A DNA stretch of 64,000 bases from Microbispora catharanthi (GTDB taxonomy: Bacteria; Actinomycetota; Actinomycetes; Streptosporangiales; Streptosporangiaceae), in contig NZ_VDMA02000029.1 of assembly GCF_006334915.2 (NCBI RefSeq), positions 1-64,000 on the forward strand, given 5' to 3'. Positions 1-64,000 of this stretch are shown piece after piece. A program made the translations under genes and the position numbers. How positions within the stretch are numbered: position 1 is the stretch's first letter; every line of letters starts with the position of its first letter. The notes below the pieces were generated by a model. It was not told where the DNA came from. It made no database searches and saw only the letters and a program-made list of their open reading frames with translations.

Positions 1-49
1 ACGGCTTGATGAACTCCCACTCTTCGTCCGTCAACTGGGCCCGCGTCAC
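1..49 (-). CDS. IS5-family transposase, N-terminal fragment (runs off left edge)
   Basis: Read on the minus strand from a GTG at 49, the translation is VTRAQLTDEEWEFIKP. This is the characteristic N-terminus of actinobacterial IS5-family DDE transposases (the LTDEEWE-I-P motif). Only 16 codons are visible, so neither the DDE residues nor the integrity of the gene can be judged. It points away from the arsenic genes that start at 216, and its proximity suggests IS involvement in mobilising or rearranging that locus. Confidence 0.55.
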   Translation of the reverse strand, partial: MTRAQLTDEEWEFIKP

Positions 50-122
50 ACACGAGGACCTACCGGATCAGACCCGGCCACAACGGCAAATCCCAAGGAT
101 TGATCACAACCCGATACGCGCC
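1..122 (-). mobile_element. IS5-family insertion sequence, partial (right-hand end)
   Basis: The left edge carries the 5' end of an IS5-type transposase on the minus strand plus its upstream non-coding end. A CTAG tetramer at 123-126 is a plausible insertion site, since IS5-group elements favour CTAG or YTAR targets. The outer boundary is inferred: the other end and its terminal inverted repeat are outside the window. Confidence 0.5.
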
Positions 123-192
123 CTAGAACGACGTCATCTCAGATCGGCTCGGCATCCGCCGGGCCGGTTTTTCGTCTTCCGCGACAGGCACT

Positions 193-219
193 TCATCGTT
201 TATCGTCGATGAACGATGA
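193..219 (+). promoter_or_regulatory. Candidate ArsR operator overlapping the arsR start
   Basis: TCATCGTT (193-200) and AACGATGA (212-219) are perfect 8-bp inverted arms separated by 11 bp. The right arm includes the ATG at 216 of the downstream ArsR gene. Dyads of this kind at the start of arsR are typical autoregulatory sites, so repressor binding would block transcription start or a leaderless transcript. The assignment is inferred from position and symmetry. Confidence 0.5.
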
Positions 220-551
220 ATGAGGGAGCGAGGCCGCTCGACCGGGCCACCGCCGCCGAGTACGCCAGTTGGTTCAAAGCCCTGGCCGACGCCACACGCA
301 TCCAGATCGTGACCCTGCTCGCCCGCGCCCAGACGCCGATGGCGGTCAAGGAGATCGTGGAGGCCGTCGAGGTCGGGCAATCGACCGTCTCCGCGCACTT
401 GAAGGTGCTGGCCGAGGTGGGGTTCGTCCTGGTCGAGCATCGCGGGACGGCCAGCCTGTACCGGATCAACGAGGCCTGCGTGGAGTGCTTCCCCACCGCC
501 GCCGACATCGTCATGGGCCGCCCCGTTCCCGACCCTGCGCCGCCCCGCTGA
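216..551 (+). CDS. ArsR/SmtB-family transcriptional repressor
   Basis: A 111-aa winged-helix protein that probably senses trivalent or methylated arsenicals and represses its own operon. The HTH lies around residues 45-75 (motif VGQSTVSAHLKVL). A C-terminal Cys pair in ACVECF (around residues 89-92) could be the metalloid ligand; the classical alpha-3 CVCDL site is absent, so this is a C-terminal-site variant. The ATG at 216 has no convincing ribosome binding site and sits inside an inverted repeat, compatible with a leaderless message. The stop is 11 bp before the arsM-arsN fusion gene, so the two are probably one operon. Confidence 0.85.
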   Translation: MNEGARPLDRATAAEYASWFKALADATRIQIVTLLARAQTPMAVKEIVEAVEVGQSTVSAHLKVLAEVGFVLVEHRGTASLYRINEACVECFPTAADIVMGRPVPDPAPPR

Positions 552-562
552 ACGGAGAAGAC

Positions 563-1810
563 ATGTCCGAGAACGTGGAAGCAGCCAGAGCAGGTGTCGT
601 CGCTCGCTACGGCGAACTGGCCAAAGCCGCCCAGGCAGGCAAGCAGGTCATCGACTGCGAGCCGCAGGAGTTCACCGACGGCTGCTTCGGCGCGGCCGGC
701 TACGACGACATCACCGGCCTGCCCGACGGAGCCCTCCGGGCCAGCCTGGGATGCGGCAACCCGGTCGCCGTCGCCGACCTCCAGCCCGGCGAAACCGTTC
801 TCGACCTGGGATCGGGCGGAGGCATCGACGTCCTGCTGTCGGCCCGCAGGGTCGGCCCGACCGGCAAGGCGTACGGCCTGGACGCCACCCCCGAGATGAT
901 CGAACTGGCCAAGGCCAACGCCGCCGAGGCCGGAGCGACCAACGTCGAGTTCCTGCACGGCCACATGGAAGACATCCCGCTCCCCGACGGCAGCGCGGAC
1001 GTCATCATCTCCAACTGCGTGATCAACCTGTCCGCCGACAAACCCCGCGTGCTCGCCGAGGCATTCCGCGTGCTCAAGCCCGGCGGCAGGCTCGGCGTCT
1101 CCGACGTCATCGCCGACGACGGACTCGACCCCGCCCGGCGCGCCGAGGCCGAACATCTCGTCGGCTGCTCGGTCGGCACCCTCACCGAACCCGAGTACCG
1201 CGCCCTGCTCGCAGAGGCGGGGTTCACCACGTACACGATCACGCGCACCCAGGCCGCGACCGGCGGACTCCACTCGGCGATCGTCCAGGCGTCCAAGCCC
1301 GCAGCGCCGTCAGGCCTCACCATCCGCCCCATGCGGGAGACCGACGCGGCGCAGATCCTCGCCATCTACCAGGCCGGTCTCGACGGCGGAAACGCCAGCT
1401 TCGAGACCACGGCACCGACCTGGCAGGCGTTCGACGCCGCGAAGCTGCCCCTCCACCGGCACGTCGCCGTCGACGCCGTCAGCGGGCAGGTCCTCGGCTG
1501 GATCGCGGCCGGCGCCGTCTCCTCCCGCTGCGTCTACGCCGGCGTGGTCGAACACTCCGTGTACGTCCACCCCGATCACGGCGGCCGCGGGGTCGGACTG
1601 GCACTCCTGAATGCCCTGATCCAGTCCACCGAGACCGCGGGCGTCTGGACCATCCAGTCGGGCGTCTTCCCCGAGAACACCGCCAGCCTGCGCCTGCACG
1701 AGAAGGCCGGCTTCCGCGTCGTCGGCACCCGCCACCACATCGGCCGTCACCACGACCGCTGGCGCGACGTCGTCCTCCTCGAACGCCGCAGCACCGTCAC
1801 GGGCGCATAA
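563..1810 (+). CDS. arsM: Arsenite S-adenosylmethyltransferase fused to ArsN-like N-acetyltransferase
   Basis: A 415-aa two-domain protein. Residues 1-245 are an ArsM-type SAM methyltransferase with the SAM loop DLGSGGG (81-87), SLGCGNP (61-67) and SNCVINL (150-156), and with Cys at 32, 41, 64, 152 and 202. The last three match the conserved As(III)-binding cysteines of the family. Residues 251-410 are a GNAT domain of the phosphinothricin-acetyltransferase/ArsN type, with IRPMRETDA, VYVHPDHGGRGVG (acetyl-CoA loop, 333-345) and ENTASLRLHEKAGF. ArsM methylates As(III); ArsN enzymes acetylate organoarsenicals such as arsinothricin. One polypeptide would therefore couple both detoxification steps. 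The gene follows an ArsR with an 11-bp gap and a GGAGAAG ribosome site, and its end overlaps the convergent membrane gene by 14 bp. Confidence 0.88.
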   Translation: MSENVEAARAGVVARYGELAKAAQAGKQVIDCEPQEFTDGCFGAAGYDDITGLPDGALRASLGCGNPVAVADLQPGETVLDLGSGGGIDVLLSARRVGPTGKAYGLDATPEMIELAKANAAEAGATNVEFLHGHMEDIPLPDGSADVIISNCVINLSADKPRVLAEAFRVLKPGGRLGVSDVIADDGLDPARRAEAEHLVGCSVGTLTEPEYRALLAEAGFTTYTITRTQAATGGLHSAIVQASKPAAPSGLTIRPMRETDAAQILAIYQAGLDGGNASFETTAPTWQAFDAAKLPLHRHVAVDAVSGQVLGWIAAGAVSSRCVYAGVVEHSVYVHPDHGGRGVGLALLNALIQSTETAGVWTIQSGVFPENTASLRLHEKAGFRVVGTRHHIGRHHDRWRDVVLLERRSTVTGA

Positions 1811-1814
1811 CCAG
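1777..1814 (+). repeat. 38-bp inverted repeat, copy A (3' end of arsM-arsN)
   Basis: This segment, containing the last codons and stop of the ArsM-ArsN gene, reappears in inverted orientation at 9367-9404 with 36 of 38 bases matching (by eye). The two copies bracket a 7.55-kb block. Confidence 0.8.
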
Positions 1815-2378
1815 TTCGGGTATGGCTTGGGCCGCCAGCATGATCCTTGTGATGCTGCCGGTCAGCGCCACGAGCAGCAGCAGGGAGGGCGGTGGCAGAA
1901 GTGTGAGGACCGTGCCCAGCATGACCGTGTCCAGGACGGCCACGGTTCCCGTGCCGACGAGTGCGGCCAGCCGTACTGCGCGGTAGTGCCGTCTCCCCCG
2001 GATGGCGATCAGCAGCATGAGCACGGCCGACCCCAGCAGGAGGCCGAGGGCCAGGCGTGATGACAGCGGGATCGTCGAGGCCCAGGCGTTGCCGGTGACG
2101 AGAACGGCTCCCCAGCTCAGCCCGACGATCGGCCCGGCCACGAGCAGCCTGAACGCGGCTTGCCTGCCGGGAGAGGCACGGACGAAGGCGGCGGTGACGG
2201 TGTCGGCGTCGCCGAAGTCCGCCAGTGCGGCCCGGGCCGCCGCGTCAGGATCGCCGAGCCGCTCCATCTGGTTGTCGTACGAGGCGAGGAGACCGTCGGC
2301 GAGCTCCTCCACCACGGGGTCGGGGAGCCGCTTGGCGAGCGTCTGAAGGTGACGTTCGATCAGTTCGTGGCCGGCCAC
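1797..2378 (-). CDS. HAAS-type/permease-prefix membrane protein
   Basis: A 193-aa protein. Residues 1-75 form the acidic helical HAAS-like domain (motifs RLPDPVVEELADGLLASYD and ALADFGDAD) that typically sits beside PadR regulators. It is followed by about four hydrophobic segments (around 78-98, 105-127, 135-157 and 163-185). The gene starts inside the upstream PadR gene (19-bp overlap), so the pair is translationally coupled and probably works as a regulator plus membrane partner. The enzymatic role is unknown. Its 3' end runs 14 bp into the convergent ArsM-ArsN gene. Confidence 0.75.
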   Translation of the reverse strand: MAGHELIERHLQTLAKRLPDPVVEELADGLLASYDNQMERLGDPDAAARAALADFGDADTVTAAFVRASPGRQAAFRLLVAGPIVGLSWGAVLVTGNAWASTIPLSSRLALGLLLGSAVLMLLIAIRGRRHYRAVRLAALVGTGTVAVLDTVMLGTVLTLLPPPSLLLLVALTGSITRIMLAAQAIPELVMRP

Positions 2379-2698
2379 GGTCCACCACCCAGCGCCGCGG
2401 ATATGACGGCGGCGAACTCCTGCCAGTGGTCGCGTGCCCCCGCCAGCGAGCGTCGCCCCTGCTCGGTCAGCTCGTAGGTGCGTCGTCTGCGACCGCCCAC
2501 CACCGACCAGCTTCCCTTGATCAGTCCCGCGCGCTCCAGACGGTGCAGCGCCGGATAGACGGTGCCGGTCGGCAGGTCGAGTCTGCCGCCCGTGGTGTCA
2601 CGCAAGGCTTCCTTCACCGCGTAGCCGTGCTGCGGCCCATCCTCCAGTGTGGCGAGCAGGAGGCCATCCAGGTGTCCTTTGAGTGCTTCCGCCCTCAT
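2360..2698 (-). CDS. PadR-family transcriptional regulator
   Basis: A 112-aa winged-helix protein. The PadR signature is clear: LLLATLEDGPQHGYAV, then TVYPALHRLERAGLI and the wing RRRTYELTEQG. The ATG at 2698 gives the usual PadR N-terminus; an upstream ATG at 2728 would add ten residues lying in the operator-like repeats. It overlaps the downstream HAAS membrane gene and diverges from the membrane protein at 2786. PadR proteins normally repress their own promoter and a divergent or adjacent membrane gene, which fits this layout. Confidence 0.88.
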   Translation of the reverse strand: MRAEALKGHLDGLLLATLEDGPQHGYAVKEALRDTTGGRLDLPTGTVYPALHRLERAGLIKGSWSVVGGRRRRTYELTEQGRRSLAGARDHWQEFAAVISAALGGGPWPATN

Positions 2699-2700
2699 AG

Positions 2701-2771
2701 GTAGTAACGCTACATCTGCTCTTTCCATCGGCCAAGACCCGGAGTAGCGTCCCTATAGGTAGGGTCCCTAC
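2701..2771. promoter_or_regulatory. Candidate PadR operator cluster in divergent promoter
   Basis: The region between the PadR gene and the divergent membrane gene holds repeated GTAG/CTAC half-sites: GTAGTAACGCTAC (2701-2713), GTAGCGTCCCTAT (2744-2756) and the perfect dyad GTAGGGTCCCTAC (2759-2771). Such tandem dyads fit PadR-box autoregulation acting in both directions. Their role is inferred. Confidence 0.5.
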
Positions 2772-2785
2772 GTATTGGAGATGCG

Positions 2786-3292
2786 ATGGACGTCATCGAC
2801 ATCTTGGGCACTCCGATCCCCGACGCCGGACCGGTCTTTCTCTCCGCGCTCGCGGTCCACGTCACCGCCGGGATCACGTGTGTGATCTGCGGCGCGATCG
2901 CCGCATTGACGAGAAACGGAAGCCCACGACACTTGCGATTCGGACGCGTCTACCTGTGGGGACTGACCGTCGTCTACGTCACCCTGACCGTCATGTCGGC
3001 GATTCGCTGGCGAGAAAACCTCCACCTGTTCGCCATCGGTACTCTGGCGATCATCACTGCGCTGACGGGCTACGCCAACCGCCGGCAGCGGCCCGACGTC
3101 CACATCCTCGGGATGGGGACGTCCTATGTTCTGCTCCTCACCGGCTTCTACGTCGACAACGGCCCGCATCTGCCGTTGTGGGACAGGCTTCCGGCCATCG
3201 CCTACTGGCTGCTCCCGGCCCTGATCGGCTTCCCCTTGATCACACGCGCCATCGTCCGCAGACGCCATCCGGATGCACCAGCCCGAACGTGA
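2786..3292 (+). CDS. Small integral membrane protein (DUF2306-like)
   Basis: A 168-aa hydrophobic protein with four to five predicted transmembrane segments (around residues 18-40, 52-70, 80-97, 108-125 and 136-155). An HLRFGRVYLWGL stretch with conserved His and Arg after the first helix recalls DUF2306-type membrane proteins. No catalytic motif is visible. It is transcribed divergently from the PadR gene across the GTAG/CTAC dyads and is the most likely target of that repressor. The family assignment is tentative. Confidence 0.7.
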   Translation: MDVIDILGTPIPDAGPVFLSALAVHVTAGITCVICGAIAALTRNGSPRHLRFGRVYLWGLTVVYVTLTVMSAIRWRENLHLFAIGTLAIITALTGYANRRQRPDVHILGMGTSYVLLLTGFYVDNGPHLPLWDRLPAIAYWLLPALIGFPLITRAIVRRRHPDAPART

Positions 3293-3332
3293 CACTCGAC
3301 CACAGCCGCATGCCTTTCGGAACATGGAGCCA

Positions 3333-3704
3333 ATGACGTACGAGGATGTGGTGGACCGGTTCGTGCAGGAGGTTCCGGAGTTCACTTCGGTTTGGCGAGA
3401 GCACGTAGCCGATAACGGAGAGGTCCTACCGCACGTGCTGTTTTGGCACGTCACAACGTTCGTCCTTGACGCGCATGAGCGAGGAGACCAAAAGCTCGTC
3501 GAGCGTTGCCTCGACTTCCTTGAGCGTGCCCTTCAGTCGGCAGACGTCCGTGTGCGCGAGCTGGTTGGAACTTCCTTCGTGTACAGCGTTGGCCCGTGGG
3601 ATTCGGCTGTTCGCGACTTCATCGGAACGTGGCCTCCGCTTCTCCGAGAGCAGGCGGCTCATGACGGTTGGCAGGCAACGGAACCGCGCAACAAGATGCG
3701 CTGA
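3333..3704 (+). CDS. Hypothetical protein, small soluble acidic (immunity-like)
   Basis: A 123-aa protein beginning MTYEDVVDRFVQEVPEF. The ATG at 3333 is preceded by GGAG; an in-frame ATG at 3324 is also possible. It has helical repeats rich in Glu and Asp, no signal peptide and no membrane segment. Composition and length resemble small immunity-type or DUF7674-like proteins that assess a population (LDFLERAL, WPPLLREQ), but no toxin partner is adjacent and no function can be assigned. Codon use is less G/C-biased than in its neighbours, suggesting recent acquisition. Confidence 0.6.
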   Translation: MTYEDVVDRFVQEVPEFTSVWREHVADNGEVLPHVLFWHVTTFVLDAHERGDQKLVERCLDFLERALQSADVRVRELVGTSFVYSVGPWDSAVRDFIGTWPPLLREQAAHDGWQATEPRNKMR

Positions 3705-3908
3705 AGAGCGCGTGCCCTCCGGCGTGATCCCGGACGGGTTGTTGCAGGTCGCGGAGCACCTGCGACAATCACGTGGCTGCCGCAGCCGATCTTGACGGAA
3801 ACCACGAGACGATCGACTGACGCGCGGGCGATCATCTCTGAGCCGAGGCCCCCTCCGGAGACGACCTTTCTCTCAGGTCCTGTCGGAGGGGTCTGTCAGG
3901 CTGGGGCC

Positions 3909-4451
3909 ATGACGCGCGACGGCTTTCCGGTGTTTCTGCAGATCATGGACGGACAGGAGATGTCTCCCGGCCTGCGGCGGGAGTTGATCGAGTGCTGGGT
4001 CACGGTGACCAACGCCGGGGGCGCGGCCGGCTTCCCCTTTCCTCCTGTCACCTTCGATGAGGTCGCGATGGTGGCCGATCAGCTCATCGCCAGCCTCGAT
4101 CCGGAGCGTAGCCGGTTCCTCCTGGCCCACGTCGATGAGACGCTTGCCGGCTGGCTGAATGTACGCAGGAACGTCGACCCGCTGATCGCTCACTGGGGCA
4201 CGGTTCATCACGTCCAGACACACACGAACTTTCGTAGCAGGGGCATCGGTGCTGCGCTGATGCGCCAGGTGCGGCATGTGGCCCGCGAAGAGATGGGCCT
4301 CGAGCAACTTCACCTGGCCGCCCGAGGCGGTGTGGGCCTCGAAGACTTTTATGGGCAGCTCGGTTGGAAAGAAATCGGTCGGTGGCCCAATGCGCTACGG
4401 CTCGCCCCCGGCGATGATCGCGACGAGATCCTCATGGTGCTTGAGCTCTGA
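3909..4451 (+). CDS. GNAT-family N-acetyltransferase
   Basis: A 180-aa acetyltransferase of unknown substrate. The acetyl-CoA-binding motif is TNFRSRGIGAALMRQVR (around residues 110-126), and FYGQLGWKEIGRW near the C-terminus is the usual GNAT beta-6/beta-7 region. ATG 3909 starts the conserved part; the upstream in-frame extension from 3792 lacks GNAT features. It stands alone after a 204-bp gap in which nothing recognisable was found. Confidence 0.82.
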   Translation: MTRDGFPVFLQIMDGQEMSPGLRRELIECWVTVTNAGGAAGFPFPPVTFDEVAMVADQLIASLDPERSRFLLAHVDETLAGWLNVRRNVDPLIAHWGTVHHVQTHTNFRSRGIGAALMRQVRHVAREEMGLEQLHLAARGGVGLEDFYGQLGWKEIGRWPNALRLAPGDDRDEILMVLEL

Positions 4452-4557
4452 TCACGTGTACGGCAGCGCGTCGCCGGCATCGGCTCAGTTCGCTGCTTCG
4501 CTTGCGGGAAGCTCGGTGGGACGGCGAGCGCTCCTCATTGCCGAGGTCAAGCGGCTG

Positions 4558-5706
4558 TCAGTGCTGGGCGTGATCCAACGGCTCGATGTCGTCGGGGTCG
4601 GGCACGGCCACCAGGAACTCGGCGCCGTGTTCGAGCATCCGGGCTGTTTCGGCCGAGCGCGGGAGCATCGATTTCTCATAACTGCGTACGGCGTCGTCGA
4701 TGGTGGAGGAGTGAACGAGTGCGAGCGCCAGTTCACCGGCGTCGAGCATGGCGAGGTTGACGCCGACACCCAACGGCGGCATGAGGTGTGCTGCGTCTCC
4801 AAGGAGCGTCACGCTGGATGAGTGCTCCCACGTGTGCGGCACCGGCAGGGCGAAGAGCGGACGATCGACGTAGGCGCCGTCGTTGTCGCTGATCATCTGG
4901 CGCAGTCGTGGCGACCATGCCGCGTACTCGCGGAGCAGATGCGCGCGGATGCCCTCGGTGTCCTTGGGGCGAAGCCCGTTCGCCGCGATCCAGTCCACGG
5001 GGACACGCCGCATGATGTAGACCCGCATGTGGCCGCCGCTGTTCCGCTGTGCGAAGAGGCCACGCTCCCCGTCGGCGGCGTGGGCGCTGCCCCTCCCGAC
5101 CAGTTCGGAAAGCTCGGGGTGCGCGTTGTCCATGTCGTCGAACCATGCCTCGAGGAAGCTGACCCCGACGTATCGCGGTGTCGCGGGCGACACGGCGGCG
5201 CGGACGCGGGAGAAGGCGCCGTCCGCACCGATCACGAGATCCACCTCGGCGGCCGTCCCGTCGCTGAACGTCAACGTTCGCGGCCTGTCGGCCGGTCCGC
5301 TCACTGACTCGAGGGTGCGTCCCCACTGAACCGTCCCCGGGGCGAGCGAGCGCAGCAGGAGATCGCGAAGCTGTCCGCGGTCGATCTCGGGGCTGACCCT
5401 TTCGCCCTCGTCCGGCAGATGGTGGGCAAGGACGCGTCCGGCTGCGTCCATGCGGCGCATTTCCTGCCCCTCGAACCTGGCGAGCGCGAAGAACTCCTCC
5501 AGCAGGCCCGCTTCACGGAGTGCGAGTTGGCCGTCTTCCTCGTGCAGGTCGAGCGAGCCTCCCTGGTCGCGGGAGTCCGCATCCGGATCCCGGTCGTACA
5601 CCGTCACCGGAATGCCGTGCTGCTGCAGGATGCGTGCGCACGTGAGGCCTCCCGGGCCGGCGCCGATGATGCCGATCCGCGCGTTCGCGGGTGTCGGAGA
5701 GTTCAC
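4558..5706 (-). CDS. FAD-dependent monooxygenase (TetX/aromatic hydroxylase type)
   Basis: A 382-aa class A flavoprotein monooxygenase. The Rossmann FAD motif GIIGAGPGGLTCA is at residues 12-24, the DG-type motif DLVIGADGAFSRVR around 157-170, and the second FAD motif LLGDAAHLMPPLGVG around 295-309. The LMPPLGVGVNLAMLDA sequence resembles tetracycline-inactivating TetX-like enzymes, but the substrate cannot be read from sequence. It starts at GTG 5706 and diverges from a TetR gene, the standard layout for a drug-inducible oxidoreductase under local repression. Confidence 0.85.
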   Translation of the reverse strand: MNSPTPANARIGIIGAGPGGLTCARILQQHGIPVTVYDRDPDADSRDQGGSLDLHEEDGQLALREAGLLEEFFALARFEGQEMRRMDAAGRVLAHHLPDEGERVSPEIDRGQLRDLLLRSLAPGTVQWGRTLESVSGPADRPRTLTFSDGTAAEVDLVIGADGAFSRVRAAVSPATPRYVGVSFLEAWFDDMDNAHPELSELVGRGSAHAADGERGLFAQRNSGGHMRVYIMRRVPVDWIAANGLRPKDTEGIRAHLLREYAAWSPRLRQMISDNDGAYVDRPLFALPVPHTWEHSSSVTLLGDAAHLMPPLGVGVNLAMLDAGELALALVHSSTIDDAVRSYEKSMLPRSAETARMLEHGAEFLVAVPDPDDIEPLDHAQH

Positions 5707-5808
5707 GGTGGATTCCCTTCGTCGTCGGGTCCCGGCGACGCCTCGGCGCGGCGACGACCGGTGCCGCGTCCCCCATGGGACGGCAACCCCTGTGGAGACC
5801 CACCAAAG

Positions 5809-5846
5809 CAGAAACGAATCAAAAAGTGCAACCGATTCAGTTTCTG
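5809..5846. promoter_or_regulatory. Inverted repeat in divergent tetR/monooxygenase promoter
   Basis: CAGAAACGAATC (5809-5820) and GATTCAGTTTCTG (5834-5846) are inverted arms that pair except for one unmatched base. They lie in the AT-rich stretch just upstream of the TetR start and are the best candidate for the TetR operator controlling both genes. Confidence 0.5.
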
Positions 5847-5877
5847 TCTCAGTTCAGCTATGGAGTACAGTGACGCC

Positions 5878-6465
5878 ATGCCCGACTCTCCGACCGTTGG
5901 CCGTCGCGAGCGGAAGAAGGCCGCGACGAGGCAGGCCATCGCCGACGCCGCCCTGGAGCTCTTCCTGGAGCACGGTTTCGAACGAGTGAGCGTCCGCGAC
6001 GTCGCCGAGAGGGCCGACGTGTCGACGACGACCCTCTTCGCGCACTTTCCGAGCAAAGAGGCGCTGGTCTTCGACCGTGAGGAGGAAGTCGAGGCGGCGC
6101 TGACCGCCGCCGTGCGCGAGCGGCCCAAGGACCAGAGCGTTATCGAGGCGCTCCGCGCCCACGCGCTGGAGTCCTGGGTGCGGACCGTGTCGGATCCTCG
6201 TCTGCAGGAGTTCCACGGGCTGGTGGACCGGACGCCCGCGCTGCGCGATTACGCGGAGCGCATGTGGATGCGACACGCGGCCGCCCTCGGCGCCGTGATC
6301 GCGGAGGAGCTCGGGCGGGAGACGGATGATCTCGCTTGTTCGGCTCTCGCGCGGTTCGTCCTGGAAATCCCGACTCTGGCCCAGGGTCGGCACGATCCGC
6401 GGGCGGCTGTGGAGACGGTGTTCGACCTGCTGATCCACGGCTGGCGGGCGCAGCGTGATTCGTAG
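5878..6465 (+). CDS. TetR/AcrR-family transcriptional regulator
   Basis: A 195-aa regulator. The N-terminal HTH (around residues 14-60) reads RQAIADAALELFLEHGFERV and continues through VRDVAERADVSTTTLFAHF, a textbook TetR DNA-binding domain. The C-terminal ligand domain is all-helical. ATG 5878 is chosen; ATG 5860 in frame is an alternative. It is divergent from the FAD monooxygenase at 5706 and probably represses it and itself through the inverted repeat at 5809-5846. Confidence 0.88.
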   Translation: MPDSPTVGRRERKKAATRQAIADAALELFLEHGFERVSVRDVAERADVSTTTLFAHFPSKEALVFDREEEVEAALTAAVRERPKDQSVIEALRAHALESWVRTVSDPRLQEFHGLVDRTPALRDYAERMWMRHAAALGAVIAEELGRETDDLACSALARFVLEIPTLAQGRHDPRAAVETVFDLLIHGWRAQRDS

Positions 6466-6637
6466 TGCCTGATCACGGTAGCTCTAACAAACAAGGAAAA
6501 CCGTGTCGATCGGCGTTTGTGGTGCCGTCGAACGGAAAACAGCTCCCCCGGAATAATGGTCTGCCGGGCGTTCTCGAATTCCATCAATTCGGGAAATGTC
6601 TTAATTCGGGACAGCGGTACGTTTCGTGGGGGAGAAA

Positions 6638-8134
6638 ATGCCTAAGTGTCCTAATGTTGTTGGGTTCCTTATGCTCGGCACCGCGCTGACCGGTGGGGCC
6701 GTACCCGTGGGCACTCCCGCCATCGCCGCTTCCGCCGGGGGCGCCGTCGTGACGGGCCTCGACGTCGATCGCCCGTCCGCGCGCAATCACGCCCGAGCGC
6801 ATGGGCGCCATCACTCCAGGCGGCGCGACAAGCAGCGGCAGTCGGAGCGTGAGCGGCAGCGCCAACGGCAGAACCTGCTCCGCGACGTCACGCTCGCCCT
6901 TACACCGATGCAGAAGGGCGAGACGGATTCGCGGGCTCTGCCGTACAACCGGCAGCAGGCGGAGACGACCGCGAACTCCTCCAGCGAGCAGAACAGCCTG
7001 TCGGACATCACGAACCTGCCCGCCCAGAAATCGGACGCACCGGCCATCGGAGACACGAGCCATTCCCCGCAGAAATCGGACCCGCCGGTCACGTCGTCGG
7101 CGCCGCAGGGTGATGCCGCCGGTGCGCAGATGCTGGCATACCTGCGGGATCTGGCCGCGAAGAAGCAGTTCACCGGCTCGGCGCTGGTCGTACGGCGTGG
7201 ACAGGTGCTGGCTCGTTTCGCCGCGGGCGAGGCGGACGAGAACAAGCACATCCCCAACCGGCCGGACACGGTCTACCGGGTCATGTCGATCACCAAGCAG
7301 TTCACCTCGATGCTCATGCTGAAGCTGCAATACCGCGGGCTGCTCAAGCTGGACGACCGGATCTGCCCGTATCTCGTCCCGGCATACATCACGGCCTGCC
7401 CGACGGCGTGGCGTCCCATCACGATCCGCGAGACGCTCACCCACACCTCCGGCATCCCCAACATCGAGACACTGCCCAGCTATCTCGCCAACGTGACGCG
7501 ACCGACCACGCCCCGGAAACTCATCCAGCAGTTCGTGAACCTGCCACTGGACTTCACGCCCGGCACCAGTTGGAAGTACACCAACTCCGGCTACGTCCTG
7601 GCCGGCGCGATCATCCAGGCGGTGACGCACAAGCCGTACGGCACCGTCCTGCGCGACGAGATCACCGGCCCGCTGCACCTCGAGCACACCGGCTACAGCA
7701 GGGGATATCCGCCCGCCGGATACGCGAAGGGCTACTTCACACTCGGGTCACCGGCCCCGCTCCTGAACGGCTCCGAGCTGTTCTCCGCGACCGGCCTCTA
7801 CTCCACCGTCGACGACCTCGCTCGCTGGGACCGGGCGTTCGGCTCGTACAAGGTCGCGCCACCCGCGACCGTCAAGTTGGCGTTCACGCCGCAGGCGAAG
7901 TGTCCCCCCGCCGGCTGCCTCAACCTGCCGTCGAGCGCGTACGCCTTCGGCTGGCTCGTCGACCGGCTCCACGGGCACCGGCTCCGGTATCACCCGGGTC
8001 TGTTCATGGGCTACACGGCGAGCAACATGTACCTGCCCGACGACGACATCCAGGTCGTCGTGCTCAGCAACGTGCAGAACACCGATACCGCCGGGATCGC
8101 CCGCCACCTCGCCACATTCGCTCTCGATCTCTGA
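6638..8134 (+). CDS. Secreted serine hydrolase, class C beta-lactamase/DD-peptidase fold
   Basis: A 498-aa protein. A hydrophobic signal segment (around 8-32) is followed by a long low-complexity Arg/Gln/Ser linker (45-160) and then a beta-lactamase-family domain (around 165-490). Catalytic motifs are SITK (SxxK, around residue 217), YTN (YxN, around 315) and HPG (HxG-like, around 450). The motif THTSGIPN is typical of this family's esterases and peptidases. ATG 6638 follows a GGGGGAG ribosome site. The upstream 172 bp is AT-rich with two AATTCGGGA direct repeats (6586-6594 and 6603-6611). Confidence 0.82.
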   Translation: MPKCPNVVGFLMLGTALTGGAVPVGTPAIAASAGGAVVTGLDVDRPSARNHARAHGRHHSRRRDKQRQSERERQRQRQNLLRDVTLALTPMQKGETDSRALPYNRQQAETTANSSSEQNSLSDITNLPAQKSDAPAIGDTSHSPQKSDPPVTSSAPQGDAAGAQMLAYLRDLAAKKQFTGSALVVRRGQVLARFAAGEADENKHIPNRPDTVYRVMSITKQFTSMLMLKLQYRGLLKLDDRICPYLVPAYITACPTAWRPITIRETLTHTSGIPNIETLPSYLANVTRPTTPRKLIQQFVNLPLDFTPGTSWKYTNSGYVLAGAIIQAVTHKPYGTVLRDEITGPLHLEHTGYSRGYPPAGYAKGYFTLGSPAPLLNGSELFSATGLYSTVDDLARWDRAFGSYKVAPPATVKLAFTPQAKCPPAGCLNLPSSAYAFGWLVDRLHGHRLRYHPGLFMGYTASNMYLPDDDIQVVVLSNVQNTDTAGIARHLATFALDL

Positions 8135-8138
8135 GAAT

Positions 8139-9356
8139 CTACAGAGGAGTGGAGGCGGTGGTCTCGGGCACGAAGGCGATGCCGTCGAAGTGCTCGGCGA
8201 GCACCGTGGGCATGTAGCCGAGCTTGTAGGTGAACCGCCTCGCCACCGCCCCCCCGTAACTGCGCATGTGAAGGGGCTCGCCGAGCCATCGCGTCACGGC
8301 CTCCGGCCGTGGGCCGCTCCGCAGGTCGATCACGTGATCGCCCGGGTGAGCGGTGGCCAGGCGAGCCTCCACGATCGTCGGTCTCCGGACGAGCGGAACG
8401 CGGAAGGTGACCGGAGGCTTGGCCGGGTTCACCCTGCCGCATCGTCGCCGGCGGGCCCGGAACCGGCCCGCTCCGAAGAGCACGCCGAGTGCGTAGTACG
8501 CCTCGCCATGGCGCTGCCTGAGGTGCAGACCCATCGCGGGCACCGACCCGCCGCTGTGGCCGCCCTTCATGACGTGGCCGTTGTGCGCCCAGAGGGCGAC
8601 CTTGGCGTCCGGGTCGTGCAGGAGCAGGTCCACGTTGTCGGCGAGATAGCGGTCACGGGCGACGCTCACGGTCTGTGCGGGGTCGGGGTGCCGGAGCGGC
8701 CGGCTCGCGAGGTCGGCGCACTGGCGCACGATCCGCGCATGCGCCCGCGCCTCAAACGGGACGGAGGCGCCGGCCAGGAAGTCCTCCACGCGGCGGGCGT
8801 CGGCTTCGATCCGCCGGTCGAGCGGTGGGCCGACGCCCAGGCGCTTTCCGGCGAGGGGAGCGAGGGGGTCGAGCAGGCCCGGCGCGTCATCGCCGAGGTA
8901 GGTACGCAGGGCGTCCAGCGATGTCGCCGGATGCTGCGGGTCGATCCCCACGAACCTCACCTTCCGCGAGGCGGTGCGGTTGTGGTCGCGCAGCCACTCG
9001 ACGACCGCCAGCATCTCCGCCGTGTGCAACGTCCAGAAACCCAGCCCGGCGAGCGCCCCGACCGGATCGCCGGAGCCGCCCTGCACGTAGTCGTCCACGA
9101 CTCGGGACGCCGAGGCGCTGGCCTCCACCGCGAGCGTCGTGAAGCTCAGCTCCTCGACCAGGAACTCCAGCAACCGGTGCCTGATCAGGAAGAACTCCCG
9201 GCTGCCATGCGTGGCCTCGCCGAGCCCCACCACTCGCACGCCGTCCAGTACGACGCGGAGCGGCGCCAGGTCGTCGGTTCCGGCGCCCGGGTTCAGGCCG
9301 TTCAGCGGTATCGCTCGCGACCTGAGCCACTCCGCCACCTCGTCCTCGGTCGTCAT
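8139..9356 (-). CDS. Erythromycin esterase-family protein
   Basis: A 405-aa Ere-like hydrolase. Conserved family motifs include VVGLGEATHGSREFF near residues 30-45 (the His proposed as catalytic in Ere enzymes), FTTLAVEAS, FVGIDPQ and LWAHNGHV. Family members open macrolide lactones, but many relatives act on other substrates. Start ATG 9356 (MTTEDEV) is favoured. An ATG at 9374 also opens the frame, but it lies in the rearranged repeat at 9367-9404, so the native promoter and leader were probably replaced. Confidence 0.82.
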   Translation of the reverse strand: MTTEDEVAEWLRSRAIPLNGLNPGAGTDDLAPLRVVLDGVRVVGLGEATHGSREFFLIRHRLLEFLVEELSFTTLAVEASASASRVVDDYVQGGSGDPVGALAGLGFWTLHTAEMLAVVEWLRDHNRTASRKVRFVGIDPQHPATSLDALRTYLGDDAPGLLDPLAPLAGKRLGVGPPLDRRIEADARRVEDFLAGASVPFEARAHARIVRQCADLASRPLRHPDPAQTVSVARDRYLADNVDLLLHDPDAKVALWAHNGHVMKGGHSGGSVPAMGLHLRQRHGEAYYALGVLFGAGRFRARRRRCGRVNPAKPPVTFRVPLVRRPTIVEARLATAHPGDHVIDLRSGPRPEAVTRWLGEPLHMRSYGGAVARRFTYKLGYMPTVLAEHFDGIAFVPETTASTPL

Positions 9357-9366
9357 GCCGGGCGCG

Positions 9367-9404
9367 CTGGTCATGCGCCCGTGACGGTGCTGCGGCGTTG
9401 GAGG
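9367..9404 (-). repeat. 38-bp inverted repeat, copy B (displaced arsN end)
   Basis: This is the reverse complement of 1777-1814 with two mismatches. Immediately beyond it, 9406-9427 is a 22-bp exact copy of ArsN-coding positions 1555-1576 in the opposite relative orientation. The segment is therefore a mosaic of scraps from the fused arsM-arsN gene or a close relative. Confidence 0.8.
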
Positions 9405-9427
9405 GCTCCGTGTACGTCCACCCCGAT

Positions 9428-9580
9428 AACGCACGTCTCACCGCCCTCGTGGCAGGCGATCAGCGACAGCAGGCGCAGCAATACGGGATCGGCGACGGCC
9501 TTGAACAGCGGAGCGAGCTCGGCGGCCTCGCTCTCGGACAGCGGCGCGCGGCCCAGCGGCGCGCAACAGGCAACGGTCAC
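9428..9580 (-). pseudogene. Truncated ArsR-family regulator remnant
   Basis: Read from a GTG at 9580 on the minus strand, about 50 codons give CCAPLGRAPLSESEAAELAP, then LFKAVADPVLLRLLSLIACH and GGETCV. This is the N-terminal half of the other actinobacterial ArsR type (normally APLSxxxAAELAxxFKALxDPVRLRLLSLI...GGEACVCDL). The frame stops being ArsR just before the metal-binding CDL motif and continues into displaced arsN sequence, ending at 9371. The HTH recognition helix is missing, so it is non-functional. It is a relic of an older or larger ars operon. Confidence 0.75.
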
Positions 9581-11859
9581 CGGCGGTGACGGCTGATCGT
9601 TCCGCCGAGCCGGGCGGGCCGCCACATCAGCAGCACCACCGCCACGAAGGCGAGGGCGACCACCACGAAGAAGAGGACGTACGGGAAGGGGGCTTTCCCT
9701 TCCGGCTCTTCCACGGATGTCGGTTCCTCTACCGGGGCGATGCGATCGACGAGATCCTTCGCGGCCAGCTTGGGGTCGCCTTGGGGAGCGTGCCCGAGAT
9801 CGGTCGCTCCGGCGACCTGGAGCAGGTCCTGCCGCATCGGTTCGTCCGCCGCGCGGTTGACGAGCACGACCAGCCTGCGCTGCGGAAACGGCAGGTCCCG
9901 CGGAGCGGGGCGCTGGTAGCCCTCGAAGGCGCTCACACTCTCGGGCACGATCGCGGCGTCGGCGCGGCCCTCGGCCAGCAGACGCGAGATCTCCTGGGCC
10001 GGCACGGTGGTCAGCCGGACTCCGTGATCGGTCAGCGCGCGCAACTGCTCCCCGCCGATCGTGTTGCGGATGAGGATGTCGTCGCCCTCGCCGGGGTGGT
10101 CGAGGAACCTGCCCGGCTTGACGCCGTCCCTGACGAGCAGGACGTCGGTGCTCGTCACCCGAAGGTCCGCCAGCTCGCTGAGGCCCCGTGCCTGCAGGCC
10201 CTCCCGTACGTCCCTGCCGGAGTACTGACCGCCGCCGACCGACTCGAGGACGTCGAGGTCGTACGCGATGGTCACGGCCGGCACACCGGCGGGCGGCGTG
10301 ACGCTCGTGGGATCGATCGTCACGATGGCCGGGGCGTAGCCGTCGCGGCGGAGCCTCTCGGCGAAGGCCTCGGCGGCGTACCGCTGGTCGGCGGGCGCCT
10401 GGACGACGACCGCCGGCGGCGCAGGGGCGAGGGCCTCCGGTGGGGATTCGCCGGCGTCGCCCAGGGTCAGGAACACGGCCACGACGGCCACCGCGACGAG
10501 CGCGGCCGTGCCCGTAATGATCAACGCCAGGCGCACTCGCCGGTCCGGGGCCCGCCAGGTCCGCCGGCGCTCGGCGGTAGGCGTGCCCATGAGGAGAGCG
10601 AGCTTCTGCCGGACGGTCTCCGGCGTGCTCGGCGAGCAGATCAGGGCGTCGGCGGCGTCCTGGCTGGACTGCCTCCACATCTCCTCGGCCGGGAAAGCCG
10701 CGTCCACGAGCCGCGCGTAGAGCCGGGTCGCGTCATTTCGTGAATCGATCACACTGCGAAAGCAGTTGCGCTGGAGCAGCACCCTCTGGAGGTGCTGCCG
10801 GGTGGTGGGGCTCGTGCCCGAGCGAGCCAGATCCTCGACCGCGGCGCGGACGTCCTTGGCGTATGCGAGCGCGTCGGCCAGCGCCTCGGTGTAGGCGTTT
10901 CCCGCGCCGTTCCGGTACGCCACCGTGGTGTCCGTGGGGGCCACAGTGTCGATGGAGCTCACGGGCAGGGCGGGAGGAGGGCCGGGCGGGGAGTGATCCG
11001 GCTCGGGTTCGGGCTCCGCCGCCACGGAACCGGACTGCTCGACCAGCTGAAGCACCTTGGGCCGGTCCTTCTCGATCGACAGCGGCTCGGTCTGCCGGGC
11101 GAGCCTGGCGATCATCTCCGTCGCCGGGACGTCCGACCGTGTGTAGAACTGGTGGCAGAGTTTCGAGGGCGTCTGGTCGAGGACGCTGTCGGCCGCGCGT
11201 CCCCAGACCACCGTCTGCGCCCCCTCGGGGGCATACCGCGCGAACGACAGCTTGATGCTGTGCTCGCTTGTGCTGCTGGTCCAGGTGGCGGCGGTGAATC
11301 TGGTCCGCGTCCCGTACGGCAGCAGCGCCGCGACGGTGTCCGCGAATCGCAGTCGATCGATCATGGGGACGGTGTCGGCGCCGACGACGCACACGGGCCG
11401 GCCGTTCAGCAGCAGCGCCGCGGCGGAGAGCGTGTCCGGCCCGGGTGCCATGGCCTCCGGGTCGTACGGCGGCACGGCCACGGTCAGCGGAGGCCGCGGC
11501 TCCAGCGGCAACGCGGCGAAGGCGGTGTAGAGCGCCGTGTACGACACCGGCTGATCGACGAGCTGCTCGTACGGCACGTAGAACCATCGGGTGTAGGCGA
11601 TCTTGCGGTTGGCGAAGTCACGGTGACCCGACCACTCCCGGATCGCCAGAACCAGGTAGTGGGAGATCTGTCCGTTCTCACTGATCCTCGCGGTGCCGAT
11701 CGTCACCTGGGGCAGGTCGCCGGCGGTGCTCGCGGTGTAGCGGTGCCTGAGCTTGTCGAACACCCCGCGGTCGAGCCGCCCGTCGCTCCACTCCAGCAGG
11801 CCGTATTCGTCGTAGCTGCCGGGCCGCTTGCCTTCCAGCGCCCACTCGAAACCGATCAC
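9577..11859 (-). CDS. GTPase-associated (GAP1-like) membrane protein with extracellular solute-binding-like domain
   Basis: A 760-aa protein in four parts. Residues 1-270 resemble the N-terminal and middle domains of GTPase-associated protein 1 families (FEWALEGKRPGSYDEYGLLE at the N-terminus). Residues 275-440 are a Pro-rich linker plus a helical domain. A transmembrane helix lies around 442-464. Residues about 483-720 form an alpha/beta domain resembling OpuAC-like periplasmic binding proteins, with a second helix around 725-748. The GTG start at 11859 overlaps the upstream stop as GTGA, so it is the third gene of a coupled trio. The cytosolic part may act on the GTPase next door while the outer domain senses a ligand. 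Family naming is from memory of Pfam GAP1 descriptions; the role is inferred. Confidence 0.65.
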   Translation of the reverse strand: MIGFEWALEGKRPGSYDEYGLLEWSDGRLDRGVFDKLRHRYTASTAGDLPQVTIGTARISENGQISHYLVLAIREWSGHRDFANRKIAYTRWFYVPYEQLVDQPVSYTALYTAFAALPLEPRPPLTVAVPPYDPEAMAPGPDTLSAAALLLNGRPVCVVGADTVPMIDRLRFADTVAALLPYGTRTRFTAATWTSSTSEHSIKLSFARYAPEGAQTVVWGRAADSVLDQTPSKLCHQFYTRSDVPATEMIARLARQTEPLSIEKDRPKVLQLVEQSGSVAAEPEPEPDHSPPGPPPALPVSSIDTVAPTDTTVAYRNGAGNAYTEALADALAYAKDVRAAVEDLARSGTSPTTRQHLQRVLLQRNCFRSVIDSRNDATRLYARLVDAAFPAEEMWRQSSQDAADALICSPSTPETVRQKLALLMGTPTAERRRTWRAPDRRVRLALIITGTAALVAVAVVAVFLTLGDAGESPPEALAPAPPAVVVQAPADQRYAAEAFAERLRRDGYAPAIVTIDPTSVTPPAGVPAVTIAYDLDVLESVGGGQYSGRDVREGLQARGLSELADLRVTSTDVLLVRDGVKPGRFLDHPGEGDDILIRNTIGGEQLRALTDHGVRLTTVPAQEISRLLAEGRADAAIVPESVSAFEGYQRPAPRDLPFPQRRLVVLVNRAADEPMRQDLLQVAGATDLGHAPQGDPKLAAKDLVDRIAPVEEPTSVEEPEGKAPFPYVLFFVVVALAFVAVVLLMWRPARLGGTISRHRR

Positions 11860-12854
11860 CGTGGACCGCCGGCGGCGAGGCGCCGACCGAGCCACAGCAT
11901 GGGCTCGACGACGTTGATGGGATGGACCTGCCCCCGGATCCGCAGCTCCCTGCCCGCCTCCGGCAGCAGGTTCTGGTAGTCGTTCCGGTCGAACGTCTTC
12001 GTGTGCGGCCGTACGTAGAAGCCGATCGACGAGGTGACGAAGAACTCGACGCGGGTGCGGTGGAAGAACTGGTCCAGGGCGTTGACGACCATGTCCGCGT
12101 TGCCGCTGGCGGACACCTCGCACAGCGCCCGGAACAGGTCGCGGGCGTCCTCGCTGGTCACCCGGGGGAATCCGTACTCGTCGTCGGGCGCGGAGTCGAG
12201 CAGGTGCAGCTTCTCCGCGGTCTCGAGCACGCGGGGGTCGTCGAACTTGGTGATGCAGACCGCGACGTGGTGGGGGAGCATCCCGTCCCGCAGCTCTCCG
12301 GTCTCGAGCATCTTCTCGGCGAGACGGGTGAGCGGCGGGTGGAGGTGGTCGAAGGCGTCACCGAGCTCGAACTCCCGGATGGGGTCGAAGAGGAAGACCA
12401 GGCCACGGCTCTTCACCAGGTTGTCCATCAGGCGCCCGCGCAGGTCGTCGCCCACCCCGGAGCCGTTCCCCGTGTGAAGGGGACCGGCGCTGAACAGACC
12501 GCCCGGCGCGTCGACCATGCTGATGCCGATCTTCAGCGGTGGGGTGGGCCGGGCTTTGCGGAGCCACCGGCGCTCCTGCCGCCCGGCCGGCCCGACCAGC
12601 GTCCAGCGGTAGTGCTCCAGGCTCTGGCTCGCCTCCGGGAAGATCTTCCCGTTCGACAGCGCGTTCGTTCTCTCGATGAGGTAGTCGGACGAGGCGGCGT
12701 CGGAGCCGATGATCTTCCAGTCGTCCTTCCGCCGCATCAGCGCGATGTTCAGGGCGGCCAGAAGCGTGGTCTTGCCGCTGCCGGGGGCGCCCCACATGGC
12801 GATGTCGTGGGCCGGTGGTCCCTGCGCCGGGTCGGACTGCATGTCTGGTCTCAC
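11856..12854 (-). CDS. P-loop GTPase (TRAFAC/DO-GTPase-like)
   Basis: A 332-aa soluble GTPase. The G1 loop is WGAPGSGKTTLL (21-32), the G3-like DAPGG is at 115-119, and the G4-like TKFDD is at 202-206, where TKxD replaces NKxD. TSSIGFY (274-280) is a possible G5 element. The length and the long insert between G3 and G4 match GTPases found beside GAP1 and vWA proteins in predicted conflict systems. GTG 12854 overlaps the vWA-like gene's stop as GTGA, and its own stop overlaps the next gene the same way, so fixed stoichiometry is likely. Confidence 0.78.
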   Translation of the reverse strand: MRPDMQSDPAQGPPAHDIAMWGAPGSGKTTLLAALNIALMRRKDDWKIIGSDAASSDYLIERTNALSNGKIFPEASQSLEHYRWTLVGPAGRQERRWLRKARPTPPLKIGISMVDAPGGLFSAGPLHTGNGSGVGDDLRGRLMDNLVKSRGLVFLFDPIREFELGDAFDHLHPPLTRLAEKMLETGELRDGMLPHHVAVCITKFDDPRVLETAEKLHLLDSAPDDEYGFPRVTSEDARDLFRALCEVSASGNADMVVNALDQFFHRTRVEFFVTSSIGFYVRPHTKTFDRNDYQNLLPEAGRELRIRGQVHPINVVEPMLWLGRRLAAGGPR

Positions 12855-14281
12855 TCCGTCTCGTCGAGGAGGGGGAACGGGATGGGGAGGGCGTCGGGCG
12901 CGGCCAGTCCCAGGTCTGCGGCCAGCCCCCGGATGTCGAGGGCGTCGAGATGTGCGAGCGCGTTCGCGCCGAGCTGACGCCAGGCCGGGTGCGCGGAGGT
13001 GTCCTGGCGGTCGCAGATCGCGGCGAGCACGGTGTCCGGCCGGCTCCGGACGCGGCCCAGGAGTAACCGCCAGTCGTGCGGGCGCGGGCAGGGCAGGATC
13101 AGCGACCGGTTCGTACGCGCCGGGTGCGGCGGGCGGTCGCCGACCGTGAGCAGGACCGTGCGCACCTGCTCCGACGTCGCGAGCCGCCGGGCCACGGCGT
13201 CCAGCATGTCCTCCACCTGGGCGGCGTGCGGATAGTAGGGGTAGCCCTCGGTGATCGTGCCGCGCTCCTCCAGCCACTCCAGGGCGGCCAGCGCGCGCTC
13301 GGGCGTGGCCTGCCACGCGGCGACCTCCACCGGATGCTCTCCGGCCGACCGGTGGTCGTAGGAGTGCGCGCCGTACGCCACGAGGGAGACCCGCAGGAGG
13401 CCCGCGAGCTCGGCGGACAGATGACTGACCATCTGGCGTACTCGGCTCAGGCGCTCCTCCACCTTCGCGTCGGGCCCGCACACCTCCACCGCGCAGATCA
13501 GGTGCGCCGGCCCGGCCTTGGGCGGCAGCTGCGACGGCGCCGCCGCCACGAGGTCGCTCCAGCCGCGCGGGTCCCGGGCCAGCTCGGGCACGCCGGTGAA
13601 TCGCACCTTCCCCGGTCGCACCAGCTCGGCCGTCAGCAGGTAACGGCCGGGGGTGAGCCTGGCGCTGTGCACCGACAGCAGCCTGGGCTCCCGGCCCTGC
13701 CAGGTGACCACGGCGAACGCGGTGCCGTACTCGTCGCCGGGCTCGCACCGCACGGGCACCTCGGCCCGGGTCCCGGGAAGGGTGCCGATCGGGAACAACT
13801 GCTTGCTTCCCAGCCGCAGTCGCCCGCTCGCGTGGTCGGCACGCAAGACGACCAGGTCGTACGACCGTGACAGCGGGTCGGAGGCCAGGACATCCTCGAC
13901 GATCGCGATGACCGGCCCGTCACAGGGGAGAACGGCGGCGGGCCGCACCTCGCCCAGCCAGCCGAGCGCCCGGTTGGCCTCCGCGCCGTCAGGAAACGAG
14001 CAGACGAGGACGACCTCGTCGGCGGAGAGCAGGTCGGCGGCCCGGAGCACGGCCTGCCGGGAGGACTCGTGCCCCCACCCCTGCTCGGAGTCGGAGGTCA
14101 GGTCCTCCCATGACGACGACCAGTAGTGGCAGCGAGGCCTGCCGTTGTCGTCCCGGTGGATTCGGAAGACGGTCATGCCGTCGGCGGCGACCTCCACGAC
14201 TGTGAGGCGGCCGGTGGCGGTGAGCCCCGCAACGGCTCGGGCGACGGCCTTGCGAAGCAGAGCCTTGTCGGGCTCTGACAC
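12851..14281 (-). CDS. vWA-like adaptor protein of the GTPase module
   Basis: A 476-aa soluble protein and first gene of the coupled trio. Residues 1-135 are alpha/beta. Residues 140-235 form a beta-rich sandwich with DLVVLRADHASGRLRLGSKQ and PGRYLLTAELV. Residues 258-420 look like a von Willebrand A fold (AHLICAVEVCGP, RVSLVAYGAHSYDH, VRTVLLTVGDRPPHP). The canonical MIDAS DxSxS is replaced by AVEVCGP, so metal-dependent binding may be lost. The C-terminal helical tail is around 430-476. vWA domains typically scaffold NTPase assemblies. The exact domain family is uncertain. Confidence 0.6.
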   Translation of the reverse strand: MSEPDKALLRKAVARAVAGLTATGRLTVVEVAADGMTVFRIHRDDNGRPRCHYWSSSWEDLTSDSEQGWGHESSRQAVLRAADLLSADEVVLVCSFPDGAEANRALGWLGEVRPAAVLPCDGPVIAIVEDVLASDPLSRSYDLVVLRADHASGRLRLGSKQLFPIGTLPGTRAEVPVRCEPGDEYGTAFAVVTWQGREPRLLSVHSARLTPGRYLLTAELVRPGKVRFTGVPELARDPRGWSDLVAAAPSQLPPKAGPAHLICAVEVCGPDAKVEERLSRVRQMVSHLSAELAGLLRVSLVAYGAHSYDHRSAGEHPVEVAAWQATPERALAALEWLEERGTITEGYPYYPHAAQVEDMLDAVARRLATSEQVRTVLLTVGDRPPHPARTNRSLILPCPRPHDWRLLLGRVRSRPDTVLAAICDRQDTSAHPAWRQLGANALAHLDALDIRGLAADLGLAAPDALPIPFPLLDETE

Positions 14282-14499
14282 GGATCCTCCGTTGATTGTC
14301 CTACTCGTCGCTCCCGTCCCCCTATATCCGAACTAGCGGGTAACAACGAAAAGACGACTTGTCATAACGGTAGGGTTCTTGTTGTGTCGATGCGTCGAAT
14401 CATTCTCAGTTTCCCGCAATCTTACGGCGGGGATCTACGATAGCCCGAGTCTCGAGCGTTATGCCACGTTCCAATATGTGCGCGTAGGCGAGGAGAAAC
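14282..14499. promoter_or_regulatory. Divergent promoter region of the GTPase/DUF4407 locus
   Basis: This 218-bp, comparatively AT-rich gap separates the minus-strand GTPase trio from the plus-strand DUF4407-kinase pair. It must hold both promoters, implying coordinated expression. I see no clean -35/-10 pair or large dyad that can be assigned with confidence. An AGGAG ribosome site precedes the ATG at 14500. Confidence 0.4.
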
Positions 14500-15903
14500 A
14501 TGAGGCGGTTTCTGATTGCGCTGTCCGGAGCGCGGCCTGAGGTGCTCGAACGGTGTCCGAGCGAGTATGGGAAGTTCGAGGGCATCGGCGGAGCCGTGCT
14601 CACGACGGCCGTCCTCGCGGTCGTCTCGATGACGTTCGCCCTCAACAGCGCCCTGGGCGTCAACGTCGTCCTGGCCGTCCTCGCCGCGCTGGTCTGGGGC
14701 CTGATGATCCTGAGCCTCGACCGCTGGCTGGTCAGCACGATGAAGGCGGACGCCCCCCGTCGCTGGCCGCTGGCCGTTCCGCGCGTTCTCATGGCGCTCC
14801 TGCTCGGATTCGTCATCTCCACGCCATTAGTGCTCCAGATCTTCCGGTCCGAAATCGATGCCCAAATCGTCCAGATCAAGCAGCAGCGTGCGGACACGTT
14901 CGCCGCGCGGCAGCAGCAGGGCAACGTCGGCAAGGACGTCGGCCAGCTCCGCAAAGAGGTGGCGGACCTGGAGAAAGTCATCTCCTCCGGTGGTGACGTG
15001 CCCATCGATACCGGGCAGGACCCGAACGTCAAGGCGCTGACCGCCGAGCGCGCCAAGCAGCAGAAGCTGGCCGACAAGCACTACAACGAGTGGCAGTGCC
15101 AGCTGTACGGAGGACCGTCGTGTCCGAAGAAGGGCGACGGCCCTCTCGCCCAGGACAGCCGGCGCGCGTACGAGAAGGACAAGCGGCGGATCGACCTGAT
15201 CAACCGGCAGATCGAGGACCGGAAGCGGGAGCTGAACGCCGGCAGCGAGGAGGCCAAGCAGGCCCGCCTCGCGAGCGCGCAGGACGCCCTGCCCAAGGCG
15301 AAGGCGCAGCTCGACGCCGGAATCAAGCGGCAGGCGGACCTCCAGACGTCCTTCGACGCGGAGAACATGGCGACCAACGGCCTGCTCATCCGCATCCAGG
15401 CGCTCAACGAGGTGACCGGCAAGGACAGCAGCCTCGGCGTCACCCGCCTGCTGCTGTTCCTGCTGTTCCTCCTCATCGAGTGCCTGCCGGTCACGATCAA
15501 GCTGATGCAGCGGCCGGGCAACTACGAGAAGGTCCTCGCGCTGGCAGAGAAGCACGAGTTCCGGGACGCGCGGGGCACCTTCGCCTCGCCGGGCGCCTTC
15601 ACCTCGCAGGGCACGGGCGGCCCCGGGACACCTGCCTCGCCCCCGGGTCGCTCGCAGGACGTCTGGCGCATCTGGTCCCGTACGGGCGAAACCGGCCCCC
15701 AACCGGTCGTCACCGTCCCCGAGGACGGCGAGGCGTACCGGGGACCCACCGGCACCCGCGCGGAGACCGTCGGCGAGACCGACGTGTACGACTCGATGGA
15801 GGACCAGGAACTGAGGCGGATGCCGGACGCCAGGACCATGCGGGTTCCTCGCACCGGCGCCGAGCGCCCCGGCGGTGTCGAGCTGCTGCCCGATGACGAC
15901 TGA
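14500..15903 (+). CDS. DUF4407 membrane protein with extracellular coiled coil
   Basis: A 467-aa protein of the DUF4407 type. Two membrane helices lie around 30-52 and 54-74, and a third around 92-114. A long external coiled coil (118-310, rich in Gln/Lys/Asp) carries two Cys at 200 and 208. A fourth helix spans 314-336, followed by a flexible cytosolic tail (340-467) rich in Thr, Pro and Ser that ends at the kinase gene. The tail is a plausible substrate of that kinase. DUF4407 proteins recur beside GTPase and other NTPase conflict modules and may act as membrane effectors. The start has an AGGAG site at 14491-14495. Confidence 0.8.
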   Translation: MRRFLIALSGARPEVLERCPSEYGKFEGIGGAVLTTAVLAVVSMTFALNSALGVNVVLAVLAALVWGLMILSLDRWLVSTMKADAPRRWPLAVPRVLMALLLGFVISTPLVLQIFRSEIDAQIVQIKQQRADTFAARQQQGNVGKDVGQLRKEVADLEKVISSGGDVPIDTGQDPNVKALTAERAKQQKLADKHYNEWQCQLYGGPSCPKKGDGPLAQDSRRAYEKDKRRIDLINRQIEDRKRELNAGSEEAKQARLASAQDALPKAKAQLDAGIKRQADLQTSFDAENMATNGLLIRIQALNEVTGKDSSLGVTRLLLFLLFLLIECLPVTIKLMQRPGNYEKVLALAEKHEFRDARGTFASPGAFTSQGTGGPGTPASPPGRSQDVWRIWSRTGETGPQPVVTVPEDGEAYRGPTGTRAETVGETDVYDSMEDQELRRMPDARTMRVPRTGAERPGGVELLPDDD

Positions 15904-17260
15904 CGCTCCGATGGCGCGCCCGGGGCGGGTGATCAGGGATCGTTACGAGCTGAGGTCCCAGCTCGGCCGCGGCGGCATGGGCACGGTCTGGCTCGCGATG
16001 GACAGGATGCTCGGCCGGCTCGTCGCGCTCAAGGAGGTCCTGCTCACGCCGTACGGCGAGGGGCTCGAGATCCAGCGGGCGAGGGCCCTGCGCGAGGCCC
16101 GGTCGCTGGCCCGGATCAGACATCCCGCGATCGCCGAGATCTACGACGTCTTCGAGGAGGGCGGCTCGCCGTGGATCGTCATGGTCTACGTCGAGGGCGG
16201 CTCCCTGGACGACCTGATCCGGCGGCGGGCGCTGTCCGAGCGCGAGATCGCCGCCCTGGGTCGCGACGTGCTGGCCGGGCTGACGGCCGCACACGCCGCG
16301 CACGTGCTGCACCGTGACGTCAAGCCGGCCAACATCGTGGTGGGCCACGGCGGAAAGGTGGTGCTCGTCGACTTCGGCATCGCGCAGATCGTCGGCGAGA
16401 GCGGGCTCACGTCGCACAGCATCATGCTCGGCACCACGGAGTTCATGGCGCCGGAGCGGATCGACGCGCGTGCGGTGGGACCCGCCGCCGACCTGTGGTC
16501 GCTCGGCGTCACGTTCTTCTGCGCGCTGGAAGGCTACTCGCCCTTCCGGCGGGACAACGCCTACGCGACCGTGCACGCCGTCTGCAACGACGACCTTCCG
16601 CCGCCTCGCCGCCGCGGACCGCTGTACGACGTGATCGCGGGGCTGCTCAGGAAGGACCCCGCGCTCCGGATGGGGGCGGCCGAACTCGACCGCCGGTTGG
16701 CGGTGATCGCCGCCCCGCCTCGGCTGGAGCCGCCGGTCCAGAAGCCGCGGTCCAGGCCGCCGGTCGAGAGGCCGCGACCCCAGCGGCAACCCGCCCGGCC
16801 GCCGTCGCCGCACACTTCCTTACGCAGTGTGGCCGCGGCGCTCGCCGCGATGGCGCCCGGTGCCGCCGGGCGGGCGTTGGACGCCATGGCCGGCGATCCG
16901 TCCCGGGCGGCCGGTGTGCTGGCCCTGCTGCCGTCCGATCAGGCCGGGCGGGCGGTCGGTCACATGACCGCGGGGGGAGCGGCCGCGCTGCTGCGGCAGC
17001 TGCCCGCGAGCCGGGGCGCGAGCATACTGGCGGACGTCCCCGACCGGGTCGCCGCGGACATCCTCAACGCGCTCGGCGTCACCCCCGCCGCGGTCCGGCT
17101 GGTCGAGGCGATGACGACCCGGCGGGCCCGGCAGGTGCTGGAGTACGTGCCGCCGCCGGTCACCGCGGCCCTGCTCCGGGCGACCACGGACGGCCGCGCG
17201 GAGCGCCTTCTGGCCGGGCTCAGCCCCGCCGTACGCGCCCAGATCGCCATCGCCGAGTGA
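15893..17260 (+). CDS. Serine/threonine protein kinase with MgtE-N-like tail
   Basis: A 455-aa soluble Hanks-type kinase. It has the glycine loop LGRGGMGTVWLA (24-35), Lys47, catalytic HRDVKPAN (140-147), DFG (160-162) and the APE-like MAPE (185-188). The catalytic domain ends near 275. A Pro/Arg linker leads to three to four short helical repeats (around 308-455; LAAMAPGAAGRALDAM, VLALLPSDQAGRAV) resembling the MgtE N-terminal superhelix. No membrane helix or PASTA domain is present. The ATG at 15893 overlaps the DUF4407 stop, so the two are co-translated. It probably phosphorylates the DUF4407 tail or GTPase-module components. Confidence 0.85.
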   Translation: MTTDAPMARPGRVIRDRYELRSQLGRGGMGTVWLAMDRMLGRLVALKEVLLTPYGEGLEIQRARALREARSLARIRHPAIAEIYDVFEEGGSPWIVMVYVEGGSLDDLIRRRALSEREIAALGRDVLAGLTAAHAAHVLHRDVKPANIVVGHGGKVVLVDFGIAQIVGESGLTSHSIMLGTTEFMAPERIDARAVGPAADLWSLGVTFFCALEGYSPFRRDNAYATVHAVCNDDLPPPRRRGPLYDVIAGLLRKDPALRMGAAELDRRLAVIAAPPRLEPPVQKPRSRPPVERPRPQRQPARPPSPHTSLRSVAAALAAMAPGAAGRALDAMAGDPSRAAGVLALLPSDQAGRAVGHMTAGGAAALLRQLPASRGASILADVPDRVAADILNALGVTPAAVRLVEAMTTRRARQVLEYVPPPVTAALLRATTDGRAERLLAGLSPAVRAQIAIAE

Positions 17261-17272
17261 ACCCTGCGACGA

Positions 17273-17304
17273 GGGCCCGGCGGACACGCGCGTCCGCCGG
17301 GCCC
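17273..17304. terminator. Bidirectional hairpin between convergent kinase and subtilase genes
   Basis: GGGCCCGGCGGAC (17273-17285) and GTCCGCCGGGCCC (17292-17304) form a perfect 13-bp stem with a 6-nt loop in the 63-bp convergent gap. There is no clear U-tract, as is common in actinobacteria. Confidence 0.8.
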
Positions 17305-17323
17305 CGGAAGCCTCCCGGAAATC

Positions 17324-20300
17324 CTACTGAACGGTGATCTTGTCGACCTCGACCGTGATGCCCTTCACCTGGGGAGTGGAGGTGCCGGTCGTGACGGTGC
17401 CGGTGCCCGACGACACGCCCTTGACCTTGAAGGAGTAGGTGAGCGTGCCGCCGGGGGCGCCCGGCGTGCTGGTGATCCGGTAGTCCTGCGTCGGCGGGCC
17501 GCTGATCTGGCTGCCTGCGGTGCCGTCCGCGTTCTCGGCGCCGACGGTCAGGCCGTAGACCGCCCCCGGGTCACCGGGCAGGTTGCCCGGGTCGTAGGCG
17601 TACGAGATGTCCTCGGCGCCGCCCAGCCCGATCCACTGCTGGAAGACCTTGAGGCTGTTCGTGCCGTACAGGTAGACCTGCCACTCGACGACGAGCCACC
17701 TGTTCACCCCGTCGGTCAGGCTGGCGACGTAGACGCCGGGGGCGCCCGCGCCGTTCAGATCGGTCCAGTACGACGCGAGCACGCCGTTCGGCGGCGTGGT
17801 GTCGGGGAGCGTCTGCGGCGCGAGCTGGATGTCCGCCGAGCCGTTCGTGCCGCCCGCGACCGTGTAGCCGTCGGAGACGACGCCGATCCTGTTGTACGTA
17901 CGACCGGCGTAGGTGAAGGCCGGGACGTTGAAGTTCAGCGCCTCCTCGTCGCCGATGGGGGTGGGGGCGATGCCGAAGGCCGAGAGCGGCAGGTAGCCCG
18001 CCGGGGTCTCACCGGGCGCGATGCTCGGCTTGTCCGGCTGCCTGCCCGCCAGCGTGCCCCTGGCCGTCACGACCTGGCTGCCGATCGTGGTCGCGCCCGT
18101 CGCGCCGGTGAGCCGCAGCTTCGCGTCCAGCGTGCTGAGCGCGGTGACGTCGGTGTCCTCCAGGGTGTTGTTCTGGACCGTGACCGTGCAGGTGGACTCG
18201 CCCGCGTTCTTGGCGATGGTGCTCGGGGCGCAGGTCTGGTCGATCGGCACGGCGCCCTCCTGCCGGTAGAAGGCCACCGGGAGGTGCTGCTCCCGCTTGC
18301 CGCCGACCTGCTTGAGGTTCACCTGGCCGAAGTACTGCCCGTCGGGCAGGTCAGGCGCGGTGATCACCACGGTGATCTTCTGGCTCTTGCCCGGCTTCAC
18401 GGTGAACAGGGGCGGCAGCACCGTGATGTTCGCCCCGCTGACGGTGGTGCCCGTCACCGAGTAGACCAGCGTCTTTCCTGTCGCGTTGACGAGCGTGCGC
18501 TTGGCGCTGATCACACCCGGCATGACGGGCGCGTTGACCGACGGCAGGTTGAGGTCGATCCGGTTCATCGGGTCGGCGGCCGAGGCGGCGTAGTTCGCCG
18601 CGGTCTCGTCGAGAGTCAGTCCGGGGTCGCCCGCCTTGGTCAGGTCGATACGGCCACCGCCGTAGTCGAACGGATCGGCCGGGGTGGTCCGGTCCTGCTT
18701 GGTGACCTTCGTCGTCGCGGTGGTCTCCAGGGCCGACTTGACCTGGCCCGGCGTCCAGTCGGGGTGCAGCGCGAACACGAGCGCGCCCGCGCCCGCGACG
18801 TGCGGCGACGACATCGAGGTGCCGGCGATCACCTGGTAGAGGTTGCCCGGGGGGCCTTCCAGCGGCGACTCGGGGGTCGGGGTGTTGCCCGCCAGGATGT
18901 GCAGGCCGGGCGCGGTGACGTCCGGCTTGAGGAAGTCGCCGCCCGGGCCGCGCGAGGAGAACGTCGTCATCGCGTCGCCCTGCCAGGTGGTCTTCTCGCC
19001 CTGGGTGAAGCTCGCCGTGCCGCCCGGGTGCGCGCTCAGCCAGGCGAGCAGCACGTCGGTCTCCGGCTTGTCGATGTGGACCGTCGGCAGCCAGTGGTTG
19101 TCGGTCATGACGTCGAGCGGCGTGGAGTTGTAGAGGATCATCCCCGCGGCGCCGCCCTGCTTGACCGCGAATCCCTTGAGCACCCGGTTGGGGCCGCGCT
19201 CACAGGCGACGATCTTTCCGGCGAACAGCCCCGGGGGCGCCGGGTTGACGCACAGCGGGTCGTTGTACGGCGGGGCCGACGCGAGCACCACGGGCAGCGG
19301 CGACGAGACGCCCTGCGTGATCGACGCGCCCTTGATCGACGGCCCGCCGGTCAGCGTGATCGTCGACTGGTAGGTGCGGCTCTGCGTCGAGGCCGCCACC
19401 GTGGTCACCCACGGGCCGCGGTGGTCGGTCGTGCCGGCGCCCGGTCCCGAGTTGCCCGCCGAGGCCGACACGAACACGCCCGCCGCGTACGCGTCGAGGA
19501 ACGCGAGCTCGACCGGGTCGCTGTAGGGGTCGGCGCCGCCGCCGACCGAGAAGTTGATCACCTTGACGCCGTCGGCGATGGCCTGCGCGACCGCGGCCGC
19601 CGAGTCGGACTGGTAACAGCCCTCCGCGCCGCAGACCTTGTAGACCGCGACGTGGGCCGCGGGCGCGATGCCGTGGATCGCGCCGCGGTCGACGCCGAGC
19701 GGGTCGGCGTGGTCGACCGGCCCGCCCGCCGACGTGGTGGCGGTGTGCGTCCCGTGGCCGTTGGAGTCACGGGCGCTGTCCCCGTAGACCTCTCCGCCCA
19801 CCACGGCGTTGTAGGTCTCCAGGAACGGCTGGCCGGAGATCAGCTTGTGGTTGCACTGGTAGGGGTCGGCCGCCGGCGTCAGCGGGTTGTCGCCGAAGTC
19901 GCACGTACGCGGGGTGCCGTCCGCCTTCGGCGGGGGAGCCGGGAGCGTTCCCGGGTCGGCGAACGACGGGTGCTCCGGCCACGCGCCGGTGTCGAGGATG
20001 CCGACGATGACGCCCTTGCCCGACGACTTCGCGCCGCCGAGCTGGTTGTAGACGGTGGTCGCGCCGATGAACTCGGGACTGGAGTCGGTGAGGGGCTGCT
20101 CCCGCCTGTCCTCCTGCACGGCCGCCACGCCGGGCAGCTTCAACAGGTCGGCGGCCTTGTCGGCGGGCAGTGTCAGGGCGACGCCGCCGTAGACCGTGCG
20201 GAGCTTCTGCCCCACCTTGACGCCGGGGATCTTCTTGCCCAGCTCACTGAGGAAGGTGTTCTCGATGCCCTCGATGTGCTTCTGGTACTTCGCCGCGTCG

Positions 20301-20653
20301 CCGCTCTTCAGGTTGAGCGACTTCCCGGTGACCGACGGGCTGGTGCCGGGGAGTCCCGGCAGGCCGCCCTTGTAGGCCGCGAGCGCGTCGTAGTCGAGCT
20401 TCACGACGACGCTCGTCCGCTCCGGCGACTTCGAGGCGAGCAGCGCCGTGTCGCTCTTGGCGAGCCGGCCGCTGGCCGACTTGGCGCCCTGGACGCGCTC
20501 GGCGCCCGTCACGGCCGTGGCGCTCCACGACCTCGACGGGGTGGGGGTGGGGTCCGCGGCGGCGGAGGCCGCCGGGATCATCGCTGTCATGAGGCCGAGG
20601 CCGGCGACGATCGCTGTGGTCCGTACGTAGGCAGGTGGGGGCTTCTTCGACAC
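17324..20653 (-). CDS. Secreted subtilisin-like serine protease (S8 family)
   Basis: A 1109-aa extracellular protease. Signal peptide around 1-32; inhibitor I9 propeptide around 78-188; S8 domain from about 200 to 660 with catalytic Asp221 (GILDTG), His300 (NGHGTHTA) and Ser613 (GTSMSSPHVAG), and oxyanion Asn401. A protease-associated insert lies around 450-560. The C-terminus (around 690-1109) has Fn3-like and beta-sandwich modules. GTG 20653 is chosen because GGAGGTG precedes it; an ATG-in-frame extension to 20722 would disrupt the signal peptide. It probably degrades extracellular protein. A hairpin with 8-bp arms (20761-20781) lies upstream. Confidence 0.9.
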   Translation of the reverse strand: MSKKPPPAYVRTTAIVAGLGLMTAMIPAASAAADPTPTPSRSWSATAVTGAERVQGAKSASGRLAKSDTALLASKSPERTSVVVKLDYDALAAYKGGLPGLPGTSPSVTGKSLNLKSGDAAKYQKHIEGIENTFLSELGKKIPGVKVGQKLRTVYGGVALTLPADKAADLLKLPGVAAVQEDRREQPLTDSSPEFIGATTVYNQLGGAKSSGKGVIVGILDTGAWPEHPSFADPGTLPAPPPKADGTPRTCDFGDNPLTPAADPYQCNHKLISGQPFLETYNAVVGGEVYGDSARDSNGHGTHTATTSAGGPVDHADPLGVDRGAIHGIAPAAHVAVYKVCGAEGCYQSDSAAAVAQAIADGVKVINFSVGGGADPYSDPVELAFLDAYAAGVFVSASAGNSGPGAGTTDHRGPWVTTVAASTQSRTYQSTITLTGGPSIKGASITQGVSSPLPVVLASAPPYNDPLCVNPAPPGLFAGKIVACERGPNRVLKGFAVKQGGAAGMILYNSTPLDVMTDNHWLPTVHIDKPETDVLLAWLSAHPGGTASFTQGEKTTWQGDAMTTFSSRGPGGDFLKPDVTAPGLHILAGNTPTPESPLEGPPGNLYQVIAGTSMSSPHVAGAGALVFALHPDWTPGQVKSALETTATTKVTKQDRTTPADPFDYGGGRIDLTKAGDPGLTLDETAANYAASAADPMNRIDLNLPSVNAPVMPGVISAKRTLVNATGKTLVYSVTGTTVSGANITVLPPLFTVKPGKSQKITVVITAPDLPDGQYFGQVNLKQVGGKREQHLPVAFYRQEGAVPIDQTCAPSTIAKNAGESTCTVTVQNNTLEDTDVTALSTLDAKLRLTGATGATTIGSQVVTARGTLAGRQPDKPSIAPGETPAGYLPLSAFGIAPTPIGDEEALNFNVPAFTYAGRTYNRIGVVSDGYTVAGGTNGSADIQLAPQTLPDTTPPNGVLASYWTDLNGAGAPGVYVASLTDGVNRWLVVEWQVYLYGTNSLKVFQQWIGLGGAEDISYAYDPGNLPGDPGAVYGLTVGAENADGTAGSQISGPPTQDYRITSTPGAPGGTLTYSFKVKGVSSGTGTVTTGTSTPQVKGITVEVDKITVQ

Positions 20654-20876
20654 GGCACCTCCATGGAGACCTGTCAGGCCTCGCCGTCCAGGGCGTGGAG
20701 GAGCCGCGCCGCCCACGGGCATGGGAGGGCAGGGCCCTCCCCGTTGGGCGACGAGCGAACGGCCACCCGAGACGGGTGGCCGAAGCTGACTCGGAGTTTA
20801 ACTAGCGATCGTTTTTCCGGCTAGATCGTTCCATGGAGTGATTTTTTCGCTTACGTGACGGGTGGTTCTGTCCGTC

Positions 20877-21599
20877 TCAGGAAACGGTGATGTCTTCGAG
20901 GCGGACCGACACGACGAGGGGGTCGGGGACCCTGGCGTTGTTCTCGTCGCGGCCGTAGATCATGCGGATGGCCGGGATGACCAGCCCCGACACCTCCCGA
21001 TGGCCGGAGATGTAGTGCGCGCTCGGCACGCCGCCGGCGACGTCCACCGTGTAGTCGCGGCGGCGGAGCAGGCCGTCGGCGTCGACGTACAGGACCTGCT
21101 CGGCGCTGTGCGTGGCGATGTCCGAGGGATAGGTCACCTTCAGCCGGCGGAACTTCTCGCCGTCCTCGGTCCACGGCTCGATCTCCTCGGTCCGTACGCC
21201 CGGGAACGTCAGGGAGATCGGCTCGGTCAGGTAGGTCCACATGGCGTAGCCGGTGAAGTAGGCGAGTTGCGGCGCGTTCCAGGGCGTCGTCAGCTCGTGT
21301 CCGGCGAAGGACGCACGCGGGTTCCGCAGTTCCTCGACCACCTCGCCCTCGGTCGTCTCGATCGCGATGCGGTCCGGGGTGAACGCGGTGCGCCGGTCCT
21401 CGCCCAGGAAGGGCGTGTGGCTGGTGAACTGGCGGTGCAGGTCGACGGTCACCGTGACGCCGTCGACGGCGCCGGGGTGTCCCTTCAACGGCCACAGGGC
21501 GCCGTCGGAGAACTGCCGGGCCGAGATGCGCCGGGCCTCCCGCCATCGGGCCGGGCCGCCGTGGGCCTCCAGCACGGTCGTCAGCAGGTCGGTCATCAT
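20877..21599 (-). CDS. Hypothetical protein under TetR control
   Basis: A 240-aa soluble protein beginning MMTDLLTTVLEAHGGPARWR. An AAGGAGTCC ribosome site precedes the ATG at 21599. It is rich in beta-strands with alternating charge (SLTFPGVRTEEIEPWTEDG, VLYVDADGLLRRRDYTVDV), recalling LolA/LppX-like lipocalin folds, but no lipobox or signal peptide is present. A match to the TetR operator lies 17 bp upstream, so it is probably induced together with the TetR and TDT genes. No enzymatic motif is recognisable. Confidence 0.7.
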   Translation of the reverse strand: MMTDLLTTVLEAHGGPARWREARRISARQFSDGALWPLKGHPGAVDGVTVTVDLHRQFTSHTPFLGEDRRTAFTPDRIAIETTEGEVVEELRNPRASFAGHELTTPWNAPQLAYFTGYAMWTYLTEPISLTFPGVRTEEIEPWTEDGEKFRRLKVTYPSDIATHSAEQVLYVDADGLLRRRDYTVDVAGGVPSAHYISGHREVSGLVIPAIRMIYGRDENNARVPDPLVVSVRLEDITVS

Positions 21600-21615
21600 G
21601 GACTCCTTATCAAGG

Positions 21616-21629
21616 TGACTGGTCGTCTT
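21616..21629 (-). promoter_or_regulatory. TetR operator site 1
   Basis: AAGACGACCAGTCA on the minus strand, 17 bp before the hypothetical gene at 21599. It matches operator sites 2 and 3 at 12-13 of 14 positions. Confidence 0.6.
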
Positions 21630-21675
21630 CAATAGGGGAAGTTGCCCGCACATGCCGGCCGGGCTCTCGGTAAGG

Positions 21676-22245
21676 TCAGGCGCGCAACGCGTCGAGGGCG
21701 ATCTCGAGCTGCTCCGCGACGACGGACTGATCGCCGATGGTCTTGGCGCGCAGGGTGGCGCCCTCGAACGAGTCGATCAGGAAGGCCGCCAGCGTCCTCG
21801 CCGGACGGGCCGAGGTGATCTCGCCGGCCTCCTGGCCCTCACGCACCGTGCGGGCCACCTCCTCGGTCCAGTCCTCGAGGATCTCGCGGACCGCCGTGCG
21901 CACCTGGTCTCCGGCGCTGCTGCTCTCGCTGGCGAAGGTGCCGAGGAGGCAGCCGAACTCCACGCCGGTCTCGCGGGTGCGGTCGACCATGGCGACGAAG
22001 TGGCCGCGCAGCCGCTCCAGGGCGGGCCCGTCGCCGCTGAGCACGGCGAAGTTCGCGCCGCGTGCGTAGCGCCGCGCGATCTCGACGGCGAGCGCCTGCT
22101 TGCTTTCGAAGTGGTTGTAGAACGACCCCTTGGGGACGCCCGCGGCGCTGGTGATGTCCTGCACGCTCGCGCCGTTGAACCCCTGCCGGCGGAACACGTC
22201 CTCGGCGCTCTCGACCAGCTTGTTCTTCACGCTTACCTGAGGCAT
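21676..22245 (-). CDS. TetR/AcrR-family repressor
   Basis: A 189-aa regulator. HTH motifs are VKNKLVESAEDVFRRQGFNG, then SVQDITSAAGVPKGSFYNHF (residues about 5-45). The C-terminal domain (LLGTFASE, the helix at TLAAFLIDSFEGA) is the TetR_C type seen in repressors that sense electrophiles such as aldehydes or quinones (YcdC/NemR-like); this is inference. ATG 22245 is preceded at 22256-22269 by the same 14-bp operator found before both flanking genes, so it is autoregulated and governs a small local regulon. Confidence 0.88.
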   Translation of the reverse strand: MPQVSVKNKLVESAEDVFRRQGFNGASVQDITSAAGVPKGSFYNHFESKQALAVEIARRYARGANFAVLSGDGPALERLRGHFVAMVDRTRETGVEFGCLLGTFASESSSAGDQVRTAVREILEDWTEEVARTVREGQEAGEITSARPARTLAAFLIDSFEGATLRAKTIGDQSVVAEQLEIALDALRA

Positions 22246-22255
22246 GGCTTCAATA

Positions 22256-22269
22256 TGACCGTTCGTCTT
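22256..22269 (-). promoter_or_regulatory. TetR operator site 2 (autoregulatory)
   Basis: AAGACGAACGGTCA on the minus strand, 11 bp upstream of the tetR ATG. It is positioned for self-repression. Confidence 0.65.
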
Positions 22270-22283
22270 GGAGTTGTCAAAAA

Positions 22284-23258
22284 TCAGGCGGGCTGGACCT
22301 GTTCCGCGTGGCGGCGGCGCGGCAGGCGGAGCAGGGCGAGCGAGCGGACCGCGATGCCGCCGATGATCACCGTCGCCGACGCCGCCACGAGCCAGCCGAG
22401 CGTCGTGTGCAGTGCCGACGGGGTGAGTGTCAGCAGGCGCACGCCGTAGGTCGCGCTCGCGGCCGTAGTGAAGGTGAAGGCCCAGAAGCCGATCACGAAC
22501 GGGATGTGCGCGTACCTGCGGAGCAGGAAGAGGTGGGGCAGCAGCAGCGCGGCGAGGGTGCCGAGCAGCACCTCGTGCGCGGTGTTCAGTTGCGGGCCCG
22601 CGATCGCCCACCAGGCGTTGCCTGCGACGGCGGGCGGCGCGGAGAAGATCGCGAGCGTCGGCATGAGCGGCCCGGGCAGCTCGGGGCCGGTGGCGAACCG
22701 CACGAGGAGGACGGCGCCGATCAGCAGCCAGAAGAGGATGCCCGTGGAGAACAGCGCGGTGGCCACCCCCCGGTGGCCGATGGTCGCGAGGGACTGCGCG
22801 GCGATGAGCGAGGCCGCGACGGTCGGGAGAAGATACCCGCCGTGCAGCGTCGCGGGCTGGCGCGGCGTGGTGAGCATCGAGGCGACGAACCACGCGCCGA
22901 ACACCGCCGCGATCGCGAGCATCGTCCAGACGAGCGCGGCTCCGACGCCCGGGAGGTACGTCGTGAGGTGGGCCGCGAGGAGCGAGCCGGTGGTGGGGGC
23001 GAGCGCGGCGAACGGCCCGAGGACCGGATGCCGCAGGTCCTCGGCGATGTCACCGAGGCGGGTGACCCTCGCGCCATACCGGGCCAGGGTGCCGGCCCAC
23101 AGTGCCGCCGCCGCCACCCAGAGGGCCTCGCCGACCGCGGGCGGAGCGCCGAGCGCGGGGCCGGCCGCCGTCCAGGTGCCCGCGAGTCCGGAGAGTCCGA
23201 AGCCGATGCCGAGGGTGTTGAGGGGGAGCCGGGTGGGGACCGGCGTCGTGCTGGCCAT
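22284..23258 (-). CDS. TDT-family (TehA/Mae1-like) transporter
   Basis: A 324-aa integral membrane protein with about ten hydrophobic helices, the length and topology of the tellurite-resistance/dicarboxylate transporter family. Family-like motifs include LNTLGIGFGLSGLAGTW near the N-terminus, TGILFWLLIGAVLL, and HIPFVIGFWAFTFT in the seventh or eighth helix. The substrate is probably a small anion (dicarboxylate, sulfite or a chloride-like anion) and cannot be fixed from sequence. Its start follows operator site 3 by 62 bp. It lies upstream of the TetR gene on the same strand. Confidence 0.85.
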   Translation of the reverse strand: MASTTPVPTRLPLNTLGIGFGLSGLAGTWTAAGPALGAPPAVGEALWVAAAALWAGTLARYGARVTRLGDIAEDLRHPVLGPFAALAPTTGSLLAAHLTTYLPGVGAALVWTMLAIAAVFGAWFVASMLTTPRQPATLHGGYLLPTVAASLIAAQSLATIGHRGVATALFSTGILFWLLIGAVLLVRFATGPELPGPLMPTLAIFSAPPAVAGNAWWAIAGPQLNTAHEVLLGTLAALLLPHLFLLRRYAHIPFVIGFWAFTFTTAASATYGVRLLTLTPSALHTTLGWLVAASATVIIGGIAVRSLALLRLPRRRHAEQVQPA

Positions 23259-23319
23259 GGTCGGCCTTCTTTCTGTTCGTGCTTCCCGCGCTCTGGGGCG
23301 AGCGACCGAGGAGACAATA

Positions 23320-23333
23320 TGACCGGTCGTCTT
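23320..23333 (-). promoter_or_regulatory. TetR operator site 3
   Basis: AAGACGACCGGTCA on the minus strand, upstream of the TDT transporter. This copy contains a fully self-complementary GACCGGTC core, so it is probably the strongest site. Confidence 0.65.
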
Positions 23334-23366
23334 AAGCTGTCAATGCCGCCCCCTAAGGCGCAGAGT

Positions 23367-23981
23367 TCAGAGGAGGGCGATAAGACGGCCGACGACCCCG
23401 GATTCGAGCACGATCAGCGTGCCGATCCCGACGAAGACGAGCGGGACGAGCCAGTGCCCGAACCGCTCGGCGAACTCGACGACCGTCTTGTGCGAGCCCA
23501 GCCAGGACCCGGCCGCGCACCAGACGGCCACGAGGACGGCGAACACGACCACGGTGAGCAGGGTGGCCGCCGGCCCGATGGTGCGGAACAGCGGCGTGTA
23601 GACGGAGACGTTGTCCGCGCCGTTGGCGACGGTGATGCTCGCGACCGACAGGACGCCGGTGGCCACCGGCGTCGAAGGGGGATCGGCCCCGCCCGACGCA
23701 CGTAGCGCCGCGACCAGTCCGCGTACGCCGAGGGCGAGCGGAACCAGGCCGAGCAGGCCGACCCACCGGTCCGGAATGACGGCGAGGCCGAGGGCGGCGA
23801 CGCCCGACACGACGACGAGCGCGGCGATGCCGGCGTACTGGCCGGTGACGATCTGCCAGGGGCGCGGCCGGCCCTTCGCGCGGGCCGACAGGAACAGCAC
23901 GGTCAGGATGACCACGTCGTCGACGTTGGTGCCCGCGAAGACCGCGCAGGCGGTGCCGAGCGTGGCCGCGATGCCGTCCAT
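23367..23981 (-). CDS. Cadmium resistance (CadD-like) transporter
   Basis: A 204-aa membrane protein with about five to six helices. It has the CadD family signature FAGTNVDDVVILTVLF near residues 15-30, the repeat-like VANGADNVSVYTPLF around 118-132, and GHWLVPLVFVGIGTLIVLES at the C-terminus. CadD proteins give modest Cd2+ resistance or move other cations. The gene is monocistronic, with no CadC or other metal regulator adjacent. Confidence 0.85.
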   Translation of the reverse strand: MDGIAATLGTACAVFAGTNVDDVVILTVLFLSARAKGRPRPWQIVTGQYAGIAALVVVSGVAALGLAVIPDRWVGLLGLVPLALGVRGLVAALRASGGADPPSTPVATGVLSVASITVANGADNVSVYTPLFRTIGPAATLLTVVVFAVLVAVWCAAGSWLGSHKTVVEFAERFGHWLVPLVFVGIGTLIVLESGVVGRLIALL

Positions 23982-24015
23982 GGCCGGTCAGCATAGGAGT
24001 TCACGAGCGTCGTGG

Positions 24016-25104
24016 TCAGCGGGGGCAGAACTCGGCGGTGATCGCCCGGGTGGTGACGGCGGTCTGGTCGACCCACGAGCCGTTGAGGGCCAACGCCATG
24101 GTGTGCCGCCCGCCGCGGGTGCCGGCCACCCAGGTCAGCGAGCCGTCCATGGTCCCGGCGCCGCCGTACACGGTGACGCCGCAGGGCGTGGTGGCGATCA
24201 CCGTGCCCAGGCCGTACCGGAAGGTGTCGCTCTGGGGGAAGGAGCCGGGTGTCGGCGTCAGCATCGCGTCCAGCAGTCCGCGCGGCAGCAGCCGCCCGGC
24301 CAGCAGGGCCGAGACGAAGCGGTTGAGGTCGCCCACCGTGGAGATCATGTCGCCGTCGCCCGCGGAGGTGGTCGGGTTGAAGACGGTGACGTCCTTGAGG
24401 CCGGGCCGGGCGGGGTCGGGCTTGACGTACCCGTGCAGGTGCGGCCCGCGCACCCAGGGCGAACACCCGGGGAAGTACGTGTCCTTCAGGCCGAGCGGGC
24501 GCAGCACGGTCTCGGTGATCACCTGGGCGTACGGCCGGCCGGTGATCTTCTCCATCACCAGGGCGAGCAGGCTGTAGTTGGTGTTGGAATACTTCCAGGA
24601 AGTGCCCGGCCGGAACGCCGGCGGGTGGCGTCCGGCCACGTCGGCGAACTCCCGTGGTGTGAAGCAGTGGGCGGGGTCCTTCTCCGCGAGCCGCTCGACC
24701 TGGGGATCCTCCGTGTAGTCGTAGAGACCGCTGGTGTGGGCGAGCAGCATGCGCATCGTGATCGCGCCGGCGTTCCTCCCCACGCCGGGGAGGACCTCCG
24801 CGAGGGGGGTGTCGAGCCGGAGACGGCCCTCCGCGACGAGTCGCAGGATCGCGGTGGCCACGAAGGTCTTGGTGATGCTGGCGATCCTGAACCGCATGTC
24901 CGCGGTGGGCGGCCGGTGCGCCACGACGTCCGCGACACCGCTGGACAGGTTCCGCACCACGCCGTCGTCGCGGGACTGCGCGAGCGCGCCCGGCGAGCCC
25001 TGCCGTACGGCGTTGTCCAGGACCTGCCGCAGGCCGTCCCCGCCCGCACCCGAAACGAGCACGAGGACGACAGCCGCGTTAACGGCGACGCGCGATCGGC
25101 GCAT
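24016..25104 (-). CDS. Secreted serine hydrolase (DD-carboxypeptidase/beta-lactamase fold)
   Basis: A 362-aa protein. A short signal segment (residues 5-22) precedes a class C-type penicillin-recognising domain with SITK (SxxK, around residue 76) and YSN (YxN, around 172). In place of the usual HxG, the third motif reads YGGAGTMDG near residue 315, and the family phrase LLAHTSGLYDY is present. The enzyme is likely extracytoplasmic and acts on peptidoglycan peptides, D-amino acid peptides or esters. The substituted third motif makes true beta-lactamase activity doubtful. Confidence 0.82.
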   Translation of the reverse strand: MRRSRVAVNAAVVLVLVSGAGGDGLRQVLDNAVRQGSPGALAQSRDDGVVRNLSSGVADVVAHRPPTADMRFRIASITKTFVATAILRLVAEGRLRLDTPLAEVLPGVGRNAGAITMRMLLAHTSGLYDYTEDPQVERLAEKDPAHCFTPREFADVAGRHPPAFRPGTSWKYSNTNYSLLALVMEKITGRPYAQVITETVLRPLGLKDTYFPGCSPWVRGPHLHGYVKPDPARPGLKDVTVFNPTTSAGDGDMISTVGDLNRFVSALLAGRLLPRGLLDAMLTPTPGSFPQSDTFRYGLGTVIATTPCGVTVYGGAGTMDGSLTWVAGTRGGRHTMALALNGSWVDQTAVTTRAITAEFCPR

Positions 25105-25211
25105 GCACCCAAACTAACGTGACACGCCGAATATTTCGGTCAGGCGAGGATTGTGATTACGGATATGCGTGCCTGGCGAGGGCCAAAAACCGATTACTAC
25201 ACTGCTCGGTC

Positions 25212-25787
25212 GTGAGCGACCAGGCGGAATTGCGCGCCGGAGACCGGGACAGGGACCGTGTCGCCGAGAGGCTGCGCGCCGCCGTCGGCGAGGGCCGCAT
25301 CACCCTCGACGAGCTGACCGAACGGCTCGACCGCGTGTACACCGCGCGCACGTACGGCGAGCTGGACTCCCTGGTCGCGGACCTGCCCCTGACCCCGGCG
25401 GGGGACAGGCGGCCGGAGCCGGCGGACGACTTGCTGCTGTTCACCCGGGGCATGCGTGCGGTCAGGAAGACCGGACGCTGGAGGGTGCCGCCGCGCATCA
25501 CGCTCGACTGCACCTGGCGGACGGCCGTGGTGGACTTCCGGCACGCGGACTGCCCGCACCGCGAGATCGACATGACCGTCCGGTGCGACTCGATGTTCGG
25601 GGACGTCATCATCCGGGTTCCGATCGGCTGGCGGGTCGTCGCCGACGAGGTGACCTCCGGCGGGTGGATCCGGCCCAACCGCGTCCACAACGCCTCTCCC
25701 GTGCCGCCCGACCCGGACGGCGTCGTGCTGCGGTTGTCCGGGCACATCGGCGGCGACATCTGGGTGCGCTACCACCGAATCCCCTGA
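25212..25787 (+). CDS. DUF1707 (SHOCT-like) domain protein
   Basis: A 191-aa protein. The N-terminal DUF1707 helix pair (residues 3-55; RAGDRDRDRVAERLRAAVGE and ITLDELTERLDRVYTART) is diagnostic of a large actinobacterial family. The rest is a beta-helical domain with GDVIIRVPIGWRV, like the LiaF C-terminus. GTG 25212 is preferred because it begins the domain. A TACACT -10-like hexamer at 25197-25202 sits about 10 bp upstream and no ribosome site is present, suggesting a leaderless mRNA. Confidence 0.8.
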   Translation: MSDQAELRAGDRDRDRVAERLRAAVGEGRITLDELTERLDRVYTARTYGELDSLVADLPLTPAGDRRPEPADDLLLFTRGMRAVRKTGRWRVPPRITLDCTWRTAVVDFRHADCPHREIDMTVRCDSMFGDVIIRVPIGWRVVADEVTSGGWIRPNRVHNASPVPPDPDGVVLRLSGHIGGDIWVRYHRIP

Positions 25788-25822
25788 CGATCGAAACCAC
25801 GGATTCCCGATAGGGTGCCCGG

Positions 25823-26218
25823 ATGCCGCATCGCCGACTCGCCGCGCTGGCCGCCGCCGTGGTGGTCGTGGGCGCCGGTCTGGCGGTCCGGGCGCTGCCG
25901 CCGGGCGCGGTCGCCAAGTACGCGGGCGACCTCCTCTACACCCTTCTCGTGTACGCGCTGGTCGTCGTGGCCGCGCCGCGCGCCCGGCCGTCGGCGGTGG
26001 CGGCCGTGGCGCTCGGGGTGAGCTGGCTGGTCGAGTTCGCCCAGCTCACCGGAGTGCCGGCCGCGCTGTCGGCGCACAGCACGCTGGCGCGGCTGGTGCT
26101 CGGCACGACGTTCAACGCCCCCGACCTGTTCTGGTACGCGGTGGGCGCCGCCGTCGGATACGCCATTCAATCGGCTTCGCGCGAGATGACCATTGACCGC
26201 TTCTGTGGTGAAAGCTAA
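25823..26218 (+). CDS. DUF2809 (VanZ-like) small membrane protein
   Basis: A 131-aa membrane protein with four predicted helices (around 6-26, 36-52, 58-78 and 100-118). The motifs LVYALVVVAAP and VSWLVEFAQLTGVPA are typical of DUF2809 proteins. Function unknown. It lies 35 bp after the DUF1707 gene in the same direction and could be cotranscribed. Its last codons (MTIDRFCGES) lie in a sharp drop of GC content leading into the AT-rich gap before the GH115 gene. Confidence 0.75.
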   Translation: MPHRRLAALAAAVVVVGAGLAVRALPPGAVAKYAGDLLYTLLVYALVVVAAPRARPSAVAAVALGVSWLVEFAQLTGVPAALSAHSTLARLVLGTTFNAPDLFWYAVGAAVGYAIQSASREMTIDRFCGES

Positions 26219-26267
26219 CATCCGTTTACTCGAAAATTTCGGAGCCGAATAGAAAGTTTCTGATCGC

Positions 26268-29200
26268 GTGATGAGCAGGTTCGCCGGGCCACAACTCCTG
26301 GGCGTGTCCCTCTCGCCGGCGGCCGTCACCGCGAACCCGTCCGGGCCGACACCTCACCATGACGACGTACGGGCCGGCTCCTACATCGCCTTCACGCCGG
26401 GCGCCGGGCGGTTCCCTCTCGTCGCGCAGGGCAGGGCGGCCCCGATCGTCGTCAGCGCGAGCGACTTCCCCGGCGTCACCCGGGTCGTGGGCGACCTGCA
26501 GGCCGACGTGGAACGGGTCACCGGAGTGAGGCCCGCGGTCTTCACCGACACCGTGCCGAAGACCGGCGAGATGGTGCTGGTCGGCACGATCGGGAAGAGC
26601 CCGCTCATCGACGGTCTGATCAAGGCGGGCAAGCTCGACGTACGCGGCATCGCGGGCAAGTGGGAGACGTCCCTGGAGCAGGTCGTGCGGAACCCGCTGC
26701 CGGGCGTGCGCCGCGCGTTCGTCATCGCGGGCAGCGACCAGCGGGGCACGATCTACGGCGCCTACGACGTGTCGAGGGAGATCGGCGTCTCGCCCTGGTA
26801 CTGGTGGGACGACGTCCCGGCCCGCCACCACGACGCGCTGTACGTCCTGCCGGGGCGGCACAGCCAGGGCACGCCGAAGGTCAGGTACCGCGGCTTCTTC
26901 ATCAACGACGAGAACCCCGCGCTCGGCACCTGGGCGCCGAAGTTCTTCGGCCCGGGCCTCGCCCCCGGCTACGAGGGCGGCTTCACCGGCAGGTTCTACG
27001 CCAGGGTCTTCGAGGTCATGCTCCGCCTCAAGGCCAACTATCTGTGGCCGGCCGTGTGGGGCCGGGCGTTCGCCGAGGACGACCCGGACAACCACACGAT
27101 GGCCAGTCGGTACGGCGTCGTCATGGGCACCTCGCACGAGGCGCCGATGATGCGCGGCATCGAGGAGTGGAACCGGCACGCCGCGGCCGCCGTACGCGAC
27201 GGCCGGGGGAACATCGTCGCCCCCGGCCACGACCCGTACGGCGGGACCGGCGAGTGGAGCTTCCGCCGCAACGGCGAGGCGATCGAGAAGTACTGGGCCG
27301 ACGGCATCCGCCGGATGAGGGAGCAGGGCTTCGAGGGCGTGGTCACGCTCGGCATGCGCGGCAACGGCGACGTCGGCCTGCCCGACGGCGACGGCATCGA
27401 CCTCATGAAGAGCATCCTGGCCGCGCAGCGGGACATCCTCGCGCAGGAGAGCGGGGCGGACATCACGACGATCCCGCAGGTCCAGACCCTCTACAAGGAG
27501 GTCCAGCGCTACTGGGACCAGGGCCTGCGCCCGCCGGACGACGTGACGGTCGTCTTCTGCGACGACAACTGGGGCAACCTGCGCAAGCTGCCCGACCGGT
27601 CGCTGCCGGAGCGGTCCGGCGGCTACGGCATCTACTACCACTTCGACTACGTCGGCGCCGGGCGCAACTACAAGTGGGTCGACACGGCCAACCTGGCCAA
27701 CACCTGGGAGCAGCTCAACCTCGCCTACACCTACGGCGTGGACCGGCTGTGGGTGGCGAACGCCGGCGACATGAAGAACCAGGAGCTTCCGCTCCAGTTC
27801 TTCCTCGACTACGCCTGGGACCCCGGCCGTTGGCCGCTGGAGCGGCTCGGCGAGTGGCGGCGCGCCTACGCCGCGCAGAACTTCGGCCCGGAAGCGGCCG
27901 GTGACATCGCCGAGGTCCTCGACGAGTACGGCCGGCTGCAGTCGCGGCGCAAGCCGGAGCTGCTCAACCGGAAGATCACCGTCGATCCGGCCAAGGACCT
28001 CGCCACCGACTCCTCCGCCGTCGTCGACGACGACCGGGCGACGCCGTTCAGCCTCACGGCCTACCAGGAGATGGACCGGGTCACGGCGGAGTGGCAGCGG
28101 CTCGCGGCGAAGGCCGAAAAGATCCGCGAGGCCCTGCCTGCGGGCTACGACGACGCCTTCTACCAGCTCGTCTACTACGGGGTGAAGGCGAGCGCCAACC
28201 TGTACGAGCTGCGCAGGGCGCAGTTCACCAACCTGCTGTACGCCCGGCAGGGGAGGGCGGCGACCAACCGGATGGCCGACCTCGCGCAGGCCGGGTTCGA
28301 CGAGGACCAGGCCATGTCGGCGTACTACAACGAGACGCTCGCGGGCGGGAAGTGGAACGGCTTCCAGACCCAGCCCAAGATCGGCTACGGGGACGTCGAG
28401 CGATATGGCCCGAACGCGCCCTGGCAGCAGCCCGAGCTGAACGACGTGGCGCTGCCCGACGCCCTCTATCCGCACCTCAAGAGAATCGAGGTGCCCCAGG
28501 CGGCCGACATGGGCGTCGCGATCGACGGCTCGGACGCGTGGTGGCCCGCGGAGACGTCACCGGCCGTGCTGCCGGCGTTCAGCCCCTACCAGACCGCGCC
28601 GGGGCAGTACATCGAGGTGTTCAACCGGGGCGCGACGCCCTTCGACTACTCGATCACGCCGTCCGCGCCGTGGGTGAGCGTCACGCCCGCCGCCGGGAGG
28701 GTGTCCGACCAGGTGCGCGCGGACGTGCGCGTCGACTGGTCCCGCGCGCCGAAGGGCACGTCCGAGGTGCCGATCACGGTGACGGGCCCGTCGGGCGCGC
28801 GGGTGGTGGTCAAGGCCCTGATACAGAAGCCCGGCCTGCGGGTGAAAGGCTTCGTCGAGGCCGGCGGGTACGTCGCGATCGAGGCCGCCCACTACACGCG
28901 GGCCGTGGACGCCGCCGGGGCCGGGTGGAAGGTCGTCCCCGGCATCGGCCGCACCGGTGACGGGGTCATCCCGTGGCCCGTCACCGCCGCGAGCCGCGCT
29001 CCCGGCGGCGACGGCGCGCGCCTGGAGTACACGATGACGTTGACGGGCGGCGGGCCGGTGAAGGTCTCGGCGTATCTGTCCCCGCGCAACAACGTGCTGC
29101 CGGCCGAGGGCCTGCGCTACGCCGTCTCGATCGACGACGGCGCGCCGCAGGTGGTGGACATCACCGAGGCCACCGGAGCCGACGACACCACGATGAACGC

Positions 29201-29390
29201 GCAGTGGGCGCGCAACACCTCCGACAACGCGAACGTGACCACGACGACCCACACGATCAGCGGACCGGGTGTGCACACGCTGAAGTTCTGGATGGTCGAC
29301 CCGACCGTGGTCGTGCAGCGGTTCGTGGTGGACACCGGCGGCGTGATCCCGAGCTACCTCGGCCCGCCGGAGAGTCACCACGTCAGGTGA
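26268..29390 (+). CDS. Glycosyl hydrolase family 115 (alpha-glucuronidase type)
   Basis: A 1040-aa protein. GH115 enzymes remove (4-O-methyl-)glucuronic acid from xylan. Family motifs: IYGAYDVSREIGVSPWYWWD (around residues 165-184), RGFFINDENPALGTWAPKFF, LRLKANYLWPAVWGRAF (243-259), EGVVTLGMRGNGD, and FCDDNWGNLRKLP. The C-terminal third (around 775-1040) has GH115-associated beta-sandwich domains. The GTG/ATG pair at 26268/26271 gives only a weak hydrophobic N-terminus, so export is uncertain. No xylanase neighbours are present. A strong terminator follows. Confidence 0.88.
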   Translation: MMSRFAGPQLLGVSLSPAAVTANPSGPTPHHDDVRAGSYIAFTPGAGRFPLVAQGRAAPIVVSASDFPGVTRVVGDLQADVERVTGVRPAVFTDTVPKTGEMVLVGTIGKSPLIDGLIKAGKLDVRGIAGKWETSLEQVVRNPLPGVRRAFVIAGSDQRGTIYGAYDVSREIGVSPWYWWDDVPARHHDALYVLPGRHSQGTPKVRYRGFFINDENPALGTWAPKFFGPGLAPGYEGGFTGRFYARVFEVMLRLKANYLWPAVWGRAFAEDDPDNHTMASRYGVVMGTSHEAPMMRGIEEWNRHAAAAVRDGRGNIVAPGHDPYGGTGEWSFRRNGEAIEKYWADGIRRMREQGFEGVVTLGMRGNGDVGLPDGDGIDLMKSILAAQRDILAQESGADITTIPQVQTLYKEVQRYWDQGLRPPDDVTVVFCDDNWGNLRKLPDRSLPERSGGYGIYYHFDYVGAGRNYKWVDTANLANTWEQLNLAYTYGVDRLWVANAGDMKNQELPLQFFLDYAWDPGRWPLERLGEWRRAYAAQNFGPEAAGDIAEVLDEYGRLQSRRKPELLNRKITVDPAKDLATDSSAVVDDDRATPFSLTAYQEMDRVTAEWQRLAAKAEKIREALPAGYDDAFYQLVYYGVKASANLYELRRAQFTNLLYARQGRAATNRMADLAQAGFDEDQAMSAYYNETLAGGKWNGFQTQPKIGYGDVERYGPNAPWQQPELNDVALPDALYPHLKRIEVPQAADMGVAIDGSDAWWPAETSPAVLPAFSPYQTAPGQYIEVFNRGATPFDYSITPSAPWVSVTPAAGRVSDQVRADVRVDWSRAPKGTSEVPITVTGPSGARVVVKALIQKPGLRVKGFVEAGGYVAIEAAHYTRAVDAAGAGWKVVPGIGRTGDGVIPWPVTAASRAPGGDGARLEYTMTLTGGGPVKVSAYLSPRNNVLPAEGLRYAVSIDDGAPQVVDITEATGADDTTMNAQWARNTSDNANVTTTTHTISGPGVHTLKFWMVDPTVVVQRFVVDTGGVIPSYLGPPESHHVR

Positions 29391-29403
29391 CCCCCCGATG
29401 ACC

Positions 29404-29440
29404 GAGGCGGCCCCCGTTTTACCGGCACGGGGGCCGCCTC
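29404..29440 (+). terminator. Intrinsic terminator after GH115
   Basis: Arms GAGGCGGCCCCCGT (29404-29417) and ACGGGGGCCGCCTC (29427-29440) form a 14-bp perfect stem with a 9-nt loop, followed by TCTGTTCC. Confidence 0.85.
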
Positions 29441-29466
29441 TCTGTTCCTGATCGCGATCCCTTGTT

Positions 29467-29483
29467 ATCGTCACCTTGACGAT
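29467..29483. promoter_or_regulatory. Palindromic operator upstream of pnuC-nadR (NrtR-like)
   Basis: ATCGTCACCTTGACGAT is a perfect 7+3+7 dyad with a GTCA-CCT-TGAC core. It lies directly before the AAGGAGG ribosome site of the pnuC gene. The GTCA-N3-TGAC core is what is generally described for NrtR repressors of NAD metabolism. The identification is inference. Confidence 0.55.
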
Positions 29484-29496
29484 TAAGGAGGTCGTG

Positions 29497-30159
29497 GTGG
29501 CGCTGACCGATCTGCTGGGGCCCCTCCTGGAGCCCGCCATCACCCTGGGCGGCGTGTCGACGAGCTGGGCCGAGTTGCTCGGGTTCGCGACAGGGGCGCT
29601 CACCGTCTGGCTGGTGGTCCGCCAGCACATCTGGAACTGGCCGATCGGCGTCGCGAACGTCGTCCTGCTCGGTCTCGTCTTCCTGGCCGTGGGCCTGTAC
29701 GCCGACGCGGCCCTGCAGATCGTCTACGTGCTCCTCGGCCTGTACGGCTGGTGGCAGTGGCTGTACGGCGGGGCCGGGCGGACCACGCTCACGGTCACCA
29801 GGACCGGCCGCGCGGAGTGGGGATGGCTCGTGCTCGCGGGCGCCGCGGTGACCGCGCTGCTCACCGCCGCACTGGCGACCTGGACCAACTCGGCCGTCCC
29901 GTTCTGGGACGCCCTGACGACCGCGCTGTCGCTCATGGCGACCTACGGCCAGTGCCGCAAGCGGGTGGAGTCGTGGTGGCTGTGGATCGCGGTCGACCTG
30001 GTCTACATCCCCCTCTACGCGTACAAGGACCTCTATCTCACCAGCGTGCTCTACGTGCTGTTCCTCGCGCTGTGCGTGGCCGGACTGCTCGCCTGGCGGC
30101 GCGACTCCGCCGCCCGGCCCGCTCCCGCCCCTGACGGTGACGCGGCGGTGACGCGATGA
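29497..30159 (+). CDS. pnuC: Nicotinamide riboside transporter PnuC
   Basis: A 220-aa membrane protein with about seven helices. PnuC facilitates nicotinamide riboside uptake, driven by intracellular phosphorylation. Family signatures are IWNWPIGVANVVLLGLVFL (around 48-66), LYADAALQIVYVLLGLYGWWQW (around 68-89), and WWLWIAVDLVYIPLYAYKDL (around 164-183). GTG 29497 is chosen for its spacing from AAGGAG (29485-29490). The stop overlaps the next gene's ATG (ATGA), forming a salvage operon with the adjacent NadR, which traps imported riboside. Confidence 0.92.
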   Translation: MALTDLLGPLLEPAITLGGVSTSWAELLGFATGALTVWLVVRQHIWNWPIGVANVVLLGLVFLAVGLYADAALQIVYVLLGLYGWWQWLYGGAGRTTLTVTRTGRAEWGWLVLAGAAVTALLTAALATWTNSAVPFWDALTTALSLMATYGQCRKRVESWWLWIAVDLVYIPLYAYKDLYLTSVLYVLFLALCVAGLLAWRRDSAARPAPAPDGDAAVTR

Positions 30160-31268
30160 GCGCCCGATACGCGCACGGGCTGGTGATCGGCAAGTTCTAC
30201 CCTCCGCACGCCGGCCACCACCACCTCGTCGACACCGCCGCCGAGCAGTGCGCGCTGGTCACGGTGGTCGTCGCCGCCAGCAGCGTGGAGAGCGTCCCGC
30301 TCGCCCTCCGTGCGGCGTGGCTGCGCGAGGCGCACCCGCAGCCCCACGTGGTGGTGGCGCCCGTGGTGGACGACATCGAGATCGACTACGACGACCCGGA
30401 GATCTGGGCCGCGCACGTCGAGGTCTTCCGGCACGCGCTGGCGCTGGCCCACGGCGGCCTCGCGCCGGACGTCGACGCCGTCTTCTCCTCCGAGGCGTAC
30501 GGGCCCGAGCTGGCCCGCAGGTTCGGCGGCGCGCACGTGGCGGTCGATCCGGACAGGATCCGCTATCCGGTCAGCGGGACGATGGTCCGCGACGATCCGG
30601 TGGCCGCGTGGCCCTGGCTGAGCCCGGCCGTGCGCGCCCACCTCGCCTGGCGGGTGGTCGTCGTCGGGGCCGAGTCCACCGGCACCACCACGCTCGCCCG
30701 CGCGCTGGCCGCGCACTACGCCGCGCGCGGCGGAGTCTGGGCGGCGACCCGGTGGGTGCCCGAGTACGGCAGGACGTACTGCGAGGAGAAGCTCGCGGCG
30801 GCCCGCCGGGCGGCCAAGGCCGCGGGGGCGCAGGAACCGTGGCTGGACGACCTGGAGTGGGAGCCGGAGGAGTTCACGCTGATCGCCCACCGGCAGCTCG
30901 ACTGGGAGGAGGCGGCGGCGCGGACGGGGTCGCCGGTGCTGTTCTGCGACACCGACGCGCTCGCCACCGCGCTGTGGCACGAGCGCTATCTCGGCACGGT
31001 GAGTCCCGAGGTCCTGCGGGTCCACGAACGGGCCCGGCACGACCTGTGGATCCACACGTCCGTGGACGGCGTGCCGTTCGAGCAGGACGGCTGGCGCGAC
31101 GGCGAGCACGTGCGGCACGGCATGGACCGCCGCCTGCGCGCGGAGCTGGCCGATCGCGGGCTCCCGCACGTCGTCGTCTCCGGGCCGCCCGAGGAGCGGC
31201 TGGCCGCCGCCGTGCGGGCCGTCGACGATCTCGTCGCGGCCGGTCGCCGGTTCGCCTCGCCGTTATGA
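30156..31268 (+). CDS. nadR: NadR-like bifunctional NMN adenylyltransferase/nicotinamide riboside kinase
   Basis: A 370-aa cytosolic enzyme. Residues 1-160 are the nucleotidyltransferase domain with GKFYPPHAGHHHL (10-22) and the ISGTMVRD-type motif (VSGTMVRDDP, around 143-152). Residues 165-365 are the kinase, with Walker A VGAESTGTTTLA (around 171-182). It converts nicotinamide riboside to NMN and NMN to NAD+. No N-terminal HTH is present, unlike enterobacterial NadR, so it is not itself a repressor, consistent with a separate regulator acting at 29467-29483. It is coupled to pnuC by an ATGA overlap. Confidence 0.9.
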   Translation: MSARYAHGLVIGKFYPPHAGHHHLVDTAAEQCALVTVVVAASSVESVPLALRAAWLREAHPQPHVVVAPVVDDIEIDYDDPEIWAAHVEVFRHALALAHGGLAPDVDAVFSSEAYGPELARRFGGAHVAVDPDRIRYPVSGTMVRDDPVAAWPWLSPAVRAHLAWRVVVVGAESTGTTTLARALAAHYAARGGVWAATRWVPEYGRTYCEEKLAAARRAAKAAGAQEPWLDDLEWEPEEFTLIAHRQLDWEEAAARTGSPVLFCDTDALATALWHERYLGTVSPEVLRVHERARHDLWIHTSVDGVPFEQDGWRDGEHVRHGMDRRLRAELADRGLPHVVVSGPPEERLAAAVRAVDDLVAAGRRFASPL

Positions 31269-31389
31269 GCTGGGTCGATACGAGAACTCATATCGATCGA
31301 GGGTCCATATGAATATTGGACATGTTCTGAACACTTTGCTTTGCTCCTGCGTCTAACGCCCCTGTGACGGACGAGAGCAAGGACATGCC

Positions 31390-32328
31390 ATGCCACGGAC
31401 ACTGCCGGTTACGCTGAAAGCCGCCACGATCACGGTCTCCCTCCTGGCCGGCGCCGTTCCCGCGACCACCGCCACCGCCGCCACCGCCACCGCCACCACC
31501 ATCGCCACAGCCGCCGCCGCGCCCCGGACGGACGTGGCCGCCGCGCTGCGCGCGCTGGAGACGTCGTTCAAGGGCCGCATCGGCGCGTACGCGATCGACA
31601 CGGCGACCGGGAAGACGATCGGCTATCGGGCGGGCGAGCGGTTCGCGCTGGCGTCCACCTTCAAGGCGGTGGCCGCGGGCGCGGTGCTGGCCCGGACGAC
31701 CGACCGGGAGCTGACGCGGAAGGTCGTCCATTGGACGGCCGGCGAGGTGAAGCCGAACTCGCCGGAGACCGGCAAGCACGTGAAGGACGGCATGACCCTG
31801 GCCGAGCTGTGCCGGGCGGCGATCATCTACAGCGACAACACCGCGGGGAACATGCTGCTGAAGCGGATCGGCGGGCCGCAGGGCCTCACCCGCTACTTCC
31901 GCACGCTCAAGGACCCGGTGTCCCGGCTGGACCGCTGGGAGACCGAGCTCAACGACTGGTCGCCCAAGGAGAAGCGCGACACCACCACGCCCGCGGCCGT
32001 CGCCCGCGACCTGAGGGCGCTCACGACCGGCGACGCGCTCGGCGCGAAGGACCGATCCCGGCTGATCGGGTGGCTGCGCGACAACACGACCGGGGACGCG
32101 CGCATCCGCGCCGGGCTGCCCACGACGTGGATCGTCGGCGACAAGACCGGCACCGGCGGCACGTACGGCACCGCCAACGACATCGCCGTCGTCTGGCCGG
32201 CCAAGGACGCCGCCCCGATCGTCATGGCGATCTACACCAACCGCCGGGCGGCCGACGGCGCCACCGACGACAAGGTGATCGCCCAGACGGCGACCGTGCT
32301 CGCGCGCGGCCTCGGTCGGCTCTCGTAA
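31390..32328 (+). CDS. Class A beta-lactamase
   Basis: A 312-aa secreted serine beta-lactamase. A signal peptide and an Ala/Thr-rich stretch occupy 1-46. Catalytic motifs: S89-T-F-K92, S148-D-N150, E184 in the omega loop (RWETELND), and K252-T-G. All four are intact, so it should be active on penicillins; spectrum is not predictable. The upstream 120 bp is AT-rich, and a strong terminator follows at 32337. The neighbour downstream is a penicillin-binding protein with its own start signals. No BlaR or BlaI is present. Confidence 0.92.
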   Translation: MPRTLPVTLKAATITVSLLAGAVPATTATAATATATTIATAAAAPRTDVAAALRALETSFKGRIGAYAIDTATGKTIGYRAGERFALASTFKAVAAGAVLARTTDRELTRKVVHWTAGEVKPNSPETGKHVKDGMTLAELCRAAIIYSDNTAGNMLLKRIGGPQGLTRYFRTLKDPVSRLDRWETELNDWSPKEKRDTTTPAAVARDLRALTTGDALGAKDRSRLIGWLRDNTTGDARIRAGLPTTWIVGDKTGTGGTYGTANDIAVVWPAKDAAPIVMAIYTNRRAADGATDDKVIAQTATVLARGLGRLS

Positions 32329-32336
32329 ATACCGCG

Positions 32337-32369
32337 TTATGGGGCCGACCGCGCTTTACGGCCCCATAA
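32337..32369 (+). terminator. Intrinsic terminator after beta-lactamase
   Basis: TTATGGGGCCG (32337-32347) and CGGCCCCATAA (32359-32369) form an 11-bp perfect stem with an 11-nt loop. Confidence 0.85.
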
Positions 32370-32400
32370 CCTTGTCTATAGCCATTTGGGGGAGGATCCT

Positions 32401-34548
32401 GTGAACGCCACGGGGAAGGTGCTGCGTCTGGCCGCCATGGGAGCGGCGGCGGGCGTGCTGGTCGCGGGGATCGCGCTGCCGGCGGTGGGAGGCGCGGGCG
32501 TCGGGCTGGTGTCGGCCGTTGAAGACGTGGGCCTCCAGCCCCGGGACCTCGCCGAGCCTCCGCTTGCGCAGGTGTCGGTCGTGCAGGACGTGAAGGGCCA
32601 CGAGATCGCCCGGTTCTGGGAGCAGTACCGCGAGGTCGTCCCGCTCGACCAGATCGCGGACATCATGAAGACGGCCATCATCTCGATCGAGGACTACCGG
32701 TTCTACGAGCACGGCCCGATCGACATCGAGGGCACCCTCCGCGCTCTGGCGAAGAACCTGCAGTCGGGCGGGGTGGCCCAGGGCGGCTCCTCCATCACCC
32801 AGCAGTACGTCAAGCAGGTGCTGCTCAACGCCGCCCAGACCGAGGCGGAGAAGAACAAGGCACTGGAGGCGAGCTACGCCCGCAAGCTCAACGAGCTGCG
32901 CTACGCGATGGGCGTGGAGAAGAAGTACTCCAAGGACCAGATCCTGGAGAAGTACCTCAACATCGCCTACTTCGGCGCGGGCGCGTACGGCGTCGAGGCG
33001 GCGGCCAAGCGGTTCTTCGGGGTCAGCGCGAGCGAGCTGACGCTGCCGCAGGCGGCGACGCTGGCGGGTGCCGTGCAGGACCCCAACGCCACCGACCCCA
33101 ACCTGGGCAAGACCAGCCGCGACCGCCTGCTGAAGCGGCGCAACGTCGTGCTCGACCGGATGGCCGAGCTGGGCAAGATCACCAAGGCTCAGGCGGCCGA
33201 GGCGAAGAAGGCCAGGCTCGGCTACAAGGGGACCCCGCTGCCCGGCGGCTGCGAGTCGAGCAGGTATCCGTACTTCTGCGTCTACGTGCGCAACGAGATC
33301 CTCAGCAATCCCGACTTCGGCAAGACGGCCAAGCAGCGCCTGGCGTTCCTCAACCGCGGCGGCCTGACCATCAAGACCACGATCGACCCCGCGATGCAGG
33401 CCGCCGCCGGCAAGGCGATCAGGAAGTGGGTCCACCCGTCCGACGACCCCGTGGCCGCCGAGGCGCTGGTCCAGCCCGGCACCGGGGCGATCAAGGCGAT
33501 GGCCGCGAGCCGTCCGTACGGGACGCGCAAGAGCAGGAACGAGATGTCCTACAACCTCGTGGCCGACGCCGCGCACGGCGGCGGCATCGGCTTCCAGGCC
33601 GGCTCGACCTTCAAGACGTTCACCCTGCTCACCGCGCTGAAGCAGGGCATGAAGATCAGCGACGGGTTCAGCGCGGGCGCCGGCTACACCGCGCCGGCCT
33701 ACGCGACGTTCAAGAACTGCGCGGGCAAGCCCATCGGCGACCCGGGCCATACGGTCACCAACGACGAGGGGTCGCCCGGCTGGCTGACCCTGCAGACCGG
33801 CACCTGGCACTCGGTCAACACGTTCTTCATGATGCTGGAGCAGCGGGTCGGGCTCTGCGAGGTGATCAAGACGGCCAAGTCGCTGGGCATCCACCGCTCC
33901 GACGGCAACCCGCTCAGTGAGTTCGAGACGTTCACGCTCGGCATCAACGAGATGGACCCCGTGACCGTCGCCAACGCGTACGCCGCGATCGGCGCGCGCG
34001 GCAAGTACTGCGCGCCGATGGCGATCACGCAGATCACCGAAAGCACCGGAAAGACCACCGACTTCGCGCCCAAGTGCCGTCAGGCCCTCGACCCCGAGGT
34101 GGCGGACGCGGCGGCGCACGTGCTGACCGGTGTCCTGACCAAGGGCACGATGGCGGCCGTCGGCGGCATCGGGCGCGACGCGGCGGGCAAGACCGGGACC
34201 AACGACGAGTCCTCCTCCGCCTGGTTCGCCGGGTTCACCCCCGACCTCGCCGGCGCGGTCAGCCTCGGCGACCCCCGTGGCACGTCGAAGTACAAGCTGA
34301 ACGGCGTGACGATCGGCGGTCGTTACTACGGCTCGGTGTTCGGCGCCAGCGTTCCCGGGCCGATCTGGAAGGACACCATGCTGAGCGCGCTGCGCGGCGT
34401 GCCGCCGACGAAGTTCGCGCCGGTCGATGGCGAACGGTTCGGCGGCTGCGGCGACAGTTGCCGGGGCCTGGTGTCCGTGACGCCTCCGACGGGGGGCGGT
34501 GGTCCGACGGGAGGCGGCGACTCTCCGGTCACGGTCCTGCCCAACTGA
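32401..34548 (+). CDS. Bifunctional penicillin-binding protein (class A, transglycosylase/transpeptidase)
   Basis: A 715-aa cell-wall synthase anchored by an N-terminal helix (around 8-30). The GT51 domain (around 60-240) has the catalytic Glu97 in IEDYRFYEHG and QGGSSITQQYVKQ (127-139). The transpeptidase domain (around 330-660) has S402-T-F-K405, S471-V-N473 and K597-T-G-T. The tail is Gly/Pro-rich. GTG 32401 is preceded by GGGGGAGGA. It polymerises and cross-links peptidoglycan. It sits just after a class A beta-lactamase, whose gene ends at a terminator, so the two are probably separate units. Confidence 0.92.
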   Translation: MNATGKVLRLAAMGAAAGVLVAGIALPAVGGAGVGLVSAVEDVGLQPRDLAEPPLAQVSVVQDVKGHEIARFWEQYREVVPLDQIADIMKTAIISIEDYRFYEHGPIDIEGTLRALAKNLQSGGVAQGGSSITQQYVKQVLLNAAQTEAEKNKALEASYARKLNELRYAMGVEKKYSKDQILEKYLNIAYFGAGAYGVEAAAKRFFGVSASELTLPQAATLAGAVQDPNATDPNLGKTSRDRLLKRRNVVLDRMAELGKITKAQAAEAKKARLGYKGTPLPGGCESSRYPYFCVYVRNEILSNPDFGKTAKQRLAFLNRGGLTIKTTIDPAMQAAAGKAIRKWVHPSDDPVAAEALVQPGTGAIKAMAASRPYGTRKSRNEMSYNLVADAAHGGGIGFQAGSTFKTFTLLTALKQGMKISDGFSAGAGYTAPAYATFKNCAGKPIGDPGHTVTNDEGSPGWLTLQTGTWHSVNTFFMMLEQRVGLCEVIKTAKSLGIHRSDGNPLSEFETFTLGINEMDPVTVANAYAAIGARGKYCAPMAITQITESTGKTTDFAPKCRQALDPEVADAAAHVLTGVLTKGTMAAVGGIGRDAAGKTGTNDESSSAWFAGFTPDLAGAVSLGDPRGTSKYKLNGVTIGGRYYGSVFGASVPGPIWKDTMLSALRGVPPTKFAPVDGERFGGCGDSCRGLVSVTPPTGGGGPTGGGDSPVTVLPN

Positions 34549-34558
34549 TCCTGCCCGA

Positions 34559-34900
34559 TCAGCCGGAGTCGTCCAGCGCGTCGGCCGTGTCGAGGACGCG
34601 GAACAGCCGGGTCAGGTTCGTCCAGCGGAGGATCCGCAGCACCTGGCCGGCCGGCGCGATGAGGGCGAGGTCGCCGTTCCTGTCGCGCAGGGCGTGCACC
34701 AGGCGCACGAGCAGCCCCACGCCCGTGGTGTCGATGAACCGCACCTCGCTGAGGTCGATGGCCAGCCACGGGCCGTGGGCCTCGATCTGGGTGAGCAGCG
34801 GCTCGCGCAGGTGCCGCACCGCGTGGAGATCCAGCTCTCCGCGCAGCCCGAGCACCCACCAGCGGGTGGGGGCCGGGGGTTGTGCCGTCCACGTCTCCAC
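34559..34900 (-). CDS. STAS-domain anti-sigma factor antagonist
   Basis: A 113-aa SpoIIAA-like protein. The STAS core has GELDLHAVRHLRE and LAIDLSEVRFIDTTGVGLLV. The regulatory phosphosite, usually DSS or DST, reads DTT here, so a Thr would be phosphorylated. It should bind a partner anti-sigma kinase, but none is adjacent. GTG 34900 gives the normal domain length. An ATG at 35074 would add a 58-residue Pro/Arg-rich leader of doubtful reality. It converges on the PBP gene with a 10-bp gap. Confidence 0.8.
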   Translation of the reverse strand: METWTAQPPAPTRWWVLGLRGELDLHAVRHLREPLLTQIEAHGPWLAIDLSEVRFIDTTGVGLLVRLVHALRDRNGDLALIAPAGQVLRILRWTNLTRLFRVLDTADALDDSG

Positions 34901-35110
34901 GGTGGTTCCCTTCGCTCTCCTTGGCGCCGGGGACCACCGGGGGAGCGGGACGGGGAGGTCCGGGGCGACCGGCGAAGCGCTTCGATCGACGCGCCGAGTG
35001 ACCGTACGAGCTGAGCCGTACTCAGGGTAACAATCCCCCTCCGGTGCGTCGATCAGGTGAGGCAAAGCTTCCATGGTCAGGAAAGAGACGAGTGGCTATT
35101 GTCACGATCC

Positions 35111-35638
35111 ATGGGGGTTAACCGCGCGCTCAGGCGTCGACTGGTTCTGATCGGGGGAATCGTCGCGCTGGCCGCCGCGGGATCCGCGCCGCTCAACGAG
35201 GAGCTGTCCAGGGCCGTCGCCGTCGCGTACGCCGCCCAGGGGGCTCTGCCGTACTCGTGGGGTGGGGGACACGCGACGCGGCCGGGGCCGTCGAAGGGGA
35301 CCTGCCGGGGGTACAGCGGCTCGGTCATGCCCTGTCCGGCGAGCCGGACGCGCGGCTTCGACTGCTCGGGGTTCACCCGATGGGTGTACGACCTGGCGTT
35401 CGGCGACGACGTGCTCGGTCCAGGCAACACCGACGATCACATCGGTCGGCTGAGCCGGGTCGGCGTGCCGCAACCCGGCGACCTGGTCTTCTACGGCAGG
35501 CGCGGCAGAACCCACCACGTCGGGGTGTATGTCGGAGGCGGCAAGATGATCAACGCGTTCGCCACCGGGACGCGCATCCGCATGGACGACGTGTCCGTGC
35601 TGGATGACCTGCTCGGTTACTACCACTACCGAACCTGA
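35111..35638 (+). CDS. NlpC/P60-family peptidoglycan endopeptidase
   Basis: A 175-aa secreted Cys peptidase. A signal or anchor helix covers 8-30. The NlpC/P60 domain has catalytic Cys in RGFDCSGFTRWVYD (around residue 81) and His in RTHHVGVYVGGGKM (around 138). Two extra Cys in GTCRGYSGSVMPCPASR may form a disulfide. The ATG at 35111 is chosen because upstream in-frame codons to 35057 add no signal-like sequence. It cleaves gamma-D-Glu-mDAP type bonds. It ends 20 bp before the SARP regulator. Confidence 0.87.
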   Translation: MGVNRALRRRLVLIGGIVALAAAGSAPLNEELSRAVAVAYAAQGALPYSWGGGHATRPGPSKGTCRGYSGSVMPCPASRTRGFDCSGFTRWVYDLAFGDDVLGPGNTDDHIGRLSRVGVPQPGDLVFYGRRGRTHHVGVYVGGGKMINAFATGTRIRMDDVSVLDDLLGYYHYRT

Positions 35639-35658
35639 TCCCTATGCTTGCCGCCGTT

Positions 35659-38600
35659 ATGGTGAAAGTGCGGGTTTTGGGGCGAATCACGGCGGAGGTC
35701 GACGGGCGCCCCGCGGACCTCGGGACCTCGCTCCAGCGCGCCGTGCTGGCCCGGCTGGTCTGCGCCCAGGGACACGTGGTGTCGACCGACCGGTTCGTCG
35801 ACGACCTGTGGAGGGGCCAGCCTCCGCCGCGCGCGCTGGGCGCGCTCCAGGTCTACGTCTCCAATCTCCGGCGGGCACTGGAGCCGGGCCGCGCCCCCCG
35901 CGCCGCCGCCCGCGTGCTGGTCAGCGCCCCACCCGGCTATCGGCTGGCGCTGGAGCCCGGCGACGTGGACGCCTGGCGCCTCCCCCGGCTGGTCGAGTCC
36001 GCCGCCGGCCTGCTCAACGAGGGGCGGCACGCGCGGGCGCTCGAGGTCGTGGACGAGGCGCTGGCGCTGTGGACCGGCCAGGCGTACGCGGAGTTCGGCG
36101 AGGAGGAGTGGGCCGTCCCCGAGGTGGTCCACCTGGACGAGCTCCGGGCGGTCGCGGTGGAGTATCGCGCCGAGGCCGGGCTCGCACTCGGCCGCCACGC
36201 CGAGGTCGTCCCCGAGCTGGAGCGTCACCTCACCGCCCATCCCCTGCGCGAGAACGCCGTACGGCTGCTCGCGCTCGCCTACTACCGGGCCGGGCGGCAG
36301 GGGGAGGCGCTGGCGGTCCTGCGCAGGACGCGCGACCTGCTCGCCGACCAGCTCGGCGTCGATCCCGGGCCCGCCCTGCGCGCGCTGGAGGCGGACATCC
36401 TCGCGCAGGCCGAGTCGCTCGACGCGACCCCCGTGGTCCGGGCGGCCTCTGCGCGCGTGGTCCCCGCCCCGCCGCCCGCCCAGGAACCCGTCCAGGAGCC
36501 CGTCCGCATGGTCGGCCGTACGGCCGAGCTGTCCCGGCTGGCCGCCGCGGCGGAGCGGGCCCGGGCCGGTTTCCGCATCGCCTGGCTCGGCGGCGAGGCG
36601 GGCTCGGGCAAGAGCACCCTGGCCGACGCGCTCGTGCGACGCCTGGCGGCCGGCGGCTGGCAGACCGTGGTCGGGCGCTGCCCCGAGACGACCGGCGGCG
36701 TGCCGCCCGCGTGGGCGTGGAGCGAGGTGCTGCGAGAGCTGTCCGCCCGAACCCGGGACCGCGGCCCGGCTGGCGCCCCTGCTGACCGACGACGCCGCGC
36801 CCGTGGGCCAGTTCTGGCTGGCGCGGGCGGCCGGCGACTATCTGGAGGGCGTGCCGGGACCGCTGCTGATCGTGCTGGAGGACGTGCACCGGGCCGACGA
36901 GGAGACCCTCCAGCTCCTGCGCCACCTCGCCGGCCGCCTGGCGCGGACGCCGGTCCTCGTCCTGCTGACACACCGGCCGGCCGAGGCCGGCGACGACCTG
37001 ACGGCCACCGGGGCGGCGCTCGCCGTGCAGGCGGTGGAGAACATCACCCTGGGCGGCCTCGGCGAACGCGAGGTGGCCAGGCTGCTCGCCGAACGTTCCG
37101 GCACGGAGGTCGACGAGGCCACGGTGCGCACGGTCACCGAGCGGAGCGGCGGCAACCCGCTGTTCGTGACCGAGACGGCTCGGCTGCTCGCGGTGGACGG
37201 CCCGTCGGCGGCCCACGCGCTGCCGCCCGGCGTGCGCGACCTCATCCGCAGGCGTCTCGCCCGGCTGCCCGCGACGGCCCAGACGACGTTGCGCAACGCC
37301 GCGGTTCTCGGCCGGGAGGCCGACGCGGACGTGCTGATCGCCATGCCGGGAGCCGACGAGGAGACCGTGCTCGACGGCCTGGAGGCGGGCGTGCTGTCCG
37401 GCCTGCTGGAGGAGCCGCGCCCCGGCCGCGTCCGGTTCGCCCACGTGCTCGTCCGCGAGACGCTGTACGAGGACATCCCGCGGCTGCGCCGTACGCGGAT
37501 GCACGGCAAGGTCCTGGCGGCGCTCGAGCGGGTCCGCCCCGGCGACGTGGGGGCGCTCGGGCACCACGCGCTCGCCGCCGCGACCACCGCGACCGCCCTC
37601 ACGGCGGCCGAGTACGCGGCGCGGGCCGCCGGGCAGGCGACCGCCCTGTACGCGCACAAGGAGGCGGCGGCGCTGCTGGAGGGCGCGCTCGGCGCACTCG
37701 ACCTGGTGAGTGGAGGGGCCGGCGACGCGTCCCGGGACGTCCGCCTCGACCTCCTGTGCCGCCTGGTGTCCGCGCAGTCGCACGCGGGCGACGTGATCAC
37801 TGCGGTGCGCAACCGGACGAAGGCGCTCGCGGTGGCCCGCCAGATGGGGGATCGCGGCGCGGTGGCGCGGGCGGTGTCATCGCTCGACGCGCCGGTCATC
37901 TGGACCATCCAGCCCGACCGCGCGCTCGACGCCGATCTCGTCGGGGCGATCGAGGAGTCGCTGCCCGCGGAGGCAGGGGAGCTGCGCTGCCGGATGCTCG
38001 TCGCCCTCTGCCACGCGCTCGAAGGACACGACGCGGAGCGCATCGAGGCGGCGAGTGCGGAGGCGCTGGCGATCGCGGACGCCCTCGGCGACCTTCGCCT
38101 GCGGTGCATGGCGCTCAACGGCCGCTACTGGGTCTGCCTGACCCCGGACAGGCGGGACGACCTGGAGACGCTCGGGCACGATCTGCTGGCCGCCTCGGCC
38201 GCCGCCGGGCTCCTCGGCTACCAGACGCTCGGCCACTTCTCGCTGCTCATGGTCGCGCTCAGCCGCAACGACTGGACCACGGCCCGCCGGCACGCCGACA
38301 AGGCCATGGAGCTGTCGACGAGTGGCCAGCTCGGCCTGGCCCTCGGCATCCTCGCCTTCCTCGACGCCCTTCACCTGCTGGTCAGGGGGGAGTTCGAGCG
38401 GGCCGAGAGCGTCTACACGCAGCTCGGGGAGCGGCTGGCCAGCACCGGTGACGCCAACGGCGCGATGGTGGGGACGGTCGGCCGCTTCGTGGTCAAGCTG
38501 GCCGCGGGGCGGGTCCACGAGTCGGTGGAGGAGCTCGCCGCTCTGTGGGAACGCCTGCCGCAGGACGCGGGCGAGCTGTACACGCGGGCGCTCGCCGGGG

Positions 38601-38959
38601 CCGGCCGCCTGGAGGAGGCCCGCGTGGTGTGGGCCTCCGCGCGCGTCCCCCGCCAGGACTACTACTGGCTCGTGTTCATGTCCCTGCGTGCGGACAACGC
38701 GATCGCGCTCGGCCATCGAGGGGCGGCCGAGGAGTGCTACCGCCTGCTGCTGTCGTCCGACGGCGAGCTGGCCGGCCTGCACTCGGGCTCGGTCACGCTC
38801 GGGCCGGTCGCGCACACGCTCGGCGACCTCGCGGCGTTCCTGGGCCGGCCCGGCGACGCCGAGGCCCACTACATGCGGGCCGCCGAGGTCGCCCGGCAGG
38901 TCGGCTCCCCGCATTGGGAGGAGGCCGCCCGCCGGGCGCTCACGCGGCACCGAAGATGA
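35659..38959 (+). pseudogene. SARP/AfsR-type regulator with NTPase and TPR domains, split by a one-base frameshift
   Basis: The first frame (from ATG 35659) has a winged-helix Trans_reg_C domain (KVRVLGRITAEVDGRPADL, VLARLVCAQGHVV), a BTAD domain (around 98-245) and a Walker A at GGEAGSGKSTL, then loses homology near 36745. The +1 frame resumes at once with TAARLAPLLTDDAAPVGQFW, the Walker B LLIVLEDVHRAD, and TPR-like repeats to 38959 (an ORF from GTG 36803). Dropping one C in the CCC at 36746-36748 restores a continuous protein of about 1099 aa. The gene is either genuinely broken or an assembly error. Intact members activate secondary metabolite clusters. Its end overlaps the convergent hemerythrin gene by 20 bp. 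Confidence 0.8.
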
Positions 38960-39560
38960 GCCGCTCGCGGCGGAGGTGGGCGCGGCGCATCAGCGCCAGC
39001 ATGACGACCAGGACCGGCCCGGCCAGCTTGCGCAGCTCCGCCAGCTCCTCCGGCCGCGCGTGCTGCTCGATCCTGGGCAGCTCGAAGCGCACGTCGCCGC
39101 CCTTGCGGACGTGCTGCTCCATCACCTCCCAGTCCTTGCCGGAGACGTGCCGCATGATGATCGGGAAGATCGTGCGCTCCTCCTCCTGGATGTGCTCGTC
39201 GAGCAGGTCGGCCAGCCGGCGCAGCGGCTTGGCCAGCTCGGCCGGGTCGCCCGCGACCGCCTGGATCTCCTCAAGCAGCGGGTCGAGCTCGGAGTGGTCC
39301 TCGCTCAGCTCGCTCAGGTCGATCTCGGCGCCCGCCGAGCGGACGAGCAGCGGCCACAGGTGGTCGTCCTCCGCCTTGTGGTGGTGGTGGATGCCGCGGC
39401 ACAGCTTGGTCGCATACTCGCGGATGGCGGCGGCGCGATCCGGGCCGCACGGCTGTCGGCCCGCGGCGATCTCGGCGGTGACGTCGGCCAGGCGCCGGGA
39501 GTCGGTGCGCATCGCCCGGTGCGCGATGCGGAAGCCCAGCAGGTTGGGGGTGTCGGACAT
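38940..39560 (-). CDS. Hemerythrin-domain protein
   Basis: A 206-aa four-helix protein. Diiron ligands fit HRAM (around residue 14), HHHHKAEDDHLWP (58-70), EDHSELDP (around 86-93) and LDEHIQEEERTIFP (around 119-132). It likely senses or stores O2 or NO, or acts in oxidative-stress defence. A C-terminal segment LVVMLALMRRAHLRRE is moderately hydrophobic. It converges with the SARP gene. Upstream there are TCTTAA direct repeats in the promoter region near 39640. Confidence 0.85.
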   Translation of the reverse strand: MSDTPNLLGFRIAHRAMRTDSRRLADVTAEIAAGRQPCGPDRAAAIREYATKLCRGIHHHHKAEDDHLWPLLVRSAGAEIDLSELSEDHSELDPLLEEIQAVAGDPAELAKPLRRLADLLDEHIQEEERTIFPIIMRHVSGKDWEVMEQHVRKGGDVRFELPRIEQHARPEELAELRKLAGPVLVVMLALMRRAHLRRERLIFGAA

Positions 39561-39705
39561 CGGAAGACCCTTCGTGAACGTGGGGAACGGTGGTGCGTCA
39601 CGCTCACTGTGCGGCCCCGCACTTGGGGTCGATTAAGACCCTACTTAAGACGATTCCCATGGGACGGGAGATAGACGTGGGGAGAAGCCGATAGCTTGTT
39701 CCCCT

Positions 39706-39915
39706 ATGGACAGCCGATGGGTGGGACCGGACGGATACGAGATCGTCCCCGCGTACCGCCGCGACCGCCAGGTGCTGCGGGTGCGGCGCAACGGTCAGGT
39801 GGTCGCCGACTGTCTCTCGGTCGAGGAGGTCGCCCGGTATGTCGACCTCGCCGACCTCTGCGAGGTGATCCCGCTGCCCGCCAGGGCCGGTGACGCCCGT
39901 ACGGCCGTCAAATAG
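39706..39915 (+). CDS. Small conserved-looking hypothetical protein
   Basis: A 69-aa protein (MDSRWVGPDGYEIVPAYRRD...). Its strongly G/C-biased third positions and a start close to a TATAGC-like element at 39689 support coding. It has no membrane segment or known motif; a short beta-hairpin followed by the helix SVEEVARYVDLADL suggests a compact DNA- or protein-binding fold. Function unknown. It lies 60 bp upstream of the lipoprotein gene in the same direction. Confidence 0.6.
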   Translation: MDSRWVGPDGYEIVPAYRRDRQVLRVRRNGQVVADCLSVEEVARYVDLADLCEVIPLPARAGDARTAVK

Positions 39916-39974
39916 CCTGGTCACAGGCGTAACGGCGGCGGGCCCTGGGCACTCAGAGTGCCGAGGGGGAATCG

Positions 39975-40406
39975 ATGCGCCTGCCTGTCCGTCTGCCTGT
40001 CTGTCTGCCTGTCACCGTCACCGTGCTCTGCGTCGCCGCCGGCGGCTGCGGGTCGGCGCCCACGGCCCAACCGGCCGAGACGCCGGTGTACGTGCTCAAC
40101 CTCCAGAACTCCGAGCGGGGCAGGGCCGAGCAGCGGCCGGCGAACCTCGTGCTCTCGGAGTTCAGCACGATGAGCGGGGTCACCTGGCGGACCTGGGGGC
40201 CGACCCGGGCGACCGGCGCGGGCAGGCTCAGCGGCACGTGGTGCCTGCCCGAGTGCGCGGACGCGCCGTACGCCGCCACGGTGACGCTGAGCAGCGTGAT
40301 CCCGGTCAAGGGCAAGGGGTACTTCAGCCGGTACGCGGTCACGGCCGACGTGCCCGTCCGGCACCGTCCCGAGGCCGATCTGTCCGGGGTGCTGCCGACG
40401 CCCTGA
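39975..40406 (+). CDS. Putative lipoprotein with repetitive signal peptide
   Basis: A 143-aa exported protein. The signal peptide MRLPVRLPVCLPVTVTVLCV ends in the lipobox AAGGC, with the lipidated Cys near residue 26. The mature part is a small beta-rich domain with Cys in TWCLPECAD. Function unknown. Three nearly identical 12-bp units at 39978-40013 encode RLPV-RLPV-CLPV, an unusual DNA repeat in a signal peptide. It ends 92 bp before the tRNA-Thr gene. Confidence 0.72.
   Translation: MRLPVRLPVCLPVTVTVLCVAAGGCGSAPTAQPAETPVYVLNLQNSERGRAEQRPANLVLSEFSTMSGVTWRTWGPTRATGAGRLSGTWCLPECADAPYAATVTLSSVIPVKGKGYFSRYAVTADVPVRHRPEADLSGVLPTP
39978..40013 (+). repeat. Three tandem 12-bp repeats
   Basis: Units CGCCTGCCTGTC, CGTCTGCCTGTC and TGTCTGCCTGTC lie in frame within the lipoprotein signal peptide. 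Each also contains CTGY-type tetranucleotide periodicity. Confidence 0.85.
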
Positions 40407-40498
40407 ACCGCGCGCCGGAGGGAGATTCGAATTCGCGCGCACCGCCGTGGCCGTGTATGGTTACACCTGTCCGCAGCGCGAGAGCGGCAGGCGGACCC

Positions 40499-40571
40499 GC
40501 CCCTATAGCTCAGTCGGCAGAGCGTCTCCATGGTAAGGAGAAGGTCAACGGTTCGATTCCGTTTGGGGGCT
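40499..40571 (+). tRNA. tRNA-Thr (GGT)
   Basis: A cloverleaf can be drawn: acceptor GCCCCTA/TGGGGGC with one G-U pair, D-arm GCTCAGTCGGCAGAGC, anticodon stem TCTCC/GGAGA with loop ATGGTAA (anticodon GGT), and T-arm AACGG-TTCGATT-CCGTT. CCA is not encoded. Confidence 0.95.
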
Positions 40572-40626
40572 CTAGCCGGAAAGTCCTATCCAAGCAGTGT
40601 TTCTGACTGAGCGCTGCAGGGTGGGG

Positions 40627-40664
40627 CTTTCGGCTTGGTGGGGATGCCTCATCCTCGCCGAAAG
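40627..40664 (+). terminator. Nested hairpin between tRNA-Thr and tRNA-Met
   Basis: CTTTCGGC (40627-40634) pairs with GCCGAAAG (40657-40664), enclosing a second stem GGATG-CCT-CATCC. A likely terminator or processing structure for tRNA-Thr. Confidence 0.5.
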
Positions 40665-40750
40665 ACCGATCTTGATCATGGCTGATCCCGATGCGCGAAT
40701 AGCCGTACAGGTCGGGTATCCTTGCGTGGCCGGATCCAGTTTCCGGCCGA

Positions 40751-40824
40751 GGCGGAGTAGCTCAGTCAGGCAGAGCAAGCGGCTCATAATCGCTGTGTCG
40801 CCGGTTCAAGTCCGGCCTCCGCTA
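40751..40824 (+). tRNA. tRNA-Met (CAT), elongator type
   Basis: Acceptor GGCGGAG/CTCCGCT (terminal G-U), D-arm GCTCAGTCAGGCAGAGC, anticodon stem AGCGG/TCGCT with loop CTCATAA (anticodon CAT), and T-arm GCCGG-TTCAAGT-CCGGC. It lacks the initiator GGG/CCC anticodon-stem pairs, so it is an elongator. CCA is not encoded. Confidence 0.93.
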
Positions 40825-40904
40825 CTACCCTCCCGGGTCACCTGCATAAGGCGATCCCGGTGTGGGTTTGTCCAGTAGTCCCGAACGCAGAAAGGCACTC
40901 CCAC

Positions 40905-41069
40905 GTGGCTGCCGCAGACGTTAGGCCGAAGATCACGTTGGCCTGCCAGGAGTGCAAGCACCGCAACTACATCACGCGGAAGAACCGGCGCAACGACCCG
41001 GATCGGCTTGAGCTGAAGAAGTACTGCCCCAACTGCAAGACGCACCGGGCGCACCGCGAGACCCGCTAG
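40905..41069 (+). CDS. rpmG: 50S ribosomal protein L33
   Basis: A 54-aa protein of the large ribosomal subunit. It begins at GTG 40905 ([20 protein letters not shown]), 12 bp after GAAAGG. Two CxxC pairs (CQEC and CPNC) make it the zinc-binding (C+) form, with the L33 core [20 protein letters not shown]. The tRNA-Met just upstream and MaoC genes downstream are a conserved actinobacterial arrangement. A hairpin follows at 41100. Confidence 0.95.
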
Positions 41070-41099
41070 ACCACGGACCGGACCGCACGCACTTCCGAC

Positions 41100-41126
41100 A
41101 CCGGCGTTCCCTAGGGGGGCGCCGGT
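41100..41126 (+). terminator. Hairpin terminator after rpmG
   Basis: ACCGGCG (41100-41106) pairs with CGCCGGT (41120-41126), extended by imperfect CGACA/TGTCG, followed by TTGTCGTG. Confidence 0.7.
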
Positions 41127-41218
41127 TTGTCGTGTCCGGAGCGGTGCGGGCCGGTGTCCGCCGGCGTGGGTCTGTTACCGTACGGCCTACCCAGCTCATC
41201 TCTAAGGAGCCCGGCCCG

Positions 41219-41668
41219 ATGCCTTTGAACCGCGATTTCGTCGGGCGGACGTACGAGTCGTCCGCGCCCTACGAGGTCAGCCGCGTGAAGATCAGCGAGT
41301 TCGCCACCGCGATCGGCGACTCCAATCCGATCTACCACGACAGGCGGGCCGCCGTGGCGGCCGGGCACCCGGACGTCGTCGCGCCGCCCACGTTCCCCAT
41401 CGTGTTCAGCCTCTTCGGGACCGGTGACGCGCTCGCCGACCCCGACCTCGGGCTCAACTTCGCGATGGTCGTGCACGGCGAGCAGAGGTTCGAGTACGAG
41501 CGGCCCATTCACGCGGGCGACGAGCTGGTGTGCACCTCGACCGTCGCGGAGATCCGCAGCGTCGGCCGCAACGAGTTCCTGACCCTGCGCAGCGACGTCT
41601 CGACCACCTCGGGTGAGCTGGTCTGCCGGACGTACAACATCATCGTGGAGCGGGGAGGGGCGGCCTGA
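41219..41668 (+). CDS. MaoC-like dehydratase, FAS1-type N-terminal hotdog (HadA-like)
   Basis: A 149-aa hotdog-fold protein. Together with the next gene it should form a heterodimeric (3R)-hydroxyacyl dehydratase or enoyl hydratase, as in the HadAB arrangement. This subunit has the GDSNPIYHD loop and VVAPPTFPIVF segment but is the substrate-tunnel type. ATG 41219 follows AAGGAG. It is 2 bp from the next gene's start and follows rpmG, exactly as in other actinobacteria. Confidence 0.88.
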   Translation: MPLNRDFVGRTYESSAPYEVSRVKISEFATAIGDSNPIYHDRRAAVAAGHPDVVAPPTFPIVFSLFGTGDALADPDLGLNFAMVVHGEQRFEYERPIHAGDELVCTSTVAEIRSVGRNEFLTLRSDVSTTSGELVCRTYNIIVERGGAA

Positions 41669-41670
41669 TC

Positions 41671-42099
41671 ATGGCGGCGACGGTCAAGTACGACGAGGTG
41701 GAGACCGGCCAGGAGATCCCGGCCGCCGAATACCGGGTCCGCCGGGTGGACCTGGTGAGGTACGCCGGCGCCTCGGGCGACTTCAACCCCATCCACTGGA
41801 ACGAGCGGCACGCGAAGGCGGTCGGCCTGCCCGACGTCATCGCGCACGGCATGTACACGATGGCGCAGGGCGGCCGGTTCGTGACGGACTGGGCGGGCGA
41901 CCCCGGCGCGGTGGTGGAGTACGGCGTCCGGTTCTCCTCCATGGTCGTGGTGCCGGACGACGACAACGGCGCGACGATCACGATCAGCGGTGTCGTCGAG
42001 GACAAGCGCGAGGACAAGCGCGTCGTCGTGGCGCTGACCGCGAGGTCCGGCGACGCCCGCGTCCTGTCCAAGGCCCGCGCGGTGGTCCAGCTCTCCTGA
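41671..42099 (+). CDS. MaoC-family (R)-hydratase, catalytic subunit (HadB-like)
   Basis: A 142-aa hotdog protein carrying the catalytic dyad motif: Asp and His in SGDFNPIHWNE (around residues 37-47), followed by VIAHGMYTMAQGGRF. It hydrates or dehydrates 3-hydroxyacyl thioesters in fatty acid metabolism with its upstream partner. The gene starts immediately after the partner's stop (2-bp gap). Confidence 0.9.
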   Translation: MAATVKYDEVETGQEIPAAEYRVRRVDLVRYAGASGDFNPIHWNERHAKAVGLPDVIAHGMYTMAQGGRFVTDWAGDPGAVVEYGVRFSSMVVVPDDDNGATITISGVVEDKREDKRVVVALTARSGDARVLSKARAVVQLS

Positions 42100-42169
42100 G
42101 CGCCGTCTCCTGGCCGGCCTTCCCCGACCGGCCGGATTGGCCGTGGCGGTGCCGGGTAGCGGTCGGATC

Positions 42170-42523
42170 GTGAACGAGCGAGACATCGAAGCGAAGAACG
42201 AGCCGGTCACCACCCAGCGGGAGCACGGCGACGTCGCCGGCGTCGCCGCGGAGACCCAGGACCCCGGCAAGGCCGGCGACGCCCACGGCGGCGCGTTGCC
42301 GCGCCCGCGGGCGGAGAACGCCAGGGAGGCCGCCGGAGCCGCGGGCCCGGAAGAGATCACCGAGGTCAAGCGGGACGTCGCTCCCGGCGGGACGATCGAG
42401 ACCGCGCTGACCCCCTCGGGCGAGCCGTCGGTGGTCGCCTCCCAGCTCCTGTGGGACGGCAGTTCGGCCACGTCGAGGGTCGACGAGTCGATCGCCGAGG
42501 CGGAGCGCGAGGACCGCGGATAG
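42170..42523 (+). CDS. Hypothetical acidic, disordered protein
   Basis: A 117-aa protein rich in Glu, Ala, Gly and Thr (starts VNERDIEAKNEPV). No hydrophobic core, signal or known motif is visible, and it is predicted to be intrinsically disordered. GTG 42170 is chosen because upstream codons in this frame are non-conserved-looking; the start is uncertain. It lies between the dehydratase pair and murB in the same direction. Coding is supported mainly by third-position bias. Confidence 0.5.
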   Translation: MNERDIEAKNEPVTTQREHGDVAGVAAETQDPGKAGDAHGGALPRPRAENAREAAGAAGPEEITEVKRDVAPGGTIETALTPSGEPSVVASQLLWDGSSATSRVDESIAEAEREDRG

Positions 42524-42563
42524 CTATCCTGTTCGTCGGGATGTTCCGGGTGCGAGGAGACCG

Positions 42564-43628
42564 ATGGCTGACCGGTTGGCAGGGGTGCCGCTCGCCCCGT
42601 ACACCACGCTGCGGACGGGCGGACCGGCCCGGGCGTTCACGCAGGCGCGGACGCAGGACGAGCTGGTCGCGATCGTGGCCGAGGCCGACCATGAGGGCGA
42701 GCCCGTGCTGGTGCTCGGCGGCGGCAGCAACCTCGTGGTCTCCGACGGCGGGTTCGACGGGCTCGTGGTGCGCGTCGCCACCCGGGGCGTCGACGTGACG
42801 GCCCCGAATTCAGTGGCAGGGGACGGGCGCGCGCTGGTCACCGTGCAGGCGGGGGAGGACTGGGACGCCCTGGTCGCCCGCTGCGTGGCCGAGGGCTGGT
42901 CGGGGGTCGAGTGCCTGTCGGGCATACCCGGGCTGGTGGGCTCCACCCCGATCCAGAACGTCGGCGCGTACGGGCAGGACGTCTCGCAGACCGTCGCCGC
43001 GGTCCGCGTGTACGACCGGGCGACCGGCGAGGTGGGGGACCTCACGGCGGCCGAGTGCGGCTTCGCCTACCGGCACAGCGCGTTCAAGCACGACCCCGGC
43101 CGGCACATGGTGCTGGCCGTCACCTACGCCCTGGAGCGCTCGCCGCTGTCGGGGCCCGTGGCCTACAAGGAGCTGGCCGCGCGGCTCGGCGTGGAGATCG
43201 GCGCGCGGGTGCCGCTGGCCGACGCGCGGGAGGCGGTGCTGGAGCTGCGGCGGGGCAAGGGCATGGTGCTCGACCCCGACGACCCGGACACGCGCAGCGC
43301 GGGGTCCTTCTTCACCAACCCCGTGCTCGGCCCGGAGGAGGCGGCGGCCCTGGCTCTGCGGGCCCCCGGCCACCCGCGCTGGGACATGCCCGACGGCACG
43401 GTCAAGATCCCGGCGGCGTGGCTGATCGAGAACGCCGGGTTCCCCAAGGGCTACGAGAAGGGCCGGGTCCGCATCTCGACCAAGCACACGCTGGCCCTCA
43501 CCAACCCCTCCGGCGAGGCGGGCGCGGCCGAACTGCTGGCACTGGCCCGCGAGGTGCGCGACGGCGTGCACGAGAAGTTCGGGGTGTGGCTCGTCAACGA
43601 GCCCGTGCTGGTGGGAGTAAGCCTTTAG
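42564..43628 (+). CDS. murB: UDP-N-acetylenolpyruvoylglucosamine reductase
   Basis: A 354-aa FAD enzyme making UDP-MurNAc for peptidoglycan. FAD-binding motifs: TTLRTGGPARAF (14-25), VLVLGGGSNLVVSDGGF (48-64), and GIPGLVGSTPIQNVGAYGQ (around 119-137). Catalytic Ser is in SAGSFFTNPVL (around 247-257), with a late Glu in the ISTKHTLALTN region. Family type I, without the extra Tyr loop. It is a housekeeping gene in the rpmG-MaoC block; its stop is followed at once by the GDT1 leader promoter (TAAACT at 43635-43640). Confidence 0.95.
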   Translation: MADRLAGVPLAPYTTLRTGGPARAFTQARTQDELVAIVAEADHEGEPVLVLGGGSNLVVSDGGFDGLVVRVATRGVDVTAPNSVAGDGRALVTVQAGEDWDALVARCVAEGWSGVECLSGIPGLVGSTPIQNVGAYGQDVSQTVAAVRVYDRATGEVGDLTAAECGFAYRHSAFKHDPGRHMVLAVTYALERSPLSGPVAYKELAARLGVEIGARVPLADAREAVLELRRGKGMVLDPDDPDTRSAGSFFTNPVLGPEEAAALALRAPGHPRWDMPDGTVKIPAAWLIENAGFPKGYEKGRVRISTKHTLALTNPSGEAGAAELLALAREVRDGVHEKFGVWLVNEPVLVGVSL

Positions 43629-43649
43629 CTCGGTTAAACTGGGACGACA

Positions 43650-43739
43650 CCGAAGGGGAGTAGTCCGAAATCCACTGATCGACACACTGGCGGTTCGTCC
43701 GCCCGGTCGTGGAGCCCTCGTGGCGGACGAGACCTTCGG
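43650..43739 (+). promoter_or_regulatory. yybP-ykoY manganese riboswitch aptamer
   Basis: P1 pairs CCGAAGG (43650-43656) with CCTTCGG (43733-43739). Directly inside lie the two conserved Mn2+-binding loops of the class, GGGGAGTAG (43655-43663) and ACGAGACC (43727-43734). It precedes a TMEM165/GDT1 family gene, a standard regulon member. The architecture is read by eye; no covariance search was run. Confidence 0.78.
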
Positions 43740-43774
43740 CCCGACAGTCATGATCACATGCTGCCGGGCCGAAG
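43734..43774 (+). promoter_or_regulatory. Expression-platform hairpin of the Mn2+ riboswitch
   Basis: CTTCGGCCCG (43734-43743) and CGGGCCGAAG (43765-43774) are perfect 10-bp arms. The left arm reuses P1 of the aptamer, so the two folds exclude each other. Mn2+ binding should stabilise P1 and prevent this hairpin, permitting transporter expression. Confidence 0.65.
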
Positions 43775-43841
43775 TCGTGCCCGAACTCCCTGGGTGTCGT
43801 ACGGCGGCCCGGTCGCATCTCCCCTGTAGGAAGGCGACCCC

Positions 43842-44411
43842 GTGCAAGCCCTCTGGATCTCCCTCGTCGTCATCTTCGTGGCCGAGCTGGGCGACAAGAG
43901 CCAGCTCATGGCCCTGACGTTCGCGACCCGGTTCAAGACGGGGCCGGTGCTGGCCGGCATCACCGCCGCGACCGCGCTCGTCCACCTCGTCAGCGTCGGC
44001 GTCGGCAGGGTCGTCGGCGACGCCCTCCCCACCACCGCCATCTCGATCGTCGCGGGCCTCGCGTTCCTCGCCTTCGCGGCGTGGACGCTGCGCGGCGACG
44101 AGCTCACCGAGGAGGAGAAGGGCAAGGCGGCCCGGACCACCCGCAACGCGTTCATCGCCGTCGCCGTGGCGTTCTTCCTCAGCGAGCTGGGCGACAAGAC
44201 CATGCTCGCCACCATCACGCTGGCCACCCAGCACGGCTGGTTCGGCACGTGGGTCGGCTCGACCGTGGGCATGGTCGCCGCCGACGCGCTGGCCATCCTG
44301 GTCGGCCGGTTCCTCGGCTCGCGCCTGCCCGAGAAGTGGATCAAGTATGGCGCGGCCGCCGCGTTCGCCGTCTTCGGCGTGCTGCTGCTGGCCGAGCCTC
44401 TGATCGCCTGA
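43842..44411 (+). CDS. TMEM165/GDT1-family Mn2+/Ca2+ transporter
   Basis: A 189-aa membrane protein with six helices in two inverted repeats. Each repeat has the family signature E-x-G-D-K-[ST]: VAELGDKSQLMALTFATRF (14-32) and SELGDKTMLATITLATQHG (around 114-132). These acidic residues form the cation path. The preceding manganese riboswitch and its alternative hairpin indicate a role in Mn2+ export or homeostasis. Confidence 0.92.
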   Translation: MQALWISLVVIFVAELGDKSQLMALTFATRFKTGPVLAGITAATALVHLVSVGVGRVVGDALPTTAISIVAGLAFLAFAAWTLRGDELTEEEKGKAARTTRNAFIAVAVAFFLSELGDKTMLATITLATQHGWFGTWVGSTVGMVAADALAILVGRFLGSRLPEKWIKYGAAAAFAVFGVLLLAEPLIA

Positions 44412-44422
44412 CCCTCGTTCGC

Positions 44423-47299
44423 CTAATCGAGGAGAGACAGGCGGTGGGCCGCGGCGGCCGCCTCGCCCCGGGTCGACACGCCCAGCTTGGGCAGGATGTT
44501 CGACACGTGCACGCTGACGGTCTTGGCCGAGATGAACAGCTCGGCCGCGATGTCCCGGTTGCTGCGCCCGGCCGCGACCAGGCGCAGCACCTCCAGCTCG
44601 CGGGGAGTCAGGTCGGCCTGCCGTACGGGCTCGGACGGCGTGGCGTCGGAGAGAGGAGAGCCGACGCGGCGGGCCAGCGTCTCGATCTGGGTGACCAGGG
44701 GGGTGGCGCGCAGCGCGACCGCGAGCGGGCAGGCCTCACGCAGACGTGCCGAGGCCCCCTCGCGGTCGCCGCTCGCGGCGGCCGCCACGGCGCCGTGCAG
44801 CAGCGCCTTGGCCCGGACGTGCGGACGGCCCAGCCGCTGCCACGCCTCGGCCGCCGCGTCGAACTCGCCCCGGTAGACCAGCCCGAACGCCTCGTTCACC
44901 GGCCCGTCGCCCAGGTTGACGGCCAGACGGTCGCCCAGCTCCCGCACACGGGCCACCCGGTCGGGGGCGACCGGAGCCGCCGCGTCGCAGACGTACCGGA
45001 CCGAGGCGAGCAGCCGCCCGGCGAGCATGGCCTTGCGGGCCAGCGGCGGGTCGTCGAGCGCCGCCTCCAGCACGTCGAGGGCCGCCAGCGGCTCGCCGCG
45101 CAGCAGGTGCCACGCGAGACGCAGGCGGGCGTTGTTCGTCCACTCCTGCGTCTGCTCGTCCCGGTGTGGGGAGAAGGCGCCGACCTCGGTGAGGATGTCC
45201 TGTGCCAGGTCCTCCTCGCCGCGCGCGATCGCGATGTCCGCGCGGACCCGCAACATGTGCCACCGGTTGCGCAGGGTCGGTCCCATCGTCAGGGACCGCT
45301 CGATGATCTCGACGGCCTCGTCCCACCGGCCGAGCGACTCCAGCGCCTCCGCCCGGTTGTTGGCGATGAACGTGCCCTGGTGGCGGAACCTGCCGTACCG
45401 CCGGGCGAGCTTCTCACCCTCCAGCGCGAGCGCCACGGCCTCCCCCGAGCGGCCGAGGTTGTCGAGAGCGTCGACGTTGTTCGCCAGGGCGCGCAGGATG
45501 ATGCGGGGCGAGTTCAGGCGGGTGCCCATCGCCAGCGCCTGCTCGTTGAGCGCGAACGTGGTCTCCAGGTCGCCGTTGATGGAGTGGCCGAGCGCGAGGT
45601 TGATCAGGAGGTCGGCCTCCTGCACCTCGTCGCCCATCTCGCGGGCGATGCGCAGCGCCTCCTCGGTGAGCGCGGTCCCCTCGGCGACCCCGTCGGCGCA
45701 CATCAGCCCCTGGCCCAGCCGGGTCAGCACGAGCGCGCGGACGTCGCCAGGCTGCGGGACCAGCCGCTCGGCGCGCCACAGGTACTCCAGACTTCCCGGC
45801 TTGCCCTTGTGCGCCTTGACGTTGGCCATGCGGACCAGCAGTTCGGCCACCCGCTCGGGGGAGGTCCGCTCGTCCAGCTCGGCCAGCGCGCCGCGCACGT
45901 ACTTCTGGCTCTGCTCCATCTCGCCGCTGAGGAAGGCCGCCTCCGAGGCCCGCTCCAGCACCGTGCAGTGATCGTGGCCGATGCGCTCGGCGGCGTCCGG
46001 GACCTTGTCCCACAGCGTCAGCACGCGTTCGAGGAGCTGGATCTGCTCGGTGTAGGCGAACGACTTGGCCGCCTTCTCGGCCGCCTCCCAGGCCGAGATC
46101 AGCGCCCACAGGTCGTCACGGGCGGAGTACCAGTGGTGGGCGATCTCGATGGCCGCCCGGCCCGGGGGCACCAGGGTGCGGTCGCGGTCGATCTCTTCGG
46201 CGTACCGCGCGTGCATCCGCGCGTGCTCGCCGGGCAGCAGCTCATCGTGGACCGCCTCGCGGATCAGGGCGTGCCGGAACGCGTACGCCCCGCCGTCGGC
46301 CACCTGCAGCACGTTGGCCGCGATGGCCGGCCGCAGCGCGTTCTCCAGGTCCACGTCGGACAGGCCGCTGACCGCCGCGAGCAGGTCGTGCCCGACGCGT
46401 ACGCCACCGGCCGCGGCGATCCGGAGCACCCGCTGGCTCTCCTCGGGCAGCCGCTCCACCGAGCCGATGATCAGGTCGTGCAGCGAGTCGGGGAACGAGC
46501 AGTCGTCGCCGCAGTCGAGCAGCGCCTCCACGAACAGCGGGATGCCGCCGCTGCGGTCGAAGACCCGGTCCACCTTGGCGAACTCGGGGGTCACCCCGAG
46601 GATCCCGGCCATCTGCGCGGCGACCTCGCCCTGGGTGAAGCGGGGCAGGTCCACCCGCACCACGCCGTCGACCCGCCCCAGCTCGGCCAGCACCGGCCGC
46701 AGGGGATGGGTGCGGTGCAACTCGTCCGAGCGGTACGTCATGACCATCAGGACGGGAGCCGACTTGAGGTTGCGGCTGAGGAAGGCGATGAGGTCCCGGC
46801 TGGAGCGGTCGGCCCAGTGGATGTCCTCGATGACGAGCACCACCGGCCGCCGCTCGGCGAGGCGCTCGAGCAGGGCGAGGATCAGCTCGAACAGCCGGGC
46901 GCGGGCCGACTCGGTCTCCCCGTCGCCACTCGGCTCGCCGAACTCGGGCAGCAGCCTGGCCAGGTCGCGGGCGGCGCCGTCGGGCAACAGGGCGGCGACC
47001 TCGGCCGCGCCGCACTCCCGGACCAGCTGCCGCAGCGCGGCGGTGAACGGCGCGTAGGCCAGGCCCTCGGCGGACAGCTCCACGCAGCCCCCGACGAGCA
47101 CGTGGGCGCCGTCCTGCGCGGCCTGCTCGGCGAACCGGCCGGCGAGGCGGGTCTTCCCCACGCCCGCCTCGCCGCCGATGAGCACCGCCGCGGTGGCCTG
47201 CTTGCGGGCCTGGTCGTAGGCCTCGCTCAGGGTTTCCAGCTCCGCGCCCCGCCCGACGAAAACGGGGCTCACCGCCCGGCGTGTCATGTCGTCAAGCAT
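44423..47299 (-). CDS. LAL-family (LuxR-type) ATP-binding transcriptional regulator
   Basis: A 958-aa regulator. N-terminal AAA/STAND NTPase: Walker A GGEAGVGKT (42-50) and Walker B VVLVIEDIHWAD (around 144-155). A helical TPR-like middle spans about 400-850. A C-terminal LuxR HTH (around 893-955) has LTPRELEVLRLVAAGRSNRD and TVSVHVSNILPKLGV. LAL proteins respond to metabolites and activate sugar, antibiotic or stress genes. The target is unknown; it converges with the GDT1 gene (11-bp gap). Confidence 0.9.
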   Translation of the reverse strand: MLDDMTRRAVSPVFVGRGAELETLSEAYDQARKQATAAVLIGGEAGVGKTRLAGRFAEQAAQDGAHVLVGGCVELSAEGLAYAPFTAALRQLVRECGAAEVAALLPDGAARDLARLLPEFGEPSGDGETESARARLFELILALLERLAERRPVVLVIEDIHWADRSSRDLIAFLSRNLKSAPVLMVMTYRSDELHRTHPLRPVLAELGRVDGVVRVDLPRFTQGEVAAQMAGILGVTPEFAKVDRVFDRSGGIPLFVEALLDCGDDCSFPDSLHDLIIGSVERLPEESQRVLRIAAAGGVRVGHDLLAAVSGLSDVDLENALRPAIAANVLQVADGGAYAFRHALIREAVHDELLPGEHARMHARYAEEIDRDRTLVPPGRAAIEIAHHWYSARDDLWALISAWEAAEKAAKSFAYTEQIQLLERVLTLWDKVPDAAERIGHDHCTVLERASEAAFLSGEMEQSQKYVRGALAELDERTSPERVAELLVRMANVKAHKGKPGSLEYLWRAERLVPQPGDVRALVLTRLGQGLMCADGVAEGTALTEEALRIAREMGDEVQEADLLINLALGHSINGDLETTFALNEQALAMGTRLNSPRIILRALANNVDALDNLGRSGEAVALALEGEKLARRYGRFRHQGTFIANNRAEALESLGRWDEAVEIIERSLTMGPTLRNRWHMLRVRADIAIARGEEDLAQDILTEVGAFSPHRDEQTQEWTNNARLRLAWHLLRGEPLAALDVLEAALDDPPLARKAMLAGRLLASVRYVCDAAAPVAPDRVARVRELGDRLAVNLGDGPVNEAFGLVYRGEFDAAAEAWQRLGRPHVRAKALLHGAVAAAASGDREGASARLREACPLAVALRATPLVTQIETLARRVGSPLSDATPSEPVRQADLTPRELEVLRLVAAGRSNRDIAAELFISAKTVSVHVSNILPKLGVSTRGEAAAAAHRLSLLD

Positions 47300-47373
47300 G
47301 TCATGACCCTTTGCGTGGCTTCGCCTGGTTTTCCGGTCAGACCTATGTGGCCGGTGGGGCTTACGGCGGCTGA

Positions 47374-47409
47374 AAGGCCCGGCCGGGAGGGAGGGTCCGG
47401 CCGGGCCTT
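47374..47409 (-). terminator. Hairpin terminator of the 55-aa gene
   Basis: AAGGCCCGGCC (47374-47384) and GGCCGGGCCTT (47399-47409) form an 11-bp stem downstream of the small minus-strand gene ending at 47420. Confidence 0.75.
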
Positions 47410-47419
47410 CGTACGCGTT

Positions 47420-47587
47420 TCATGAGGTGCGGAGCTTGCCGAAGGCCGCACGCAGCCGGCGCTGGCCGGAGCGCTGCTGAGCCTTCCTGCCGGCCTGCGC
47501 CTGGCGGGCGCGGCGGTGGTCGGCGGCCTCCTCCTGAAGCTCGGCCGCGCGGCTGATCATTACCTGGTACTGCAGTTCGGGACCCAT
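47420..47587 (-). CDS. Small basic hypothetical protein
   Basis: A 55-aa protein (MGPELQYQVMISRAAELQEE...). An AAGGAGACACC ribosome site precedes the ATG at 47587. A helical N-terminus is followed by an Arg/Lys/Gln-rich tail that could bind nucleic acid or membranes. Short proteins of this shape are frequent in actinobacteria and have no known function. It is flanked by a terminator downstream and a divergent deoC promoter upstream. Confidence 0.6.
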   Translation of the reverse strand: MGPELQYQVMISRAAELQEEAADHRRARQAQAGRKAQQRSGQRRLRAAFGKLRTS

Positions 47588-47712
47588 CTCGGTGTCTCCT
47601 TGTTCGGGCTCTCTTTCCGTACTCCTCAAGGTTCGGTCTAAGGCGTGGTGCGGCACATCGGGCGGATGCCCTATCTCTGCACGGCTCTGCGGCGTAGGAC
47701 TCTGAGGAGACT

Positions 47713-47740
47713 CCTAAGGCGGCTAAGGCGATGCCTTAGG
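47713..47740. promoter_or_regulatory. Overlapping inverted repeats upstream of deoC
   Basis: CCTAAGGC (47713-47720) pairs with GCCTTAGG (47733-47740). The inner TAAGGC (47724-47729) also pairs with GCCTTA (47733-47738). The two alternatives share an arm and lie 56 bp before the deoC start; a repressor site or attenuator is possible. Confidence 0.45.
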
Positions 47741-47795
47741 AACGCCGGGATCCCCGGGTTTGGAATCATTCCTCGTGGTCGGGGATGCTGGTCTC

Positions 47796-48743
47796 GTGCC
47801 AACTATGACTACTCCGCTCGCGGAGGTCGCCTCCTCACCCTCGACGCTGCGGGCGTTCCTGCACGGCCTTCCCGGGGTCGACAGGGTCGGGGCGGACGCC
47901 CGGGCCGCGATGCTGGGCACGCGATCCATCAAGACGACCGCCAAGAAGCAGGCCATCGACATGGCCATCGGAATGGTCGACCTCACCACCCTGGAAGGCG
48001 CGGACACCCCCGGCAAGGTCAGGGCGATGTGCGCCAAGGCGGTGCGGCCCGACCCCGCCGACGCGTCGGTGCCGCCGGTCGCCGCCGTCTGCGTGTACCC
48101 CGACCTGGTGGCGACCGCCGTCGAGGCGCTGGCCGGGTCCGGCGTGAAGGTGGCGTCCGTCGCCACGTCGTTCCCCAGCGGCCGGTCCTCCCTGGAGGTG
48201 AAGGTCGCCGAGACGTCCCTCGCCGTGGCCGCCGGAGCGGCCGAGATCGACATGGTCATCGACCGCGGCGCGTTCCTCGCCGGCGACTACCTCAAGGTGT
48301 ACGAGGAGATCGTCGCGACCAAGGAAGCCTGTGCCGACGCGCATCTGAAGGTGATCCTGGAGACCGGCGAGCTCGCGACGTACGACAACGTGCGGCGGGC
48401 CTCCTGGCTCGCGATGATCGCCGGGGCGGACTTCATCAAGACCTCGACCGGCAAGGTGTCGCCTGCCGCGACGCTCCCGGTGACGCTCGTCATGCTGGAG
48501 GCCGTGCGGGACTTCCTCGCCGCGACCGGCCGCAAGGTGGGCGTGAAGCCCGCGGGCGGCATCCGCACCACGAAGGACGCGATCAAGTATCTGGTGCTGG
48601 TCAACGAGACCGCCGGGCCGGACTGGCTGGACCCCGACTGGTTCCGCCTCGGCGCCTCCTCGCTGCTGAACGACCTGCTCATGCAGCGGCAGAAGATGGC
48701 CACCGGCCGGTACGCCGGTCCCGACTACTTCACGCTGGACTGA
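47796..48743 (+). CDS. deoC: Deoxyribose-phosphate aldolase
   Basis: A 315-aa class I aldolase splitting 2-deoxyribose-5-phosphate into glyceraldehyde-3-phosphate and acetaldehyde. Schiff-base Lys lies in DFIKTSTGK (around residue 215) and the second Lys in GVKPAGGIRTTKDA (around 250). The N-terminal RAAMLGTRSIKTTAKKQAID is the long actinobacterial form. GTG 47796 matches the usual start (VPTM); ATG 47805 is an alternative. The following aldehyde dehydrogenase genes would oxidise the acetaldehyde. Confidence 0.92.
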   Translation: MPTMTTPLAEVASSPSTLRAFLHGLPGVDRVGADARAAMLGTRSIKTTAKKQAIDMAIGMVDLTTLEGADTPGKVRAMCAKAVRPDPADASVPPVAAVCVYPDLVATAVEALAGSGVKVASVATSFPSGRSSLEVKVAETSLAVAAGAAEIDMVIDRGAFLAGDYLKVYEEIVATKEACADAHLKVILETGELATYDNVRRASWLAMIAGADFIKTSTGKVSPAATLPVTLVMLEAVRDFLAATGRKVGVKPAGGIRTTKDAIKYLVLVNETAGPDWLDPDWFRLGASSLLNDLLMQRQKMATGRYAGPDYFTLD

Positions 48744-48758
48744 GGGCTGGACTGAGGC

Positions 48759-50186
48759 ATGTTCGAATACGCACCCGCACCCGAGTCGCGGGACATCGTC
48801 GACATCCGGCCGTCGTACGGCCTGTTCATCAACGGCGAGTGGGTCGAGCCGCAGGGCGAGGGACGCCACAAGACCGTCAACCCGGCCACCGAGGAGGTGC
48901 TCGCGGAGGTCGCGTGGGCGGGGGAGGCCGACGTCGACCGCGCGGTCCAGGCCGCGGCCAAGGCGTTCCCCGTGTGGTCGGCCATGCCGGGCGCGGAGCG
49001 GGCCAAGTACCTGTTCCGGATCGCCCGGATCATCCAGGAACGGGCGCGTGAGCTGGCCGTCCTGGAGACGCTCGACAACGGCAAGCCGATCAGGGAGTCC
49101 CGCGACGTGGACCTCCCGCTGGTCGCCGCCCACTTCTTCTACTACGCCGGCTGGGCCGACAAGCTGGCCTACGCCGGGTTCGGGCCCGACCCGCGTCCGC
49201 TGGGCGTGGCCGGGCAGGTCATCCCGTGGAACTTCCCGCTGCTCATGCTGGCCTGGAAGATCGCGCCCGCGCTGGCCTGCGGCAACACGGTCGTGCTCAA
49301 GCCGGCCGAGACCACGCCGCTGACCGCGCTGGCGTTCGCCGACATCTGCCGCCAGGCCGATCTGCCGGCGGGGGTCGTGAACATCGTCACCGGTGCGGGC
49401 GAGACGGGTGCCGCGCTCGTGAATCACCCCGGTGTGGACAAGGTCGCCTTCACCGGCTCGACCGAGGTCGGCCGTCTCATCGCCGGGAGCCTCGCGGGGA
49501 CCCGCAAGAAGCTCACGCTGGAACTCGGCGGCAAGGCCGCCAACATCGTGTTCGAGGACGCGCCGCTGGACCAGGCCGTCGAGGGCATCGTCAACGGGAT
49601 CTTCTTCAACCAGGGCCACGTCTGCTGCGCCGGGTCGCGGCTGCTGGTGCAGGAGTCGATCGCCGCCGACCTGCTGGAGGCGCTCAAGCGGCGCCTCGGC
49701 ACGCTGAGGCTCGGCGACCCGCTGGACAAGAACACCGACATCGGCGCGATCAACTCGGCCGAGCAGCTCGCCAGGATCCGCGAGCTGTCGGAGGCCGGGG
49801 AGGCCGAGGGCGCCGAGCGGTGGTCGCCCGCCTGCCCGATCCCCGAGCGCGGCTACTGGTTCCCGCCCACCGTCTTCACGGGTGTGGCCCAGTCGCACCG
49901 CATCGCCCGGGAGGAGATCTTCGGGCCGGTGCTGTCGGTGCTGACCTTCCGCACCCCCGCCGAGGCGGTGGAGAAGGCCAACAACACGCCGTACGGGCTG
50001 TCGGCGGGCGTGTGGACCGAGAAGGGCTCGCGCATGCTGTGGATGGCGTCCCGGCTGCGGGCCGGCGTCGTCTGGTCCAACACGTTCAACCGGTTCGATC
50101 CGGCCTCGCCGTTCGGCGGCTACAAGGAGTCGGGCTACGGCCGCGAGGGTGGGCGGCACGGTCTGGAGGCCTACCTTGCGGTGTGA
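48759..50186 (+). CDS. NAD(P)-dependent aldehyde dehydrogenase
   Basis: A 475-aa ALDH. Motifs: GQVIPWNFPLLMLAWKIAPA (around 152-171), catalytic Glu in TLELGGKAANIVFED (around 258), and catalytic Cys in NQGHVCCAGSRLLV (around 293). EEIFGPVLSVLTFRTP (around 386-401) is also intact. It lies 15 bp behind deoC in an operon and probably oxidises acetaldehyde or another short aldehyde. Confidence 0.92.
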   Translation: MFEYAPAPESRDIVDIRPSYGLFINGEWVEPQGEGRHKTVNPATEEVLAEVAWAGEADVDRAVQAAAKAFPVWSAMPGAERAKYLFRIARIIQERARELAVLETLDNGKPIRESRDVDLPLVAAHFFYYAGWADKLAYAGFGPDPRPLGVAGQVIPWNFPLLMLAWKIAPALACGNTVVLKPAETTPLTALAFADICRQADLPAGVVNIVTGAGETGAALVNHPGVDKVAFTGSTEVGRLIAGSLAGTRKKLTLELGGKAANIVFEDAPLDQAVEGIVNGIFFNQGHVCCAGSRLLVQESIAADLLEALKRRLGTLRLGDPLDKNTDIGAINSAEQLARIRELSEAGEAEGAERWSPACPIPERGYWFPPTVFTGVAQSHRIAREEIFGPVLSVLTFRTPAEAVEKANNTPYGLSAGVWTEKGSRMLWMASRLRAGVVWSNTFNRFDPASPFGGYKESGYGREGGRHGLEAYLAV

Positions 50187-50418
50187 TCATTCCTCCGGCC
50201 GCCCGTCCGGCCAGTCGCTCAGCAGGTGCGACGACGGGCAGCGCCGCCGCCTGGTGCGCCGGGCCCGCGCGGGGGCCGGCGAGGGCTTCTCCCGGGGCCG
50301 CCGCTCCCGTCGCTTCGCCGTACGGCACGGCTGGTTCGCGCACCGCGGCGGCGTGTGCCGGTGCGGCCAGACCTATCAGCCGGCCCGTCCTCTGGAGATT
50401 GGAACCTTCGATGAGTGA
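50176..50418 (+). CDS. Possible small cryptic CDS (Cys-rich, basic) coupled to the next gene
   Basis: About 80 codons in the gap between the two aldehyde dehydrogenase genes stay open with high G/C at third positions. They end at TGA 50416-50418, overlapping the next ATG. The predicted product is Arg-rich with VCRCGQTYQP near the end. There is no good ATG; TTG 50176 or GTG near 50260 could start it. It may be coding or a decayed linker. Confidence 0.3.
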   Translation: MRCDHSSGRPSGQSLSRCDDGQRRRLVRRARAGAGEGFSRGRRSRRFAVRHGWFAHRGGVCRCGQTYQPARPLEIGTFDE

Positions 50419-51286
50419 GCGCACCGAACGGTTGAGCGTGCGCAAGACGTACAAGCTGTTCATCGGCGGCGCGTTCCCGCGTTCGGAGAGCGGAAGGTCG
50501 TATGTCGTGACCTCCTCCAAGGGCGACTTCCTCGCCAACGCGGCCAGGGCCTCGCGCAAGGACGCCAGGGACGCGGTCTCGGCCGCGCGGAAGGCGTTCT
50601 CCGGCTGGTCGGGCGCCACGGCGTACAACAGGGGCCAGATCCTGTACCGGATCGCCGAGATGCTGGAGGGCCGCCGCACCCAGTTCGCATCCGAGGTCGC
50701 CGACGCCGACGGCGTCTCCGCGAAGAAGGCGGGTGAGCTGGTGGACGCCGCGGTGGACCGGCTGGTCTGGTACGCGGGCTGGTCCGACAAGATCGGCGCG
50801 GTCCTCGGGTCGGCCAATCCGGTGGCCGGGCCCTACTTCAACCTGTCGAGCCCGGAGCCGACCGGCGTGGTCGCGGTGGTGGCCCCGCCGGCGGGACCGC
50901 TGCTGGGACTGGTCAGTGTGATCGCGCCGGTGATCGTGACCGGCAACACCTGCGTGGTGGTCGCCTCCGAGCGAGCGCCGCTGCCGGCGATCACGCTGGC
51001 CGAGGTGCTGGCGACCTCCGACCTGCCGGGCGGGGTGGTGAACATCCTCACCGGCTCGGCCGCCGAGATCGCCCCCTGGCTCGCGGGCCACATGGACGTC
51101 AACGGCATCGACCTGACGGGCGCCGACCCCGAGCTGGCCGTCACGTGTGAGGAGCTGGCCGCGGAGAACCTCAAGCGGGTGCTCCGGCCGCCGGCCGATC
51201 GCGTGGACTGGCTCGCCGACCCCGGCATCGGGCGGATGACGGCGTTCCTGGAGACCAAGACCGTCTGGCATCCGATCGGGATCTAG
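50411..51286 (+). CDS. Truncated aldehyde dehydrogenase-family protein lacking the catalytic domain
   Basis: A 291-aa protein matching only the N-terminal part of ALDH: KTYKLFIGGAFPRSESGR, TGVVAVVAPPAGPLLGLVSV (equivalent to the IPWNFP segment), and DLPGGVVNILTGSAAEIAPW. The Cys loop and the C-terminal half are absent, so it cannot be a standard dehydrogenase. Short paralogues behind deoC-ALDH recur in actinobacteria and may be assembly partners. Its 3' end overlaps the convergent Rho gene by 4 bp. Confidence 0.85.
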   Translation: MSERTERLSVRKTYKLFIGGAFPRSESGRSYVVTSSKGDFLANAARASRKDARDAVSAARKAFSGWSGATAYNRGQILYRIAEMLEGRRTQFASEVADADGVSAKKAGELVDAAVDRLVWYAGWSDKIGAVLGSANPVAGPYFNLSSPEPTGVVAVVAPPAGPLLGLVSVIAPVIVTGNTCVVVASERAPLPAITLAEVLATSDLPGGVVNILTGSAAEIAPWLAGHMDVNGIDLTGADPELAVTCEELAAENLKRVLRPPADRVDWLADPGIGRMTAFLETKTVWHPIGI

Positions 51287-52425
51287 CCCTTCGCCAGGGC
51301 CAGGAGGAGTTCGGCGTTCGAGCCGGTGTTCTTCAGTGTGGTGAGGAAGCGTTCGAACCCCTCCTGGTCCTGCAACGCCCGGCGCAGCCGCCAGATCAGC
51401 GGCTGCTCCGAGGGGTGGAGCAGCAGTTCCTCGCGGCGCGTGCCGGAGGCGACGACGTCGACGGCGGGGAAGACGCGGCGGTCGGCCAGGCTCCGGCTCA
51501 GCTTCAGCTCCATGTTGCCGGTGCTCTTGAACTCCTCGAAGAGGTTGTCGTCCATCTTCGAGCCGGTCTCGACCAGCGCGGTGGCGATGATCGTGAGCGA
51601 GCCGCCGTCCTCGATGTTGCGGGCGGCGCCGAGCACCTTCTTGGGCTGGTGCAGGGCCCCGGCGTCCATGCCGCCCGTCAGCAGGCGCCCGCCGCTCGGC
51701 GCGGCCATGTTGTACGCCCGGCCGAGGCGGGTGATCGAGTCGATGAGCACGACCACGTCACGGCCCGTCTCCACGAGCCGCTTGGCCCGCTCGACGGCGA
51801 GTTCGGCCGCGGTGATGTGGTCCTGCGGCGCACGGTCGAAGGTCGAGGCGACCACCTCGGCCCGGACCGACTCGCGCATGTCGGTGACCTCCTCGGGCCG
51901 CTCGTCCACCAGGACGACGATGAGGTGGCATTCGGGGTGGTTGGTCGTGATCGCGTTCGCGACGGCCTTGAGGAACATCGTCTTGCCGGCCTTCGGCGGG
52001 GCGACGATCAGGCCGCGCTGGCCCTTGCCGATCGGCGCGAACAGGTCGATGACCCGCGTGGCCAGCACGTTGCGCGTCGTCTCCAGGCGCAGCCGCTCGT
52101 CGGGGTAGATCGGCACGAGGTCGGTGAAGTGCGGTCGCGCGGTGTCCACGGGCGCGCCGTTCACCACCGTGACGGCGGTGAGCATGCCGTTCTGGGCGAC
52201 GCCGCGGACGTGGTCGCCGCGGCGCAGGTCGAGCGCGTCCGCGAGCGCGGCCGGAACGGTCACGTCCTTCGGGCCGGGCAGGTAGCCGTTCGTACGGATG
52301 ACCGTGTTCCTGCCCGACCGGTCGAGCAGGCCGGTGACCTCGGTGGTTTGGGTGTTCTTCGTACGGGCCGGTGTGGTGCGGGAGACGCTGCGCGGCTTGG
52401 GAACGCCGAGAGTGGTGGTGGTCAT
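51283..52425 (-). CDS. rho: Rho-type transcription termination factor, short paralogue
   Basis: A 380-aa RNA-dependent ATPase. A cold-shock-like N-terminal domain (around 28-95; NGYLPGPKDVTVPAALAD) precedes the ATPase: P-loop APPKAGKT (142-149), Walker B VVVLIDSITRLGRAYN, Q-loop/R-loop MDAGALHQPKKVLGAARNIE, and SKMDDNLFEEFKSTGNMEL. The long basic or acidic N-terminal extension of actinobacterial housekeeping Rho is missing, so it is a compact form, possibly a second copy. ATG 52425 is preceded by GAGGAG; upstream ORF codons lie in the leader. Confidence 0.88.
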   Translation of the reverse strand: MTTTTLGVPKPRSVSRTTPARTKNTQTTEVTGLLDRSGRNTVIRTNGYLPGPKDVTVPAALADALDLRRGDHVRGVAQNGMLTAVTVVNGAPVDTARPHFTDLVPIYPDERLRLETTRNVLATRVIDLFAPIGKGQRGLIVAPPKAGKTMFLKAVANAITTNHPECHLIVVLVDERPEEVTDMRESVRAEVVASTFDRAPQDHITAAELAVERAKRLVETGRDVVVLIDSITRLGRAYNMAAPSGGRLLTGGMDAGALHQPKKVLGAARNIEDGGSLTIIATALVETGSKMDDNLFEEFKSTGNMELKLSRSLADRRVFPAVDVVASGTRREELLLHPSEQPLIWRLRRALQDQEGFERFLTTLKNTGSNAELLLALAKG

Positions 52426-52567
52426 GGGACTCCTCGGTCTGGGATACATGGGTGCACGCTGATGGAGGAACGGCCGGTCCGGCCGGAGCGGAGCGGGAGG
52501 GATCGAGGACCGCGGCGAAGGCCCGGCGGAGCGGGCTTCGCGAGGACCGGAGGTGCCTCCCGGCGCA

Positions 52568-52619
52568 GCGTCTCAGTGCATGTCGGCCTGTGCTGCTTCG
52601 ACCGGTGACTGAGAGACGC
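52568..52619 (-). promoter_or_regulatory. Leader hairpin overlapping the end of a 26-codon uORF
   Basis: GCGTCTCAGT (52568-52577) pairs with ACTGAGAGACGC (52608-52619), with a 2-nt bulge. The stop codon of the upstream ORF (52573-52575) is inside the left arm, so ribosome position would alter the fold. Attenuation is inferred. Confidence 0.4.
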
Positions 52620-52653
52620 TCGCGGAATACGTGTGACGCGCGTATGGGCTCAT
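52573..52653 (-). CDS. Candidate 26-aa leader peptide of the rho paralogue
   Basis: ATG 52653 to TGA 52573 on the minus strand encodes a peptide beginning MSPYARHTYSASVS and ending QADMH. No Shine-Dalgarno sequence is visible, and third-position G/C is only moderate, so translation is unproven. Its position between the promoter and rho makes it a possible sensor peptide. Confidence 0.3.
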   Translation of the reverse strand: MSPYARHTYSASVSQSPVEAAQADMH

Positions 52654-52709
52654 CAGTGTTGACTGGAGGTCATCGGACCGCGGAGCCAGAACCATACGGC
52701 TTGTCGCTG

Positions 52710-52737
52710 ACTATAACAGGCTCACTTGATTCGGCAA
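52710..52737 (-). promoter_or_regulatory. Sigma-70-type promoter for rho
   Basis: On the minus strand, TTGCCG (52732-52737), a 16-bp spacer and TATAGT (52710-52715) form a good housekeeping promoter. Transcription would start near 52703, about 280 nt upstream of the rho ATG. Confidence 0.6.
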
Positions 52738-52749
52738 TTCCCTTGAGAG

Positions 52750-53328
52750 CTATCGGGCCTGGAGGGCGTCGAGCGCCACGGCCATGGCGATGACCAGGCG
52801 GCGGTCGAGGCGCGGGTCGCGGATCTCGATGGCGTACCGGTCGCGCAGGCCCCACCTGCGGTCCACCGAGAAGGCGATCGAGGCGCCGATGCTGAAGTCG
52901 AAGTGGTACGGCAGCCACTCCAGCGAGTCGGAGAACCGGCGCAGCAGGGCGACCGCCAGGTGCCGCTCCTGCCCGGTCAGCGTCGGCAGTCCCGGCTGCT
53001 GGAGGTGCCAGGTCGAGCGGAGCAGCGACCGGCCGAAATCCTTGCGGAACGTCCCGATGGGGTTCCCCTCGTCGTCCACCACGTCGTACTCGCCGGCGAG
53101 GTCGAGGACCTTGCGCGCCTTGAACCCGGCCAGCGTCGCCTGCCGGGACTCGTCGGTGTAGAGCGTCACCTGCTCCTTGAGCGCCATCCGCTTCTGCTCG
53201 GCGAAGGCCACGGCCTCGCCTTCCGAACCGTCGGGGAGAGCCACATGGACGACGTACCTGTTCACCATCATGGTGATTTTCTGGCGCAGGTACAGGCGGG
53301 TCTGTGCCTGCAGGGTCGCTATATCCAT
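52750..53328 (-). CDS. LURP-one-related/scramblase-like family protein
   Basis: A 192-aa protein with alternating short beta-strands typical of the LOR/tubby-like fold (DLAGEYDVVDDEGNPIGTFRKDFGRSLLRSTWHL). No signal peptide or catalytic motif is present. Family members are small barrel proteins linked to phospholipid binding; the bacterial role is unknown. ATG 53328 is favoured (GGAG nearby). It stands alone between the rho leader and the divergent PspC gene. Confidence 0.75.
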   Translation of the reverse strand: MDIATLQAQTRLYLRQKITMMVNRYVVHVALPDGSEGEAVAFAEQKRMALKEQVTLYTDESRQATLAGFKARKVLDLAGEYDVVDDEGNPIGTFRKDFGRSLLRSTWHLQQPGLPTLTGQERHLAVALLRRFSDSLEWLPYHFDFSIGASIAFSVDRRWGLRDRYAIEIRDPRLDRRLVIAMAVALDALQAR

Positions 53329-53499
53329 ATGAGACTCCAAGGACGGTCTTTGCCTCCTTTATGCCCTCTTCCCGAAGAAGATCACCAGCGGGATACCCCT
53401 GAATTGGCGCTGTCTGGGGATCAGGGTTTTCTCAGGGTTCCTCGTGGAACGTGGTGTCCATGGCCGTCCGTTGAACCGGATGACGAAAGGAGCCGATCG

Positions 53500-53715
53500 A
53501 TGTACCGATCGAGACAGCACAAGATCATCGCTGGCGTCTGCGGAGGGATCGCGGACCGGTACGGCATGTCGCCGACGGTCGTGCGGGTGCTGTTCCTGCT
53601 GTCCTGCATCTTGCCGGGTCCGCAGTTCGTGGCCTACCTCATCATGTGGGTGCTGTTCCCCAAGGCCCCGGCCGCGTCCGCCCCGGGCTACGACTACTCG
53701 CACGGGCGCAGGTAG
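53500..53715 (+). CDS. PspC-domain membrane protein
   Basis: A 71-aa phage-shock-protein-C-like protein. Signature: MYRSRQHKIIAGVCGGIADR, then YGMSPTVVRVLFLLSCILPG, and one amphipathic plus one transmembrane helix (VAYLIMWVLFPK). Only this domain is present, with no C-terminal LiaF or DUF part. ATG 53500 follows AAAGGA. PspC proteins respond to envelope stress. It diverges from the LURP-one-like gene. Confidence 0.9.
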   Translation: MYRSRQHKIIAGVCGGIADRYGMSPTVVRVLFLLSCILPGPQFVAYLIMWVLFPKAPAASAPGYDYSHGRR

Positions 53716-53767
53716 GCGGCACGCGGCCACGCGGGTCCGTTTATGCTCACATCAGGAGAGGTGAGCG

Positions 53768-54406
53768 ATGATGCGGCAACGGCCCCTGACGCTGGTCCAG
53801 GACGACCTGGTCGACTACGAGAAGGCCATGGAGCGCATGGCCGCGCTGGTCGAGGAACGGCAGGACGACGCGCGGCCCGACACGTTGTGGCTGCTCAGCC
53901 ACCCGCCGGTCTTCACGGTCGGCAAGCGGACGCTGGAGACCCACCTGCCCGACCCGGCGGCCGGCATCCCCGTGGTGCCGACCGGCCGCGGCGGCCAGCT
54001 CACCTATCACGGGCCCGGGCAGCTCGTCGGCTATCTCATCGTGAAGCTGCGGGCCGGCGAGGGCGTGGTCGACTACATCCGCGAGGTCGAGCTGCGGCTG
54101 GTCGAGGCGCTGGGCAAGATCGGCGTCCCGGCCGAGCGGCGCGACACCCCGCCCGGGTCGGAGCTGCTCACGGGCGTGTGGACCCGGGACACCGGGCGGA
54201 AGATCGTCTCGATCGGCATGCGGTCGAGCCGGTCGGTCACCAGCCACGGCTTCGCGCTCAACGTGGACGGCGACCTCACGCCGTGGGACCTCGCGGTGCC
54301 CTGCGGCATGCCCGACGTGGAGATGACCTCGATCGCCCGCGAGCTCGGGCGGGCCTCCATGGAGGAGACCCGCCGCTTCGTCGCGGAGGCGTTCGAGGCC
54401 TCCTGA
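53768..54406 (+). CDS. lipB: Octanoyl-[ACP]:protein N-octanoyltransferase
   Basis: A 212-aa enzyme that moves octanoyl groups from ACP to lipoate-dependent proteins. LipB motifs: RGGQLTYHGPGQLVGYLI (around 78-95), catalytic Lys in GRKIVSIGMR (around 148), and catalytic Cys in DLAVPCGMPDVEMTS (around 181). The gene starts after a GGAGAGGTGAG ribosome site (ATG 53768, next ATG 53771). It is separated from the usual lipA neighbour in this window. Confidence 0.92.
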   Translation: MMRQRPLTLVQDDLVDYEKAMERMAALVEERQDDARPDTLWLLSHPPVFTVGKRTLETHLPDPAAGIPVVPTGRGGQLTYHGPGQLVGYLIVKLRAGEGVVDYIREVELRLVEALGKIGVPAERRDTPPGSELLTGVWTRDTGRKIVSIGMRSSRSVTSHGFALNVDGDLTPWDLAVPCGMPDVEMTSIARELGRASMEETRRFVAEAFEAS

Positions 54407-54504
54407 CGGCCGGCGGTCACAGGGCCCCGGCCGCGCTCTCCAGGCCGCGGGTCACCCGATTCCGCCAGTCGCCCGCCGGGTTGGGCGGGCCGTAGACGGG
54501 GAGA

Positions 54505-56064
54505 TCAGGCCACGGGCTCGGGCTCGCCGACACCGTCGCCGACGTCGTCGACCGTACGGCGGGGCCCGGCGAACCAGTGCTTGGCCGACAGGTGCCACCA
54601 CAGGGCGATGCCGATGAGCACTGCGCCCACGGCGATGGGGGCGTAGTTCACCGACGTCCAGGTGAAGTCCTTGTTGCCCGGGACGCCCGCAGGGGCGATG
54701 GGCAGGATGAAGTAGATCGAGATGATCGCGATCTCGATCACGGCGATCCAGGACAGCGCCTTGTACTTGCGCCCCAGGGTCCACGGCCCGGGCTGGAAGG
54801 AGTCCCCGGCGCGCAGGCGCAGCCAGATCGGGATGAGGAACGCGAGGTAGAGCCCGATCACCGCGATGGACACCACGGCGAGGAACGCCACGGGGGTCGT
54901 CGTGCCCTCGGGCGCGTAGAGCGCGGGCAGCGTGATCAGCAGCGCGACCCCGCAACCGCCGATGATCGCGTTGACCGGCGTGCGGTTGCGGTCGACCTTC
55001 GACCACAGCCGCCAGCCCGGCACCGCGCCGTCGCGGGAGAACGCGTACGTCATCCGCGACATCGAGGTCACGCAGCTCATGCCGCAGAAGAACTGCCCGA
55101 CCGTGGAGATGCCGAAGATGACGGTGGCGAGGGTGGACGACAGCGACGAGGTGAAGATGGCCCCGACGAAGCCGCCCTCGGCGTCGACGGCGTCCACGTT
55201 CGTGGCCGCGAACAGGAACGACAGCAGCAGGATCCAGCCGCCGATCGCGGAGTAGAAGATCGACTGCCACAGGCCCTTGGCCGCGGTGCGGGCCGCGCCG
55301 TGGGTCTCCTCCGACACGTGGGCGCAGGCGTCGAAGCCGGTGATCGTGTACTGCGTGAGCAGGAAGCCCAGCGGCAGCACGTACAGCCAGAAGGCCGGGC
55401 CCGAGCCGCCGTCGCCGAAACCGGAGTGGTTGAAGGTCTCGAACAGGAAGCCCACGCTCTGGTGCTTCGACGGGCCGAAGATCAGGATCAGCACGACGGC
55501 CGCCGCGCCGAACACGTGCCACCACACCGAGACGTTCTGCAGCAGTGAGATCAGGCGGTGGCTGAAGATGTTGATCAACGCGTGCAGCACCAGGACGATC
55601 GCGAACAGCAGGAACGTCTGGTGCAGCGCGTTGCCGTTCGCCCAGGAGTCGCTGAACCGGCCGATCGTGATGTTCAGGAACGTCGCGCAGCCGTAGTCGA
55701 CCGACGCGGTCACCGCGATCAGGCCGATCAGGTTGAGCCAGCCGGTGAACCAGCCGTGGACCGGCCCGCCCAGCTTCGCGGCCCACCAGTAGATGCCGCC
55801 CGCCGTGGGGTACGCGGAGACCAGCTCCGCCATGCAGAACCCGATGATCAGAATGAACGCCGAGATCAGCGGCCAGCCGATCGAGATCGCAAGGGGCCCG
55901 CCGTTGTTCCACGCCTGGCTGAAGGTGGTGAAACACCCGGCCAGGATCGAGATGATGGAGAAGGAGATCGCGAAGTTGGAGAACCCGCTCCAGGTGCGGG
56001 CCAGTTCCTGTTTGTAGCCGAGTTCCGCTAGTCGCTTGGCGTCGTCGTCGAGGGCTTGCGCCAC
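54505..56064 (-). CDS. APC-superfamily amino acid/amine permease
   Basis: A 519-aa transporter with about 12 helices. The N-terminal phrase RLAELGYKQELARTWSGFSN and the first helix (FSIISILAGCFTTF) are those of GABA/choline-type APC permeases (the AAT/GabP-like branch). Other motifs: ELVSAYPTAGGIYWWAAKLG and GFDACAHVSEETHGAARTAAKG. GTG 56064 follows GGAGGCC. It lies 11 bp behind the choline-kinase-like gene in one operon, suggesting uptake of a small amino or quaternary compound. Confidence 0.87.
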   Translation of the reverse strand: MAQALDDDAKRLAELGYKQELARTWSGFSNFAISFSIISILAGCFTTFSQAWNNGGPLAISIGWPLISAFILIIGFCMAELVSAYPTAGGIYWWAAKLGGPVHGWFTGWLNLIGLIAVTASVDYGCATFLNITIGRFSDSWANGNALHQTFLLFAIVLVLHALINIFSHRLISLLQNVSVWWHVFGAAAVVLILIFGPSKHQSVGFLFETFNHSGFGDGGSGPAFWLYVLPLGFLLTQYTITGFDACAHVSEETHGAARTAAKGLWQSIFYSAIGGWILLLSFLFAATNVDAVDAEGGFVGAIFTSSLSSTLATVIFGISTVGQFFCGMSCVTSMSRMTYAFSRDGAVPGWRLWSKVDRNRTPVNAIIGGCGVALLITLPALYAPEGTTTPVAFLAVVSIAVIGLYLAFLIPIWLRLRAGDSFQPGPWTLGRKYKALSWIAVIEIAIISIYFILPIAPAGVPGNKDFTWTSVNYAPIAVGAVLIGIALWWHLSAKHWFAGPRRTVDDVGDGVGEPEPVA

Positions 56065-56075
56065 TGAGGCCTCCT

Positions 56076-56993
56076 CTAACTGGTGCGGAGTTTCCGGACG
56101 CCGTCGAGCAGGCGTCCGAAGCGTGGATCCCCGAGGTCGCGTACGGCTTGGGCGAACTTGTCGGCGGCCTCGGCGGAGTAGTCGAATCCGGGCAGGGCCC
56201 CACCGCGGACCAGCCCCTCGTGGATGACGAACCAGAGCGTCCAGGTGAGGTTGGACATGATCAGGTTCAGCCGCACCCGGGGGACGTGCTCGTCGTCGCC
56301 GAAGTAGGCCCGCGTGAGCCGTACGACCTCGTCGGGGTCGAAGTCGGACTCGGCGGCGATGTCCCCCAGCTCGAAACAGGGGTCGTTGTCGCCGGAGAGC
56401 TGGTAGTCGACGATCCGGACGCCGTCGCCGGTGGCGATCAGGTTCTCGGCCAGCAGGTCGTTGTGGCAGGGGACCGTGGGAAGCGGGCACCGGGCCAGCG
56501 CCGCCTCGATGTCGGCCGCGACCGGCAGCACGTCCTCGTATCCGGCGGGAAGGGCCAGGCCGTGGGCACGGCACCGCGCCACGTACTCCCGGAGCTTGCC
56601 GAAGATCGAGAAGTCGTTGCCGAAGCGGGGGCCGGTGTGCAGGCGGCGGCAGGCGTCCGCCACCTCCTCGATCCGCGCGGCCACGGCCGGGGCGTCGAGG
56701 GTGACCCCCTCGACGTACTCCAGGAGGAGGACGCCCGGCAGCACGTGGACGACGCCGGGGCCGATCCCGGACGACGCCGCGGCGACCGTGTTGGCGATCT
56801 CCTGGTCGAGCGGGATGCCGAGTCCGGTCTCGGCGATGCGCGGGTCGAGCACCCGCAGGAGCCAGCGGTCGCCGTCCTCGCTGTCGACCCTGGCGATGTG
56901 GTGGCTGAGCCCGCCCTTGATCGTCGTGAAGGTCAGCGGCCGCCCGGCCCAGGCCGTGACGAGATCCATTGCGTCTGCGACGGGATCTGGCAT
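56076..56993 (-). CDS. Choline/ethanolamine-kinase-like phosphotransferase
   Basis: A 305-aa small-molecule kinase of the APH/LicA superfamily. Brenner-type motif PTVPCHNDLLAENLIATGDG (around 190-209) and metal-binding VDYQLSGDNDPCFELGD (around 213-229); the Asn/Asp pairs are intact. The specificity suggests an amino-alcohol or methylated amine. ATG 56993 is preceded by AAGGAGCC. It diverges from the FAD demethylase with a 72-bp gap and is cotranscribed with the permease. Confidence 0.84.
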   Translation of the reverse strand: MPDPVADAMDLVTAWAGRPLTFTTIKGGLSHHIARVDSEDGDRWLLRVLDPRIAETGLGIPLDQEIANTVAAASSGIGPGVVHVLPGVLLLEYVEGVTLDAPAVAARIEEVADACRRLHTGPRFGNDFSIFGKLREYVARCRAHGLALPAGYEDVLPVAADIEAALARCPLPTVPCHNDLLAENLIATGDGVRIVDYQLSGDNDPCFELGDIAAESDFDPDEVVRLTRAYFGDDEHVPRVRLNLIMSNLTWTLWFVIHEGLVRGGALPGFDYSAEAADKFAQAVRDLGDPRFGRLLDGVRKLRTS

Positions 56994-57065
56994 GCCCGGC
57001 TCCTTTTGGTCTACCTTCAGACCATTGATCCGATTGTCTGGGCCGGGTGTTACAGGACGGTACCG

Positions 57066-59489
57066 ATGTCGCAACTTCCCGCAGACGCCCGCGCCGTCGT
57101 CATCGGCGGCGGAGTGGCCGGATGCAGCGTCGCCTATCACCTCGCCCGGCTCGGCTGGACCGACGTGATCCTGGTCGAGCGGCACGGCCTCACCGAGGGC
57201 ACGACCTGGCACTCCGCCGGCTTCGTCGGCCAGCTCAGGTCCACCGTCACGCAGACCCGGATGATCATGTACTCGGCCGGCCTCTATCCGGAGTTGCGCG
57301 AGCTGACCGGGCTCGATCCGGGCTGGCACGGCGTGGGCGGCCTGCGCCTGGCCACCACCCCCGAGCGCATGGAGGAACTGCTGCGCCAGGCAGGGGCCGC
57401 CGAGACGTACGGGCTCGACCTGGAGGTGCTCGACCCCCGGGGCACACTCGACCGGCTGCCGCTGCTGGAGGTGGGCGACGTCCTCGGGGCGCTGTGGCTG
57501 CCGGGGGACGGGTGGCTCGACCCGGCCCGGCTCGGCCACGCCCTGGCCGAGGGCGCCCGCACGCTCGGCGTACGGATCTTCACGGGCGTGGAGGTCACCG
57601 GCGTCGACGTCCACGACGGCCGCGTGACCGCCGTACGGCTGCGCGGCGAGGACGGCGAGCACGTCGTGCGCACGGAGACCGTCGTCAACGCGGCGGGGGC
57701 GGCGGCCGGGGTGGTCGGCCGGATGGCCGGGGCCGACATCCCGATCGTGCCGATCAAGCACCAGTACGTGGTGACCCCGGCGTCCGGTGTCCCTGCGGAC
57801 ACGCCGACCGTCCGGGACCCGGACAACATCGTGTACTTCCGCGAGGAGGACGGCGGCATCCTCGTGGGCGGCTACATCAGGAGCCCGCAGGTCTGGGACG
57901 CCGACCGGCCGCTGTCCGAGCCCCGCACCCTCTTCACGCCCGACATGGCGAAGTTCCGCGAGTCGTGGGACTCGGCGGTCCGGCGGGTGCCGTCACTGAA
58001 GCCGGTCGGCGACGGCGACGACCCGGCGGCGTTCCGCAAGGTCGTGCACGGGCCGGAGGCGTTCACGCCCGACGGGGAGTTCCTGCTGGGGGAGACCGCG
58101 GTCGCCGGGCTGTGGGTGGCGGCCGGCTTCTGCGTGCACGGCCTGGCCGCCGCCGGCGGCGTGGGCAAGGTCATGGCCGAGTGGATCGTCGAGGGCGCTC
58201 CCGAATATGACGTCTTCGGCATGGATGTGCGCCGTTTCGGGGGGCATGCCCGATCCGTACGCTGGGCCCGCACCCGCGCCTTGGACTCCTACAGCACGTA
58301 CTACGACATCGTCTATCCCGGTGAGGAGCGCACCGCCGCCCGGCCGCTGCGCCGTTCGCCTGCCTGGGTGCGGCACGAGGCGCTGGGCGCGTCCTTCGGG
58401 GAGAAGGCCGGTTGGGAGCGGGTCAACTGGTACCCGCCCACGTCGGACGCCGAGACCGCACGGACCGTACGGCCGAGGGGCTGGGCGGGCCGCGTATGGT
58501 CTCCCGCGATTCGCGAGGAGTGCCTGGCGACGCGGGACGCCGCCGGACTGTTCGATCAGACGTCCTTCGCCAAGCTGGAGATATCCGGATCCGTCGCTGA
58601 CCTGGAACGGCTCGCGGGTAACACGCTGGACCGGCCGGTCGGCTCGGTCGTCTACACCCAGTTGCTCAACCGGCGCGGCGGCGTCGAGGCGGACGTGACC
58701 GTGACCCGGCTGGCGGAGGACCGGTTCCGCCTCGTCACCGGCACCGCGTTCGGGGCGCACGACGCCGCGCTGCTGCGCCGTCACGGGCTCGCGGTCGCCG
58801 ACGTCACCTCCGCCTACGCGTGCTACTGCCTGTGGGGGCCTCGGGCGTACGGGATCCTGGCGTCGCTGACCGACGACGACCTGACCTTCGGCTACCTGCG
58901 GGCCGCCGAGATCAGCGTCGGGCACGTCCCGGTGCTCGCCCAGCGGGTCACGTTCGTGGGCGAGTTCGGCTGGGAGCTCTACTGCCCGGCCGAGTATGGG
59001 CTGACGCTGTGGGACGCCCTCATGGAGGCGGGCCTGCCGCACGGTATGCGGCCGGCGGGCTACCGCGCGCTCGACTCGCTGCGACTGGAGAAGGGCTACC
59101 GCGTCTGGGGCCTCGACGTCACGCCCGAGACCACCCCGCTGGAGGCCGGGCTCGGCTTCGCCGTACGGCCGGAGCGCCGGGCCGCCCTGCCGCGTCCCCG
59201 CACGGCGCTGCGCTGCCTGGTGCTCGACGACGAGCGTGACGTCTGCCTGGGCGGCGAGCCCGTCCGGCTGGACGGCCGTCCGGTATCCCGTGTGACCAGC
59301 GGCGGGTTCGGCCACCGGGTCGGCCGCTCGATCGCGTACGCCTATCTGCCGGTGAAGGTGGGGCCCGGCGAACGTGTCGAGGTCGGCGTCAACGGCCGCC
59401 GCGTGGCCGCCACCGTCACCCGTGAGCCGCTCTACGACCCGGACGGCTCCCGCGTCAAGGCCGAGCCCTGGGCGGCAGCCGGCAGGTGA
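57066..59489 (+). CDS. FAD-dependent dimethylglycine/sarcosine dehydrogenase-like protein
   Basis: An 807-aa two-domain flavoenzyme. Residues 8-400 are a DAO-type oxidoreductase: VVIGGGVAGCSVAYHLARLG (11-30), and His49 in TTWHSAG, the covalent-FAD His of this family. Residues about 440-800 are the GcvT-like folate-binding domain and C-terminal barrel (RHGLAVADVTSAYACYCLWG; LDSLRLEKGYRVWG). It should oxidatively demethylate an N-methylated amine and hand the C1 unit to tetrahydrofolate. It is divergent from the kinase/permease genes and followed 5 bp later by a convergent PfkB gene. Confidence 0.88.
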   Translation: MSQLPADARAVVIGGGVAGCSVAYHLARLGWTDVILVERHGLTEGTTWHSAGFVGQLRSTVTQTRMIMYSAGLYPELRELTGLDPGWHGVGGLRLATTPERMEELLRQAGAAETYGLDLEVLDPRGTLDRLPLLEVGDVLGALWLPGDGWLDPARLGHALAEGARTLGVRIFTGVEVTGVDVHDGRVTAVRLRGEDGEHVVRTETVVNAAGAAAGVVGRMAGADIPIVPIKHQYVVTPASGVPADTPTVRDPDNIVYFREEDGGILVGGYIRSPQVWDADRPLSEPRTLFTPDMAKFRESWDSAVRRVPSLKPVGDGDDPAAFRKVVHGPEAFTPDGEFLLGETAVAGLWVAAGFCVHGLAAAGGVGKVMAEWIVEGAPEYDVFGMDVRRFGGHARSVRWARTRALDSYSTYYDIVYPGEERTAARPLRRSPAWVRHEALGASFGEKAGWERVNWYPPTSDAETARTVRPRGWAGRVWSPAIREECLATRDAAGLFDQTSFAKLEISGSVADLERLAGNTLDRPVGSVVYTQLLNRRGGVEADVTVTRLAEDRFRLVTGTAFGAHDAALLRRHGLAVADVTSAYACYCLWGPRAYGILASLTDDDLTFGYLRAAEISVGHVPVLAQRVTFVGEFGWELYCPAEYGLTLWDALMEAGLPHGMRPAGYRALDSLRLEKGYRVWGLDVTPETTPLEAGLGFAVRPERRAALPRPRTALRCLVLDDERDVCLGGEPVRLDGRPVSRVTSGGFGHRVGRSIAYAYLPVKVGPGERVEVGVNGRRVAATVTREPLYDPDGSRVKAEPWAAAGR

Positions 59490-59493
59490 CCGG

Positions 59494-60372
59494 TCACGGG
59501 GGCAGTTCGCCGCGGGTGGGCAGGCCCTGCCAGGAGCTGTGGCTGGCGACCGCGAAGGCGGCCACCGAGATGCCGCGCTTGAGGCGGTCCGACGGGTGCA
59601 GCCCGTCCAGGATCGCGCTGAGGTAGCCCGCGACGAACGCGCCGCCGACCTCGGAGGGATCGACTGCGGTCACCGGGGCGGCCTGGGTGTCGTAGCGCAG
59701 GCCCTCGATGGTGGCGCTGGCTCCCTTGGCGCCCCGGGTCACGACCAGTTCGGGCGTGGACGCGAGCACGGGCTCCACGAGCATGAGCTCGTCCTGGGTC
59801 GCGAAGAGCACGTCGGCCGAGGCGGCGAGCTCCGTGAGCCCCTGCCGGGCCTCCTCCACGCTCTCCCACAGGTTCGCGCGGTGGTTGACGTCCACCGAGA
59901 CGAGCACACCGGCGTCCCTGGCGATCTTGACGGCATGGTGGACGGCGCTCCAGGCGAGGCCGCTCAGCCCGAGGGTGACGCCGGTGACGTGCAGGATCCG
60001 CGCCGACTGGACGGCCTCACCGGGCACGTCGCCGGTCGACAGGTGCGACCCGGCCGAGCCCTCCCGGTAGTGGACGGCGTGCGACGAACGGCCGATGCGC
60101 CGCTGGCGGAGGATCAGCCCGGTCGCCGCCGTCTCGTCCACGCGTACGTGGGAGACGTTCACGCCTTCGCCGCGCAGCACGGTCAGCGTGCGCATGCCCA
60201 GTTCGTCGGCGCTGACCCGGCCCAGCCAGCTCACCGTGTGGCCGAGCCGGGCCAGGCCGACCGCCGTCGTCAGCTCGGGCCCCTCCACGTCGAGGCGGAT
60301 GGTCATGTCATGCCGGAGCCGGTCGCCGGAGACGACGCCCAATGCCTCTCCGAGCGTGAAAACCTGGGTCAT
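59494..60372 (-). CDS. PfkB-family carbohydrate kinase-like protein with altered active site
   Basis: A 292-aa ribokinase-fold protein. N-terminal GEALG, then GLARLGHTVSWLGRVSADELG (around 40-60), and the C-terminal helix region are recognisable. The second signature, normally DTxGAGDAFxAG, reads DPSEVGGAFVAG: the catalytic Asp of GAGD is Gly. Sugar phosphotransfer is therefore doubtful, and it may be regulatory or bind a sugar or nucleotide without catalysis. It converges with the FAD demethylase gene. Confidence 0.8.
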   Translation of the reverse strand: MTQVFTLGEALGVVSGDRLRHDMTIRLDVEGPELTTAVGLARLGHTVSWLGRVSADELGMRTLTVLRGEGVNVSHVRVDETAATGLILRQRRIGRSSHAVHYREGSAGSHLSTGDVPGEAVQSARILHVTGVTLGLSGLAWSAVHHAVKIARDAGVLVSVDVNHRANLWESVEEARQGLTELAASADVLFATQDELMLVEPVLASTPELVVTRGAKGASATIEGLRYDTQAAPVTAVDPSEVGGAFVAGYLSAILDGLHPSDRLKRGISVAAFAVASHSSWQGLPTRGELPP

Positions 60373-60439
60373 GCCGTAAGTCCGCGGGATCGCACCCGGA
60401 AAGCATGACAGAGCCTGATCTGCCCGGGAAAGTCCTCGC

Positions 60440-60985
60440 TCAGGCGCGGAACGCGTCCACGGCGGCCTGGCAGAAGGCCTTCAGGTCGTCCGGCTTCCGG
60501 CTGGTCACCAGGGTGTTCGGGCCACCCGTGCAGACCATGACCTCCTGGTCCACCCAGGTCGCCCCCGCGTTGCGCAGGTCGGTCTGGAGGCTGGGCCACG
60601 AGGTCAGCGTGCGCCCGCGCACCACGCCGGCCTCCACGAGGGTCCACGGCGCGTGGCAGATCGCCGCGACCGGCTTGCCCGCGTCGAAGAACTCCTTGAC
60701 GAACCGTACGGCCTCCGGCCGCATCCGCAGGAAGTCGGGGTTGGCGACCCCGCCGGGGAGGACCAGCCCGTCGAATTCGGCGGCGGAGACCTCTCCGGCC
60801 ACGGCGTCCACGGGGAAGGTGCCGGCCTTGTCGAGGTGGTTGAACGCCTGGATCTCCCCGCGCTCCACCGAGACCAGCCTCGGCGTGCCGCCCGCCTGCT
60901 GGACGGCCTGCCACGGCTCGGTGAGCTCGACCTGCTCGACCCCTTCGGGGGCGACGAGGAATGCGATCGTCTTGCCCTGGATCAT
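60440..60985 (-). CDS. DJ-1/PfpI-family protein (type 1 glutamine amidotransferase-like)
   Basis: A 181-aa protein. The nucleophile elbow is AAICHAPWTLVEAGVVRG (Cys around residue 106, His next), with an acidic partner in LPGGVANPDFLR. Family members deglycate proteins or act as chaperones or proteases under stress. ATG 60985 lies within a spacer whose -35/-10 elements are not clear. It diverges from the DUF72 gene with a 91-bp gap. Confidence 0.88.
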   Translation of the reverse strand: MIQGKTIAFLVAPEGVEQVELTEPWQAVQQAGGTPRLVSVERGEIQAFNHLDKAGTFPVDAVAGEVSAAEFDGLVLPGGVANPDFLRMRPEAVRFVKEFFDAGKPVAAICHAPWTLVEAGVVRGRTLTSWPSLQTDLRNAGATWVDQEVMVCTGGPNTLVTSRKPDDLKAFCQAAVDAFRA

Positions 60986-61076
60986 CGTGCTCCCCTTTCG
61001 GCGCGTTTTTGCTTCTTCTTGACGTCGCGTGCCCCGCTGGCCGCGATCTATGCCGTCCGCTGGGTAGGGGAGGGAC

Positions 61077-61847
61077 ATGCCCGTGCTGGTGGGGACCTCT
61101 GGGTGGCAGTACGCCGACTGGCGCGACCTCGTCTACGGCGGCGTACCCCAGCGACTGTGGCTGGAGAGCTACGGCGAGATCTTCGCCACGGTCGAGAACA
61201 ACAACGCCTTCTATCGGCTGCCGAAGCGGGAGACGTTCGAGTCGTGGCGGGAGCGCACGCCGCCCGACTTCGTCATGGCGGTCAAGGCCAGCCGCTTCCT
61301 GACGCACATCAAGCGGCTGAAGGACCCGGAGGAGCCGGTCGAGCGGCTGATGGGCGTGGCCGAGGGCCTCGGCCGGAAGCTGGGTCCCATCCTGCTGCAA
61401 CTGCCGCCGACCCTGCAGGTGGACGCCGGGCGGCTGCGGGCCTGCCTGGCCCGGTTTCCGCGTGCCGTACGGGTCGCCGTCGAGCCGCGGCACGCCTCGT
61501 GGTGGACCGACGAGATCCGCGCCCTGCTGACCGAGTTCGGGGCCGCGTTGTGCTGGGCGGACCGGCTCGGCCGGCCGGCCGGGCCCCTGTGGCGTACGGC
61601 CGACTGGGTCTACCTGCGCTTCCACGAGGGAGGGGCGGAACCCTGGCCCAACTACGGGCGGCGTGCGCTGCGCAGTTGGGTGGACCGCCTGGGGGACGTG
61701 CCGGACGCCTACGTCTACTTCAACAACGACCCCGGTGGCGCCGCCGTACGCAACGCGATCACCTTCGCGGAGCTGGCGTGCGCGCAGGGGCGGGACGTCA
61801 GCAGGGCTCGGCTTCCCGAGCGGGCCCCCGAGCCCGTCCGGTCATGA
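61077..61847 (+). CDS. DUF72 family protein
   Basis: A 256-aa TIM-barrel-like protein. Conserved family motifs: VLVGTSGWQYADWR (3-16), ENNNAFYRLPKRETFESWRE (around 41-60), FVMAVKASRFLTHIKRL, and LGPILLQLPPTL. DUF72 proteins lack a proven biochemical activity; Pro/Tyr/Trp-rich pockets suggest small-molecule or nucleic acid binding. It starts at ATG 61077 and is the only gene in this direction before glnII. Confidence 0.88.
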   Translation: MPVLVGTSGWQYADWRDLVYGGVPQRLWLESYGEIFATVENNNAFYRLPKRETFESWRERTPPDFVMAVKASRFLTHIKRLKDPEEPVERLMGVAEGLGRKLGPILLQLPPTLQVDAGRLRACLARFPRAVRVAVEPRHASWWTDEIRALLTEFGAALCWADRLGRPAGPLWRTADWVYLRFHEGGAEPWPNYGRRALRSWVDRLGDVPDAYVYFNNDPGGAAVRNAITFAELACAQGRDVSRARLPERAPEPVRS

Positions 61848-61881
61848 CCGGACGGGCGAGTGTCACCCCCGGCATGACGGA

Positions 61882-62430
61882 TCAGGCGCGGCGCTCGTCG
61901 GACGCGTGACGCCCGCCCGCCACCAGCTGGTCGGGGGACGACTGCTGGGCGGGTACGGAGAGGCGGTTGTGCGGCGCGGTGGGACGCTCGGCCCGCTCCG
62001 CGCGCTCGGCCCGGTCGTCGACTCCGTCGCGGTCCCGGTCGACCTTCGGATACTGCTTGGTGACGGGCTCGGCGGCCGGGGTGGTCGTCGAGGTCGCCGA
62101 GGTGGCCGAGGTCGTCGTGGTCGTCTCGAGACGGCGCTCCAGGTCGCGCTTCTCGGCCTCCAGGCGGGACACGCGGTCGCGCTCCGCCAGGCGCGTTTCA
62201 CGCATCCGGCGGCGCTTGACGGCGGCACGGCGCATGCCGCCGGTGATGAGCAGCAGGCCGGCGACGAACACGGCGGCGGTCACGACGCCGGCGATGAACA
62301 GCTCGAACGGGCTGAGATTGAACGTACGGTCCAGGACCGTGATCGGCATGGTGTTCGCGGTGTCGTTGACCGACACCTCGATGACGGCCGCCGCCGCGAT
62401 CAGGATCAGAAGCAGGCCCAATAAGACCAT
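61882..62430 (-). CDS. Small two-helix membrane protein with charged coiled-coil tail
   Basis: A 182-aa protein. Hydrophobic helices lie at 3-20 and around 42-63. A basic coiled coil (64-105, LAERDRVSRLEAEKRDLERR) is followed by a Thr/Ser/Ala-rich and Asp/Arg-rich disordered tail. The topology is LapA-like. Function unknown. It is divergent from glnII across a 223-bp gap in which I see no confident regulatory motif beyond AT-rich DNA. Confidence 0.75.
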   Translation of the reverse strand: MVLLGLLLILIAAAAVIEVSVNDTANTMPITVLDRTFNLSPFELFIAGVVTAAVFVAGLLLITGGMRRAAVKRRRMRETRLAERDRVSRLEAEKRDLERRLETTTTTSATSATSTTTPAAEPVTKQYPKVDRDRDGVDDRAERAERAERPTAPHNRLSVPAQQSSPDQLVAGGRHASDERRA

Positions 62431-62653
62431 TTGCCCTCACTCCCAAATACTGGTTGCCGTGCGGTTGCGATTCGTGGACGCTTCTCCGACTGCCCGCAGG
62501 GACGCGGATCATGTGCGCCGGGTCACAGCAGGGCCAAGGCAAAGGATGCGCGTTAACACCGTGTTCACAAACGGGCAAAAGCTACGAAATCCCAGAACGG
62601 CAATCTCGACGTGGCGGACGAACGCCAGGCCGCCTCGTTCGAAAGGGATCGAC

Positions 62654-63667
62654 GTGACCTACAAGGCCGAGTACATCTGGATCGACGGCACGGAGCCGAC
62701 CGCGAAGCTCCGCTCCAAGACCAAGGTCCTTGCCGACGGCGCCGAGCCGTCGCTGTGGGGCTTCGACGGGTCCAGCACCAACCAGGCCACCGGTCACTCC
62801 TCCGACTTGGTGCTCAAGCCGGTGTTCACCTGCCCCGACCCGATCCGCGGCGGTGACAACGTGCTGGTCATGTGCGAGGTCCTGCACACCGACATGACCC
62901 CGCACGCCAGCAACACCCGCGCCCCGCTCGTCGAGGTGGCCGAGCGGTTCGCCGAGCAGGACTCGTGGTTCGGCATCGAGCAGGAGTACACCTTCTTCAA
63001 GGAGGGCCGCCCGCTCGGCTTCCCGCTGGGCGGCTTCCCCGCCCCGCAGGGCGGCTACTACTGCGGGGTCGGCGCCGACGAGGTGTTCGGCCGTGACATC
63101 GTCGAGTTGCACCTCGACCGCTGCCTGGCCGCCGGCCTCGCGATCTCCGGCATCAACGCCGAGGTCATGCCCGGCCAGTGGGAGTTCCAGGTGGGGCCCG
63201 CGGGTCCGCTGGAGGTCGGCGACCACATGTGGGTCGCCCGCTGGCTGCTCTACCGCACCGCCGAGGAGTTCGACGTCGCCGCCACGCTCGACCCGAAGCC
63301 GGTGAAGGGCGACTGGAACGGCGCGGGCGCGCACACCAACTTCTCCACCAAGGCCATGCGCGAGGGCTACGAGCCGATCATCACCGCGTGCGAGGCCCTG
63401 GCCGACAACGCCATGGAGCACGTCAAGAACTACGGCCACGGCATCGAGGACCGCCTCACCGGCCACCACGAGACCGCCCCGTGGGACAAGTTCAGCTACG
63501 GCGTCTCCGACCGTGGCGCCTCGGTCCGCATCCCGTGGCAGGTCGAGGTGGACAAGAAGGGCTACATCGAGGACCGGCGCCCCAACGCCAACGTCGACCC
63601 CTACGTCGTCGCCCGCCTGATGGTCGACACCTGCTGCACCGCTCTGGAGAAGGCCGGCCAGGTCTGA
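62654..63667 (+). CDS. glnII: Glutamine synthetase type II (eukaryotic-like GSII)
   Basis: A 337-aa GSII enzyme condensing glutamate and ammonia with ATP. Motifs: LWGFDGSSTNQATGHSSDLV (around 36-55), EQEYTFF (around 112-118), NAEVMPGQWEFQVGP (catalytic metal site), KPVKGDWNGAGAHTNFSTKA, and the C-terminal DRGASVRIP. GTG 62654 is chosen, 5 bp after GAAAGGGA. Short relative to GSI. Actinomycetes often carry GlnII for nitrogen-limited growth; GlnR control is probable but no clear GlnR box was found. A strong terminator follows. Confidence 0.93.
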   Translation: MTYKAEYIWIDGTEPTAKLRSKTKVLADGAEPSLWGFDGSSTNQATGHSSDLVLKPVFTCPDPIRGGDNVLVMCEVLHTDMTPHASNTRAPLVEVAERFAEQDSWFGIEQEYTFFKEGRPLGFPLGGFPAPQGGYYCGVGADEVFGRDIVELHLDRCLAAGLAISGINAEVMPGQWEFQVGPAGPLEVGDHMWVARWLLYRTAEEFDVAATLDPKPVKGDWNGAGAHTNFSTKAMREGYEPIITACEALADNAMEHVKNYGHGIEDRLTGHHETAPWDKFSYGVSDRGASVRIPWQVEVDKKGYIEDRRPNANVDPYVVARLMVDTCCTALEKAGQV

Positions 63668-63704
63668 TCGGCTCCACGAGGAACTGACCCGGTTCCCCCA
63701 TCTC

Positions 63705-63740
63705 CGTACGGCTCCCGCGTCCCGGCGCGGGAGCCGTACG
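63705..63740 (+). terminator. Intrinsic terminator after glnII
   Basis: CGTACGGCTCCCGCG (63705-63719) and CGCGGGAGCCGTACG (63726-63740) form a perfect 15-bp stem with a 6-nt loop; no U-tract follows. Confidence 0.85.
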
Positions 63741-63759
63741 CGTATACGGTGGCCGTACA

Positions 63760-64000
63760 GTGACGGCTGTGCCACATCTGCCGGAACCCGTCGTCATCGG
63801 CCACCGGGGCGCCAGCGCGCTGCGGCCCGAGCACACGCTGCCGTCGTACGAGACGGCGATCGCGCTCGGGGCCGACTACATCGAGCCCGACCTGGTCTCC
63901 ACCAAGGACCACGTCCTGGTGGCCCGCCACGAGAACGAGATCTCGGGGACCACCGACGTGGCGAGCCACCCCGAGTTCGCCGGCCGCCGCACGACCAAGA
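63760..64000 (+). CDS. Glycerophosphodiester phosphodiesterase, 5' part (runs off right edge)
   Basis: The visible 80 codons from GTG 63760 (or GTG 63769) read [20 protein letters not shown] and then a Glu-Pro-Asp segment ([20 protein letters not shown]). This is the GDPD N-terminus, with HRGA, the ExD-type metal ligands and the second His in RHEN. GDPDs hydrolyse glycerophosphodiesters to sn-glycerol-3-phosphate. The rest of the gene is outside the window. Confidence 0.85.

What the first reader, a model, noticed from the sequence alone, without database searches (positions are those of the whole stretch)
9577..17260. A five-gene GTPase/vWA/solute-binding/DUF4407/kinase module, likely a conflict or signalling system
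Seen: three GTGA-coupled genes (vWA-like with a degenerate MIDAS, a GTPase with GAPGSGKTT/DAPGG/TKFDD, and a membrane protein whose cytosolic part resembles GTPase-associated protein 1) are divergent from an overlapping pair, a DUF4407 membrane coiled-coil protein and a Hanks kinase. Established: DUF4407, GAP1 and GTPase genes co-occur in predicted NTP-dependent conflict systems in multicellular actinobacteria. Inference: the external solute-binding-like domain senses a ligand, the GTPase transduces, and the kinase plus DUF4407 form the output, perhaps a membrane-damaging or arrest effector. The specific combination with a solute-binding outer domain and an MgtE-N-like kinase tail looks unusual.
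Basis: partly seen in the sequence, partly recalled or inferred. Interest (0 to 1): 0.82.

Follow-up and report, generated by a model that had tools for sequence, protein, structure and literature searches.

The report
Five-gene membrane GTPase switch module
Five neighbouring bacterial genes, kept together across many soil actinobacteria, look like an unnamed branch of a predicted GTP-powered alarm system, with a membrane protein of unknown function and a protein kinase as its likely output arm.

Summary
The five genes lie at 9577-17260 as described, and 34 of 40 fetched relatives' loci carry all five in the same divergent layout; three of the six exceptions are cut by contig ends.

The GTPase is a distant DO-GTPase2 relative (profile-profile E 2e-17). 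P3 carries a GAP1-M-like stretch (weak, E 0.013) behind an N-part matching no known GAP1-N. P1's C-terminal half is vWA-like (E 0.0012), its MIDAS aspartate usually glutamate. DUF4407 and a Ser/Thr kinase with an MgtE_N tail (33 of 33 kinases) complete the set.

The same GTPase type is also the C-terminal domain of SAV_2336 proteins in three VMAP-MoxR predicted conflict systems (L035, L069, L133), once beside relatives of this module.

Against a simple filing: the window lacks the DO-GTPase Walker B glutamate and no GASH or FNIII partner was found. Module copies in the window's genus form one clade, so transfer there is not shown.

Best filed as a new variant of GTPase-centric predicted conflict systems; function untested.

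The parts
12851..14281 (-). P1, 476 aa, vWA-like adaptor. N-part (13547-14281) of unknown fold, C-part (12854-13546) vWA-like without a normal MIDAS
   Evidence: No Pfam family in the window protein and no vWA hit in 34 relatives; C-part vs true vWA domains E 0.0012, seven other templates 0.044-0.62; motif AVE-x-x-G in most of 34, D-x-S-G in L065 and L067
11856..12854 (-). P2, GTPase related to DO-GTPase2 (start at 12854 GTG or 12842 ATG)
   Evidence: Walker A GAPGSGKTT, DAPGG, TKFDD; DO-GTPase2 hit in 37 of 38 relatives at E up to 1, best 2.8e-7; profile-profile vs canonical DO-GTPases E 6.8e-15 and 2.3e-17
9577..11859 (-). P3, 760 aa, GAP1-like membrane protein
   Evidence: Directly follows P2 as GAP1 follows DO-GTPases; GAP1-M sub-threshold hits in 27 of 48 relatives
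11074..11859 (-). Conserved cytosolic part of P3 (residues 1-262): new N-part plus GAP1-M-like stretch
   Evidence: Profile-profile vs canonical GAP1 E 0.013 in the GAP1-M region, others 0.11-0.63; 96% identical to L031 where the rest is 77-79%
9622..10524 (-). P3 TM1 (10468-10524), outer domain (9679-10467), TM2 (9622-9678)
   Evidence: Hydropathy; solute-binding identity inconclusive
14282..14499 (.). Divergent intergenic region, presumably both promoters
   Evidence: Position; no sigma-70-type site by simple scan
14500..15903 (+). P4, DUF4407: TM1 14575-14631, TM2 14653-14709, TM3 14785-14841, loop 14842-15447, TM4 15448-15504, cytosolic tail 15505-15900
   Evidence: PF14362 E 3.7e-84; hydropathy gives four TMs in 33 of 37 relatives; loop cysteines C200 and C208 in 37 of 37. 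Sidedness inferred
15893..17260 (+). P5, Ser/Thr kinase (domain 15944-16687) with MgtE_N tail (16979-17245)
   Evidence: Pkinase E 1.1e-49, MgtE_N E 2.4e-13; K47, HRD, N147, DFG invariant in 33; MgtE_N in 33 of 33

Best explanation
A membrane-linked GTPase switch: a diverged third branch beside the two described types of GTPase-centric (DO-GTPase/GAP1) predicted conflict systems. Shown from sequence: a conserved core of vWA-like P1, DO-GTPase-like P2 and GAP1-like P3, with DUF4407 as the commonest partner and, in the window's family, a kinase with intact catalytic residues and an MgtE_N tail. Inferred: the conserved cytosolic part of P3 binds P2 and sets its nucleotide state; the fast-changing rest of P3 (outer domain, tail anchor or soluble, by lineage) takes up the signal; P2-GTP with P1 as adaptor releases or assembles the output; the output is DUF4407 in the membrane under control of its co-translated kinase, and it would stop or kill an infected cell. 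The conflict role rests on kinship and fusions, not on any test.
For: All five in 34 of 40 loci in one layout. DUF4407 within 10 kb of the GTPase in 56 of 64 GTPase genomes, and 56 of the 59 best DUF4407 matches. GTPase vs canonical DO-GTPase2 E 2.3e-17. GAP1-M-like stretch in P3 in the gene that follows the GTPase. The same GTPase type as C-terminal domain of SAV_2336 proteins behind VMAP and MoxR-like genes in L035, L069 and L133/L156, the position that holds effector domains in VMAP systems (PMC7159879 section 9). P3's C-terminal part changes faster than its N-part. Module absent in G178, in two different positions in the genus, and on one Streptomyces plasmid.
Against: HHalign probabilities for P3/GAP1 (3.4%) and P1/vWA (19%) are low. 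GAP1-N1/N2 are not among the 25 of 30 Pfam families shown for P3 relatives. Window P2 lacks the Walker B glutamate (7 of 38 have it). No GASH or FNIII partner among the five. No known toxin or effector domain. Genus copies are one clade, so no transfer there. No phage or viral-contig match. PADLOC: P1 and P3 none; the kinase matches generic kinase models such as PD-T4-6.
Confidence: 0.5

Rival explanations
1. An envelope or developmental signalling system of sporulating actinobacteria, not immunity: P3 and DUF4407 sense a wall or small-molecule signal, the GTPase and kinase relay it, and growth, division or sporulation responds.
For: Kept in 64 of 200 family genomes with steady layout; one clade in the genus; membrane proteins and a kinase, no toxin domain; MgtE_N is a domain of a transporter's cytosolic part, not a known effector.
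Against: Patchy even in the genus: G178 has none, and G155 and G168 have no DUF4407 match; GTPase fused into VMAP-MoxR systems three times; relation to DO-GTPases.
Confidence: 0.32
2. It is an ordinary GAP1-N2 system of the kinase theme already described by Kaur et al. (kinase, PP2C, standalone vWA), merely diverged.
For: Kinase plus vWA plus GTPase plus GAP1-like protein in an actinobacterium matches the wording of that theme (passage).
Against: GAP1-N2 model not hit in any shown family for 48 P3 relatives; own genome has no GAP1-N2 match; no PP2C among the five; DUF4407 and MgtE_N not mentioned in the main text; canonical GAP1-N2 loci of the same family are of the HSP70 kind in the loci I read (by motif).
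Confidence: 0.12
3. Two unrelated operons that happen to lie back to back (P1-P3, and DUF4407 with kinase).
For: They are divergently transcribed; L070 and L098-L100 lack the kinase, and there DUF4407, where present, is on the core's strand.
Against: Same layout in 34 of 40 loci over many genera; linkage counts; DUF4407 also linked in 6 of 10 loci of another family.
Confidence: 0.03

Closest known systems
GTPase-centric systems, DO-GTPase2 with GAP1-N2 (Kaur et al. 2020, PMC7159879)
   Same: GTPase followed by a GAP1-like gene; GAP1-like protein may carry C-terminal TMs; vWA proteins and kinases as partners; variable components
   Different: N-part of P3 matches no GAP1-N model; Walker B glutamate mostly lost (7 of 38); no FNIII or zinc-ribbon GTPase; DUF4407 and MgtE_N kinase as partners
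VMAP-MoxR-vWA ternary systems (same paper)
   Same: In L035, L069 and L133 a GTPase of this type is the C-terminal domain of the SAV_2336 protein after VMAP and MoxR-like genes
   Different: The window has no VMAP, no MoxR and no SAV_2336 gene in the module
DUF4407 family (PF14362)
   Same: P4 is a clear member (283 bits, cut-off 31.3)
   Different: P4 belongs to a high-scoring subset tied to the GTPase; 47 of 105 DUF4407 matches in the sampled family are not within 10 kb of one
TerY-P triads (vWA, kinase, PP2C; recalled, no call)
   Same: vWA-like protein with a kinase
   Different: No PP2C among the five; GTPase and GAP1-like protein in addition

Membership tests
GTPase-centric (DO-GTPase/GAP1) systems | TRAFAC GTPase of the DO-GTPase family | tested here: met
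   Profile-profile E 6.8e-15 and 2.3e-17; window protein alone is below the Pfam cut-off (16.6 bits of 27)
GTPase-centric (DO-GTPase/GAP1) systems | Conserved glutamate in Walker B | tested here: not met
   Window DAPGG; glutamate in 7 of 38 relatives, in 11 of 11 canonical ones
GTPase-centric (DO-GTPase/GAP1) systems | GAP1 protein with N1 or N2, M and C domains, downstream of the GTPase | tested here: inconclusive
   Position met; M weakly supported; N1/N2 and C not detected among the families shown
GTPase-centric (DO-GTPase/GAP1) systems | GASH (N1 type) or FNIII (N2 type) component | tested here: not met
   No such family in the five window proteins at E up to 1 (list for P2 capped at 25 of 26)
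GTPase-centric (DO-GTPase/GAP1) systems | Variable components and mobile neighbourhoods | tested here: met
   P3 C-terminal types 14/17/14/4 of 49; other partners in other lineages; two positions and one absence in the genus. Transfer itself not shown
VMAP-MoxR-vWA ternary systems | VMAP, MoxR and vWA genes in order | tested here: not met
   Absent from the window's module; met in relatives L035 and L069, and in L133/L156 without a VMAP-C hit
DUF4407 (PF14362) | Score over the curated cut-off | tested here: met
   283 bits, cut-off 31.3
vWA domain | Profile match and MIDAS DxSxS | tested here: inconclusive
   Fold-level profile match E 0.0012 but no Pfam hit in 34 and MIDAS degenerate
Periplasmic solute-binding domain (outer part of P3) | Similarity to SBP families above control | tested here: inconclusive
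   E 0.067 and 0.079 against a control at 0.039; no PDB sequence match of note
Anti-phage defence system | Protection against phage | not testable with these tools
   Needs phage challenge; PADLOC gives only generic kinase and P-loop matches

The most novel reading that the evidence does not exclude
A third class of GTPase-centred bacterial immune switch: a GAP1-like receptor with a new N-part senses infection at either side of the membrane, a DO-GTPase-like switch with a MIDAS-less vWA adaptor relays it, and DUF4407, gated by its own MgtE_N-tailed kinase, is the membrane-acting effector. The same switch has been plugged into VMAP-MoxR systems as their effector-position domain, so two predicted immune networks exchange a core part that the original description held to be unexchanged.
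Probability: 0.3. Interest if true: 0.78.

Novelty: new variant of a known kind. Interest (0 to 1): 0.57.

Why it matters
P1, P2 and P3 of the window match no Pfam or NCBIfam family above its cut-off, and their counterparts on a Streptomyces plasmid are annotated 'hypothetical protein'. Placing them beside the DO-GTPase/GAP1 systems gives them a testable role, gives DUF4407 a strong gene context that I did not find in print (search), and adds three cases in which a DO-GTPase-like domain is the C-terminal part of a VMAP-MoxR system. Kaur et al. state that such core components are not exchanged (passage). If defence were shown, actinobacteria would have a GTPase alarm with a kinase-controlled membrane output.

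Tried and rejected
Horizontal transfer inside the window's genus: not supported. The five module copies used are one clade, support 98/99. What remains is relocation and absence: the module lies left of the gene at 17324-20722 in the window, G187 and G194, right of it in G119 and G065, and is missing in G178.

Solute-binding outer domain: profile search of PDB sequences and profile-profile comparison with two SBP families, no better than a control.

vWA by Pfam: 0 of 34 relatives. P1 against PDB sequences: only chance-level matches. P2, P3, P4 against PDB sequences: partial matches near the P-loop; none; none.

GAP1 with smaller sets: E 0.064; 0.013 with 76 sequences.

Phage records and viral contigs: no match; plasmids: 1 record. 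Promoter scan: nothing. Phylum-wide GTPase profile: 40 of 396 genomes matched, 3 of them (window genome included) near full length, the others partial. Literature on MgtE, kinase, vWA, GTPase and actinobacteria: no paper with four of the five terms.

DUF4407 tail: a D[TA][RH] motif in 26 of 37 tails is suggestive of a kinase site but not invariant, so nothing was built on it.
Full report
WHAT IS THERE. The five genes are real and at the stated places. On the minus strand P1 (12851-14281), P2 (11856 to 12842 or 12854) and P3 (9577-11859) overlap or nearly so; on the plus strand P4 (14500-15903) and P5 (15893-17260) overlap. The 218-base gap between P1 and P4 would hold both promoters. The window is bases 1-64000 of a 116,656-base contig.

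IS IT A UNIT? A search with P2 matched 64 of 200 genomes of the window's family, in 20 of 68 genera. I fetched 40 loci of up to 20 kb chosen from those hits. All five families were present in 34 of 40. L041, L061 and L066 are cut by contig ends; L035 and L069 hold the GTPase inside another system; L070 has DUF4407 about 4.7 kb upstream on the core's strand and no kinase. Strands agreed in 35 of 35 complete sets, window included; order in 34 of 35, the exception being my choice of kinase copy in L059. Pairwise distances of the five proteins correlate at 0.79-0.94, as expected of genes inherited together. DUF4407 also occurs elsewhere: of 105 matches over the cut-off in the family sample, 58 lie within 10 kb of a GTPase match; of the 59 best-scoring ones 56 do, of the other 46 only 2.

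HOW FAR IT REACHES. With the P3 N-part profile 26 of 345 genomes of the class matched: 8 in the window's family, 16 in an unnamed family f92, 2 in f3. In the phylum scan with the GTPase profile 40 of 396 matched but 3 near full length. Partners change. DUF4407 is present in L097-L099 of four Actinomadura loci (L100 starts at a contig end); L099 also has a coiled-coil protein and a double AAA ATPase of SpoVK/CbbX type before P1, and L098 and L100 look the same by gene layout (profiles run on L099). In f92, 6 of 10 fetched loci have DUF4407 with the GTPase and P3-like genes. In L133, L134 and L262 the core goes with a kinase fused to a PQQ propeller, and in L133 and L262 with a further true vWA protein.

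THE GTPASE. GK[ST] is kept in 36 of 38 relatives, TK[FYL]D in 38 of 38. Pfam DO-GTPase2 is hit by 37 of 38 at E up to 1, best 2.8e-7; DO-GTPase1 by 36 of 38; the window protein is below both cut-offs. Against GTPases standing directly before canonical GAP1-N2 genes of the same family profile-profile comparison gives E 6.8e-15, or 2.3e-17 with 65 sequences. The canonical set has the Walker B glutamate in 11 of 11; here 7 of 38, not the window.

P3 AND P1. P3's first 262 residues are conserved. Of 48 relatives 27 hit Pfam GAP1-M at E up to 1, best 6.7e-4, below the cut-off; GAP1-N1 and N2 are not among the 25 of 30 families shown. Profile-profile comparison with canonical GAP1 aligns the same stretch to GAP1-M, E 0.013, seven other templates 0.11-0.63, HHalign probability only 3.4%. 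Weak alone; together with the gene order I take it as probable kinship and as a third N-type. The rest of P3 varies: 14 of 49 have two hydropathy TMs with an outer domain, 17 a C-terminal TM, 14 none, 4 other. Against L031: N-part 96%, linker 77%, outer 79% identical; against L036: 62%, 26%, 30%. Loops often change fast, so this fits a sensor but does not prove one. P1's C-part matches true vWA domains at E 0.0012, seven others 0.044-0.62, probability 19%; the MIDAS D is usually E, while L065 and L067 keep D-x-S.

P4 AND P5. Hydropathy gives DUF4407 four TMs in 33 of 37 relatives, and two loop cysteines in 37 of 37. That the loop is outside is inferred from the cysteines and the basic TM2-TM3 loop. 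The kinase's catalytic residues are invariant in 33, and 33 of 33 have MgtE_N.

LINK TO CONFLICT SYSTEMS. In L035 (genome G155, same genus) the GTPase is the C-terminal domain of a SAV_2336 protein (E 1.2e-111), after a Trypsin-VMAP-M8-VMAP-C gene and a MoxR-like AAA gene. L069 has the same order; its SAV_2336 protein (E 2.2e-127) also bears WD40 and AAA parts. In L133/L156 a caspase-VMAP-M18 gene (no VMAP-C hit) and an AAA gene precede a SAV_2336-GTPase fusion (E 5e-90), followed by a free-standing P3 N-part, a kinase and a P1 relative. In VMAP systems that C-terminal position holds effector domains. On the GTPase tree the L035 domain groups with the stand-alone modules L041 and L042 of another genus (100/99), so the module probably donated it.

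MOBILITY. Against conserved surroundings the module lies on one side of the gene at 17324-20722 in the window, G187 and G194, and on the other in G119 and G065; G178 has that gene and the 31-47 kb backbone but no module. G119's module DNA is 75-78% identical to the window's, its neighbours 85-87%. Yet the genus's module GTPases are one clade (98/99): relocation, loss and faster change, not shown transfer. One plasmid record carries a relative; phages and viral contigs gave none.

MECHANISM. Shown: the set, motifs, linkage and fusions. Inferred: P3 regulates P2, its variable part senses, P1 adapts, DUF4407 with its kinase is the output. The defence role is inferred by kinship and about as likely as not.

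LITERATURE. PMC7159879: outline and abstract, passages, section 27 whole and section 9 part 1. PMC8195603: passages. Others: listings only. I found no paper on this module in those searches; supplements could not be read.

Noticed in passing
window 9371-9580 (-): A 69-residue piece similar to the first half of an Rv2640c-type ArsR regulator (NCBIfam E 1.7e-9, profile 14-62 of 118), overlapping the end of P3; looks like a truncated remnant.
   Followed up: no
window 8139-9374 (-): Erythromycin-esterase family gene (Pfam E 3.8e-57), far below the NCBIfam cut-offs for EreA, EreB and EreD.
   Followed up: no
L048:12551-15277 (-): One protein holds both P1-like and GTPase-like parts; its 774-residue form also has a faint trypsin-type match to Avs1b (E 2.6e-5, 21.6 bits, cut-off 1500).
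   Followed up: partly
L209, L210, L211, L217: Proteins of about 1,170-1,310 residues with two P3 N-parts each.
   Followed up: no
L045, L046, L048, L050, L051, L055, L056, L057, L065, L067: Two P3-type genes in one locus, in tandem.
   Followed up: no
window 20850-31300: Stretch with few matches in the same place in G178, G119 and G187, so the surroundings of the module are variable too.
   Followed up: no
P1, window 12854-14281 (-): Y303, H306, E357, C398 and W404 are invariant in 34 relatives; with the MIDAS lost they may form another binding site.
   Followed up: no
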